Positions 1-64,000 of a DNA stretch of 64,000 nucleotides are shown one piece after another. The DNA lies in NCBI GenBank assembly GCA_031213475.1, contig JARUPZ010000010.1, forward strand, positions 10,153,917-10,217,916. The letters run 5' to 3'. The stretch is from Nereocystis luetkeana (taxonomy: Eukaryota; Sar; Phaeophyceae; Laminariales; Laminariaceae). The notes under the pieces are model-generated. The model was not told the DNA's origin. It was given only the letters and a program-made list of their open reading frames with translations, and made no database searches. Position numbers and translations under genes: made by a program. Numbering within the stretch: the first letter of the stretch is position 1; every line of letters begins with the position of its first letter.

Positions 1-219
1 TTTCAAAACCATATGACTGGTTGTCCCGAATAAAACGATTAAAGTCGACTTTCCAGATCCAGTATTTTTTTCAATAGTTTAATCAAATTTGACGTTTTTA
101 AAAAACTAAAACACCGCGTTAAGAAAATGATAAGAATTGTCCAAATCCGTTGAGATTTTAGAGATCACGAACGTGCACCGATCCCAAAAAACGCAACAAG
201 TTTTTTTTTCCGGTTTATC

Positions 220-227
220 TATTAATA
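220..227. other. TA-TTAA-TA insertion relative to copy 2
   Basis: Copy 1 reads TATTAATA where copy 2 (49871-49872) has only TA, in otherwise matching sequence. The difference is exactly 6 bp: a palindromic TTAA plus a duplicated TA. It is one of eight such paired sites in the window. Confidence 0.9.
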
Positions 228-753
228 GGATAAAAGGCTCAGAGAAGAAAAACGAATGCAAAATCTCCGTGGAGACCTACGCCTAGAGCCGGGGCGTTTG
301 CCGGTGTCTTTGGATTTCTGAACAACTGCCTCCACCCCGAGTAAATTGCTCCAGTTCACATACTCAGACCATCTCCCTCACGGGAGTTTGAGGGACCCCT
401 TCGGTCAAAATAATACGTACTTGAGTCCTTTGGGGAAAATGTTTGTTGTCTGTTTAGAGCAGCAATACTATTTCTGGTACAATAGCGCCGTACTCAGACC
501 ATCTCTCAACCAAGGTACAGGGTTTTCGTTATGGCCTCTATAAATAGGACGTGTTGGGGTCCTTCGATTTGCAGGGGGGGGCAGACGTTGGTATGTTTGC
601 ATCACCAAACGCATTTGCTCAGCAGCAAGAGTTAGGATCATTCCGGAGCTCCTGTTTGGTGTTTTCATCTTGCCGTGGCCGTGTACGGGTAGGACGCTAC
701 GGGCGGTCGAACTAGAGGCCCAGGTAGATTATCTCACCACAGTAGCGCTATTA

Positions 754-852
754 CGGGGGACCATAGTTAATAGGACCTATGTTCTACATAAAAACCTATA
801 TATTTCACCATTTTTACTAACAATATTTGGTCCTATTAACTATGGTCCCCCG
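754..852. mobile_element. 99-bp TIR element (MITE), TA target duplication
   Basis: The element begins CGGGGGACCATAG and ends in its exact reverse complement. The inverted repeats are perfect over 24 bp and enclose about 51 bp of AT-rich DNA. TA flanks it on both sides (752-753 and 853-854), the target duplication expected of Tc1/mariner-type transposons. There is no coding capacity, so it is a non-autonomous miniature element. It was present before unit U duplicated, since copy 2 has it too. Confidence 0.85.
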
Positions 853-854
853 TA

Positions 855-2030
855 GTAGTCGTTTTCGTCGATCTCCTAATTAAAACAATATCAGCAGCCT
901 GGGAAACTTCCATTTTTCAGGCTCGTTCATGTATATGGATAGCAGAGGTATGGGGAGTCGGTTTTTGGTAAGAGACCCTCTATGTACATGATGCAAAAGG
1001 CGTTGGATTAGTCCGGCGCCTGACACACTACAAAAATATGTACATGACCTAAGCTCTCTAAAGCTGCCAAGAGGGAACTAGTATGAGCATTAGAATTGGA
1101 AAAAAAATGTTTTCGGTAGGGAGTCATAAAAGGTCCAAAATTTGCCAGAAATAGTTTTGCAACTGAAAAAAAAACGGCTTGTTTTTTTTCAAAAGCCTGC
1201 TGTGCTTTTAATTTGTTTGCCCGAAGGCGCCCCAGAGCGGTGGGTGATGGGGCAATCTTCTTGTGTGTCCGGCGCCAGACTTATCCGACGACTTTTCCAT
1301 CACGAAAAATGCCTCGGACTAAAACACAACTCTCGATACCTCTGCTACCCATAGACGAGTTTGAAGAAATGAAGTTTCTCAGGCTGTAGCTGATGTATAC
1401 TGTTTTAATGATTTGACTCAGGTTTTCGCCGACAACGCCGAGCTTTACTAGTAGTAGGCGAACCTGCTTGGGCCTTTAGTTCCACCGTCCGTCCGCAGCA
1501 TCCTACTCCGCCACAGCAGAAAGTAGGTTTGGGGTGCTACCCGTTCGTCTACTGCCCGAAATACCCGACGGGTTTACCCGGACGGGCACTACCCGTCACC
1601 TAGTCCGAGTCCGACCCAAACCCCGCCGGGTACTTTGGGCCGGGTAACCGGGTACCCAGTTAGCAACGCGTCCCCGGGCTGAGTATCCCTGACAATCGCC
1701 CCAGAAACCCTCGAAAGACGCAAGCGATCTAGCAGGACTACACTCTCACAAGCACTCGTACTAGCTTTGGAGGTACAGTGCGTGCGTCAAGATGATGAGC
1801 TCGAAGGAATCGGCCAGTAGCAGCAGGAGGGAAGCAGCTACAGCAGTACCTCTGCGGAGATTTTGTTTCGTTTACACTGTATCCACGTGTACTACAGCAG
1901 TACTTAATACTGGTATAATACGTACCTGATATACGCGTCCAGTTGTTTTATTGCTCGGTTTATAAGGAGAGGACTGGCATGTCATCGTATTAAACACGAG
2001 AGGAGCAACATACACACGAAAGCAATCCAG
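855..2030. other. No gene seen; anonymous unit U sequence
   Basis: Both strands are broken by frequent stops, and the longest open frames (about 70 codons) show no protein-like pattern. A GC-rich stretch near 1540-1650 carries repeated CGGGTA/TACCCG motifs. Nothing else was identified. Confidence 0.6.
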
Positions 2031-2361
2031 TTTTTTTTTTTTTTTTTCCATCGTCTTTGTTATCTTCCCCGTTCTGGCTCCTGCTCCCTCCTAGTCGTAA
2101 CTCAGATTCGGGTCACTAAGTAAGTAGGCTCTCCCCCCCTTTCCCCACTACGGTATTGTACGTGCTTTCCATTTTTGAGAGTTCAGCACCTTCTTCTCTC
2201 GTCGACTCCCGTCGAACTGTGCCTATGTACCCACGCTGAAATAGGCGCTCTCGATAAGTTGGTGTCAGTAGAGGATAGATAACGACACACGGAGACTCGA
2301 ACCGTCGATCTCAACCTTAGGAGTATTCAAGGTCAATCATTAGACCGCCGGGGCGACCGGC
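2031..2361 (-). mobile_element. tRNA-derived SINE
   Basis: On the minus strand the sequence starts at 2361 with a tRNA-like head. It has an A-box-like TCGCCCCGGCGG near 2355-2344 and a perfect B-box core GTTCGAGTC near 2300, at tRNA-like spacing. A pyrimidine/purine-biased body follows, ending in an A17 tail (T17 on the plus strand at 2031-2047). The anticodon arm does not fold well and differs between the two U copies, so this is not a working tRNA gene. A body fragment of the same family lies at 32277-32480. No target-site duplication was found. Confidence 0.6.
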
Positions 2362-2379
2362 TATTCATATTAAAAGAGA

Positions 2380-5300
2380 CACACAAGAGGAAGAGGAAGG
2401 AAGAAAGAAGGAGGCGTGCCCCCCCCGGAGCAGATACGATCGACAGTAGACAACACTAATGGAACAAAAGAACCAATACAACGACACAAGCAGAAAGGAC
2501 CACCAAGAGCAGGTGCGCCAACCACCAAGGCAAACAATCATGACATCTTCCATTTTGATAACGATAGGAATAAGAACGAAAGGACAGGAGGACAGAAAAA
2601 CCAAAGCGTAACAAAAGCACCTTCGAGGCAGCCGCAGCTGTTTATGGCACGAGTAGCAGAGACAAGTTCTACCCACTAATCGGCCTGGTACCTGGCTGAC
2701 CTGTCTGCCGTCTCCTTCCTGCTTTCGTCAACCGCGGTTTCCCTGTGGCCGTTGCCTCCCCTCTCCCCATCCCCTTGGATGCTCCCCACATAACGGATGC
2801 GAACGTCACTCGATTGGGTAGCCGCGCCTCGTTTTGCCGCGCCACGGCCCCTGCAAAGAAGAGCCGTCGTTGCAATGCTCAATCCGACTTGTCATCTTCG
2901 GGTCTCGGTCGCGTAATTTTTTGTTTTGCTCCGTGCGGGGCCATATGGTTGTACACACTGCTGTACCAGTATATGCATGCTGAACAATAGAAATAAAAAA
3001 ACTTGCTACCAATGACAAATCACCACCACGCGTCGCAGACAGGATGGCGGGGAGCGAGGCGGGGCGTTGCCCCACCCCGTACCCCATTCGCTGACAGCTC
3101 CGTGTGCGTGCCAAGCATTGCCTCTCCGACTCCGTGAATTATTGACAGGATGGATTTTTACAGCGTTTACAGCAACCAGACCAGAGTGGATCTGCCTGCC
3201 CTGCCGTTCATGCCGCCACATGCAGACAGCGCTTATGCAGAAGAACGAGTATTAGTATATAGCGGCAGTAGTAATGGTTTTAGTAGTAGTAGTAGTAGTA
3301 GTAGTAGTAGCGTAGTAGTAGTCTTAGGAGTCTTCTAGAGGTGTTCTCCTCCGAGCACTCGCGGCCATCGAGTACTCGCCGAAGCTGGGGGGGAAACCGG
3401 TGTACTCGCGAACGTTTGCGGCTATTGTTGGAGCGTAGCCGAGTACCCGCAGTTCCGACTACCCGGGTACCCGGGTACCCGGGACCGTATTTGACCTTGT
3501 TCGGTTCTTAACGTGGCATTGAACAGAGAGTAATTGGTAACGCTGCGGGGGCAACCTTTGACGGGAAACGTGCGGCAATGATCTACATGTATATTCCATA
3601 AACAGACCACAAGGTACTACGTACTGTACCCCATATTGACTAGTTTCTGTTGTGTTTTTTTTTCCCGAGAAGAATTTTTCTACTCCAGAGTTGTTGGAGC
3701 CTGTGCTGTGACCGCGGACTGAATTTTTGGCGACCAGTTAATATGATAACAATCAACACCAGCATCTCAACTGTACATACCTGGTATGTGTTATCGTGTG
3801 TTCAAAGCAGACGGATCAGGCATGATCGATGCTTAGAATAAGGTAGAGAGCGAATTCGATGCGCTACGCGCGTCGCGTGCAATGCTCTGTCGCTTGGCCA
3901 AGTCTCTGAATCCGACCGTGATTCGAGTAAAAGCAACCGTCCTCCTGTTGGTTGGCACGTTTTCATTCGATTGTATTGAGCCGCTGAGTATATGCACGAT
4001 TGACTACCATGACCACCGATGTTTGTCATGGCGGTGGCGGTGCTGTGTGTTCGTTTAGGGTGGGTACCTGTATCTCTCGATCGCCACTGGGGTCCTGAGC
4101 AACCGCTGATTTTTCCTGGTGATTTAGCCTCATTTTTCTGTGACAGGACCACTTTACGGTCCTCTCCACTCCATTAGTGTGTATATTACTATCACTATTC
4201 GTAATGACCTACCACCCTGCCGCCATTTGTGTAACCTGATTTTCAGACGTACTCAAACTCAGATTTAGGGTACTTTCTGACCCACTACGGAAGTGCTCTC
4301 TTATAGACTACGATGCAAGATGACGTCGTGTGCAGTACCGCGAGAACATGGGAAGAGCTCTTACTTGCACTATTTAATATCGTCCACGCTGCTGTTGGTG
4401 ACTGCTGCATGACCGGCATGGGCACGGACGACGCGGTGGACCACTACAGTAGTAGTTTAGTAGCGACCTCAACCGATAGAGCTGAATACAAGGATGGAGA
4501 TGCAGGAAAGCACAGCGGTGACCGCAATCCGGCAAATGGATCGTATGCTTTAGTTTATCGCCAGGGGCCGGGCGCAATAAGACGAACCGAGGGCACCGTG
4601 GCAACATGTAGGCAGCGCAGGCGTTTGACCTATGGGACACTCTTGGGAGATATATCATGGCCCGTACGTACTTAGTCATGTATATACAATAGCGAGACAT
4701 ACTGACAGCCTTGTTGTGATCAATCAACATGCGGCCTACCTTTACGAGTATTCGACGCCCTCCGCTGTTGCCCCGCTGCGCCCCCTGCGCCCGCTGCACA
4801 CACCGTCGGTCGTACCGCGCCGCAAAGGGGGAGCTCGACACGGAAGGTGAAGGCAATACTTCTGCCAAGACGGTGGTGGCCCGAGTGAAAGGTGTGTTTT
4901 TCTTAAGAGAGAGAGGGAAAGAGAGAGAGAGAGAGAGGCGATCGTCGTGTCGTGTTGACCCACGCAAGAGAAAAAACGCTTTACAAACTCTTACAAGTAA
5001 GGTTTTAGCGACGCAACGCAGTAGACGGTATCATACCAGGTGCCTGGTACCAGATGTACTGTTTGTACGAGAGCAATGAGTCAGCGCCCACGATTGAGTA
5101 CAATACGAAACAGATGAGGGTGTAAAACGTGACCCAGCCGCCTGGCCAGTAGTACTATGAAAAGGCATGATAACACCTAGCCGCCGACGTCAGTCAACTA
5201 CCGGTAGCTGAAGGCTTTTCAACCAATCGCTCCCTGCAAAAATCACCGCCAGATCTCTCGGGTTATATGACAAACACATGTGCAATTTCCGACACCAGAA

Positions 5301-6802
5301 AAATAGTACCGGAATATATTGTTGGATCGCCCAGTATTCTTATTGTCTTGAGCGATCCTTCGCCGTAGCAACAGCAGCAGCAATAATATGTACCAGGTGT
5401 AGATGCAAAGGCCCTGCTGCTGACGCCCCATCATTAAAACAAAGAGATTCCAAGACCGTTGAACAATGGAAGGGTCGGGTGAATACATCATTTACTCGTC
5501 GTCTAGAAAATACGCGGCTCTCAATATTTGAGGACCGACGACGACAGGGTTGTAAAACAATCGAGAGCAGCTCCGTGTTGGTGCGATACCGCGAGAGGCA
5601 GGTATTCAAGGAGTGCAGCTGTTCGTAACAAAGGTAACCATAGCGCGTCGCGGCGAAGAGGTCCCTTGTATTTCAGCGTCCCTTATCAGAGCTTTCCCCG
5701 CTTGAAAGGGTCCGGTCGTTCAAGGGACTACAACAGGGGTCCGGGACAACGGCATGCAGAGTAGGGAACGGGGAGACGGCGCACGGTGGTAAACCCCTAG
5801 TCCAAAGTCAACATGTGGCACTTGGGAGTATCTAACTAGCCTTCTAGCAATCTTTGTAGTGTTGTTCGAGCGGAATAAAGCGTGTTGGCCCATTGGGGTT
5901 CCTCTGGGAGTGTGGCGTTCTAGGAAACATGATGCGCAGATGTGAGAGGTCCCGTCCATGCCTTTTTCCGTTATCGACGGGTCCCTTTCAAGGGGTTAAC
6001 CAGCTGTGTACCTGGTGCATACTCGTACCGTGTATATTATTGCGGCGTACAGTACGTTAATACGATGGTCCCGCTCCGCTGTATACGTAGCACGTATTGC
6101 GTTGGCTCCTACCGAGCAGAGAGGAGGCAGAGCGACAAACCCTTGAAGGTCCCGAAGGGAGCAATGGTAGTTTGCACGGCACGGAGGGAGCTCATATCAC
6201 GAAACATAACATACCATGGTATACGTGTCAGCGGTTGTTGGGAGAGCGCGTTCGGACGTGGGGTAATATCATACCAGGTACGTATCAGCCTGGACCAACG
6301 GACTAGCGTATTGCCCTGGACCAACGGGTCAACGTATGAGTTGAGAGTACACGCTGGGGGGGTGCAAATGTTGGTTCCGATATACATTTTTTCTCGATCC
6401 GGTGTCCGAAGTGTCACACCCGAGTTTATCTCAACCGGCGAAGTGCTGCAAAGCTCTGGTGGCTTTCCGCACCGCGAGCAGTACAAATAGTAGCAGGAGA
6501 ATGATACTAGGTAACTGGCACGATTTCTACAGTCCTATAGCTCCAGAAACTAAAACAGGTACACTGTGGGGAGCGGTGCTCAAGGGTATTTCATCTCTGG
6601 CATTGCGTGACAGCAGCAAATTTGGATACCCGGTACCTGATACATACTATTAATGGTAGAGATTGGTACCAGATAAAAATATGGTCAACAGCGGTTTTTG
6701 GAATCCAGTGCGGCGCATCCCCCACCCCGCACACCCAACACTCACACACGGCAAACACACGACACGGTGTATCTCGCATGCCCCACACGCCACCACTCCA
6801 AC
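2380..6802. other. No gene identified; several modest open frames, (TAG)n and (GA)n tracts
   Basis: Open frames of 100-197 codons occur (for example near 4374-4967 minus and 5942-6490 plus). They have no recognisable motif, and the changes between the two U copies do not favour synonymous positions. A GA-rich stretch lies at 2384-2414, (TAG)n at 3279-3322 and (GA)n at 4905-4937. TACCWGGTA sites are at 3778 and 6272. No RNA gene was recognised. Confidence 0.5.
3676..3723 (+). mobile_element. Short stub resembling the LINE 3' end
   Basis: About 45 bp (CTCCAGAG..TTGGAGCCTG..CGCGGACTGAA) closely match the last bases before the repeat tail of the LINEs at 38247-38294 and, inverted, near 41580-41640. 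This is either an extreme 5' truncation of a LINE insertion or a non-autonomous element that borrowed the LINE tail. It is present in both U copies. Confidence 0.5.
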
Positions 6803-6973
6803 ATGAGCCAAGCGGTGGCTTTCGTCGATGACGTGGATGCGGCAAAGGACGATAGCAGCAGCTCAGGCGAGCAATCCTTGTTGAGTCGGACAGAAGGCGC
6901 CGGCCCCGAGTCAAAAGCAAAACGACCCAGTCGGTCACTACGATCCCAACCTCACGCATGCCGTTGTGTATAG
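6803..6973 (+). CDS. Candidate small ORF or first exon, unknown function
   Basis: An ATG-initiated frame of 56 codons begins MSQAVAFVDDVDAAKD and ends RCV before TAG. It is acidic then basic, serine-rich and predicted soluble. The copy in unit U copy 2 (56458-56625) differs by a clean one-codon deletion and about four substitutions, one of them synonymous, so the frame survives. That is weak support for coding. No domain was recognised and no partner exon was placed. It could equally be chance open sequence. Confidence 0.3.
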   Translation: MSQAVAFVDDVDAAKDDSSSSGEQSLLSRTEGAGPESKAKRPSRSLRSQPHACRCV

Positions 6974-8156
6974 AGTATATGCTTACGCGTCAAATATTGC
7001 ACTGACCGCCGCAAAATCCCCACGTATCTTGTACGCTTTCACTGATTGCCCGATACCAGGTATTTCTTTACCACTTATTTTTCACCATTCCAAGGGATTT
7101 TTTTCCCCCTCATTGCAGGTGCAATATTTACTGTAGTACCGTGGCTTGGTCCCTGTAAAATTGACTGCTGTTGTACGAGTACACCGTACACGAGGCTCTC
7201 GCTATGTAACAAATCGCGCTGGTGGGTATTTGTAACTACCGTCAACCGTGTGCGTGCGATGCTGCGAGCTTCGATATATCTTCTCTTCGATATCTCGGTC
7301 TCGCCGTCGCAAACGCTTCCTCTCGACTACCTCCCTAGGCGGGTCGCCTTTAGCCTCTTCCACCCCGTCCACCTTGCCTCGTCTGGATACGAATATAGTA
7401 CAGCAGCGAGCGCAGCAGCAGTTTTGATACAGCAGTACAATACGGCAACCAACAAAAAAACGGCTTAAGAACGCCAGATACCATGTACCTTTCTTTTCGC
7501 GGGTTGATTACTTACCAGACTAGTAGCTGCAGTAGGTGTAGTTGTTGTATTACGGCAGTAATACTGCTGTACAATGGTACGAGGTGCGTACCAGTCTGCT
7601 CAGAAGCGAGCCTGGAAGAGATTGTATGCGTATATAGATATCATACATAAATACATAGACTACTAAAAGTACGTCGTACTGCTGTATACTGCTTGTATGT
7701 ATCCAAGAACTGAGTTTCTCTACAGTATAATGAGCATTCATAGGCTTGGATCAGTACTCAAACGATAATCGACGACACGAAGTAGGGTCGGGACAAGAAA
7801 ACCCCGACAGAAGCACCCACTACCAGTATCCAAACTCCAAAAACATCACTCACGATGCTGACAATCAATGTGTTTCACGCTGTTCGTTGAAAATCTCAAT
7901 CTAAAACGAGTAAAAATCCCTCAATTCCCAAACAGAATTCCCGAAAACAAATAAAAAGAGTTCCAAAACTTCATGTTACTGCTCTAGGGATTAATACGCC
8001 GTTATAGGTGCCGCTCACTACAAACCTCACCAAAAACAATCCTTTATGAAACATCAACATGTCTTTCTATAGGCTGTGGTAGAAGTAGAACCAGGTACCA
8101 ATTATTAAGGTGCGTAGAAGAAGAACAAGCGAGAGGTGTATTCCGTCCGCTTTCTT

Positions 8157-8290
8157 ATGAATCAATCTGGGGCCCCATCAAGGCTCCCATTCGAAAATAT
8201 AGGAAATACACAACCCGCCGCATCTCCGCAGAGCTCATACAGTTACACATAGTCGACCTTGACGTAAGTATCCATACAATCCTACATACT
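8157..8290 (+). repeat. Diverged inverted pair, arm 1
   Basis: This stretch matches the reverse complement of 10455-10570 over about 115 bp, with several substitutions and a short indel. One frame reads TTRRISAELIQLHIVDLD here and TRRISVEPIQLHLVELD in the partner. The differences are partly conservative (I/L, D/E). Arm 1 also has a consensus splice donor GTAAGT just after the shared peptide. It may be a remnant of duplicated coding sequence or simply an old repeat. Confidence 0.45.
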
Positions 8291-9255
8291 GCTCCGACTA
8301 TTAGTGCTACTGCTACGACTACTACTAAGAACACTAACAGTTCTGCCTTGACGAGGCAGAGATACGCGCACCGAGTGCAGTAGTACGTAACGAATGACAC
8401 AAACTACGAAACTACACCAGGACACAGGCAGGCTGGTTGAAGGAAAATGCCCCAAATGGTGTCCGCCACGAATGCCGCATGCAATAGCTACTTGGATGCT
8501 ACACATTTAGAAATATCATACTGACCGCCATGAACAGCGAAAGAGGACGACATAGGCAGATTTGGTTTTAAGGACCTAGGGCTGGCGCTAGCCGGCGAAT
8601 GTGTGCCCCTACCGACCACAGGCCTTAAAAAAGGCTGTCAGGAGTTTTGGCAGGAAGAAGCACTTACTTTTCATGAACGAGTCGGTTTCAGGTCCTCCAA
8701 GGCATGGCTGCAAAAATAGTTCGCGCATATATACGAAGAATATTGGCTGGGTGGGGCCAATCGCAAGACATGTTCAATACCCAAAGTTGATCCTACAATG
8801 AAATATCGTATTTTGTACACCCGTACCAAACAGAATTGACAAAGTTCACGCCACTTGTTGGAGCTGTGTGATTTTGTTCACACGTGTTCTATTAGCCCTT
8901 GCCAAATCGCCAACGAAAGGGGTTTAGTGTGTTTACCAGGTATGTATTTTCGCCGTAAAATTGGGATCCCCCAAGACCCAAACAGAATAATCACTAGCGC
9001 CAAATTACCTCACAAAAAATATACCTGGACTGTTTCTTTTAAACTATAGAGGCATCTGTTAACGGCTTGGCAGGGGCGCGTTATAGAATACGTGCAAAAA
9101 AACAGAATCTATCTCCAAAACACGGCGTCGACTTGCGACGCTAAAAAAAACGAATGCGGCTTGAATCAGCCTGTAGATAGTGGTGGAGAGGTGGCAAATG
9201 ATGGAGATGCACATATCGTGTATATAGGTATAATTTGAAGAAAAAAACAGCTGTA

Positions 9256-9278
9256 TGATCGAGGATATCCTCGAACGA
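9256..9278. repeat. 23-bp TA-flanked palindrome
   Basis: A 23-bp near-palindrome with a perfect 16-bp core TCGAGGATATCCTCGA, flanked by TA at 9254-9255 and 9279-9280. It belongs to the size series of TA-flanked palindromes seen across the window. A TACCTGGTA site follows at 9289. Confidence 0.5.
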
Positions 9279-9756
9279 TACATTTATGTACCTGGTACAT
9301 AACAAGCGCGAAAATCGAAGGTTATGTTCTGTAGGGTATGTACAAAACCATACCGGGGGTATTTTCCCGGGTACTTCCCGTACCCAGAACTTCTGGTTCG
9401 TAGCCTCAGGCAACGGTAGCGCAGACTGCACGGCAGTCTGTGGATGTAGTTTCAGGTCATGTATTATTGGCCTCCCACAGAGTAGGGGCAGAGAAAAAGT
9501 GAGCCTTGTGCGTCACCACGTACAACCTCAGATGTCAAGAGTCACATAATCCACAATAGGCACAGGTACCCACCGGTACGTAACTGTCGTTTGAAGAGAC
9601 CAAACGAACACCCTCCCTGGCTCTTTACATAACAGTGACGAACGAAAATATACAGAACGTAAGCCCTTGGCCTACATCAACCACGGAGTGATGACAAGAG
9701 GAAACTCACCCCGACGACGGCAAGCTAAAACCTCCCCCTCAATCCCACACAAACTA

Positions 9757-9780
9757 CTGCAATCGCGGGAAAGATTGCAG
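9757..9780. repeat. 24-bp TA-flanked hairpin
   Basis: CTGCAATC, an 8-bp spacer, then GATTGCAG: perfect 8-bp arms, flanked by TA on each side (9755-9756 and 9781-9782). With the TA included the stem is at least 11 bp. It looks like a minimal TIR element or an excision remnant. Also present in unit U copy 2. Confidence 0.55.
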
Positions 9781-9809
9781 TAGTCGCACCAAAAAAATAA
9801 AAACTAAGC

Positions 9810-11276
9810 CGAAAAATATCATGCCAGAGATCGCGAGTTTCCCCCGACAAAAACATTATTTCTGTCTCTTCCTACCACCGCCATAGATACACATATTGTA
9901 ACCGTAAACGCGAGATAGTATACATCCCTTTTCACACAGAAGGTATCAGGAACTAAAATTACCCGAAATATAGTCGCTTGTGATACAGAATAAACCCGAA
10001 AATACTCCTATTTTCTGTAGTATTTTGTCTCGATGTCCTGGATCATTTGATACAAGTATTGAATTTTTGGATGAGGCCTTCTGCGCGGCAGGGGTCCTCG
10101 TCCGGCATGTCGCCCCGCGATGAGTGGACGAGCGCACCGGCTGCTCTGCGCGGGGCTAGTACCTGCAAATGGACCCAAGTTACGACGTCGTTGTGTTAAT
10201 TACTGGGAGAGTGCTGTTACAGCCAGTATCGTTCATAATCTTCTTTTCTATTCGGGCTTGAGGTAGTTGAAGGGGTTCCGTGTTGCACAGCAGGGACGCA
10301 GCTGTTTGGATCTACATTGGATGTTTTTGTTATGTTTCCGGAGTGGTTGCACTGTTTCTTGTAGAGTCACATCATGAGGATTTAAGATGAATGAGTGCGG
10401 ATCTGGTACGGCATAGACACTAGTATGAGAATGTCGCAAGCAGGGGCAGGGGGGCTGTAAGATGTTCTGGGTGCTTGCGTCAAGCTCGACTAGATGTAAC
10501 TGTATGGGTTCTACGGATATGCGGCGGGTAAGTGTATTTCCCGCTTTGTGGGGTCCCAAATTGATTCGCATGAGAAAAGAAGGGGTGCATCCTATCTCTC
10601 TTGTTTTTCTTCTGCTGACCTTGAGAGAGCAAATCCCGTAACGTATGAAACAGGGCACATGTTTTCCTCTTGTATATTGTTGTTGGTTTTCGGAAAATTC
10701 ACTTGATAACTCCGCTGAGACGTATGAGATGGCTTAATATGTCTTGAGGAAAGCAAAGATCCGTCCCTACAGCCTGTTTGCTGCCAGGTACCAGGTATGC
10801 ATGTGGTAAGCACACACATATGCTGCACCCGTATGCTGCTTTACCGAGGCAGCTGCAGCCAAGCCAGCACCGTCACACGCTCATGACTATACGAGACACG
10901 GTAGGGAGACGACAGGAAGGGGTATGTTACTCTCGTACCTTCTACGTGCCAGTATATGAGACTGTAGCGCGAGTTCGAGCACGAGTACGATACACTTTTT
11001 CAACAACGTCTTTCATCTCGCAGTACTGCTGTACACCGCACTAAAAGTAAGATGTGTGAGAATAAAAAATGGCATCGCACGTATGAATACGAGTACAAAG
11101 CATATCTTACCTCGTATTCGTATGATATCGCCTGTACCTGCTTGTTGCTGGGTAGCCCTAAACAATGTCGAAAATAGTCCAGATTGGAGCCGTGGCGTGA
11201 GGCACCGAGGCTGAAGGACTAGCGGTGCGCTCGTGCTTTCGTCAGTAATGGCACCGCTCACTCGGTGGCTAGCTTC
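9810..11276. other. 1467-bp segment present only in unit U copy 1
   Basis: Copy 2 joins the flanking sequences directly at 59464/59465 with one base of shared sequence at the junction. The ends carry no inverted repeat and no target duplication, so a deletion from copy 2 is more likely than a transposon insertion into copy 1. It contains arm 2 of the inverted pair (10455-10570) and a TACCAGGTA site at 10789. No gene was recognised. Confidence 0.9.
10455..10570 (-). repeat. Diverged inverted pair, arm 2
   Basis: Partner of 8157-8290 on the opposite strand, lying inside the segment that unit U copy 2 lacks. The donor-like GTAAGT of arm 1 is GCAAGC here. Confidence 0.45.
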
Positions 11277-12214
11277 ATTCTGCTGAGAGTAGGGTGGTTG
11301 ATGGCCGTTTATGGCCTCCGATGGCGTCTAATCTAAGCGGAGTTCCGTATTAGGCATCCTGTGGGCACGCGAATAGTACACCTTGCCACAGAGCAGCGTC
11401 AGCGACCAAGCAGGACCGATCTTGGGCTACCGCTCACGATTATTATCGCGGGCTTCGCCCCGGGAACCGACTCTATCCCAACGATGCACCTCTAGGCTGT
11501 GAGTCCTGGGCGGGGAGAGTAGGCTCCATACGCTGGATGGCCTCAAGCGAAACGCCAAATTTTGTTTCGAGAATTCTTCGACAACTCCAAACAGACCCAA
11601 AACGTCGATGGGGCAGAAATCTCGACACACACGTCAAACTCCGCAGATTCCTTGCGAATGCAGCCTACTGATACGGGTTCGGACGATTGGCACTGGATTA
11701 TCAATGCCAGCCCGAGTCCGAGGGCTTGGCTCAGAAATGGTTTGATCGGCTCGATCAGAGAGCTGAGGACCGGTGATCTAACTCTGGGTGTGATTTTGCT
11801 TCATTCCAAGGATTTAGTTTTTTTTCGCTCCTCACGTTACGGGCGACCGTCGAACTTTGTACCACGATCAACCTGAATTAGTGATTCGGGTGGCTTTATT
11901 TCTTTCCGTGGGGACTTGTAGTTCCCGGTCGGCAATCCGAGTATCCTCCATCCTCGGACAAGCACTGGAAATTTGTGCTATTGTGTGCCAATTAGTGGCG
12001 AATAAATTAAGTTGTGATTATTTATTTCTTCTGGCCTACATTTACGCCGCCAACAACCATCAGGTGACATTCAGAAAATAAGCGCGTACTCCACTTCGGG
12101 ACTGCTCCCCTGATATTTGATGCGGACCTGGTTCTAATTCTACTCCTGCCTGATGGCAACCATGGCCTCGAGCTACTCCTCGTCGTGATCCAGCCAACCC
12201 TGTTCATGAGCTGA
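11277..12214. other. No intact gene seen
   Basis: An open frame of about 100 codons at 11562-11876 is interrupted in the duplicate by a one-base insertion near 59870, so it is unlikely to be a conserved protein. The stretch reads as old repeat sequence of unknown type. Confidence 0.5.
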
Positions 12215-12660
12215 TCGATTGTAGTAGTATTTGTAGCAGTAGGAGTACTAGTTGTAGTACATAGTAGTAGCAGTAGTAGTAGCAGCAGCAGTAGTAGCAG
12301 GAGAAGTACCCCTTGTAGAACATTGTAGTCGTAGTACGTAGCAGTAGCAGTAGGAGTATTTGTGTAGTTCATAGTAGTATACTGGTACAGTATTAGTTGT
12401 TGTAGTAGTGGCAGTCTTATACTGGTATGGTAGTAGTTCTAGGAGTAGTAGTTCTAGGAGTAGTAGTTGCAGTTAGCAGCAGTAGTATTAATAGCAGCAG
12501 TAGCAGTGGTAGTACTGCTGGTAGTAGTAGGAATAGTAGTTCTAGGAGTAGTAGTTGTAGTTAGTAGCTGTAGTATTAATAGTAGCAGTAGCAGTGGTAG
12601 TATTAATAGTAGCAGTAGCAGTGGTACTGGCAGCAATAGTAGTAGCAGTATCGGTAGACG
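12215..12660. repeat. Imperfect (TAG/CAG)n trinucleotide tract upstream of gene start
   Basis: About 450 bp built from TAG, CAG and TAT-containing triplets. It includes three TATTAATA motifs (for example 12486-12493) and the TACTGGTA site 12420-12427. It ends 8 bp before the proposed start codon at 12668, so it occupies the promoter or 5' UTR position. The copy-2 tract (60400-60826) is shorter. Confidence 0.85.
12420..12427. other. TA-CTGG-TA insertion relative to copy 2
   Basis: TACTGGTA here against TA at 60607-60608 in the duplicate: an exact 6-bp difference inside the trinucleotide tract. Confidence 0.75.
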
Positions 12661-12667
12661 TAGAGCG

Positions 12668-15255
12668 ATGCGCGCAACAGGACGCAGGACGCGTGCTGAG
12701 ACAAATTCGGGACCCCGGGGTAAGCTCTGTAACGGCCGTACACCACCACACTACTTGCAGATATCGCCTCCACACCGTTTGTGATTGTCGTCTGTTTACA
12801 TTCATATATCCCCAGGACTCAAGAGCCGAGACGCTCGGCGGGGGAGGCGTCGATGGTTGCTTCCGGCAGTCGTGTCTGTGGCTGCCTTGATCGGCGTGGT
12901 CGGTGGTCAGGAAGTCGGTGCCGCCCCGCCGGGTGGCCTCAGCGACGGCGCGGCGGCACTTGAGAAGCGGCCAAACGCGGAGGCTGCCCGCGACAACAGG
13001 TTCCACCTCCTGATGGAGGGTGTGAACCTAACGCGACTCACCAACAACAAGCACGTTGTGCGCGCCAGGGCGTACAGCGAGCGCGAGAAGAAGGGAGACC
13101 TCCTTCGGGCAGAGTCGGTGAGCAACGAGGAATGAATGCGATAGTTTGCCTTCTCTGAAGACGTTTTCGTGGTGCGTATGGTGCTTACCGATACCTCGTG
13201 TTGTACAAGACCGTACCAAGCAAGCGTATCCTGTGTACTGTGTGACTTTTGTGTTTTGTCTTGGCGTTTATTTGCCAGCTTGACTCGCGTGTACCCTTAC
13301 TCAGCGGCCTTCTGGACAAGCCGCGGTCACAGGTAATTGGTGTGTGGTCACTTGTCCCCCCCCTCGTTACTTCGTTCTTATCGCACATAGTCCAACACAA
13401 GGGTAGGGTTTGCCAGTTTTTTCCCATTCATCTTCGTGTAATTTCGTTGTGTTTCAGGCTGCTCCTCGATCCCTTTACTGGCGTGACATACCCGACCGTG
13501 GAGTGTTCTCGAGATTGAGCCAGTCGGATGCCATTTATTCATACCTGTCTGTGCAGCAGTACCCCCTGCAAACCCTACAGAGGCTCTATGAACTGGCAAT
13601 GATAATACATTGGATACCATACTATTGATAACCCTACCATTCTTTCGAAAAAAGCAAACATCGTAAAATGCGGTGGATTGATTTGCGTTGAACCGCCGCC
13701 GCGGACAACTGACATTCGAAAAATTCAGGACGATGGCCTTCGCGAGGCACGGATGGGCATCACGGCCGGCCACATGATGACAGGGCCGCCGCAATCAGCG
13801 GCAAGCTGGGCGCCGACGGCGGTTTTTATTGCTGCTGGTTGTGTGGCTCTGTGTATTGCGGTATTCGTGCAGGGCGTGGCGCCCATCGACAGCGTCATGG
13901 ACAAGGCCATTAACCTCGTGGCAGCCCCCCCCGCCACCATCCACGCCAGGCCCGAGCCCTCCAATGTCGACTTTGGTGATTTGGAGATGGTGGTGAGTGG
14001 TTGGAAAGTGCTACTGTAGCGCCCTTGGGGACTCCACCAGACACAGACCAGGAGACACTTGCGATATGTATGCAAATACCTGGTACGTATTACACCGGTA
14101 CATCAGTTTATACTATTATTATAGGTGGAACAAGACAGCTGTAGCCTAAAGTAGTTGAGGTATAATGCGTACGAAACACAATACGAAATACAGTACGAAG
14201 TACAGTACTATTCCTATCATAGGTACAATGCCCAGGATTATATTAGGTATACAAAAGTACGTGCTTACGTTAAGAAGTACGAGGTACTCGTATTCACAGT
14301 ACTGTACATACTTGTTCCTACCCAGAGGTGGCGCGGGTGTTGGAAGCTCTGCGCTTTGGTGTAGTAGTTGCACAAGGCATTTTCCTGGGGCTTTTCTCCG
14401 GTCGCTGAAAGCACGATGTACTACATATGGATCGTGTGAGTGGGCAAAGACAACAGGTTGTGTGAGTGGACAAAGTGCCTGAAAATCGACGAGCAGTGCA
14501 AAATACTGAACCCTAGTCGTATGGTTAATATCAAGTAGAATGTGCCGGGGGGAGAAGGGAAGACGGCTGTGACCTGTCACCACGGCTTGTCTAGAAGGCC
14601 GCTCAGCGTAACACCCAATGGTATATATATATGCATACAGTATATATTCGATGGCAGGAAAAAAGTGAGGACGAGACTATACTTTTGAGGTACCCAGGGG
14701 TGGCCGGGTACTCACCTGGGTATTCACTCGTTATCTTCCCGGTAGAACATAACAACGGGTACATGTTACGTCACATGACGCATTGCCACTATCCAGTATG
14801 CTTGTCGATGATGTCACTCGGGTGCTGCAGCTCAAGGATCAATCCGGTGTAATATACTGTACCTAGAGTACGATCTTGTTAATGATCTGGAGTTCCAGTA
14901 AAATATACCGGACCGTTTTGTAGTCTCGGCTATACGACCCACCCGCTTGACCCTATCATACACCCTACTGAACAGACCATTGATAGAGTATATAACTGGT
15001 ACGTACGTATATGCTTCGAGTAGAAGAATAACAGCATACTAGTACGAAATGCCGAGTAGACCCATTTGCGCTGTGTGGTGCCGCCAACGACACCAAACAC
15101 CGAATATCCGCGTTTTCTCCGGCCAACAGACGCAGCATGTCTGGGTGACAGCGCAGCAGTGCGCTGCGAGCGTGGCCATGGCCAATGACCACCAGAAATG
15201 TCGAAGCGCCAACCACCTGAGGATGGTTGAGGAAGACTACGCGGCGCAGATGGCG
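12668..15255 (+). CDS. Membrane-anchored protein, exons 1-4 (probable N-terminal part of the USP gene)
   Basis: Four exons fit together in phase: 12668-12719, 12816-13117, 13729-13992 and 15130-15255, giving 248 codons from an ATG. Acceptors end in CCAG, TTCAG and ACAG; donors are GTAAGC, GTGAGC, GTGAGT and GTGAGC. Residues 18-30 are strongly basic (RRGRRR), followed by the hydrophobic run WLLPAVVSVAALIGVVGG (31-48), a signal peptide or signal anchor. A second hydrophobic helix lies at about 145-166 (AVFIAAGCVALCIAVFV). Exon 4 is charged and alpha-helical and could start a coiled coil. The exons are conserved in copy 2, with about six changes in 744 bp, fewer than in the introns. An alternative in-frame ATG at 12785 would skip exon 1. 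No family was recognised from this part alone. The link to the downstream protease exons is inferred from phase and coiled-coil continuity. Confidence 0.6.
14077..14085. other. TA-CCTGG-TA insertion relative to copy 2
   Basis: TACCTGGTA here; the duplicate has TA at 62242-62243 in matching sequence on both sides. The difference is exactly 7 bp. It lies in the intron between exons 3 and 4. Confidence 0.95.
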
Positions 15256-16363
15256 GTGAGCAAGGAGCAACACTATTACTACTGAAGTGGGGGCAGCGTT
15301 GGGGATACGGTACCGCTAGGAGAGCGGGGGCTATTAGGCTAGATTGAATGCTCTGGTACGAGGTGTACACCAGACATCAGGAAAGGAACATGCAGATACA
15401 TGCATGGTAACAGTTAGGCATGGGAATGGATTCGTTTTAGACGTGAATAAATGTCCAGTCTATTCGAGGATATGTAAAACCAAAATGAAAATAGTCTGTC
15501 ACCACCCTATTTTACTTGGTTTCAGACTACATTCACGGGTGGCACCGAACACCCGATTTCTCGACACGGGAAATGAATTGGATTATAAAGCTCGACAGAC
15601 ACCTCCAATCAATGGAGAATGATCGACTGGCTCGTTGTGTTTTGATCTGCAGATTTTTGTTCCGTTAATTCTTGTGAAAATACGCGGGACAACTCGATTT
15701 TTCAGGTTGTGTTCGTATCTTTCTGTCTAGGGGAGAAGTATTTGACTCTACTCGAAAATCTAAACCATTCAACGGATGCGGCAGGGCTTTGCCCACACAG
15801 CAATACAATCTGCGACTGATGAGGGCGTGTCTTAACTCCCACCAAAGAGCATGGGAACGAGCGGAACGGAACGCGGCTGTTCGTGGTCATTCGTTCCGTT
15901 CGTACCTAAACAAACGTGTTTGGGTCCATGCAGAATCCTGGGCCTAGCCTGCCGAATCGGCACGAACGGTATGCTTTGCACATACCAAAGCAAATTGGTG
16001 TCCACATCCATCTTCGGCGGTGTCCATCTACATCAAATAATCTGCTATTTGTTCCCGTTCGGTCGGGCCGTTCGGTCCTCCCAAACAAGAAAAAGGGGTG
16101 CAACACTTCTTCCTCTTCCTAGATACACTGTTTTTCTCGGGCTGCACTGAATCTATTCGTTTCCCACAACCAACCAACACCAATTCATGCGGCAAATAAT
16201 ATTCCATTCGGTTCGTTCCAATGCTCTCTGGGGGGGGTTAAGACGCACCCTGAAGCCGACAAGTAGCCGACATGAAATCTGTTGCACGAATTGACCCTCT
16301 ACTTGAAAAGTCACTATATTTGTCTCACGTGAGAAAACGATCGAGTAAAAATATTCTATCGTA

Positions 16364-16442
16364 CCACCCTGTCCGGAAATATAGGAATGGTCTAATCATA
16401 AATATGAAGATGAGCTGTTTTTTCCTTTTCCGGACAGAGTCG
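16364..16442. mobile_element. 79-bp TA-flanked TIR element
   Basis: The terminal repeats are 18 bp with three mismatches and share CTGTCCGGAAA. TA lies at 16362-16363 and 16443-16444. The core is AT-rich with no coding sequence. It is a miniature element of the same TA-target type as 754-852 but of a different family. It ends 21 bp before the exon-5 acceptor. Confidence 0.55.
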
Positions 16443-16465
16443 TAGGTACGTACGAGTACATACAG

Positions 16466-16561
16466 CAGCGCCATGCAGAGTTCAGGCGCGTGGTGAATGC
16501 TGTCTTGGCCGCAAGGTTCAAGCCTAGCTGCACGTACAGCAACAACATGCCCATGTGCTAG
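16466..16561 (+). CDS. Exon 5 of the membrane-protein gene, or its terminal exon
   Basis: After a TACAGCAG tandem acceptor (AG at 16464-16465 or 16467-16468), an in-phase frame reads QRHAEFRRVVNAVLAARF and runs to TAG at 16559-16561. If it splices at GTGAAT (16493), QRHAEFRRV joins in phase to RAEEARLTEHHRVKAEL of the next exon at 21360. That gives one uninterrupted coiled coil and an 833-residue protein. If it does not splice, the upstream gene ends here as a 279-residue protein and the protease is a separate gene. The donor is only fair, so both readings stay open. Confidence 0.45.
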   Translation, partial: QRHAEFRRVVNAVLAARFKPSCTYSNNMPMC

Positions 16562-17674
16562 AGGTGGGGCGCGCTGCCACGAAGGTGAAGGCAGCGCCGT
16601 CTAAATCCCGGTCTCGGCGACTTGCAGTATAGCAAGCCGCAGCCGATTGTTGATGCTGTGTGTAGGTATGTTCTTCTTGTTCACAAGTGCCCAACAGCAG
16701 TAAAACAGGACCACATACTGCGATTTGATCTGTACAAGAAGATGTGTATCACAGCGGGGGACAGCTTTCTCGTGCCACGTACCGGTCGCCAATCCCAAGG
16801 CCTCCCCAGGAACGTGCGATTCGTTCACGCTCGCGCGTCCTTGTCTACGCTGATGCTCTACGCTCTGGGCTTGGTTGTGCGCTGTCCTTCAGCACGTGTC
16901 GTGCAAAAAGCAAGGCTGACTTTTTTTCAGCTATAGCTCAACGCCACATCATCGATACCGGCACTGCTTTTTATTTCATTTTTAAGGGGCAGCATCATAG
17001 AACGGGTTATTCGGTGGCGAAGTTTTTTTTCCCAATCACGGATTGGTTAATTTCCTAAAAATATTTTTTTCCCCCAGATAACGACCAGGCGACATCCTTT
17101 TTTTTTTACGTACTTAAACGAACCCATTCACACCCTTTAACAGTACGGTAGAGTCTACAATAGTACTTGTACAACGGTGCAGTTCCAGCCAGTTGTACAT
17201 TCGCTCTACTATTTCTAGTCAGCCCGAGACCTTGGCATTCGGTGCAAGGCACATATCATGCACTCCTCTCCTCCCCCCTCCCCCTACATCATATCTCTGG
17301 TATATATATATACAAGGGATGTAGGTAACGTTAAATCCCGGGGGCGTCGCAAGGCGAAAAAGGTGTCACAGGTGACGCACGTATAGTTCTTGGCGGAAAC
17401 GTGAGCCATGGGTTAGCGTATTGCTCAAAGGAAAGAGTAATAGCAGTCATCAGGGACTGAGTACTACTATTTCTGTGGTAATTGCTACATTACATGCATT
17501 CGGCACCATGGGTTGCTACTATATGTATTGTTACTATACAGCACTACCACTACTGCGCAGATGTAATACAGGCAGAAGGAGCATGCACTCTACAAAATAC
17601 TATTTGGTATTAAATACCTGGTACAATACTACTGACCGCTATCTATACTACTAAGTATTACCACTCTGAGCGTA

Positions 17675-17719
17675 AACATAAGGACTGTTCTCTCTTAATG
17701 TATAAACGGTCCTTATATT
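17675..17719. mobile_element. 45-bp TA-flanked TIR micro-element
   Basis: Arms of 13 bp (AACATAAGGACTG, two mismatches with the other arm) enclose about 19 bp. TA lies at 17673-17674 and 17720-17721. The surrounding 90 bp are missing from block B copy 2. Confidence 0.45.
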
Positions 17720-18199
17720 TACACCTATAGTGGTACAGTTTACTGCTAGAGAATGAACACGCGCTCATACAATACAGACAACAAGTAACCACGTGGTACC
17801 GTGGGTGGGTTGGGGCATGACTACTCTATTTTGTTACACTATACACCACTGCCAGTAGTACGTAGATGCAGTATACAGGTAGAAGCAGCATGAGTACATA
17901 TTTCACTACAGTAGTAGTACCTACTACTATGACTATACTTTTAATATGTGTAAATGTACAGGCTACCTATTGAATACGGTTGAGGGCATATACTGCTATT
18001 GGCCGGGTAGAAGAACAGCACGCAGACGACAACAATAGCAATAGCGGACACCACAACAACTACGACTATTGCTACTACTTATAGCAAGGTGGTCCGATAC
18101 TGCTATTGGACAGGCGCTAATAGAGAAGCAGCATGCGCTCGGTACCATGGGCTACTATTAATATGAGTATTCCAACTACAATTGTATATACTCTACTAA

Positions 18200-19031
18200 G
18201 ACCTATGCCAATGGAAACGCGAAGTTGAAAAGTTTTTTTTCAAATATATGGCTTTAAAAAAACAGCCGGAAATTTTCTCGTACCGCCGCTGTGGGGGAAA
18301 AAGAGAAAAATGTTTGATTTTTTCTTTATATTTCCCCCAACGGCTGCAGGCGGCGCAATTTGTGTTTTTCTGGTCGCAAATTGTCAACACGGTGATCGAA
18401 ACCAGCTCGTGCGACGATCGACCCTCGATCTCGACATAGACTCAGCCCACGGCCAACCCACTCGGTATCTGGCAAGCCCAACGAGTATAGATGACGGCCT
18501 CGAAGATATCAGGCGGATCCATGGTCTAGGGGGCGAGAGCTTGCCGGCGGCGTCGTACGGTATCCTCCCAAACCTGAGAAAAATACTATTTTTTGCCTTT
18601 CGAGACGGATGGAGAAGTTTTGTCTTCTGTTTCGTGCAAACCAGCGGCCAAATGTTTTTTTATCTCACGCCTGGTCAGCTCCCGCCACATGACACCGGCC
18701 ATGGTGTGAAGACGATGACCCTAGGGTGGGTCGGAGCCCCTAACGAGCGCACTCCGTTCAGAATTCGTGACGCAATCGTTGGTTTTGTTGATCGATGTCT
18801 GTCGAGGACTCGGAATCTCGCTGCTTCGAACCGAAGATCGGCCTGAGTTTTTCTCAAGCCGATGTTGGCCCAACATCGGCCCCAGATTTGCTTTTTTCGG
18901 GTTATTCCAAAAGTTAGGAACTTTTTTTTGTTTTTAGGTGGCCCACAGGAAGCGTGTTCTGAACTTTTTTGGCGGGTATCTTTGAAATTCAAACTTTTTA
19001 TTGCAACTTCGCTGTACCATTGGCATAGGTC
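18200..19031. mobile_element. 832-bp TIR DNA transposon, non-autonomous, PIF/Harbinger-like
   Basis: The ends are GACCTATGCCAATGG and its perfect reverse complement, flanked by the 3-bp direct repeat TAA (18197-18199 and 19032-19034). TWA target duplications are typical of PIF/Harbinger. No transposase is encoded, and the open frames are not protein-like. A second copy lies inverted at 43875-44698. The element interrupts block B, whose copy at 46058 lacks it, so it inserted after that duplication. Confidence 0.75.
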
Positions 19032-19511
19032 TAACTACTTCAGAATTATGTTCCTGCGTGTCGAAAACAGCGTCAGTAACACAGAAAGGCCAAATAACGA
19101 AAAACATCACTATTATTAATACTAATCGTAGGAAGCCGCTTCTCTTTACCAGGGTATATATTTATTGATATGCAGGCATACGTACGGTTGGGGCACGATG
19201 AAAAAGCTATCTGCATTTATTTGTAATGAATAAAAAATAATGATTGTCAAATAAATACTCACGACAACAGCACAGCCAACTTGTGGCAAAAGCAGTAGAA
19301 CTCTACAGCAGTAACATCACTATTAACAACGAAATAGGCAGCAACAACAGGTCTACACACGATTGAGGGCACCATGAAAAACATATCTGCACTTGTCTTG
19401 AACTGTTCCTCTCTACGTTTAAGTGAATGGCTGCCAAAAGCGGTCTAATCTACTATTGGTTACAGCAGCAGACTCGTGGCAACGGCAGCACAGTACTACC
19501 TACTACCGATG

Positions 19512-19549
<38 letters not shown>

Positions 19550-19714
19550 GCTGCTACTACGAATACTGCAACAACTATATTAATACCACTCTCCTACTCC
19601 CCCTCCTCTTACCATTTCTACTACTGTACTACTATCAATACCATCAAATACCACTAGTTTACTACTGCAACTACTACTCGTACTACTATGTCAGATGCAC
19701 ACCGAGACAGGGGG

Positions 19715-20530
19715 GGTACACGGAGACGGGCGGCAGAATGAGCCTGGCTCTGTGGCTCTTGCCCGCTTCAATTACCTGCTGCTGAGAGCGTGCGACTGGG
19801 CAACTCATTATCCATAAGTATGATATCTTGCATACACATACAGAAGATACCTGATCCCAATTTCCTCCAGGTAGACGGACTGAGGGAGCAAGTTTTGTCC
19901 TCATGTACGTGCTCGGTGTGAGGTGTGTGGTGTACGTCAAAGGGCTAGGTGAAACATACATGACGCTCAACAGACGTTCATTGCTGCTGCTGTATCTACT
20001 GCTGCTGCTGCTGCTGCTGGTGCTGAATGTATTGATAAAAACCAAAACTGGACAAGCGGGCAATTCCAAGAATGTTGATATTTTCCACGCAAAGAAAAAC
20101 CAGCGGATTTTTTTTTTTTGTTGAAAGTGCTCGTTGTATCATACGGGCATTTTTGTACAAGTACAATGTCCAGCCAGGCAGGGGCAGTGTTGGCCATGCC
20201 CGGTGCCGGCAGTACAGCGAGACGAGAGGCAGTATGGACCTGGCTCTGTGGCTGTTGCCCGTTGCGATTCCCTGCTGCTGAGAGCGTGCGACTGGACAAC
20301 CACAGTAGCTATTAATAGGTATGACACCAATTCCTGCTGCCAAATATTCTTCCAGGTAGACGGACCCCGTTGTGGTCATGAGGGTGCTTGGTGTCGGATG
20401 TGCGCCACCCGTCAAAGGGCTTAATGCAACAAATACGACAGCCGATTGGTGTGTCTTGCTGTTGCTGCTGTATGTCTGCTGCTGCTCCTGCTACTTCTTC
20501 TGCTGAGGTTGAAAACCCATGTACTGCAAA
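19715..20530. repeat. Tandem modules with CTG triplets in block B copy 1
   Basis: Two related modules of about 400-450 bp (19715-20120 and 20200-20530) share a CTGGCTCTGTGGCT segment, a CCTGCTGCTGAGAGCGTGCG segment, a GTCAAAGGGCT segment and a short (CTG)n run. Related modules occur at 46905-47110, 48395-48740 and 48830-49110. They are non-coding as far as can be seen. Confidence 0.65.
20310..20317. other. TA-TTAA-TA insertion relative to block B copy 2
   Basis: TATTAATA followed by GGTATGACACCAAT; the aligned module at 48923 has TA followed by GGTATAACACCAAT. Same form as the site at 220-227 but in an independent duplication. Confidence 0.75.
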
Positions 20531-20589
20531 GGGAGTGGTCGAGGGTGGCGGGCTATTTAGGAAAAAAACAAATGCGGGGTTTTCCATGC

Positions 20590-20790
20590 CACCTACTCGG
20601 CTCGGCGAGGCGGAAAGCAATCCCTTGTTTTTAAGAGCCAACTCAGCGACGTTCAATTCACCGAGCACCGACACGGTGCTCGGTCGGGATCCAGGCATGC
20701 GTCGTAATGTACCCACTGCCCCCTTGCTTACCTCGCAGCCGAAAGCGCGAGGAAGAACCCTCTGCCGCCGGAGAGCAGCATGCCTAAAAA
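20590..20790 (-). other. Conserved GC-rich segment with open frame on minus strand
   Basis: About 88% identical to 49165-49375, higher than the rest of block B. Both copies keep a minus-strand frame with SKGAVGTL, NVAE(L/M)ALKNKG and LLSASPSRVG in common. A hairpin (CCGAGCACCG / GGTGCTCGG) lies near 20660-20685. It may be a conserved repeat core or a fragment of a repeated gene. No family was recognised. Confidence 0.4.
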
Positions 20791-21107
20791 ACAAAAATGC
20801 GTATTATATATCTACATCCAGGTTGGGTTGGCGTCGGTTGGCGAAGACGCTGTGAAGCACGCCTCTCACTGCGTGAGCTAGCCAGCCAGGGTACCGTTTG
20901 GTTTTGTTTTTTGTTTTTGGGGGTTACCATGGCTGGCGGTCAAGTTAGATCTTTTTTGTGCGGGTTGGAGAACCTTTACTCCGCACAAGGGTGATGATCG
21001 TATCACGTAGTGTGTATATGGCGAGGCACCCACGAGGCAGTTACATAGTAAACCCATTGCTGTCATGGAAATTGGCCACACCCGAAATTAAATCAATTAA
21101 CTGATGC

Positions 21108-21313
21108 TGTCATCCATATGCAAGACAATCCGCCTCTAAAGCGGTTCTTCGTAGGATGCAGCTCACCCTTCATGCGACTCGCCCAACGCCTCAAGGCGCT
21201 TCGCGCTTCGTGCAAGCAATGTCTGCCTGGTCGATGAAAACCCGACGTGCTTCGTCCTGGCATTGTGGGACTGCGAGGGTCTATGGTCTATGGTCATACG
21301 ACTACGGCCATGA
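21108..21313 (+). repeat. About 200-bp inverted repeat, left arm, before the protease exons
   Basis: Matches the reverse complement of 28650-28842 along its whole length, with substitutions and small indels; the outer ends share GTCATCCATATGCAAG. It stops 46 bp before exon 21360, and its partner starts about 250 bp after the protease stop codon. It could be a pair of dispersed elements in opposite orientation or the ends of one 7.7-kb unit. Confidence 0.7.
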
Positions 21314-21359
21314 ATGATAATGAGTACACCCCCCTCCCCCGTCCCCTCCCCTCCCCCAG

Positions 21360-24300
21360 AGGGCGGAGGAGGCTCGCCTGACTGAGCACCATCGGGTTAA
21401 GGCGGAACTGTCTGCCGCGCGCCAGGACTGCAAGTTCGCGCGAGAAACCTCTGCAAAGGCACGGGCGGCGGCGTGCCAAGCGGGAAACGACAGGGACGCG
21501 TTAAAAACGCGTAACGATAACCTCGAGGTGAGGCGATGTGCTATTGTGGCTTCGCCTCGAAACCTATTGTAGGCTACCTCTACGCTACAGTGATGGCTGA
21601 TATATATTTGTTTCTTACCGTGGTCGTTCGTGATACGGCTTAAGAAAACGTCACGCTGACTCGTGTGCAGGTAATGCACCGTGACGGTTCAATCTTAAAT
21701 CGATAGGGTACCTTGCTTGAGTGGGGCTCGGGCGCTAGAACTTCCAGTTGCTACCCAAGAAGATTGCACCGCCGGCCTGCTCGCTATCGAGCAAACAGTG
21801 GGAGTGAATCAGCCCTCAATGCCGGGAACATTACAAAACGGGCATCGTCCGGGTTGGTTTAGGCGAGCGCTCCAAGGCATTCTACCTTCTACCACATCAC
21901 ACTTGTAAAAGCTGTATTTTCTTTTTACTACACTCCCTCCTCTCGCATTTGTCATCGGTCGACGGTTCGAGTGAACGTATGTACGAGGTACTTTTATATT
22001 ATTTTATACCCCAGGTATGTGGTTACGATAAAAGTATGGCCTCGCTCCGCAGAAGGAAGCGTGTCCTGCGAATGGGTAAAACGTCCACAGCAAGATCAGG
22101 TCAGACACTACGTGCAGGAAAGCAGAGCGCAGTGGTACCCCTCCGCGCCCCCCCCCCCCTCCTCGCTCGTGCTCACTACGTCAGGCCCGCGTGGTTGAGA
22201 TGACCCGCGAGAATCAAGAGGCCAGCGCAGCGGCCGAGACCGCCGCGAAGGTGAGCGCCGACCTGAAGCTGGAGTTGGTGCAGGTGCGATCCAACCTGGA
22301 GACGACGCGGCAGAGTCTGCAGGGGGAATCGCACAAGCTCACCGCGGAGCTTGCCGAGACGAGGAAGTCGCTGTCGGCCGCTACACGTGCTTCGGCGGAC
22401 TTGCGTCAACAGTGCGACAAGGCGCAAACTCACTACAAGGCTCTTGATGCGGAGCTTTGCGAGACCAAGGGTGAGCTCAAAGAGGCACAGCAGAGATTGC
22501 AATCTTTGCAGGTGGAGCTGGCGGCGGCTAAGGAGAACGCTGCCAACATCCAGGTGAGGTGGTGTAGTACTTGTACTTCCAAGTAGTGCGATAGCTCCGA
22601 CCGAAGCAAAATTACCCCTGCGCGATAGTACGAGCGACAGTTGCCCGTGTCTCCCTTGGTGCTATGGGCCGAGGAAGGAAGTTCAGGAGGGAGTTAGTCC
22701 TACAAAGACGCCCACCGTCAGAGCTGTTTCTGCAGGAAGCAGGGTATGAGCAGGGAGAGCATGACGCTATGTAGCGGCAGTTCGATCACGGCGCGGGGTA
22801 CAGCAAGTCCCGTATGTTTTTCATAGATCCAACTTCCACGCAGCTGCAGCAGCATCAGAGCAGCAATGCATGCTCCGGCACCAGCGGTACCAACCATAGC
22901 TTCGCATCGCCATGTTTCTGCCCTCTCTCTGCAGGGCGGCCTGATCGGGGAGGCATCCAAGGACGACATTTCCGCGCAGTGAGTGGCGGCCAAAATTCTC
23001 GTCTACGGTGCTCCCTCGCTGTACAGCCGCGTAGCTGTACTGACGTGCAGAGAGGGGTTTATGAGCACCATACTCGGGGAGTGCTTAGGTCGAAAATTAT
23101 GTTGTTGCCGGATGTCTTCGTGTGCGACTAGCCTTAGGGCAAAACCGGGAGTACAACAACCTCCCGCGGTATATAATATGTATAAATATAAAAATAAATA
23201 TATACCAGTATAAGATAACCACAAGCGCTGTGTTCACGTGTCTGCTATATTCGTGTTTCTTTCTCTGCGTGCGAATGCGTACACGTCAGGGGCCTCTTGA
23301 ACATCGGTAACATGTGCTCGCTCAACTCGAGCATCCAGTTCTTGAGGCACTGGGGACTCTTTCGGCAGCTCGTTTCCGAGTCGAAGATGCGACGGGACGA
23401 GGAAGTGGTGCAGCGCGATGCTGCACGATGGATGCTGCCCCGCAAAGGTGCTGATGGTCGTTGGTCCTGCGTTGTATTCTACTGATATCATGGTGCGAGT
23501 GGTTTCGAAGGAGGTGAATCAAGGGCCGCGCTGCCTGTTTGTATGTAGAGTCTTGGTCGATTGCGTCCTGCCCGTTTCGCTGGGGAGCATGGTGTGAGTT
23601 GGTTCAGAAAAAGCCAAGCGCAGATATCCTCTACTGGCAGCGATCCAGGCAATGCGGCAGAGGATGGCAGGAAATCCTTCGGTGTTGGGCAGTAGTGGGC
23701 ACGAACGAAAAGGTTTGCACGTGCGCATGGGGTTCGCCGTGTTGGTCCATCTTCTCGTTATACAACCCCTACACAAATATGTATGACGTATTGGTATCGA
23801 GTAGCGTGTGGTAGTCATGTAGGCGTGGCGCTTCCGCGCATACTGTATGTGTTCCGACGCGTGAGGTATTGACCGCACCCCTTTCCCTGCCGTTTGTCTT
23901 GCCTTGCCTTGCCTCGGCATTGTATCTGTGGAATGGCTTCAGGGCACCCTACGGTTGGAAGGGAGGAGGTCCCGCACGACGTGGCCTCCTTTCTTGGCAC
24001 CCTGATCCAGGTACAACTCATGCCTCTGCGCGTTTTGTCAGCTGCCCCCTATCTTAAAACGAGTTTTCGCCGTTGTGTGTCAGCGGGTCTAGGCATCGTC
24101 GAGGGCGATTGCCAGCCGGTGCTCCCCTTGCGATGGTCTACAGTAGCCTTAACCCTTCCCTGCCGGGCACCCTATCGTGTGTCCCTTTTCTGTCACTGGG
24201 TGGACATTGGGGCGGAAGCGGGTGCTGTCGAAAGGCTCAGGCTACCTCGGTGCGTCGCACTTTCTCTTGTCGGGATCAACACGAGCGGGGGCACCGTATG

Positions 24301-27300
24301 TATGCCAGTGTGTCTGCCCTGCTGGCGTGATAGACATGTTGACATTACCTCAGCAACGTCCAACCCTCGAGCGTCGTGTGCTGTTTGTGGTGCTTGTCGA
24401 CCGATCTACTGCGGTCAGACCTTGCAATTGCAATTACCTGGAGCAGGATTTACCTACGAGTTCGTGAAGATGTTCCTGACGAACGTGCACGCGGTGAGAC
24501 CGGGCGTTTCCTGCGGTGCAGGGTGGTATGTTATCTACGCGAGCTCGTTACTCCGCTTCTTTGACTGCTGTAACTGTACGGTCAGGGTTTGTTTCACCTT
24601 GTCCGCAGCCTTGTCAGGAGCGCAGGACTGAACGTATCGTGTCTTGGAGTTGATTGCAGTATTTCCCTGGGGTATTCAGGCTCGCGCCCTTTTCTTTTAC
24701 GTGCTTGCAACGGATGAGGGGCGAGCAGGAAGACAGAGAGGGAGTTGCTCCAAACAGTCTCGTTTCGTGCCTTTTCGTAAGTTTCAATACCTGTCGCACC
24801 CACCGTGTGACTATCTCGTCGCCTCGCTTGCAAACGTGACGGGCAGGGAAATGCCTCGAACTAGCTGTAGCAGTATAAGATCGATGAGACCCACGGTACA
24901 GCCGGCCATGCCTGAACGTACCACATACCCCCGTCTTTGTCCCTCGCGCGAATACCCAACTACACAGCTTAAGAACGGCGGGCAAGCTGACGCCGCCGAG
25001 GTAATGGGTGCCCTCCTCAACGCCCTGTCTGAGGTGAGTGAACCGGACGGTGTCACTTGAGCTTGTTGAGCTTCAAGACCCTCTGAATTAAAACCTGGCG
25101 GATGCTTTTTCTGCCCCGTCTGTAGCACGAGCATAGCCTGAGAAGGCCCTACACCACGCGTAGACCAGACCGCCGTTCTGCTGCGCCCCGACTTTCGCCC
25201 TTAGAGTATGTGTGTGAAGTCTTCTATGAAACTTTCCTTAGCGCGTGCAAGCGCCGTAGAAAGAACCGATCGGCTGCCCTCCTTCCTGGCACTAATTTCC
25301 GTGAGCCCTGCCCCTTTTTTTTATCAAGGTCGCCACTACGAAGCCTGCAGTAGAGGCAGCCACGGGCAAGACGAGGTCGCGTTACGAGTGTGCCCACGGC
25401 TGGGTGAGTGGGCAACACACCGTGTTTCTCACTGCGCTGCTTACCATGCGGGCGTGCAGTCAGTAGTGTTGATAGCTCACCATTGCTTGCGTCATAGAGC
25501 AGTAAGGTATGTCATACTCGGACGCACCCTTTTAAGTATGATTCTTGGGCGTTTGACCCACGGCCTCGCGTACTGCTGCAACGTATCGTTGTGGACGTGT
25601 TCCACAGAAAGTAGGCAACAAAGTCGAAGAGGACATCCGCACCGTACATGTAGGTCGCTCGGGAAGGGATGTCACCATCCACCCGGTACTATGTACGTGT
25701 AAGCCGACGTCGTGACAGAGCCCAACGATATAGCTTTTGTTATCCGTGCTTGCTTGAGCCGTCTATTTAACAACGTGGGCGGCCGATTCGAATGGTTGGG
25801 TGGGTATTGAATCGCAGCGGGATCCCGGCATCGGTTACACCCTCGATCAGACGTTGCTGACAGTGCAGGCCTTATGAGCATCCAACCCTAAGGCACACTG
25901 CCGCCTTTTCGCTGGCAAAGTCTAGTCGTATCGCATCCACCGACCTTGTCGATTGTTTTCGTGTGTGTCGAGACCAGGCGAAGCAAGACGATCCTGAATC
26001 CTTCAACATCCTCAACCTGCCCATGGAGCCGCTGAGCAAGGGAGGAGCAGGAGGAGGAGGAAAAGGAAGTGGAGGAGGTGGTGGAGGAGGAGGAGGAGGG
26101 AAAAAAGGTAGAGGAAGAAAAGGGAAAGGAGGGGGCGGAAGTGGTGCTGGGGCAGGGGCAGGAGGAAGAGGAGCAGGAGAAACTTCGGCACCTAGTGTAC
26201 CTGGCCTACTTCGAAAGGTGCGGTATGAGCAAGAACAGACCATACATCGAGAAGCAGAGAGAAGATATATCTGGTAGTGTTTAGTTATGTGCAGCAGTGT
26301 CGGCCTCGCAGGACTATTTATTGGACTACGAACCGTGACCAAATTTCGGAGCTGTTGCAGCATCCCATGCTCTTGCCACACTTTCCTTCACACTGGCGCA
26401 GACGGTCTTGGTTTCTGCAGCGGCGATGGGTCCTGCTTGCGCCGGTTGGTTCAGAGGTTTCTGCATCATAACGTTTTTCCTCGTGCATGATTGTTTAATG
26501 CTGTCCGTCTTCCCGCGATGAACCCTCCATTTCAAGGTCTTTGAGTCCAAGGAGCAGTCCAGGTCATGCACGGGCTGCAACGGGGACAAGGTATTTTACA
26601 ACAAGTTGGAGCTCCTTAGGCAAAATGTGATAGAATGTACTATACGACTATCCTCTATGCTGGCTTTCGGCCGATGGCTTCCGTGCAGAGACGTAGAAGA
26701 GAAAGCGAATGAGTCAGTACGATCCAGTAGCTCTCTTTTGCAAAGCGTTCTGTTCAAGAGGCTGGTCGGTCGTTGTCCGTCCCGCACGCCTGCATATGCG
26801 GTAGCCCACGGTGATTTTTTTTCGCGTGTAAGCAAAGGTGCGTTTGGGTGGCGCTGTTTTAAAGGCACATGGCGAGCGAAAATACTGAGCAGCCGCCAAG
26901 GACCGTGGGTGCCTAATGCGCCCTAAGGGGCTGCGCTAGGCTTCCTCAGCAGTTATTCTCGGACGGAAGTACAGCCAATATCGTGGGCTGGGGTCGGACC
27001 TCGATTTACCAGATCCCCAACCGGGATTATTTGCTATTTGTAAGATGCCGTACTCACCGAACCCACAATGAAACTAATGCTTCCGCACGTGGGACTTGCT
27101 TCGTTGGCGCTGACCTCAGGTGCCCCCCCACAAGTTGACTGGGAAGGACACAATCACCCAATTGCCCACCCAGCTGTTCCTGCAGCTTGGGCGGGCCTAC
27201 TTCGACCAGTGAGTGAAGGGCAGTGCAAGAAATGCCATCGCGATGCTGCGAGGTCCAGACACAAATCCCGGTAGCGCAGGAAGTCGGTTACACGTGTGTT

Positions 27301-28398
27301 TACCGCACTTGTTGTGGTATACTTCCTGCCGTCAAGACCAAAGCAGGAGCTTGCAGGCGGGGCTCAAAGTCTGTTTTTCGTGTTACACGCTGCTAGTCGA
27401 ACGGCGGCATGAGGAAATGTTAAAGCGACGCCACTCTTCGGGTACTGTAGTGCCATGAAAGAATAGTTTGATCGCTTGCGCGAAGTGGCGTACATGCCCT
27501 GTGTGCCGGGGGGAGGTGGAGAAGTGGAGAATGTTCGCCCTGCCCGTACACAGGGGCACGCCAACAGATGAGGTAGTCAGACATAGCCGACAGCCCTTGG
27601 GGCTTTGGCGTCTGGGCTATAGCGCGGCTGGCACGGCACAAGGATAGGAATACGTGAGCGACGGAAAGTCAGTTTTCTTCGATTTTCGCAGACATGCTAT
27701 TAATAGTAGGCTCGATCACCTTGTTTCGTATGATGGGGTGCTAACATCGTGCTTGTACGCCAGGTAACCGTCTAGCCAGTACCAGGAAATTCACACTCCG
27801 ACGATCAGCCATGTCCTGTTGGTACCGTGTACTTGCCACCTGCCATTCTCCCTCTGGGACCTATCGACATCCTAACAGTAGAAGGTAATTCGTATGCTGG
27901 AGCCGCCTGCCGTCACAGCGACCAACCGCCCTCTTGTATGCACGCGTGTTTGTTCCTGCCGTTGCCGCCCACAGGGCTAAGGGTACATCCATCAAACTCA
28001 CCCACAAGGTGGACATCCCCCTCGAACTCAACATGGGAGAGTTCACCGACGACAAAGGTCAGAGCACGATATTGTAGCCTTGTGTTTCGCATCCTATGGC
28101 CTCTCTGTTGACGCATGGTCGTTTTACGAGTGATGCTACATTCCCTTACCACCTACTACGCCCCGCGTCGCTCGTCGATCCACCGTACTTTGCTCCAGTC
28201 GACGCCAAGTACGACCTGCAGGGGGTCATGCACCACACGAGTGGGAATGCGAGCGCGCAGAGCGGCCACTACTACGCGTGTATGCGGATGGAAGGCGACA
28301 CTTGGCGCATTTACAGTGACCTGCTGGTCAAGACCGTCGACTCCACCGCGGTGCTGACCAAAGACGCTGTGTTTCTCTCGTACGCTCGCCGTGTCTAA
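21360..28398 (+). CDS. Ubiquitin carboxyl-terminal hydrolase, USP family (C19), with N-terminal coiled coil
   Basis: A cysteine protease that removes ubiquitin from proteins. Fourteen exons join in phase: 21360-21527, 22185-22553, 22935-22978, 23290-23447, 23943-24010, 24419-24493, 24968-25033, 25329-25403, 25608-25649, 25978-26217, 26537-26590, 27120-27208, 27975-28057 and 28199-28398 (576 residues plus TAA). Residues 1-179 are coiled coil. The Cys box GLLNIGNMCSLNSSIQ has its catalytic Cys near 203 (the usual form is GNTCYMNS). QADAAEVMGALL (about 300) matches the family QQDAxEFLxxLL. CTGC (446-449) is a zinc-type CxxC. LPTQLFLQL precedes the fold core. The His box SGHYYACMR has His near 534, and Asp near 551 (IYSDLL) completes the triad. 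Exon 25978-26217 carries a glycine-rich run from a GGA tract, where the frame choice is the least certain part. The catalytic domain, about 380 residues, is normal length. It looks intact and may be joined to the membrane exons upstream. Confidence 0.88.
26034..26180 (+). repeat. GGA-rich tract inside a USP exon
   Basis: About 145 bp of nearly pure purine. In the chosen frame it encodes a Gly-rich linker (GGAGGGGKGSGGGG and so on). The next frame reads Glu-rich and continues as HLVYLAYFER, which resembles the segment USPs carry before the second CxxC. Slippage here would shift between the two. Confidence 0.7.
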
Positions 28399-28649
28399 AC
28401 TTTATGTACTGGTCGTGAGGTGCTGGAGAGGGGGTTGTCGAGGTTGTACTACCACTTCTCTTGAGTAGCTTTTTTCCAGGAAATGCCACTTGGTTCTGTG
28501 TCAGGAGGTGGTCCGGGAGGGGAGGGGGAGGGGGGAAAGCAGATGTACTTAAAGTATGTCATGTATGGCCGAAGTCAGACGACCATGGACCGTCGCAAGT
28601 GGTCGGGAGGGGGGGGGGACTCGATAGGAAAGATGTACTCGATCTCTCG

Positions 28650-28842
28650 CATGGCCGTATTCGTATGACCATGGACCCTCGCATCCCTACAATGCCGGGA
28701 CGGAGCATGTCGGGTTTTCACCGACCAGGCAGACATTGGTTGCACCAAGCGCGAAGCGCCGTGAGGTGTTTGGCGAGTCGCATGAAGGGTGAACTGCATC
28801 CTACTAGGAACCGCTTGCGAGGTGGACTTGCATATGGATGAC
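28650..28842 (-). repeat. About 200-bp inverted repeat, right arm, after the protease gene
   Basis: Reverse-complement partner of 21108-21313. Just inside it, near 28585-28600, a CGACCATGGACC motif recurs as TGACCATGGACC at 28668-28680. Confidence 0.7.
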
Positions 28843-29350
28843 CGCTTCAATGAAAGTAGTCGAGGGGGGGAGGTTTTTCGAGGTGTTGGGGTTTCGCCGA
28901 TACCGTACGTATCGTCGGACGAACCTTACCTTATCCCGACTCCAGCTATACATGCGAGTCCGTACTTTTTTTTTTCTTTCTTTCTCGTGTTTGTGGACGA
29001 CCGCTGCCATCGCCAACAGAGCCATGTCAAAATCAATACTACTAGGAGTACAGCTGCGATAGACGCAATTTCCTATTGATATGCTGTATCCTTGGGGAAA
29101 AGCAATTGGCACTCGTATGATATGAAATTTGTTCAGCTTTCTCCAGGAGGTACTGGATATAGATCGGTGCTCTCCCGACGGATGGCAACAAGACGTCCGT
29201 CGTCCTTGAGGGGAGGGCCCTGCTCTGCCTGCCCTGTGTTGCACGCCGTCTGTGCGCATACTGTAGTGCCGGAGCATAATGAAAGCGACAGGCCTGGTAG
29301 GCCTACTACTCTACATCATCACATGAGCCGCCTGTGAGCTTTGCTGTTTC
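28843..29350. other. No gene seen
   Basis: AT/GC-mixed sequence with only short, non-protein-like frames. Nothing recognised. Confidence 0.5.
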
Positions 29351-29691
29351 TGTGAAAAAAACAAAGTCGTCGACCCGCAAGGAAAAAGGACGGTTTCAAA
29401 ACGCGTGAAAAAACTGCCACGGTGCCACCATACACCGGGCCTAAACCCCAAAATCGATTTCCATTACGCACCCCGCAAATAGCTTCTCAAATTGTATGAC
29501 AAAAATCTTAGGGATTGACGCGAAAAAACAATAGTCGTTGACCCGCTAGGAAAAAGGACGGTTTCAAAACGTGTGAAACAAACTGCCACCATGCCACCAT
29601 ACACCGGGCCTAACCCCAAAACCGATTTCCTTTGCGCACTCCGCAAATAGCAGCTCAAATTGTACCAGGTATGACACAAATCTTAGGGATT
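29351..29691. repeat. Tandem duplication of a ~170-bp unit
   Basis: Unit 1 (29351-29517) and unit 2 (29519-29691) share GACCCGC(A/T)AGGAAAAAGG, a CACCATACACCGGGCC motif and the rest at about 88% identity. Unit 2 carries an extra TACCAGGTA where unit 1 has TA. Function unknown. Confidence 0.85.
29663..29671. other. TA-CCAGG-TA insertion relative to the adjacent tandem unit
   Basis: AAATTG-TACCAGGTA-TGAC in unit 2 against AAATTG-TA-TGAC in unit 1 (29495-29496): an exact 7-bp insertion, independent of the U duplication. Confidence 0.9.
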
Positions 29692-32276
29692 GCAAATATA
29701 TTTGGTGTTTTGTATTTTATCCTCAGTTTTCAGTTACTGTATGGGCGGAGAGCCACTTCAGTCGGAACATATGGCCCGGAGGTACCCCCCTTTACTGCAG
29801 TAGCGCATGGCTCGATGACCCCCTAAAATATACCAAGGTACAATAGTAGCTCTACTGACAACAATAGCTCTATCAATAGCGACTATTATTACTGACATCA
29901 GGCACACGATGCGGTAGGGTAGTTGTACAGTCGTACCTAGCTCCTCCCCCTCTGCGTGACAGCAGGTACACGATGCCGTTGGCTAGGTGTACAATCGTTC
30001 CCGCCCCCCCTCCCACATCCGCAATCGTCCTGACTTGTCCTCCGAACAAGACCTATGCTCACCAAGCAGCTCAAACAACCACCAACCGCAAGTTGCGGCG
30101 GGAGCCATAAAATTTGTATCCCTCACCGAAGCAAATAATGGGCGAAGAGAAAACTACGGTACGACAAAAATAGAACGGCTGTATACACCGTACAGCCGCC
30201 CCTCGCCTCGCCCCACAGTATCACCCCCAGCAGCAGCAACACCACCGCCACCGCATTGTGGTCTACGTGCTTGGTCCGCGGGCTGAAGGCGAAAATTGCG
30301 CTGGAGCACAGCAGCAGTACGCAACAGCACTAAAGAAACCGGGAGTTGAGAAATTAAGAAGCTGTGGCTCGACTTTTCCCCGAAACATGAAAAATATATT
30401 TTTGAATTATTTGTATACCGGAATTCGCCCTACTGCCTGTGAGCCCAAATTAAAGTGTATTAAGAGTAGTGTCCTACTGAGGTGTGTTGTTGGTACACAA
30501 AAAAAACGCCACGCATATCCTTGTCAGCCCCACCCCTGACCGCCTCTCTCCCACCGCGTTGCCCAGCTACAGTACGAGCAAACACCACCAGTTAGTGGAT
30601 GCCGGGTTCTCCGCACGGCAGCAAGAAGAGGCCGATTATGTGCCAACCAAAACTGCACCAGAGAGGAAAATATTCAAGCAACTTCGTACTTCGACTTTGA
30701 GTTGGGCAAGTCGAAAGAAGAATGAACCCTGCTTATTACAGTAGCAAAATAGCGCCTTTTTGTTCGCTTTCACGCGGATCAATCAACTCTTCTTCATTGA
30801 CAACCTATTTATCCTACTTGTTTGGTGTAATGTAGTATGGGGCCATGTTTTGCCGTGGTGAAAGGGCTAACACTGCAAAATGATCCCACACAAATTCCTA
30901 GAAATCTGTCCTAAATAAAGGTGGGCGAGGTTCAGTTCCAAAGGAGTAAAAACTTCAATACTGTGATGAAGACAAACATAAACCCTAACTCTGATTCCGA
31001 GTATACCAGTATTTCCTACTATAATTGGTAATCGCCTTTCCTATCGGAGTTTTTTTTTTCAGATATATGTCGCAAAGTTTGGGTTTTTGGAACATCGCAT
31101 CAAGTTACGGAGGCGTTCTGTTACAAATTTGTGAAAGCGCAAATAGCAGGAAAGTTAACTTTCACGTACCAGAATAAAAAAAGACAAGGGAAATGTGGGA
31201 GATGAAACATTTGCGCGAAAAACATGTGGACATCATGGCAAAAAAGCTCTACGATAAAACAGGTCCCAAGCGCGGGCTTAGCCGTCAAGGATTTCAGCCA
31301 GCAGTGAGCGAGCGGTTTCCGTACAATGCACGCGGGCGATCTTCCTGTACCTTACTAGTATACCTGCACGCTTATATAACTACTGTAATCACGGTGATAA
31401 CTAGTACCAGGTACGTACAGCAGTATGTTTGGTCGAGTCAGCCTCCTCATCAGTGCCTTGAACAAAAGCACCGACCACAGACCCCGCCGAGCCTGGCCAA
31501 CCCAACCAAAGCGTCTACATACTCCGTCTATACTCGCAGCATCCCCCCTCCTGCTACCAACAACTTGCCTGCCACCGCTATCTGCCACCGACACCAAAAC
31601 CACCATTGGGTACTGCTGTGTATAGCGCGAACATCTCCGCTTCTCATGCGCTATCTATACGCTGTACGAGGCATACCTCCCTCTCCCCTTCTCCCCCCGG
31701 AGCCAACCAGGGCAGCTGCAAAACCTCCCTACTGCTAGCCCTATCCCGGCGCGGCACAAAATAGGAGAAGTGGGTGGAGGGGGAAACGAAAGTAAAAAGA
31801 CTGACATGTATGCGCGTACGCAATGCAAGGAAGTAAAATGAGCGTACGGCTTCCACTCAGCGGCCAAAGCACATTCGTCCCAGCAGCAGCAGCAGGATAG
31901 AACAAAACGTTCTGAAATAAAGTAATCGCCGACCCACTTTCGACAGGAATAAACTAAATAAAAAGTAACAATAAAAACATTATTTTGCCTTCGACAGCAT
32001 ATATATTCAACGCTACCAGTTTCGCCACGCTGGAGTGGTTGATTTTCGCTCCGTAGAAGGTCCCAGACTTTCCCTGTGCCATGTATGTGTTGGAATATCT
32101 GTGAGATGGGAAGGCGTTTCGCATCCCGGGTCAGGCGAAACAATGTCATCGGCCGCGGAAACGTCGCTCCCTTGTTGGAAACAAAATTACGAGGTTACTG
32201 ACTGCACTCCCTCACATGATACCGTCATTTCTACCCGTCGACAACCAGCGCACTTAATGTCCTATTCGTGTGGCTT
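29692..32276. other. Intergenic; one dispersed repeat, no gene seen
   Basis: The repeat at 30525-30805 falls here; see its own entry. Elsewhere the open frames are short and unlike proteins. A TACCAGGTA site is at 31405. Confidence 0.5.
30525..30805 (+). repeat. Dispersed repeat family C, copy 1
   Basis: Matches 32870-33135 in direct orientation with about 70% identity. Shared landmarks include GTTGCCCAGCTACAGTA near the start and TTTCACGCGG near the end. No terminal repeats and no coding sequence were seen. Confidence 0.6.
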
Positions 32277-32480
32277 CTTCTTCTTCTTCTTCTTCTTCCT
32301 CCTCCTATCTGCTATCTTCGCTCTTCTTTTATCTCTCCCTCCTATAATTTGCCGTAACTCAGATCCGGGATCGCATAGCAGGCTCTCTCCTCCCCCCTCC
32401 CTCGCCGCTACGGTTCGTGCCTTCATTTTTATCGCGAGAAGACGTCAGCCATTTTCTACCCTCGTCGACTCGCGTCTAGA
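32277..32480 (-). mobile_element. SINE body fragment without tRNA head
   Basis: Aligns with the body of the SINE at 2050-2220 (CGTAACTCAGAT, GGCTCTC, CTCGTCGACTC in order). The tRNA-like head is absent, so it is 5'-truncated. In place of the A tail it has (GAA)n on the minus strand, (TTC)n at 32276-32300 on the plus strand. Confidence 0.5.
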
Positions 32481-32869
32481 TAACTTAAGGTTTACGTCGA
32501 AAAAATTGGCGAAAATAAGGGATTGTCTAACAATGGATAGTCCTTAAGTTGAAAAGCCCCATCAGTCAGGAATATTTGCCTTGTCAGGCGAAAAGTTGCT
32601 ACGGGTGCACCCCTATCGTATCTAGCATCCGATTTCTTCTACTCCAGAGTGTATTGGATTTTGTCTCGAGACCGGGGTTTGGCTTGCACGAACACACAGG
32701 AGGAAAAGCACTTTTTTTGTAATCCCCGAAATCCATCGACCCCACTGTCATAGATAAGAAATTGTAACCCGTGGCCCACAATAATAATATTATTTGGTGT
32801 CGTGTACTTGTATTTTAGTCTGCTGTTTGTTGGTGGGCAGCGGATGCCACACATATACCCTTATAACTA

Positions 32870-33135
32870 AATACGAGCACCACCTCTGCCCAGCCTGCCC
32901 ACCTCTCTCTCACCACGTTGCCCAGCTACAGTAAGAGCTAACACCACCAGCCAGTGGTGACGGGTGTTGTAGTATGCACGGTATCCGACTGATCGTGTGC
33001 CCTAACAAAACGCCACCACAGATAGGGAAAAAATAAAACTCGAACCCCAACTCAGAGTTGAGCAAGCCGGGAGAGGAAATAACCCTGCTCAGTAAAGGAG
33101 CGTCTATCGTTTTCGGTTTCACGCGGCTTTCTTTA
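32870..33135 (+). repeat. Dispersed repeat family C, copy 2
   Basis: Partner of 30525-30805, 2.3 kb downstream. Confidence 0.6.
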
Positions 33136-34063
33136 CCCAAGGAGGACCTCTCAGGAGTTTGTTCTCGAGTAGGCGCGCGCAGGCTTTGCCAAAATACGTT
33201 GGCAAACCAGATACCCTATGTACAATAGCCCTTTCGAAATATGGAATAAAAATGCTTCAAATTAATACGCAAGGATTAATAGCCTTTTTTATGTTTGTTT
33301 CACTCCTTTAGGGCCCGATCACGTACTACCTCCAACTGGATCGAAATTCCCCTGCCCGCACTATTTTCGGAAACGTCACATTAATAGTTCAAAATGCCCA
33401 CCTCAAGAACAGCCTACGTGTACTGAAAGTCATGTTGTAATCGGTGATGTAGCCATGACAACCACTAGGCTCTCGCCAATGAAGAAGTAATTTCTGCAGA
33501 TTTAGCGAGTTTTTCGAGCTGCTGGTTTGCAACTCCGAGAATACTAAAACACCACGTCAGTCGTTTCTGGTTGCCCGCGATAACTCACCCGACACCCTCA
33601 CCCGCTCCACCAAGAGCGTTCCTCGATTTTGCGGGCTGTGGCTACGTCTGAGGACCTGTAGTTGTCTGGTTGTATAGTACAAACGATCAGCTGGGGGTTA
33701 TTTTTAGTCTCATTTTGTGCACCCCACGTTTCGACCAACTTCGACCACTGCAGCACCTCACCATCGAGGTGCAGGTCTCTCTTGAGAAAGCGAGGGCGCC
33801 AATCTGAAGGTGAAACACTATATAACTAAGCTTATACACACCCGCTCTCTGTTAAGTAAGGGTCGTTCCTAACAAACAAGCAATCAACACGATTCGTGAT
33901 GGTCCTGTCATGAATCGTGATTTTCATGTCACCACACACACACACTCCCTCGGCTGTTCCCCGGCCAGGGTGTAGCTCCGGCCTGCGGCTTCCCCAACAC
34001 GTGCTAGAGCTCCCAGTGGAGCGCGGCCTTGACCTTGCTTGCGCGTCTAACTAGCGTTCGAGC
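33136..34063. other. Probable LINE 5' region and unassigned flank
   Basis: No open frame of note. Short inverted repeats occur at about 33745-33775 (GCACCTC / GAGGTGC) and 33889-33921 (CACGATTCGTGA / TCATGAATCGTG), and a (CA)n run at 33930-33945. The 5' end of the LINE probably lies here, but no second copy covers it, so the limit cannot be placed. Confidence 0.4.
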
Positions 34064-35446
34064 ATGGTCGAGCCGGCGGTGATGGCCAACGATACGGCGG
34101 AAATTTTCCTCGCGGATTTTTTCCACGCGGCAGTATTGCCTGCGGTAGCCGTGTTGTATCACCGTCGCGGAAAGCGTGGAACTCGTAGCGAACGGAGAAG
34201 AGAGGCTAGGATCCACGTGAGTAAGCACCCCATTCGACGTCATCTAGGAGATGATGGGCGTCGAGGCGCGTTGAGATTGCTGCCCCCAGCACGTCGGAAC
34301 CTCGGCACGAACCGGGCCAGGCGAAAAAACACGGAACGGAAGAAACCCACCGCCTGGGAAAAGCGGAGGGTAGAGGAGAAAAAACACGCAGCACGGAAGA
34401 AGAGGAGGCAAGGTTGGAAAGGTCGCAGAGAAGCTCGAAGGTTACGCTCAGATGCTAGGGCTAGGTACAGAGCTGGGGAACTCGTCGTGGGTACGTTCAA
34501 TGTTCGCACACTCGCCTTCAACGGCAAAAATGGCATCGGCCACAGCGACGTCGTCATGAAGGTATGCCAGGAACTAGGATGCGATGTCGTAGGTCTCCAA
34601 GAGATTAGGCGAGACGGGCATAGCACGTTCACAGCAGCTGGATACACAATTTTTTGCTCTGGAGCAGACGGCAGCAAATACGAGAGGAAGGGCACCCATG
34701 GTGTAGGACTAGCTGTCAGGGAGTCTATTGTGGCAGGTGTGGGCAAGGATGATCTCGAGGTGGAGTGCGTTAGTGCCAGACTGATGAAAGTTCGCATTCA
34801 ACTTGAGGGCAAATCAAATGCTGTTTCTTTTGTTGTCGGCTATGCGCCGATACTGGATGCACCTGTTCGCGAGAAAGATCACTTCTGGAACGAACTGAAC
34901 AAAGTCGTCTCGGGGGTCCCAAGTGGGGATCATCTACTTGTGCTCTTGGATGCAAATGCTCGCACCGGCAAGCGAGAGAGCGGATGTGCCGGCAGTAAGG
35001 TGATGGGTAAATACGGGCGCGATGAATTGAACAACAGCGGAGAGCGACTACTCCTCCTCGCAGATGACAACAGGCTTGCGCTGCTCAACACGTTCTTTGC
35101 CACACCTACTCGCGGAGTGTCGTACACTTTCCAATCTCCAAACTCCGGGAAGGGTCAGTGTAGGCTAGACTACATCCTTCCTCGGCAAGTTGATCGACGC
35201 CTGGTCCGCAACATGACAGCACGGAAACCCCCAGAGGATCGGCATGAATCTGACCACAACCTCGTGGACTGCAATATTCGCCTCTTGGGCCGGTTCGCGC
35301 CGAATCGGAGGGTAGAAGCAGGCAGCGGAAAACGAGCTATTGATCTACAACGGTTGATGGCAGACCCCGGTCTCCGAGCGGACCTCAATAGGGAGATAAC
35401 CAAACTTACCCCCCCCACCGCCTGGTACAATTGGGAGTGTCGATGA
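34064..35446 (+). CDS. LINE ORF, endonuclease part
   Basis: 460 codons from an ATG. The first ~140 residues are basic and of low complexity. The endonuclease/exonuclease/phosphatase fold follows: GTFNVRTL (about residue 142), LQEIRRDGH, HGVGLAVRES, VGYAPI, LLDANARTG and SDHNLVDCNI (about 395). All the residues expected for APE-type nicking (N, E, D/N, SDH) are visible. It ends at TGA-TAA just after a C8 run (35409-35416). The reading frame that continues the protein sense downstream (SVDDKATALVETVLS) is the next one over, so a frameshift in or after the C run is likely. Confidence 0.85.
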   Translation: MVEPAVMANDTAEIFLADFFHAAVLPAVAVLYHRRGKRGTRSERRREARIHVSKHPIRRHLGDDGRRGALRLLPPARRNLGTNRARRKNTERKKPTAWEKRRVEEKKHAARKKRRQGWKGRREARRLRSDARARYRAGELVVGTFNVRTLAFNGKNGIGHSDVVMKVCQELGCDVVGLQEIRRDGHSTFTAAGYTIFCSGADGSKYERKGTHGVGLAVRESIVAGVGKDDLEVECVSARLMKVRIQLEGKSNAVSFVVGYAPILDAPVREKDHFWNELNKVVSGVPSGDHLLVLLDANARTGKRESGCAGSKVMGKYGRDELNNSGERLLLLADDNRLALLNTFFATPTRGVSYTFQSPNSGKGQCRLDYILPRQVDRRLVRNMTARKPPEDRHESDHNLVDCNIRLLGRFAPNRRVEAGSGKRAIDLQRLMADPGLRADLNREITKLTPPTAWYNWECR

Positions 35447-35536
35447 TAAGGCAACTGCTCTAGTGGAGACCGTGCTGTCGACTGCTGCTAAACTAGCACC
35501 TCATACCAGTCAAAACAAGGGCCGCTGGGCTCGTGT

Positions 35537-37300
35537 ATGCCCAAAGAGGTAAAAGCAGAGGTGCACTCACGATGGCAGGAGAAGGAAAATGCGAGGACGC
35601 AACTACGTGCTAACCCGGAAGACAAAAATCTGCGAAAAGCTGTGAAGATTGCCACTAAACAGCTCAAACGTGCGAGGACGGACGGAGTGCAGAAGTTCTT
35701 CGAGGAATACGTCCGTCAACTCGAAAGGCGTATCCAAGAAGGCGATCAGTTTGGGTTCTACAAGCACCTTAAGGGGATGAATGTGGAAGGAAAGAGGACT
35801 TTCCATTCGCGGTGCATCAGGGACGAGGAAGGTAGATTACTACGAGACATAGGCCTCATCCGGGAACGATGGATAAGGTGGTTCCATAAGCTGCTAAACA
35901 CCAAGTCATCGACCCTCGACCCGACTATCGTCGATGGGCTCAAGGTCTGGCCCTCGTGCAGTCCGCTGGACGACGTCCCGTCTAGATACGAGGTGGAAGA
36001 CGCGATCAGGGCGATGGCGAACCGCAAGGCGGTTGGGCCTGATGGTCTCCCAGCTGAACTTCTGAAGGTCCTGGCCGACGAGGGAGACTCGGACACCTTG
36101 GGAAGCTTCTACGAGATTATCGTCGCTGTGTGGAGGGGAGGGGTCGTGCCGCAGCAATGGAAGGATGCAACGATTAAGGTGCTGCACAAGAAGAAAGACA
36201 GGACGGAGTGTGGTAACTATCGTGGCATTTCCCTTGTCGCGCATGCCGGCAAAGTACTCCTGAAAGTCATCGCGCGCCGACTCAGCGACTATTGCGAACG
36301 GGAAGGCATCCTGCCGGAGGAGCAGTGTGGCTTTAGGCCCGAACGATCGACGGTCGACATGATGTTCGTGGTGCGACGCTTGCAGGAATTGGCAAGGAAG
36401 AAGGACACTCCGCTGTTCATGTGCTTTGTCGACCTCACCAAAGCCTATGACTCCGTCGACCGAACCCTCCTGTGGGCTGTCTTGGCTCGCTTTGGGGTGC
36501 CACCTAGAATGCTCACCGTTATCCGCCAATTCCACGACGGCATGCGAGCATGCGTGCGGCTGGATGACGGCGAGTGCTCAGATATGTTCGACGTGCAACA
36601 GGGCCTACGGCAAGGGTGTGTGCTCGCGCCATTGTTGTTCAACATGTTTTTTACAGCGGTGCTGCGTGTGGCGGAGAAACGTTTCGCTGCTGATAAAGCC
36701 ATCACGGACAGCTTGGTGCAACTCCAACAAAAGCAGGAGAAGGAGAAAAAGAAGAGGGGGAAGGCACGGGTCGGGCACGCCAACGGACAGGGGAATGATA
36801 AAGAGGCCCAGACACTGTGGGCTATGCTCTATGCTGACGATACAGGCATAGTATCGAGATCACCCAACGGCCTGGAGAGGATGATGACGGTGATCGTGTC
36901 TGCATGTGCCGCTTTCGGCCTGACGGTCTCGGAGGCCAAGACGGAGATAATGTGTCTGCAAACGAAAGATGGGGGGAACGTGCCGTTCACCGTCACCGCC
37001 GCCGGCCAAGTGTACAAACAAACGACCGAGTTTGTGTATCTGGGCGGGGCTATCAGCGCAGATTGGACGGGCAGAAGTGTCGAGGTAACGCGTCGACTCC
37101 AGAGGGCATGGGCATGCTTCGGACGGTATAAGATGGAAATTTATGACCGCCCGGGTGTGCGCCTACGCCTGAAGGTGCGAACGCTGAGAGCCGAGGTGAT
37201 CGAAACGTTGCTCTACGGTTGCGTTACTTGGAGCCCGAGCAACCCGAGCAAGACTGATTACGGTAGGCTACGGGAGGTCCACCACAAGATGCTCCTCTGA
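35537..37300 (+). CDS. LINE ORF, reverse transcriptase part
   Basis: 587 codons. The reverse transcriptase motifs are in order: [36 protein letters not shown] (motif A Asp near 300), [16 protein letters not shown] (motif B) and LYADDTGIV (motif C, near 431). The thumb follows, with YGCVTWSPS and [13 protein letters not shown]. The catalytic Asp triad is intact. It stops at TGA (37298-37300), where the related copy has CGA. The first ATG is only the start of the open stretch; the natural protein begins in the upstream ORF. Confidence 0.87.
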
Positions 37301-37852
37301 TGCATCGGGTGACGAAAACGAAAGCGCGAAGACCACATTCTATCCTATGCTAGCGCGCTTCTCAGGACAAAATCTGAAAGCGTTGAGACGACGGTACGCA
37401 GACGTAGGCTCTTGTTTGCGGGCTTTGTGACACGAATGGGAGAGGAGCGTATGCCGAAGAGGGTGATGTTTGGGGAGATGGTTGGGGGTAAGGGTTACTC
37501 CGGAGGACAGGAGTGGGACTGGATGAGGTACCTTGAGGAGGACCTCAAGGAGTTCGGCATCAAGCTCGAAGGGTGGCGCGAGGCAGCACAGAAAGTCGGC
37601 GGATGGTTCCGACGGGTCGAGGAAGGGGCGGAGGCCTTCATGCGGAATTGTCATACAGATGAGAAGGAGGCATCGGCAGAACGGCATAGAATAGCTGCAA
37701 CAACGACCACAGCCGTTGACGCCAACACGAGTGTGCAGAATGGCAGGGAAGAGGGGGGGGGCGAAAGGGGGACGAGGGGGAATGGCGGGGGGGGGGAGGG
37801 GAGGCGGTCTGCCCAACAGACTGAAGCCTGGTTATGGTCATCATCGTCATGA
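37301..37852 (+). CDS. LINE ORF, C-terminal part after the stop
   Basis: In the same frame as the reverse transcriptase, CIG is followed by TGA (37310-37312), then RKRKREDH, a basic RRRRLLFAGFV segment and YLEEDLKEFGIKLEGW, ending in a Gly/Arg-rich tail. The related copy has the same residues and the same TGA after CIG. LINE relatives usually carry Trp here. Confidence 0.75.
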
Positions 37853-38153
37853 TGCACTCAATTCTTTGGGACCCAAGTAATTAGCATGGTGCCATCTGGG
37901 CAACTTTGCGTGTCTGTATGCTCCAGTGCCTGCCTTTCGTATTTTCTTTCCCCCCCGCCCGTGATTATCGCTTTTTTGTCCCTTCTTTTTTTCATTTTTC
38001 TTTCATTCCCGTTTGTACCTCTTTGCGTCTTTGTTAGTATGGTCCGTTTTGCTTTTTTTTTGCGTTTTGCTATCTGCGTCTGTTTTTTTTTTTTTTTTTT
38101 TTTTTTTGCTTAGCTTCATCTTCTTTTTTAGGTTTTTGTCTGCTATTAATAGT

Positions 38154-38161
38154 CTCCTTTT
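38154..38161. other. TA-TTAA-TA insertion between LINE copies
   Basis: In the 3' UTR of LINE copy 1, TATTAATA replaces the TA seen at the aligned place in copy 2 (42126-42127, minus strand). Flanking bases match only moderately, but the fit is exact at the site. Confidence 0.65.
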
Positions 38162-38474
38162 TGCTTCCCTGGTGTCCGCAGTGGTGGAGTGCGTATGCTT
38201 GTTTTTTGTTTTTGCCTCTGTGTTTACTTGAGGTATTTCTTCCACTCTAGAGTTATTGGAGCCTGTTCTGCGACCACGGACTGCGTTGAATTGTGAGTGA
38301 ATGTGAGAACAACAACAACAACACGACAAAAACCTCACGAATCATAACGGCACCATTTCCTTTTACATTTTGCGTGAACAACACAAAATCACGCTTCGTG
38401 ACTCGAAATACACCTGATCAAGGGACTTCGTGACCCATGCGGCCCCAACGGCAACCGACGGCCGGTATAGGGGT

Positions 38475-39181
38475 ATGGCAGACTCTGCTTCGTACGCCGA
38501 TCGTGGACAACGACCGGCTGCCCAAAGACACCTCTGGGCGCGGGCTAACGAGCACGTTGCGGCCTCAAAACTTCGAGAAGAAGGAAGAGACACATCGCGA
38601 AGTAAACTAAAGGTAATCTGATAACCTTATGGACCAGGCGGGTGGACGACCGGTGGGGTTGGAATCTCTTTTTGTATTGTTCGACGGCAGGTATAGCCCT
38701 AGGCATGGATCAGCATAAATGATACCATTCCGATCGAAACATCTGCACATATATTAGAATAGCTGGGAAAGCCGGGGATGGTGGGGTGGGAAATATGCCC
38801 AGTGGCCGTAAGCATGCAATTATCCAAACGTACACTAAACAAGCAAACCTTTCCCCAAACCAAAAGGCGAAGAACTCGAAAAATTCCGGAAACCTTACGC
38901 TAAACGAACAAACTACAGTAGCGTCAGCGAGAGGCTTGTGCCCTTCCCATGCAGCTGTTTGTTGTTTGCAGCCGGAGGTTGTGCCGAGTGTTTTTCTCGA
39001 TTTTGCCGTCCCCCTACTTGAATCTAAATGCCCGGAGGGGTTTCCATCCGCTTCATTGACTGATTCCGCGAGGGTCAAGGACTTATCTTTTCTCATGGGC
39101 GCCCCTGGCTTGCAAACCATGTTCCATCATATTGAAGGTCGAAGGCCTGCCCACATGTACTCGGTGATATGGCCTACCTAG
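38475..39181 (+). CDS. Candidate two-exon gene, unknown function
   Basis: Exon 1 (38475-38612) starts with ATGGCA and encodes 46 residues (MADSASYADRGQRPAAQ and on). It ends at AAAG/GTAATC in phase 0. Exon 2 (38972-39181) follows a strong acceptor (TGTTGTTTGCAG), is also phase 0, and encodes PEVVPSVFLDFAVPLLE and on to TAG. Together they give 115 residues, GC-richer than the flanks, with no signal peptide, membrane span or known motif. It starts 150 bp after the LINE tail. The support is phase agreement and codon-like composition only. Confidence 0.35.
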
Positions 39182-41116
39182 CTCAACTCAGTTGTTGTCT
39201 TCTGAGAAGTAAGGGCGAGGACACCAGGGAGGGGGTGTGTCTCTAGGCAATATCTTGCGTGGTACTATGCCATACCCGCCTTTTCTATGTTACCCTTTGT
39301 GACACAGATACAGCTATATATATCAGAAAATACGAACTACCAGGTACGACTTCTAATGGTGACGTAGAGTGTATATAATCTAGGGATCGAGCGCGAGGGG
39401 GAGTTGTGGTGCATTCGGTACAAACCTCCGCGTCTCCTTGTCGGTATGTGTACCTGGTATGGTAGATGGTAGATACGTTGTGTGTCCTTCTGCGGTGGTG
39501 GGGCAATACAGCAAGCTGCATGACCGTTGGTAAGCAGCAATTATTTTCGGCGGATTGTTGGGCATCGATACATACTACAGTGCAAAACTATCGCCGCTAA
39601 GTTCACTGATTTACGCGAGGCTCAGTCAGCACAGCTAGCAGTAGTAGTGTGTACGACGACGACAACAATCAGCAGGAGGCAGTAACGTATTGAATTTCCA
39701 GGCACGTACGAGGTACTGCATCAGTGGTGTGTGTACGAGTATGCGCTCGCTTCTTTTCTCGCCCCCATTCAGCTTCTCTATTCTATGAACTTGCTTCGAA
39801 GATCAGAGTACTACTGCTATTTGTTACTGCTGTTGTACAGGAGCACTGATTGCACTGTAGTATGTACGAGCACTGATTAATGTGCTCCTCACGATGAAAT
39901 GCCAACCAACACGGCAGCAGCACAGTGTAACCTGGCCTCCAGCGTCCAGCCACGTCTCTATGAATATATTGCGTACCTGTACCATAATAACTATAATACG
40001 CACAGCAGTAGTATCGTTGGCGTCGGTTTCAAAGCACATTTTGGAACAATCCGACCCCCGGCGCCCCACAGGCAGGATAATGCCGCGCAACTATTGCCAC
40101 TCCCAGAATGCCCCGTCGGGTACGTCGTACCACATGCGCCTTGATCGCCACATCGATTCTAGACCAACCCGCAAGCAACGAATGGGACGGACATTTTGGA
40201 GTTGGCTGCCGGCCTGCCGTGCAGCGCTCAAGGAAGGTTGGCCTGGCACAGAGGACCAACAGAGGAGGTAAGAGGTTATAGACTCCATGCGAGCTCCAGA
40301 AACCCGTTTTCGCGACTAGGCGACAAAGCGGCGGTCCTTGTTTTGCGTTTTCTTGTTTTATAACAACATAACAACAACAACAGTCTTGGACTGCAGCCAG
40401 TCACGACGACGCGAAACGTTATTCTTACTCTCTCTGACCAGGTACGTGGAGTGCTCTCGTTATCGTGCACCACTTCAGGCGCAGAAGAACGCAAGGGCAG
40501 TATACTGCTGAGCTGACTCTGCGCCTTGCAATGTGACCCTGTCGTGGGCCATCTCGTCAAACCCAGGGAGCATCGTTCGTGATGTTACCTACTGTAGTAC
40601 TATCTGGTCACAACCCCTGGGGAGCATCGTTCGTAGTGTTACCTGGTACCGGTAGGTGCTGCTTGCTGCACAGAAGATACACTCGCACCCTCGTCGGGAA
40701 TCTATAGACAGGGATACGCTGTGCAGTGGGAAGGTCGTTGGGGTATGCCAAGTCCTTGGGCCCTCGCGCGCATCGTCATGCCAGCGCGGTCCGCAAGCGC
40801 CCACCCCGGATCCAAGAGATCCAGCCCAGCTGCCAGGGCCGTTTGTTTTTGTTCGTTTTTGCGCAACTTCCCCCCGGATAAGGCAGGTCTTTCGAAGGTG
40901 GTTGAAACCCCCCTCTACTGTGAGAAATCTCGCCGCATGTTGTACTACTGCTGTACCTCGAACATACAGCAGCAGTAGAGTAGGCAGCTCGTTCTGCAAG
41001 ACCCGAGCCGGACACAACAAGGACTGCGTTGAGAAGGCATCAGAGGGGGCTATAGTGATGCACCGGTCACGTTGCGTTGCCGATGATGTTGCACTACTGC
41101 GCGCATCGGCTTGAGC
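39182..41116. other. No gene firmly identified
   Basis: TACCWGGTA sites lie at 39338, 39451 and 40640. A frame ending near 40269 before GTAAGAG (reading MGRTFWSWLPACRAALKEG) could be an exon, but no partner was found. A short direct repeat (GGGAGCATCGTTCGT) recurs at 40567 and 40620. Nothing else was recognised. Confidence 0.4.
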
Positions 41117-41389
41117 ATGCCTTCTGGACCCGGTGGTCTCGTGAAGCATTTCTTGGAACAGCAGGAGCAGCAGGTCAGGCTAGCGATACACCTGGTACAC
41201 CTGGTACAGCAGTACGCCGTTTATGAGTTGCAGAAATACCTCATGACACACTTACAACTGCCATCACAACCCTCCCCTGCTTGCGACTGGCGCAGGGCAA
41301 TGCCGCCCGTGCTGGGACTCAATGTGAATAAACTCGGGCGGGAACTCAAGGCTCATGACGATGAAGAGCTTGAGGTGCGAAGCGTTTGA
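41117..41389 (+). CDS. Candidate 90-residue ORF, unknown function
   Basis: Begins MPSGPGGLVKHFLEQQEQQ and ends GRELKAHDDEELEVRSV before TGA, 50 bp from the tail of LINE copy 2. The sequence is charged and helix-prone. It includes two overlapping ACCTGGTAC motifs, which encode part of the middle. No family was recognised and no second copy is available to test conservation. Confidence 0.25.
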   Translation: MPSGPGGLVKHFLEQQEQQVRLAIHLVHLVQQYAVYELQKYLMTHLQLPSQPSPACDWRRAMPPVLGLNVNKLGRELKAHDDEELEVRSV

Positions 41390-41440
41390 ATCAAAAGCGG
41401 CAGCAGTGTGCCATCTTTGCTCGTTGTTCATCAGGCACAA

Positions 41441-43149
<1,709 letters not shown>

Positions 43150-43334
43150 ACACAGCAGCAATATGTACGGTCTACGACACAGCAGCAGTATGTACGGTAT
43201 ACAGCGCAATTCTCGTACTTTGTACGAGTACAAGGTTTCAGCCGCTTACGCGCCCGTCCGCTCACGAAGCGATCCCAAGATTTATGACACACCAGTGATG
43301 AACGTGCTTGGTTTTGACTCGCTGTATATATGTA

Positions 43335-43812
43335 CTGCAGTGTTGGAGATCGAGATCGATTTGCCGTTTCTGAATCGCGATTTTCCCGATCTTCCAGAGA
43401 TGGAGATCGCTTTTCGTTTATTCCCAATTCTTTCGATCTTTCGCTCCTAGCCCGGAAAACGCCTTAACCATGGTACAGGAAATCCCCGTTTTTCTCACAC
43501 CAGCGTCCAGAGCAGCGCACCAGATAACAGACTGCGCGTAGTTGTAATTGAAAGGAAATACCCATTTTGGGACAAATTTCGTTGAAAAAGCATGGGAATA
43601 TGTTCGGATGCACGGTCTTACTGCTCGTCACCGACAACACGGCATACAGTACAAATCGGTCGAATTTTGCGAGGATAGAGAATCGAGATCGTGATAATCA
43701 AGATGGCCCCGTTTTGCAAAGATCGCCCAAAAGATCGAGATCGCCTTTTTTTGTTCGGTCTTTTCAATAAATCGTTCGCCATCGATTTCAGAGACGGTCT
43801 CCAACAGTGCCG
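43335..43812. mobile_element. 478-bp TIR element, TA target duplication
   Basis: The two ends match at 13 of 15 bp (shared core TGTTGGAGA) and the similarity continues inward. TA flanks both sides (43333-43334 and 43813-43814). The interior is AT-rich with repeated GATCGAGATCG motifs and no transposase. It is a non-autonomous Tc1/mariner-type element. A TACCAGGTA site sits 18 bp beyond its right end. Confidence 0.6.
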
Positions 43813-43874
43813 TACTGAAATACTATTGCAGTACCAGGTATTCACTATTTTGAGACGGAAATCTAGCCGTCTTA

Positions 43875-44698
43875 GACCTATGCCAAAGGAAACGCAAAGT
43901 TCCCACGAAAATCTGGAATTCCAGAGATACCCGTCCAAAAACAAACAGGTACAGCTAGCTTGCCATGAGCAGGATTCTTTAAACGGAAAGTTCCAAACTT
44001 TTGGAAAATCCCGAAAAAAACAATTTTGGGGCCGACTTTGGGCCAAGATCGGCTTCAGAAAAACTCGGGCGGATGTTTATTTCGAAGCGGCGAGATTCCG
44101 AGTCCTCGACTGACATCGATCGACAAAACCAACGAATGGATCATGAATTCTGAACGGAGTGCGCTCGTTAGGGGCTCCGACCCACCCTAGGGTCACCGTG
44201 TTAACACCATGTCCGGTGAAATGTAGCGGGAACTGGCTAGGCATATGATAAAAAGGAATTGGCCGCTGGTGTGTACAAAACAGAAGACGAAAATGCTATA
44301 TCCGTCTCGAATGGCAAAACATAGAGGGTTTTTAGGTTTGGGAGGATACCGTAAGACGCCGCCGGCAAGCTCTCGCCTCAAAGAGCATGGATCCAACTGA
44401 TATTTTCGAGTCCGTCATCTATACTCGTTGGCCTCGCCCGACACCGAGCGGGTTGGCCGTGGACTGAGTTTATGTCGAGATCGAGCGCACGAGCTGATTT
44501 TTATCGGCGTGTTGACAATTTGCAACGAAAACAAACAATTTGCGCCCCGTGCAGCCGTTCGAAAAAAGAAGAAGAAAAAAAACAAACCTGTTTGCCCTTT
44601 TTTCCCACTGCGGCGGTACGAGGATTTTCTCAGCTGTTATTTGAAAGCCTTTTTTTAATATAAAACGTTGTGACTTCTCGTTTCCATTGGCGTAGGTC
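43875..44698. mobile_element. 824-bp TIR DNA transposon, second copy (opposite orientation)
   Basis: Reverse-complement homologue of 18200-19031 along its length, with ends GACCTATGCCAAAGG and CCATTGGCGTAGGTC. The flanks are TTA (43872-43874) and TAA (44699-44701), one mismatch from a perfect TWA duplication. It is non-coding. Confidence 0.75.
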
Positions 44699-44996
44699 TA
44701 AACGCTGCTGTGGTGGTTTTTCAACGTCGCTGCTAGATTACGTGATAGTATATCAAAGAGGCATGCATCATCGCTCCAGGTTGCGCGGCGTCCGGTACGC
44801 GGTTTTATAGTATGTAGTGTTGTGCTGTGGGGGCGATGAGAGGGGACGAGGCCAGGAGCCTCATGGTCGTGTTGCATCGTACGCAATGCTTGTCCACATC
44901 TCGCTACTGTAGTCGCAGAGCGTGTGTGGTCCATGCAGGAGTATTTTTGTTGTTCCAATTTTCAGTGCAGATCTTTTGAATATATACCAATTGTAA

Positions 44997-45773
44997 GGCC
45001 GTTTCCTATGCGGTTCGATTTTTGAGCTTCAGATTTTGGCCCGATCACATTTTCAGGTGTGAAGTTGGCAAATCGAAACAGCCTTCCTATGCGGAAAAAT
45101 CAGATTTATTTTGTGTAGAGATTTGAGCAAACGCCGAGACCAACTGGTGTTTTTGAGTTTGGCGCCGCGAAGAGACGCACTGGGCGCGCTGCACTGCGCG
45201 TAGGAGCCAAGCGTCCAAGCCAAGGCTGACCATCTCTGATCTGGTGGCGAAGAGATATGGCGAGTGCGCTAGAGCCACCTGTCTTGGTATTTCGGGTTCC
45301 ATGTTGTGACTGACTGCTGCTGCTGCTGTACAGCAGTGTACGTACAAGTACTCGTACGTATCCACGGAGAGGTGCGTGCCGAGTGCGCTTCTCTTGGTCT
45401 CTAGGCCCGAGCCCGCGCCAGGCGACTGACGTCTGGCCACGGAGGGTCGCGCCGCCCGCCGCCCGAGCGCCGGGCGCGAAGCGACGCCGCTATACAGCTG
45501 TGTCACCTTCCAACTCATCGATCGTTCTGCTGCTGTTTGCTGTCATGGATAACATCTTGAATTTAGAGAGCATGCCATTTTTCGATTTGAAAATCGGATG
45601 ACCCAGGTCGTAGGATTTTGGGCCAAAATCCGACGACTTGGGTCATCGGATTCTCAAATCGAAATTTTTCCGGTCAGATTTTGCATATTTCGACTGCATA
45701 AGCAGGGTCATTCGTTTTTGAGATCGAAAAATACTAATCTGAAGCTCGAAATCGAACCGCATAGGAAACAGCC
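44997..45773. mobile_element. 777-bp TIR DNA element, TAA target duplication, with GC-rich cargo
   Basis: The terminal repeats are about 38 bp with three mismatches (GGCCGTTTCCTATGCGGTTC at the left end). TAA lies at 44994-44996 and 45774-45776. GGC-type ends with a TWA duplication fit PIF/Harbinger. The arms are AT-rich, but 45115-45530 is markedly GC-rich and unlike them, suggesting captured DNA. A partial third copy of the terminal repeat lies at 45077-45110, and a long hairpin at 45577-45668. No transposase was seen. Confidence 0.65.
45577..45668. repeat. Long hairpin inside the 777-bp element
   Basis: Arms of about 44 bp (containing GGATGACCCAGGTCGTAGG) with few mismatches and almost no loop. 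It may itself be a nested palindromic insertion. Confidence 0.75.
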
Positions 45774-46057
45774 TAAGGCAAAACAACAATGGCCGTGACC
45801 GCCGTCGCGAGCTACGTCGATAATCGCGGACTTTTTGTTTTGTTTTTGGAAAAATGCAGCATTTTCGACCAAAATCACCCCTAAAATCCCGCAAATACCC
45901 CGAAATACCCCGAAGTGAGCACTAATGACACCCTCACACACAGCTGATCACATATCAAGCCGTATAATACTGCTGCGCAGCGCAATGGCAACCGGCAGCT
46001 AATTGTACGTACGTGCGTTGAACATACGATACGATACTTGCATACAAGGTTCCGCTT
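45774..46057. other. No feature seen
   Basis: Short spacer between the 777-bp element and block B copy 2. Nothing recognised. Confidence 0.5.
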
Positions 46058-46533
46058 CGGGATGTGGGTAACTTGAAATCCCGGGGGCGTCGCAAGGCGG
46101 AAAGGGAGTCACAGGTATTACCCGTAGAGCTGCTATTGGCGGAATCGGGAGCAATCGGTTAGCGTATTGGTCGAAGGAAAGAGTGATAGTAGTCGGCAGG
46201 AACTGAGTACTATTCTTTCTGTGGTGGATATCACACTACTACAGTACATGTACGCGGTACCATGGGTTGACTACTATACCGTCACTCCCTATACACCACT
46301 ACCCCTACTATATGTGGTACAGGTAGGGGCAGCATGCACTCTGCAAAATACTACCTGGTACACTACTTCTACTGCTACGACTACTACCTATACTACAAAG
46401 TACTGCTGCTGACGAAACGCCCATACAATGTACAGACAACCTCGTGGTGAGCAGAGAGGTCAAATGACCACGCGGTACTATGGGTTGGGGCATGGCTGCT
46501 ATAATGTTCCTATACTTCACCACCAGTAATACG

Positions 46534-46540
46534 TACAGTA
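46534..46540. other. TA-CAG-TA insertion relative to block B copy 1
   Basis: ACG-TACAGTA-GATGCAG here against ACG-TA-GATGCAG at 17863. TACAGTA is the classic three-base footprint form left by Tc1/mariner excision. Confidence 0.65.
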
Positions 46541-48394
46541 GATGCAGTGCAGGTAGAAACAGCATGAGTGAATACTACACTACCATACCTGCTGCTACTA
46601 CTGCTCCTGTCATACTAAAACTTACATACAACGGCGACGTAGCACGAAAGTCGTACCATGAGTAGGGGGCATGACCACTATACTGTTACTCTTGATGTAC
46701 ATCACTACTACTACTACTACTTCGCATACTTCTTCTTAGATGTTCTGTAGTAAAGGTAGAAGCAGCATGCACGCTACAAATTACCTGGTACTAGACCACT
46801 ACGACTACTATTAATAACGATTTTGTAAATGTACAGGCTACGTATTAGATGCGGTTGAGGGCATCTACTGCTATTGGCCAGGTAGAAGCATGCAGAGCTA
46901 GACGGACCGAGGGAGCCAGTTTTGTGGTCACGTATGTACGTGTTCGGTGTGAGGTGTGTGGTGTACGTCAAAGGGCTAGGTGAAACATGTGTGACGCTCG
47001 ACAGACGTGTATCGTTGCTGGTGCTGTATCTGCTGCTGCTGAGGTTGATCAAATACGGGCGATTTCAAAATGATTGAAATTTTCAACGCAGAGAAAATTC
47101 AGCAGAGAAAAGTATCGTGCTCGTGCGGGATTGATTATTGTTGACTGCTCGCCACGACTCGCGAGCTCACGGGTGGGTTTCCAAGCCTGTTGCACCGAAA
47201 AAACAAATACACGAGACCACGATCACTCGATTGCTCGACCTGGTGAACACTGCACACACATACTATATGAATACTGCTGTTGTACAGCTGCTGCTATTGT
47301 AGTGAACTCCGTGGCTGCGCATTGCGTTTGAAATACGTACGGAGGACGTGTGAGTTCGGACGAATCGTCGTCCTGCCCCTACGCAGCTTCCAACTAATTG
47401 CACCTTTATCGAGATTATATATGTGGTCGTTCCTACTTCCTTGGTTGACAGGAATCACGGCCCACACACGCACACACACAAAATGCGCTAGCCGTGGCCG
47501 TTACAAAAGAGAGTGCTTGATGAACGACTGCTGCTGTGCCGTGGCTGCCTCTGTAGAGAGCTCGAGGGACGGTGGGATCAGACATGATACAGCAGCAGAC
47601 AGCAACAGACAAAAATATTTGAAATGATGGGGTCTCCATTGTCCTGCTTGGCTCTAGCAGGTCGGAATTATTCCCAGTAGTTATTTGCCAGAACTCGCGA
47701 CTTCGGAGGCCCAGAGCACGCGCCACGGACCTCGCCCGGGGCTCGCATTTGCACCGTGGTGTGCACGCGGGCTCCCTGTGTGCCACGCAGCCTAGAGTGC
47801 GAGAGAAGACCCGCGGCCGAACGAGAAAAGTAAAGCATTCCGGAAAAAAAGTCAATTTGATACTAAGTAATATACCAATTACTTCATAATTTTTTACCTG
47901 CGTGTCAAAAACAGCGTCAACAGTACAGAAAGGCCAACCGAAAACAGCACTACGTAATATTAATAGTAGTAGGAACCAGCTCCTCTGTATTTGTTGACGT
48001 ACAGGTATACATACAGTTGGGGCACGATGAAAAAGTTATCTGCATCTATTTGTCATGAAAAAAATCTAATGAATGTCAAATAAGTACTCACGGCAACAGC
48101 ACAGCCGACTCGTGGCAATACCCAGTAAAAATCTACTCGTACAGTAGCCTCTTCACGTCAATAGGTAGCAACATGTTTACACACGATTGAGGGCATCATG
48201 AAAAAAATATCTGCACCTGTCCTGAAATGTTTCTCTCTACGTTTAAATGACTGACTCCCAAAAGCAGTATAATATGCTCATGGTTAGAGCAATAGAATCG
48301 TGGCAACGGCAGCACAGTACTACCTACTACCAATGCTACTACTACTATTGCTACTATGCTAGATGCACACCGAAACTGGGTGGGTAGAGGCAGA

Positions 48395-49110
48395 CGGGCG
48401 GCAGAATGAGCCTGGCTCTGTCGCTCTTGCCCGGTTCAATTACCTGCTGCTGAGAGCGTGCGGCTGATACCTGCGTATAAAATAGACAACTGCTACCAAT
48501 TTCCCCCAGCTAACCAGTTTGTGGTGGCGTACGTGCTCGGTGTGAGGTGTGTAATGTACGTCAAAGGGGCTAGGATATATGACGCTCAACAGACGTTTAC
48601 TGCTGCTGCTGTATATACTGCTGCTGCCGCTGAGGTTGATAAAAAACCAAACTGGACAAGCGGGAAATTTCACAGTTTGTTGATATTTTCAACCCAGAGA
48701 AAAAGCAGCGGAGAAAATTCTTCGATGCTGAAAGTGCACGCAGCACACAGCTCGTCATATCATACGGCAATTTTAGTACAAATAGAATATCCAGCCAGGC
48801 AGTCGGGCGGTGTGGGCCATGCCCGGTCCCATACACCAAGGCAGTACAGCAAGAAGTATGGTCCTGGCTCTGTGGTTCTTGCCCGTTGCGATTACCTGCT
48901 GCTGAGGGCATGCGACTGGCTGTAGGTATAACACCAATACCGGGTACCAAAGTCTCCCAGGTAGGAGGACCGTTGTGGTCACGAACGTGCTCGGTGTTAG
49001 GCGTCAAAGGGCTTGGTGCAGCAGATACGACAGCAGACAGACAGATGCGTACTGCAGTTGCTGCTGTATGTCTGCTGTGCTGCTACTTCAGCTGAGGTTG
49101 AAAACATATG
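48395..49110. repeat. Tandem modules in block B copy 2
   Basis: Two modules of the family described at 19715-20530. A further partial module lies at 46905-47110. Confidence 0.65.
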
Positions 49111-49164
49111 TACAGCAGAGGGAAGGTTGAGGTTGGCGGGCTATTGACGAAAACAAAACAAAAT

Positions 49165-49375
49165 GTAGGAGTTTCCGTGTCACCTACTCGGCTCGGCGAG
49201 GCGGAAAGCAATCCCTTGTTTTTTAGAGCCATCTCAGCGACGTTCAATACCCCGAGCACCGCCACGGTGCTGGGCTGGGATCCAGACATGCGTGGTAATG
49301 TACCCACGGCCCCCTTGCTTGCCCCGCAGCCGAAAGTGCGAGAAATAACCATCGGCCGCCGGAGAGCAGCACGCC
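49165..49375 (-). other. Conserved GC-rich segment, copy 2
   Basis: Partner of 20590-20790 with the open frame kept on the minus strand and the hairpin only partly paired (CCGAGCACCG / GGTGCTGGG). Confidence 0.4.
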
Positions 49376-49404
49376 TAAAAAAAAATGCATCTTATACATA
49401 TACA

Positions 49405-49654
49405 GATACTATTACATGTGGCTGATATATCAGTCATGGTGTATGCCAGGGGCGAACCTCACTCAAGCATCACGTACTATTTTAGTATGTAGTGTGTCCT
49501 ATTTACGTACTATTTTTAGTATGTAGATTCCTCTGGGTCCACATCATGTGGCGGCAAAATCAAATTACGAAGATCTCACGAAATATCGATAATATCCCCG
49601 GAAAAAAAGCCCGCGCCTCAGGGATAGATGAAAGGAATCGTTTGCCGCACTCTT
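49405..49654. other. Spacer between block B and unit U copy 2
   Basis: Contains a local repeat (ACGTACTATTTTAGTATGTAG, seen twice between 49470 and 49527 with slight variation). No gene. Confidence 0.5.
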
Positions 49655-50399
49655 TTTCAAAACCATATGACTGGTTATACCGAATAAAACGATTAAAGTC
49701 GACTTTCCAGATCCAGTTTTTTTCAATAGTTTAATCAAATTTGACGTTTTCAAAAAACCAAAACACCGCGTTAAGAAAATGTTAAGAAATATCCAAATCC
49801 GTTGAGATTTTAGAGATCACGAACGTGCACCGATCCCAAAAAACGCAACAAGTTTTTTTTCCGGTTTATCTAGGATAAAAGGCTCAGAGAAGAAAAACGA
49901 ATACAAAATCTCCGTGGAGACCTACGCCTAATGACGGGGCGTTTGCCGGTGTCTTTGGATTTCGGAACAACTGCCTCCACCCCGAGTAAATTGCTCCAGT
50001 TCACATACTCAGACCATCTCCCTCACGGGAGTTCGAGGGACCCCTTCGGTCAAAATAATATGTACTTGAGTCCTTTTGGGGAAAATGTTTGTTGTCTGTT
50101 TAGAGCAGCAATACTATTTCTGGTACAATAGCGCCGTACTCAGACCATCTCTCAACCAAGGTACAGGGTTTTCGTTATTGCCTCTATAAATAGGACGCGT
50201 TGGGGTCCTTCGATTTGCAGGGGGGGGCTAACGTTGGTATGTTTGCATCATCAAACGCATTTGCTCAGCAGCAAGAATTATGATCATTCCGGAGCTCCTG
50301 TTTGGTGTTTTCATCTTGCCGTGACCGTGTACGGGTAGGACGCTACGGGCGGTCGAACTAGAGGCCCAGGTAGATTATCTCACCACAGTAGCGCTATTA

Positions 50400-50498
50400 C
50401 GGGGGACCATAGTTAATAGGACCTATGTTATACATAAAAACCTATATATTTCACCATTTTTACTAACAATATTTGGTCCTATTAACTATGGTCCCCCG
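50400..50498. mobile_element. 99-bp TIR element, copy in unit U copy 2
   Basis: Same element as 754-852 with the same perfect terminal repeats and TA flanks (50398-50399 and 50499-50500). It differs by about one base internally and by one base just outside the right end. Confidence 0.85.
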
Positions 50499-51677
50499 TA
50501 ATAGTCGTTTTCGTCGATCTCCTAATTAAAACAATATCAGCAGCCTGGGAAACTTCCATTTTTCAGGCTCGTTCATGTATATGGATAGCAGAGGTATGGG
50601 GAGTCGGTTTTTGGTAAGAGACCCTCTATGTACATGATGCAAAAGGCGTTGGATTAGTCCGGCGCCTGACACACTACAAAAATATGTACATGACCTAAGC
50701 TCTCTAAAGCTGCCAAGAGGGGATTAGTATGAGCATTAGAACTGGAAAAAAAAAGGTTTTCGGTAGGGAGTCATAAAAGGTCCAAAATTTGCCAGAAATA
50801 GTTTTGCAACTGAAAAAAAAACAGCTTGTTTTTTTTCAAAAGCCTGCTGTGCTTTTAATTTGTTTGCCCGAAGGCGCCCCAGAGCGGTGGGTGATGGGGC
50901 AATCTTCTTGTGCGTCCGGCGCCAGACTTATCCGACGACTTTTCCATCACGAAAAATGCCTCGGACTAAAACACAACTCCCGATACCTCTGCTACCCATA
51001 GACGAGTTTGAAGAAATGGAGTTTCTCAGGCTGCAGCTGATGTATACTGTTTTAATGATTAGACTCAGATTTTCGCCGACAACGCCGAGCTTTACTAGTA
51101 GTAGGCGAACCTGCTTGGGCCTCTAGTTCCACCGTCCGTCCGCAGCATCCTACTCCGCCACAGCAGAAAGTAGGTTTGGGGTGCTACCCGTTCGTCTACT
51201 GCCCGAAATACCCGACGGGTTTACCCGGACGGGCACTACCCGTCCCCTAGTCCGAGTCCAACCCAAACCCCGCCGGGTACTTTGGGCCGGGTAACCGGGT
51301 ACCCAGTTAGCAACGTGTCCCCGGGCTGAGTATCCCTGACAATCGCCCCAGAAACCCTCGAAACACGCAAGCGATCTAGCAGGACTACACTCTCACAAGC
51401 ACTCGTACTAGCTTTGGAGTTACAGCGCGTGCGTCAAGATGATGAGCTCGAAGGAATCGGCCAGTAGCAGCAGGAGGGAAGCAGCTACAGCAGTACCTCT
51501 GCGGAGATTTTGTTTCGTTTACACTGTATCCACGTGTACTACAGCAGTACTTAATACTGGTATAATACGTACCTGATACACGCGTACAGTTGTTTTATTG
51601 CTCGGTTTATAAGGAGAGGACTGGCATGTCATCGTATTAAACACGAGAGGCGCAACATACACACGAAAGCAATCCAG

Positions 51678-52009
51678 ATTGTTTTTTGTTTCTTTCCATC
51701 GTCTTTGTTATCTTCCCCGTTCTGGCTCCTGCTCCCTCCTAGTCGTAACTCAGATTCGGGTCACTAAGTAAGTAGGCTCTCCCCCCCTTTCCCCACTACG
51801 GTATTGTACGTGCTTTCCATTTTTGAGAGTTCAGCACCTTCTTCTCTCGTCGATTCCCGTCGAACTGTGCCTATGTACCCACGCTGAAATAGGCGCTCTC
51901 GATAAGTTGGTATCATTGAAGGATAGATAACGACACACGGAGACTCGAACCGTCGATCTCATCCTTAGGAGTATTCGAGGTTAGTCATTAGACCGCCGGG
52001 GCGACCGGC
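51678..52009 (-). mobile_element. tRNA-derived SINE, copy in unit U copy 2
   Basis: Duplicate of 2031-2361. The B box is intact. The A tail is interrupted by other bases, and the anticodon-arm region carries several changes, as expected of an unconstrained tRNA-like head. Confidence 0.6.
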
Positions 52010-53326
52010 TATTCATATTGAAAGAGACACACAAGAGGAAGAGGAAGGAAGAAAGAAGGAGGCGTGCCCCCCCCGGAGCAGATACGATCGACAGTAGACA
52101 ACACTAATGGAACAAAAGAACCAATACAACGACACAAGCAGAAAGGACCACCAAGAGCAGGTGCGCCAACCACCAAGGCAAACAATCATGACATCTTCCA
52201 TTTTGATAACGATAGGAATAAGAGCGAAATGACAGGAGGACAGAAAAATCAAAGCGCAACAAAAGCACCTTCGAGGCAGCCGCAGCTGTTTATGGCACGA
52301 GTAGCAGAGACAAGTTCTACCCACTATTCGGCCTGGTACCTGGCTGACCTGTCTGCCGTCTCCTTCCTGCTTTCGTCAACCGCGGTTTCCCTGTGGCCGT
52401 TGCCTCCCCTCTCCCCATCCCCTTGGATGCTCCCCACATAACGGATGCGAACGTCACTCGATTGGGTAGCCGCGCCTCGTTTTGCCGCGCCACGGCCCCT
52501 GCAAAGAAGAGCCGTCGTTACAATGCTTAATCCGACTTGTCATCTTCGGGTCTCGGTCGCGTAATTTTTTGTCTTGCTCCGTGCGGGACCATATGGTTGT
52601 ACACACTGCTGTACCAGTATACGCATGCTGAACAATAGAAATAAAAAACTCGCAACCAATGACAAATCACCACCACGCGTCGGAGACAGGATGGCGGGGA
52701 GCGAGGCGGGGCGTTGCCCCACCCCGTACCCCATTCGCTGACAGCTCCGTGTTCGTGCCAAGCATTGCCTCTCCGACTCCGTGAATTATTGACAGGATGG
52801 ATTTTTACAGCGTTTACAGCAACCAGACCAGAGTGGATCAGCCTGCCCTGCCGTTCATGCCGCCACATGCAGACAGCGCTTATGCAGAAGAACGAGTATT
52901 AGTATATAGCGGCAGCAGTAATGGTTTTAGTAGTAGTAGTAGTAGTAGTAACGTAGTAACGTAGTAGTAGTCTTAGGAGTCTTCTAGAGGTGTTCTCCTC
53001 CGAGCACTCGCGGCCATCGAGTACTCGCCAAAGCTGGGGGGGAAACCGGTGTACTCGCGAACGTTTGCGGCTATTGTTGGAGCGTAGCCGAATACCCGCA
53101 GTTCCGACTACCCGGGTACCCGGGTACCCGGGACCGTATTTGACCTTGTTCGGTTCTTAACGTGGCATTGAACAGAGATTAATTGGTAACGCTGCGGGGG
53201 CAAACTTTGACGGGAAACGTGCGACAATGATCTACATGTATATTCCATAAACAGACCACGAGGTACTACGTACTATACCCCATATTGACTTTTTTTCTGT
53301 TGTGTTTTTTTTTCCCGAGAAGAATT

Positions 53327-53373
53327 TTTCTACTCCAGAGCTGTTGGAGCCTGTGCTGTGACCGCGGACTGAA
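53327..53373 (+). mobile_element. Short stub resembling the LINE 3' end, copy 2
   Basis: Duplicate of 3676-3723 with two or three substitutions. Confidence 0.5.
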
Positions 53374-54559
53374 ATTTTGGCGACCAGTTAATATGATAAC
53401 AATCAACACCAGCATATCAACTGTACATACCTGGTATGTGTTATCGTGTGTTCAAAGCAGACGGATCAGGCATGATCGATGCTTAGAATAAGGTAGAGAG
53501 CGAATTCGATGCGCTACGCGCGTCGCGTGCAATGCTCTGTCGCTTGGCCAAGTCTCTGAATCCGGCCGTGATTCGAGTAAAAGCAACCGTCCTCCTGTTG
53601 TTTGGCACGTTTTCATTCGATTGTATTGAGCCGCTGAGTATATGCACGATTGACTACCATGACCACCGATGTTTGTCATGGCGGTGGCGGTGCTGTGTGT
53701 TCGTTTAGGGTGGGTACCTGTATCTCTCGATCGCCACTGGGGTCCTCAGCAACCGCTGATTTTTCCTGGTGATTTAGCCTCATTTTTCTGTGACAGGACC
53801 ACTTTACGGTCCTCTCCACTCCATTAGTGTGCATATTACTATTACTATTCGTAATGACCTACCACCCTGCCGCCATTTGTGTAACCTGATTTTCAGACGT
53901 ACTCAAACTCAGATTTAGGGTACTTTCTGACCCACTACGGAAGTGCTCTCTTAAAGACTACGATGCAAGATGACGTCGCATGCAGTACCGCGAGAACATG
54001 GGAAGAGCTCTTACTTGCACTATTTAATATCGTCCACGCTGCTGTTGGTGACTGCTGCATGACCGGCATGGGCACGGACGACGCGGTGGACCACTACAGT
54101 AGTAGTTTAGTAGCGACCTCAACCGATAGAGCTGAATACAAGGATGGAGATGTAGGAAAGCACAGCGGTGACCGCAATCCGGCAAACGGATCGTATGCTT
54201 TAGTTTATCGCCAGGGGCCGGGCGCAATAAGACGAACCGAGGGCACCGTGGCAACATGTAGGCAGCGCAGGCGTTTGACCTATGGGACACTCTTGGGAGA
54301 TATATCATGACCCGTACGTACTTAGTCATGTATATACAATAGCGAGACATACTGACAGCCTTGTTGTGATCAATCAACATGCGGCCTACCTTTACGAGTA
54401 TTCGACGCCCTCCGCTATTGCCCCGCTGCGCCCCCTGCGCCCGCTGCACACACCGTCGGTCGTACCGCGCCGCAAAGGGGGAGCTCGACACGGAAGGGAA
54501 AGGCAATACTTCTGCCAAGACGGTGGTGGCCCGAGTGAAAGGTGTGTTTTTCTCAAGAG

Positions 54560-54590
<31 letters not shown>

Positions 54591-56457
54591 CGATCGTCGT
54601 GTCGTGTTGACCCACGCAAGAGAAAAAACGCTTTACAAACTCTTACAAGTAAGGTTTTAGTGACGCAACGCAGTAGACGGTATCATACCAGGTGCCTGGT
54701 ACCAGATGTACTGTTTGTACGAGAGCAATGAGTCAGCGCCTACGATTGAGTACAATACGAAACAGATGAGGGTGTAAAACGTGACCCAGCCGCCTGGCCA
54801 GTAGTACTATGAAAAGGCATGATAACACCTAGCCGCCGACGTCAGTCAACTACCGGTAGCTGAAGGCTTTTCAACCAATCGCTCCCTGCTAAAATCACCA
54901 CCAGATCTCTCGGGTTATATGACAAACACATGTGCAATTTCCGACACCAGAAAAATAGTACCGGAATATATTGTTGGATCGCCCAGTGTTCTTATTTTCT
55001 TGAGCGATCCTTCGCCGTAGCAACAGCAGCAGCAATAATATGTACCAGGTGTAGGTGCAAAGGCCCTGCTGCTGACGCCCCATCGTTAAAACAAAGAGAT
55101 TCCAAGACCGTTGAACAATGGAAGGGTCGGGTGAATACATCATTTACTCGTCGTCTAGAAAATACGCGGCTCTCAATATTTGAGGACCGACGACGGCAGG
55201 GTTGTAAAACAATCGAGAGCAGCTCCGTATTGGTTTCGAAACCGCGAGAGGCAGGTATTCAAGGAGTGCAGCTGTTCGTAACAAAGGTAACCATAGCGCG
55301 TCGCGGCGAAGAGGTCCCTTGTATTTCAGCGTCCCTTATCAGAGCTTTCCCCGCTTGAAAGGGTCCGGTCGTTCAAGGGACTACAACAGGGGTCCGGGAC
55401 AACGGCATGCAGAGTAGGGAACGGGGAGACGGCGCACGGTGGTAAACCCCTAGTCCAAAGTCAACATGTGGCACTTGGGAGTATCTAACTAGCCTTCTAG
55501 CAATCTTTGTGGTGTTGTTCGAGCGGAATAAAGCGTGTTGGCCCATTGGGGTTCCTCTGGGAGTGTGGCGTTCTAGGAAACATGATGCGCAGATGTGAGA
55601 GGTCCCGTCCATGCCTTTTTCCGTTATCGACGGGTCCCTTTCAAGGGGTTAACCAGCTGTGTACCTGGTGCATACTCGTACCGTGTATATTATTGCGGCG
55701 TACAGTACGTTAATACGATGGTCCCGCTCCGCTGTATACGTAGCACGTATTGCGTTGGCTCCTACCGAGCACAGAGGAGGCAGAGCGACAAACCCTTGAA
55801 GGTCCCGAAGGGAGCAATGGTAGTTTGCACGGCACGGAGGGAGCTCATATCACGAAACATAACATACCATGGTATACGTGTCAGCGGTTGTTGGGAGAGC
55901 GCGTTCGGACGTGGGGTAATATCATACCAGGTACGTATCAACCTGGACCAACGGACTAGCGTATTGCCCTGGACCAACGGGTCAACGTATGAGTTGAGAG
56001 TACACGCTGGGGGGGTGCAAATATTGGTTCCGATATACATTTTTTCTCGATCCGGTGTCCGAAGTGTCACACCCGAGTTTATCTCAACCGGCGAAGTGCT
56101 GCAAAGCTCTGGTGGCTTTCCGCACCGCGAGCAGTACAAATAGTAGCAGGAGAATGATGCTAGGTAACTGGCACGATTTCTACTGTACTATAGCTCCAGA
56201 AACTAAAACAGGTACACTGTGGGGAGCGGTGCTCAAGGGTATTTCATCTCTGGCATTGCGTGACTGCAGCAAATTTGGATAGCCGGTACCTGATACATAC
56301 TATTAATGGTAGAGATTGGTACCGGATAAAAAAACAATCAACAGAGGTTTTTGGAATCCAGTGCGGCGCATCCCCCACCCCGCACACCCAACATTCACAC
56401 ACGGTAAACACACACGACACGGTGTATCTCGCATGCCCCACACGCCACCACTCCAAC

Positions 56458-56625
56458 ATGAGCCAAGCGGTGGCTTTCGTCGATGACGTGGATGCGGCAA
56501 AGGATAGCAGCAGCTCAGGCGAACAATTCTTGTTGAGTCGGACAGAAGGCGCCGGCCCCGAGTCAAAAGGAAAACGACCCAGTCGGTCACTACAATCCCA
56601 ACCTCACGCATGCCGTTGTGTATAG
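56458..56625 (+). CDS. Candidate small ORF, duplicate of 6803-6973
   Basis: 55-residue version of the frame at 6803, with one Asp codon missing and Ser-to-Phe, Ala-to-Gly and Arg-to-Gln changes. The frame stays open to the same stop. Confidence 0.3.
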   Translation: MSQAVAFVDDVDAAKDSSSSGEQFLLSRTEGAGPESKGKRPSRSLQSQPHACRCV

Positions 56626-57306
56626 AGTATATGCTTACGCGTCAAATATTGCACTGACCGCCGCAAAATCCCCACGTATTTTGTCCGCTTTCACTGATTG
56701 CCCGATACCAGGTATGTCTTTACCACTTATTTTCACCATTCCAAGGGATTTTTTTCCCCCTCATTGCAGGTGCATTATTTACTGTAGTACCGCGGCTTGG
56801 TCCCTGTAAAATTGACTGCTGTTGTACGAGTACACCGTACACGAGGCTCTCGCTATGTAACAAATCGCGCTGGTGGGTATTTGTAACTACCGTCAATCGT
56901 GTGCGTGCGATGCTGCGAGCTTCGATATATCTTCTCTTCGATATCTCGGTCTCGCCGTCGCAAACGCTTCCTCTCGACTACCTCCCTAGGCGGGTCGCCT
57001 TTAGCCTCTTCCACCCCGTCCACCTTGCCTCGTCTGGATACGAATATAGTACAGCAGCGAGCGCAGCAGCAGTTTTGATACAGCAGTACAATACGGCAAC
57101 CAACAAAAAGTCGGCTTAAGAACGCCAGATACCATGTACCTTTCTTTTCGCGGGTTGATTACTTACCAGACTAGTAGCTGCAGTAGGTGTAGTTGTTGTA
57201 TTACGGCAGTAATACTGTTGTACAATGGTACGAGGTACGTACCAGTCTGCTCAGAAGCGAGCCTGGAAGAGATTGTATGCGTATATAGATATCATACATA
57301 AATACA

Positions 57307-57315
57307 TACCTGGTA
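57307..57315. other. TA-CCTGG-TA insertion relative to copy 1
   Basis: TACCTGGTA here against TA at 7656-7657 in copy 1, with matching flanks. The insertion is in copy 2 this time, so the process acts in both directions after the duplication. Confidence 0.95.
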
Positions 57316-60300
57316 GACTACTAAAAGTACGTCGTACTGCTGTATACTGCTTGTATGTATCCAAGAACTGAGTTTCTCTACAGTATAATGAGTATTCATA
57401 GGCTTGGATCAGTACTGAAACGATAATCGACGACACGAAGTAGGGTCGGGACAAGAAAACCCCGACAGAAGCACCCACTACCAGTATCCAAACTCCAAAA
57501 ACATCACTTACGATGCTGACAATCAATGTGTTTCACGCTGTTCGTTGAAAATCTCAATCTAAAACGAGTAAAATATCTCAATTCCCAAACAGAATTCCCG
57601 AAAACAAATAAAAAGAGTTCCAAAACTTCAAGTTGCTGCTCTAGGGATTAATACGCCGTTATAGGTGCCGCTCACTACAAACCTCACCAAAACAATCCTT
57701 TATAAAACATCAACATGTCTTTCTATAGGCAGTGGTAGAAGTAGAACCAGGTACCAATTATTAAGGTGCGTAGAAGGAAAACAAGCGAGAGGTGTATTCC
57801 GTCCGCTTTCTTATGAATCAATCTGGGGCCCCATCAAGGCTCCCATTCGAAAATATAGGAAATACACAACCCGCCGCATCTCCGCAGAGCTCATACAGTT
57901 ACACATAGTCGACGTTGACGTAAGTATCCATACAATCCTACATACTGCTCCGACTATTAGTGCTACTGCTACGACTACTACTAAGAACACTAACAGTTCT
58001 GCCTTGACGAGGCAGAGATACGCGCAACGAGTGCAGTAGTACGTAACGAATGACACAAACTACGAAACTACACCAGGACACAGGCAGGCTGGTTGAAGGA
58101 AAATGCCCCAAATGGTGTCCGCCACGAATGCCGCATGCAATAGCTACTTGGATGCTACACATTTAGAAATATCATACTGACCGCCATGAACAGCGAAAGA
58201 GGACGACATAGGCAGATTTGGTTTTAAGGACCTAGGGCTGGCGCTAGCCGGCAAATGTGTGTCCCTACCGACCACAGGCCTTAAAAAAGGCTATCAGGAG
58301 TTTTGGCAGGAAGAAGCACTTACTTTTCATAAACGAGTCGGTTTCAGGTCCTCCAAGGCATGTCTGCAAAAATAGTTCGCGCATATATACGAAGAATATT
58401 GGCTGGGTGGGGCCAATCGCAAGACATGTTCAATACCCAAAGTTGATCCTACAATGAAATATCGTATTTTGTACACTCGTACCAAACAGAATTGACCAAA
58501 GTTCACGCCACTTGTTGGAGCTGTGTGATTTTGTTCACACGTGTTCTATTAGCCCTTGCCAAATCGCCAACGAAAGGGGTTTAGTGTGTTTGCCAGGTAT
58601 GTATTTTCGCCGTAAAATTGGGATCCCCCAAGACCCAAATAGAATAATCACTAGCGCCAAATTACCTCACAAAAAATATACCTGGACTGTTTTTTTAAAC
58701 TATAGAGGCATCTGTTAACGGCTTGGCAGGGGCGCGTTATAGAATACGTGCAAAAAAACAGAATCGATCTCCAAAACACAGCGTCGACTTGCGACGCTAA
58801 AAAAAACGAATGCGGCTTGAATCAGCCTGTAGGTAGTGGTGGAGAGGTGGCAAATGATGGAGATGCACATATCGTATATATAGGTTTAATTTGAAAAAAA
58901 AAACAGCTGTATGATCGAGGATATCCTCGAACGATACATTTATGTACCTGGTACATAACAAGCGCGAAAATCGAAGGTTATGTTCTGTAGGGTATGTACA
59001 CAACCATAAGGGGGTATTTTCCCGGGTACTTCCCGTACCCAGAACTTCTGGTTCGTAGCCTCAGGCAACGGTAGCGCAGACTGCACGGCAGTCTATGGAT
59101 GTAGTTTCAGGTCATGTATGATTGGCCTCCCACAGAGTAGGGGCAGAGAAAAAGTGAGCCTTGTGCGTCACCACGTACAACCTCAGATGTCAAGAGTCAC
59201 ATAATCCACAATAGGCACAGGTACCCACCGGTACGTAACTGTCGTTTGAAGAGACCAAACGAACACCCTCCCTGGCTCTTTACATAACAGTGACGAACGA
59301 AAATATACAGAACGTAAGTCCTTGGCCTACATCAACCACGGAGTGATGACAAGAGGAAACTCATCCCGACGACGACAAGCTAAAACCTCCCCCTCAATCC
59401 CACACAAACTACTGCAATCGCGGGAAAGATTGCAGTAGTCGCACCAAAAAAATAAAAACTAAGCATTCTGCTGAGAGTAGGGTGGTTGATGGCCGTTTAT
59501 GGCCTCCGATGGCGTCTAATCTAAGCGGAGTTTCGTATTAGGCATCCTGTGGGCACGCGAATAGTACACCTTGCCACGGAGCAGCGTCAGCGACCAAGCA
59601 GGATCGATCTTGGGCTACCGCTCACGATTATTATCGCGGGCTTCGCCCCGGGAACCGACTCTATCCCAACGATGCACCTCTAGGCTGTGAGTCCTGGGCG
59701 GGGAGAGTAGGCTCCATACGCTGGATGGCCTCAAGCGAAACGCCAAATTTTGTTTCGAGAATTCTTCGACAACTCCAAACAGACCCAAAACGTCGATGGG
59801 GCAGAAATCTCGACACACACGTCAAACTCCGCAGATTCCTTGCGAATGCAGCCTACTGATACGGGTTCGGGACGATTGGCACTGGATTATCAACGCCAGC
59901 CCGAGTCCGAGGGCTTGGCTCAGAAATGGTTTGATCGGCTCGATCAGAGCTGAGGACCGGTGATCTAACTCTGGGTGTGATTTTGCTTCATTCCAAGGAT
60001 TTAGTTTTTTTTCGCTCCTCACGTTACGGGCGACCGTCGAACTTTGTACCAAGATCAACCTGAATTAGTGATTCGGGTGGCTTTATTTCTTTCCGTGGGG
60101 ACCTGTAGTTCCCGGTCGGCAATCCGAGTATCCTCCATCCTCGGACAAGCACTGGAAATTTGTGCTATTGTGTGCCAATTAGTGGCGAATAAATTAAGTT
60201 GTGATTATTTATTTATTTTGGCCTACAGTTACGCCGCCAACAACCATCAGGTGACATTCAGAAAAGAAGCGCGTACTCCACTTCGGGACTGCTCCCCTGA

Positions 60301-60399
60301 TATTTGATGCGGACCTGGTTCTAATTCTACTCCTGCCTGATGGCAACCATAGCCTCGAGCTACTCCTCGTCGTGATCCAGCCAACCCATTTCATGAGCT

Positions 60400-60826
60400 G
60401 ATCGATTGTAGTAGTATTTGTAGCAGTAGGAGTACTAGTTGTAGTACATAGTAGTAGCAGTAGTAGTAGCAGCAGCAGTAGTAGCAGGAGAAGTACCCCT
60501 TGTAGAACATTGTAGTCGTAGTACGTAGCAGTAGCAGTAGGAGTATTTGTGTAGTTCATAGTAGTATACTGGTACAGTATTAGTTGTTGTAGTAGTGGCA
60601 GTCTTATATGGTAGTAGTTCTAGGAGTAGTAGTTGCAGTTAGCAGCAGTAGTATTAATAGCAGCAGTAGCAGTGGTAGTACTGCTGGTAGTAGTAGGAAT
60701 AGTAGTTCTAGGAGTAGTAGTTGTAGTTAGTAGCTGTAGTATTAATAGTAGCAGTAGCAGTGGTAGTATTAATAGTAGCAGCAGCAGTGGTACTAGCAGC
60801 AATAGTAGTAGCAGTATCGGTAGACG
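60400..60826. repeat. Imperfect trinucleotide tract, copy 2
   Basis: Duplicate of 12215-12660, shorter by the TACTGGTA insertion and one repeat unit. It ends 8 bp before the ATG at 60834. Confidence 0.85.
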
Positions 60827-60833
60827 TAGAGCG

Positions 60834-63420
60834 ATGCGCGCAACAGGACGCAGGACGCGTGCTGAGACAAATTCGGGACCCCGGAGTACGCTCTGTAACG
60901 GCCGTACACCACCACACTACTTGCAGATATCGCCTCCACACCGTTTGTGATTGTCGTCTGTTTACATTCATATATCCCCAGGACTCAAGAGCCGAGACGC
61001 TCGGCAGGGGAGGCGTCGATGGTTGCTTCCGGCAGTCGTGTCTGTGGCTGCCTTGGTCGGCGTGGTCGGTGGTCAGGAAGTCGGTGCCGCCCCGCCGGGT
61101 GGCCTCAGCGACGGCGCGGCGGCACTTGAGAAGCGGCCAAACGCGGAGGCTGCCCGCGACAACAGGTTCCACCTCCTGATGGAGGGTGTGAACCTAACGC
61201 GACTCACCAACAACAAGCACGTTGTGCGCGCCAGGGCGTACAGCGAGCGCGAGAAGAAGGGAGACCTCCTTCGGGCAGAGTCGGTGAGCAACGAGGAATG
61301 AATGCGATAGTTTGCCCTCTCTGAAGACGTTTTCGTGGTGCGTATGGTGCTTACCGATACCTCGTGTTGTACAAGACCGTACCAAGCAAGCGTATCCTGT
61401 GTACTGTGTGACTTTTGTGTTTTGTCTTGGCGTTTATTTGCCAGCTTGACTCGCGTGTACCCTTACTCAGCGGCCTTCTGGACAAGCCGCGGTCACAGGT
61501 AATTGGTGTGTGGTCACTTGTCCCCCCCCTCGTTACTTCGTTCTTATCGCACATAGTCCAACACAAGGGTAGGGTTTGTCAGTTTTTTCCCATTCATCTT
61601 CGTGTAATTTCGTTGTGTTTCAGGCTGCTCCTCGATCCCTTTACTGGCGTGACATACCCGACCGTGTAGTGTTCTCGAGATTGAGCCAGTCGGATGCCAT
61701 TTATTCATACCTGTCTGTGCAGCAGTCCCCCTGCAAACCCTACAGAGGCTCTATTAACTGACAATGATAATACATTGGATACCATACTATTGGTAACCCT
61801 ACCATTCTTTCGAAAAAAGCAAACATCGTAAAATGCGGAGGATTGATTTGCGTTGAACCGCCGCCGCGGACAACTGACATTCGGAAAATTCAGGACGATG
61901 GCCTTCGCGAGGCACGGATGGGCATCACGGCCGGCCACATGATGACAGGGCCGCCGCAATCAGCGGCAAGCTGGGCGCCGACGGCGGTTTTTATTGCTGC
62001 TGGTTGTGTGGCTCTGTGTATTGCGGTATTCGTGCAGGGCGTGGCCCCCATCGACAGCGTCATGGACAAGGCCATTAACCTCGTGGCAGCCCCCCCCGCC
62101 ACCATCCACGCCAGGCCCGAGCCCTCCAATGTCGACTTTGGTGATTTGGAGATGGTGGTGAGTGGTTGGAAAGTGCTACTGTAGCGCCCTTGGGGACTCC
62201 ACCAGACACAGACCAGGAGACACTTGCGATATGTATGCAAATACGTATTACACCGGTACATCAGTTTATACTATTATTATAGGTGGAACAAGACAGCTGT
62301 AGCCTAAAGTAGTTGAGGTGTAATGCGTACGAAACACAATACGAAATACAGTACGAAGTACAGTACTATTCCTATCATAGGTACAATGCCCAGTATTATA
62401 TCAGGTATACAAAAGTACGTGCTTACGTTAACAAGTACGAGGTACTCGTATTCACAGTACTGTACATACTTGTTTCTACCCAGAGGTGGCGCGGGTGTTG
62501 GAATCTCTGCGCGTTGGTGTAGTAGTTGCACAAGGCATTTTCCTGGGGCTTTTCTCCGGTCGCTGAAAGCACGATGTACTACATATGGATCGTGTGAGTG
62601 GGCAAAGACAACAGGTTGTGTGAGTGGACAAAGTGCCTGAAAATCGACGAGTAGTGCAAAATACTGAACCCTAGTCGTATGGTTAATATGAAGTAGAATG
62701 TGCCGGGGGGGGGAAGGGAAGACGCCTGTGACCTGTCACCACGGCTTGTCTAGAAGGCCGCTCAGCGTAACACCCAATGGTATATATATATATATATGTA
62801 TACAGTATATATTCGATGGCAGGAAAAAGGTGAGGACGAGACTATACTTTTGAGGTACCCAGGGGTGGCCGGGTACTCACCCGGGTATTCACTCGTTATA
62901 TTCCCGGTTGAACATAACAACGGGTACATGTTACGTCACATGACGCATTGCCACTCTCCAGTATGCTTGTCGATGATGTCACTCGGGTGCTGCAGCTCAA
63001 GGATCAATCCGGTGTAATATACTGTACCTAGAGTACGATCTTGTCATTGATCTGGAGTTCCAGTAAAATATTCCGGACCGTTTTGTAGTCTCGGCTATAC
63101 GACCCACCCGCTTGACCCTATCATACACCCTACTGAACACACCATTGATAGAGTATATAACTGGTACGTACGTATATGCTTCGAGTAGAAGAATAACAGC
63201 ATACTAGTACGAAATGCCGAGTAGACCCATTTGCGCTGTGTGGTGCCGCCAACGACACCAAACACCGAATATCCGCGTTTTCTCCGGCCAACAGACGCAG
63301 CATGTCTGGGTGACAGCGCAGCAGTGCGCTGCGAGCGTGGTCATGGCCAATGACCACCAGAAATGTCGAAGCGCCAACCACCTGAGGATGGTTGAGGAAG
63401 ACTACGCAGCGCAGATGGCG
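60834..63420 (+). CDS. Membrane-anchored protein, exons 1-4, duplicate copy (rest outside window)
   Basis: Exons 60834-60885, 60982-61283, 61894-62157 and 63295-63420 have exactly the same lengths and phases as the copy at 12668. Protein changes are few: Gly-to-Arg at the exon 1/2 junction, Arg-to-Gln and Ile-to-Val around the first hydrophobic run, and Ala-to-Val in exon 4. Two other changes are silent. The donor of intron 1 is GTACGC instead of GTAAGC, which should weaken it; use of the alternative ATG at 60951 would bypass it. Whether a protease domain follows cannot be seen, because the window ends at the equivalent of 15835. Confidence 0.6.
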
Positions 63421-64000
63421 GTGAGCAAGGAGCAACACTATTACTACTGAAGTGGGGGCAGCGTTGGGGATACGGTACCGCTAGGAGAGCGGGGGCTATT
63501 AGGCTAGATTGAATGCTCTGGTACGAGGTGTACACCAGGCATCAGGAAAGGAACATGCAGATACATGCATGGTAACAGTTAGGCATGGGAATGCATTCGT
63601 TTTAGACGTGAATAAATGTCCAGTCTATTCGAGGATATGTAAAACCAAAATGAAAATAGTCTGTCACCACCCTATTTTACTTGGTTTCAGACTACATTCA
63701 CGGGTGGCACCGAACACCTGATTTCTCGACACGGGAAATGAATTGGATTATAAAGCTCGACAGACACCTCCAATCAATGGAGAATGATCGACTGGCTCGT
63801 TGTGTTTTGATCTGCAGATTTTTGTTCCGTTAATTCTTGTGGAAATACGCGGGACAACTCGATTTTTCAGGTTGTATTCGTATCTTTCTGTCTAGGGAAG
63901 AACTATTTGACTCTACTCGAAAATCTAAATCATTCAACGGATGCGGCAGGGCTTTGCGCACACAGCAATACAATCTGCGACTGATGAGGGCGTGTCTTAA

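Follow-up and report, generated by a model that had tools for sequence, protein, structure and literature searches.

The nine-base word TACCWGGTA occurs 182,395 times in the 465,085,209-base assembly of the brown alga Nereocystis luetkeana and is probably the end-joined footprint left after excision of a TA-inserting cut-and-paste transposon of the Tc1/mariner type. An original prediction, made from a window of 64,000 bases (C10:10153917-10217916), held that the word is a recurrent and recent 7-bp insertion into TA and compared it with Tc1/mariner excision scars. The recurrent insertion was borne out by the genome count, by alignments of paralogues and by a target-site signature, and an excision scar is the best explanation we have of the form of the insertion, the target motif and the scale. 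The original observation is real and was understated; the phenomenon is far larger than the window could show.

The A and T forms of TACCWGGTA are reverse complements and represent one 9-mer on either strand. The window contains 22 exact copies, where at least 22 had been claimed, while 100 dinucleotide-preserving shuffles gave 0.46 (sd 0.66, maximum 2), close to the 0.5 originally expected. The coordinates given for individual copies were all correct except 46353, which is actually 46352, and the five copies said to lie in the second copy of the duplicated unit U are indeed there. The 22 copies are not all independent: four pairs are common to both U copies, and three scars, at 17615, 46352 and 46782, sit in related repeat units. 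When U copy 2 and three smaller blocks of duplicated sequence are taken out, the count falls to 17; an order-3 Markov model predicts 0.55. The 25 distinct single-base neighbours of the word, the centre A to T change being omitted, occur 0 to 6 times each in the window. With simple words filtered out, TACCWGGTA is the second most over-represented 9-mer of the window and CTATTAATA ranks first. In the whole assembly its density is 392 per Mb and its count is 105 times that of the reversed pattern ATGGWCCAT (1,744), which contradicts a genome-wide frequency no higher than in shuffled sequence. Positions in the window are collected in the table.

Table. Scars, empty sites and related features of the window.
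Feature	Position	Strand	Remark
scar TACCTGGTA, U copy 1	14077..14085	.	TA at 62242 in copy 2
empty TA, partner of 14077	62242..62243	.	alignment
scar TACCTGGTA, U copy 2	57307..57315	.	TA at 7656 in copy 1
empty TA, partner of 57307	7656..7657	.	alignment
scar TACCAGGTA, 168-bp tandem repeat	29663..29671	.	TA at 29495, neighbouring unit
empty TA, partner of 29663	29495..29496	.	alignment
scar TACCTGGTA	3778..3786	.	exact match; shared with 53428
scar TACCAGGTA	6272..6280	.	exact match; shared with 55925
scar TACCAGGTA	7054..7062	.	exact match; shared with 56706
scar TACCAGGTA	8934..8942	.	other U copy is TGCCAGGTA, a substitution
scar TACCTGGTA	9289..9297	.	exact match; shared with 58945
scar TACCAGGTA	10789..10797	.	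inside segment missing from U copy 2
scar TACCTGGTA	17615..17623	.	repeat-family member
scar TACCAGGTA	31405..31413	.	exact match
scar TACCAGGTA	39338..39346	.	exact match
scar TACCTGGTA	39451..39459	.	exact match
scar TACCTGGTA	40640..40648	.	one TA common with TACCGGTA at 40647
scar TACCAGGTA	41785..41793	.	exact match
scar TACCAGGTA	43832..43840	.	exact match
scar TACCTGGTA	46352..46360	.	repeat-family member
scar TACCTGGTA	46782..46790	.	repeat-family member
scar TACCTGGTA, U copy 2	53428..53436	.	exact match
scar TACCAGGTA, U copy 2	55925..55933	.	exact match
scar TACCAGGTA, U copy 2	56706..56714	.	exact match
scar TACCTGGTA, U copy 2	58945..58953	.	exact match
possible variant scar TA-CCAGGTGCCTGG-TA	5034..5049	.	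also 54686
possible variant scar TA-CCAGGTG-TA	5391..5401	.	also 55043
two possible variant scars TA-CACCTGG-TA with common TA	41187..41206	.	
second class TA-TTAA-TA	220..227	.	TA in other U copy
MITE TA-[TTACGGGGGACCATAG...]-TA, proposed TTAA-scar donor	749..857	.	inverted ends; also 50395-50503

Ten paralogous block pairs were aligned within the window. At the three places where a duplicate had been said to keep plain TA (14077/62242, 57307/7656 and 29663/29495) the copies differ by a pure 7-bp gap, and the flanks align on both sides of it, so the statement that nothing else had changed holds. Within the window each of the three differences can be read either as a gain or as an exact loss. 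The U copies (1-15835 and 49655-64000) differ at 241 aligned positions (179 + 62 in two blocks), and two of the three differences are therefore recent. The U duplication is ~98% identical, and a 1,466-bp segment (9810-11275) is absent from copy 2.

All-against-all BLAST was carried out on a 324-kb sample consisting of the window, C1:1-200000, five dispersed 10-kb stretches and C1:218801-228800 (L043). Insertions with poor flanks or internal gaps were skipped, and 581 distinct insertions of 3-60 bp were obtained. Forty of them are 7 bp long. Fourteen of these are readable as a duplication of TA, whereas each of the other fifteen dinucleotides is possible in 0 to 5 cases; 12 are exactly of the CCWGG type, two of which (L043 5156 and 7021) lie in tandem copies and may be a single event. 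One 14-bp insertion consists of two tandem scars. An earlier pass over 314 kb identified the scar in 8 of 34 7-bp insertions. In a stricter column test of the 40 scars with a paralogue in the 314 kb, 10 were shared only, 5 faced a paralogue with a cleanly empty TA, 8 had a counterpart altered through substitutions and 11 showed only other gapped states. Gain by whole insertion rather than by stepwise substitution is thus upheld by the 12 exact insertions but not by the 8 scars with a substitution-type copy, which may reflect decay or another history. Taken case by case, gain and exact loss are equally unpolarised in the sample; at C1:48194, however, plain TA is seen in six of the seven partners aligned, a pattern in favour of gain over loss there. 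The scar-dense L043 consists of diverged tandem units, with a large inverted repeat at its start, and several of its scars vary among the units.

Target preference was analysed in a 295-kb sample which omits the initial 5 kb of C1 as well as window 49655-64000; for model counts, 3,243 simple-repeat bases were masked. The sample contains 98 exact scars; nested ones were dropped and the profile was built from the remaining 87. The reconstructed empty site has T or A at position -7, A at -6, A or T at -3 and a central purine-TA-pyrimidine. Frequencies at -7 are 0.48 for T and 0.05 for G (control 0.26 and 0.23), and a purine is found at -1 with a frequency of 0.80 (control 0.61). The dinucleotide TA is present at -7 in 43 of 174 flanks versus 7% in the control; the corresponding p value of 7e-13 exaggerates the significance, since related repeats contribute some of the sites. 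YTAR was observed at none of the 98 scars (control 14%) and RTAY at 60 (control 37%). Both a few bases between duplicated TA copies and a symmetric target preference around TA, as expected for Tc1/mariner footprints, are thus found at TACCWGGTA sites. Judged from the aligned sites, the symmetric motif is a mark expected of an integrating enzyme, not of a random break.

The scar is sharply delimited. Its one-change neighbours are present in 1 to 15 copies each in the 295 kb, and the commonest, TACGAGGTA with 15, may represent a different TA-X-TA class. The neighbours total 117, compared with 36 to 57 for six control words; from this excess the mean decay is put, on a rough estimate, at some 5-8% per site. 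The centre of CC-x-GG is A or T in 98 cases and C or G in 7. Two other CC-x-GG forms exceed their modelled numbers, CCAGGG (8 versus 0.7; reversed control 1) and CCATGG (6 versus 0.4; reversed control 3). TACCGGTA was rejected as a scar class, with 12 occurrences versus 11 of the reversed control and hence no excess. Scar pairs spaced by exactly 7 bp, of the form TACCWGGTACCWGGTA, number 8 among the first 100 genome places listed and 4 among the 98 scars of the sample, where, with 16,214 TA dinucleotides, chance is estimated to give ~1% nested pairs. By its sequence such a pair has one scar lying at the border of another. Nine virus-collection stretches with a nested scar are otherwise scar-free, save one in L035.

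Uniformity and target preference bear directly on other explanations. Filler of a few bases, templated or not, that break repair adds at TA with no transposon involved is improbable. The inserts are short, several TA-X-TA classes exist and no donor was found in our searches, all as filler would have it; but filler should vary, while CC-x-GG inserts are nearly all alike and their flank motif is symmetric and class-specific. Programmed DNA elimination, in which a germline-limited element is cut from the sequenced genome and a TA-CCWGG-TA junction is left, would account for abundant scars without a donor in the assembly, and the eliminated sequences of ciliates are also bounded by TA. It is nevertheless still less probable than filler, since we know of no nuclear dimorphism in brown algae, the TA-bounded eliminations known to us restore one TA, and the differences between U copies so alike need recent insertion. 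That a palindromic protein-binding site was retained and spread by selection is hard to believe even though the 9-mer is a near-perfect palindrome, given the genome-wide copy number and the exact 7-bp differences at TA; gains as whole insertions speak against the substitution gains that such a site requires. Base composition, microsatellite slippage or dispersal within other repeats is just as hard to believe: the window is rich in TA/CAG-type simple repeats and some scars were copied along with their repeat, but shuffles and the order-3 model yield only ~0.5 copies, the word keeps its rank after simple words are filtered out, paralogues differ by insertion alone, and the genome count with its reversed control speaks against it.

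If the scar is an excision footprint, the element would begin with 5'-CCAGG or CCTGG, and the cut would leave single strands from both element ends on the flanks. Overhangs of five or four bases would pair CC with GG around a central A-A or T-T mismatch; mismatch repair would then place A or T at the centre, i.e. W, and the break would be closed by end joining. This model would explain the palindrome, the W and the uniformity together. A three-base CCA overhang, joined without pairing, would be expected to give mixed products and was rejected, since the TACCATGGTA it predicts to be common was found 6 times versus 98 for CCWGG. The rarity of TACCATGGTA favours, and does not prove, a four- or five-base overhang. 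Each move would leave one scar and add no copy, so that scars could become very numerous even if the element has few copies.

The Sleeping Beauty scar, TAC(A/T)GTA, is the product of an A-A mismatch at its centre. The terminal repeat of Mos1 begins with CCAGGTG and in this resembles the possible variant scars TA-CCAGGTG-TA of the table; Mos1 scars, TACCATA/TATGGTA, differ from CCWGG, and the mariner transposase has no match here (the Transposase_1 control was silent). For Sleeping Beauty and mariner transposases a first cut three bases inside the element is described, with the footprint given by the joined 3' overhangs; that of Sleeping Beauty is identical to its three-base overhang, and the Mos1 cut is likewise staggered by three bases (PMC7827188). 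A duplicated TA target, two single-strand overhangs and a footprint equal to the overhang would be common to Sleeping Beauty as described there (PMC7827188) and the CCWGG system. However, the overhang is of three bases in the former and would be of five in the latter, whose product is near-uniform over all its genomic places and for which no element was found. The original prediction called a five-base palindromic scar at such a density unusual, and CCWGG does fall outside the 2-4 bp reported for Tc1/mariner footprints (PMC7913693). Plant Stowaway-like MITEs are described as leaving a TA duplication with short pieces of element ends, sealed by end joining (PMC4561436), and share with the CCWGG scars the TA duplication and the short end-joined footprint. 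Excision products of DNA transposons reported in rice are mixed, 8 of 94 being perfect and others often having deletions or filler (PMC4423477), whereas CCWGG scars are uniform. In another brown alga, Ectocarpus, Mariner-Tc1 is among the most diverse DNA transposons, with 17 families and almost 12,000 mostly non-autonomous copies; in the main text of that paper the word "excision" occurs 0 times, and we noted no description of scars (PMC12477816). The kind of scar is thus already known, but its five-base length, its number, the uniform repair and the missing donor are unusual, and it is not readily classed as an ordinary Tc1/mariner footprint. We found no account of a TACCWGGTA scar in the openly accessible literature searched, and papers containing either 9-mer have titles unrelated to transposons.

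A complete CCWGG element and a matching transposase, called for by the original prediction, were both sought and neither was found. No elements with TACCWGG ends were detected in ~264 kb. Inspection of inverted ends next to TA (window and C1:4001-200000), of recurrent sequence following TACCWGG, TACCA and TACCT, of long insertions between repeat copies and of a scar-dense 10 kb, read for local hopping, revealed no CCWGG donor. Of 140 TACCAGG copies in the sample, 98 continue with TA, and the remainder is estimated to be about the chance number. A scar followed by CCWGG and a non-T base is present at 2,086 genome places, versus 10 for the reversed control; the 100 places listed have no common continuation or element end, and many resemble decayed or variant scars. 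Searches for transposase domains gave no matches for DDE_3 (PF13358; 30 candidates scored, control positive in 3 of 14 genomes) or Transposase_1 (PF01359; 3 candidates, control silent), and 28 matches among 48 candidates, 15 of the 28 without internal stop, for DDE_1 (PF03184; control silent). At two DDE_1 loci with a confirmed domain, inspection of 4.2-4.5 kb each revealed no inverted ends (12 to 14 bases) next to TA; ends lying farther out would escape this span. From their sequence the DDE_1 loci are a possible candidate source of transposase, none of them tied to the scar. A 1.3-kb TA-flanked element at C1:153754-155062 has CCGTG ends, inverted in 18 of 20 bases (CCGTGGAACACG), and an internal ORF without a Pfam match.

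Tentatively, and with rather less confidence than in the footprint itself, we propose a very low-copy, extrachromosomal or lost TA-targeting transposon which, with a five-base stagger and near-deterministic annealing, would have made ~180,000 moves in the lineage. The genome would then be a near-complete, base-exact transposition counter with almost no copies of the element left. Copyless cut-and-paste moves, which studies of copy number cannot count, would be directly countable at ~390 scars per Mb. A large share of frame-shifting 7-bp insertions in this genome would stem from the scars, whose sharp sequence would reveal how an unseen transposase staggers its cut and what repair makes of it. 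Scars that far outnumber donors would bear on the survival of cut-and-paste elements in organisms with a long haploid phase, because there no homologous chromosome can restore the donor site.

A second class, TA-TTAA-TA, has 93,112 genomic copies versus 10,689 of the reversed pattern. It appears as a 6-bp insertion into TA in 8 cases in the 314- and 324-kb comparisons, and TA is empty at 9 of 30 sites with a paralogue and also at window 220. The flanks of TTAA scars favour TAC-TA-GTA, to which TAC microsatellites may contribute, and this target motif differs from that of the CCWGG class. A 105-bp MITE family with ends TTACGGGGGACCATAG / TTACGGGGGACC is flanked by TA at window 749-857 and 50395-50503 and at C1:15615-15723. 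For the last copy, related copies at C1:17281, C1:163736 and L033 have the empty site CTATG, and the one at C1:15107 reads CTGTG. Short length, inverted ends, TA duplication and an empty site, as in Stowaway-like MITEs, are all present. The MITE begins with TTA and is plausibly the element behind the TTAA scars; overhangs of three bases (TTA) that pair through TA would give the TTAA footprint. This case illustrates a possible link between a class of scars and its element.

Three more inserts are in excess in the 295 kb: CAGCAG (TACAGCAGTA), 46 versus 2.1 expected; CGAG (TACGAGTA), 61 versus 14.2; and CGTACG, 13 versus 0.3. CAGCAG and CGAG were not accepted as proved scars, each having a single empty TA among 29 and 28 sites with a paralogue, respectively. 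Independent overhang repair is a poor fit for the CAGCAG class and was rejected (CAGCTG 0 and CTGCAG 3, versus 46). At C1:115010, C1:135565 and window 20310 the same TA reads TATTAATA or TACTGTA depending on the repeat copy, as though two elements had used the site or repair had followed two routes. Among other repeats, C1:1-200000 is rich in TAACCC-type units, mainly in its first 5 kb, and a LINE at window 34064-37300 has endonuclease and reverse transcriptase ORFs with relatives in Ectocarpus. Its reverse transcriptase (35537-37300) is 54-56% identical to its two best named matches, both from Ectocarpus, and unnamed relatives reach 81%.
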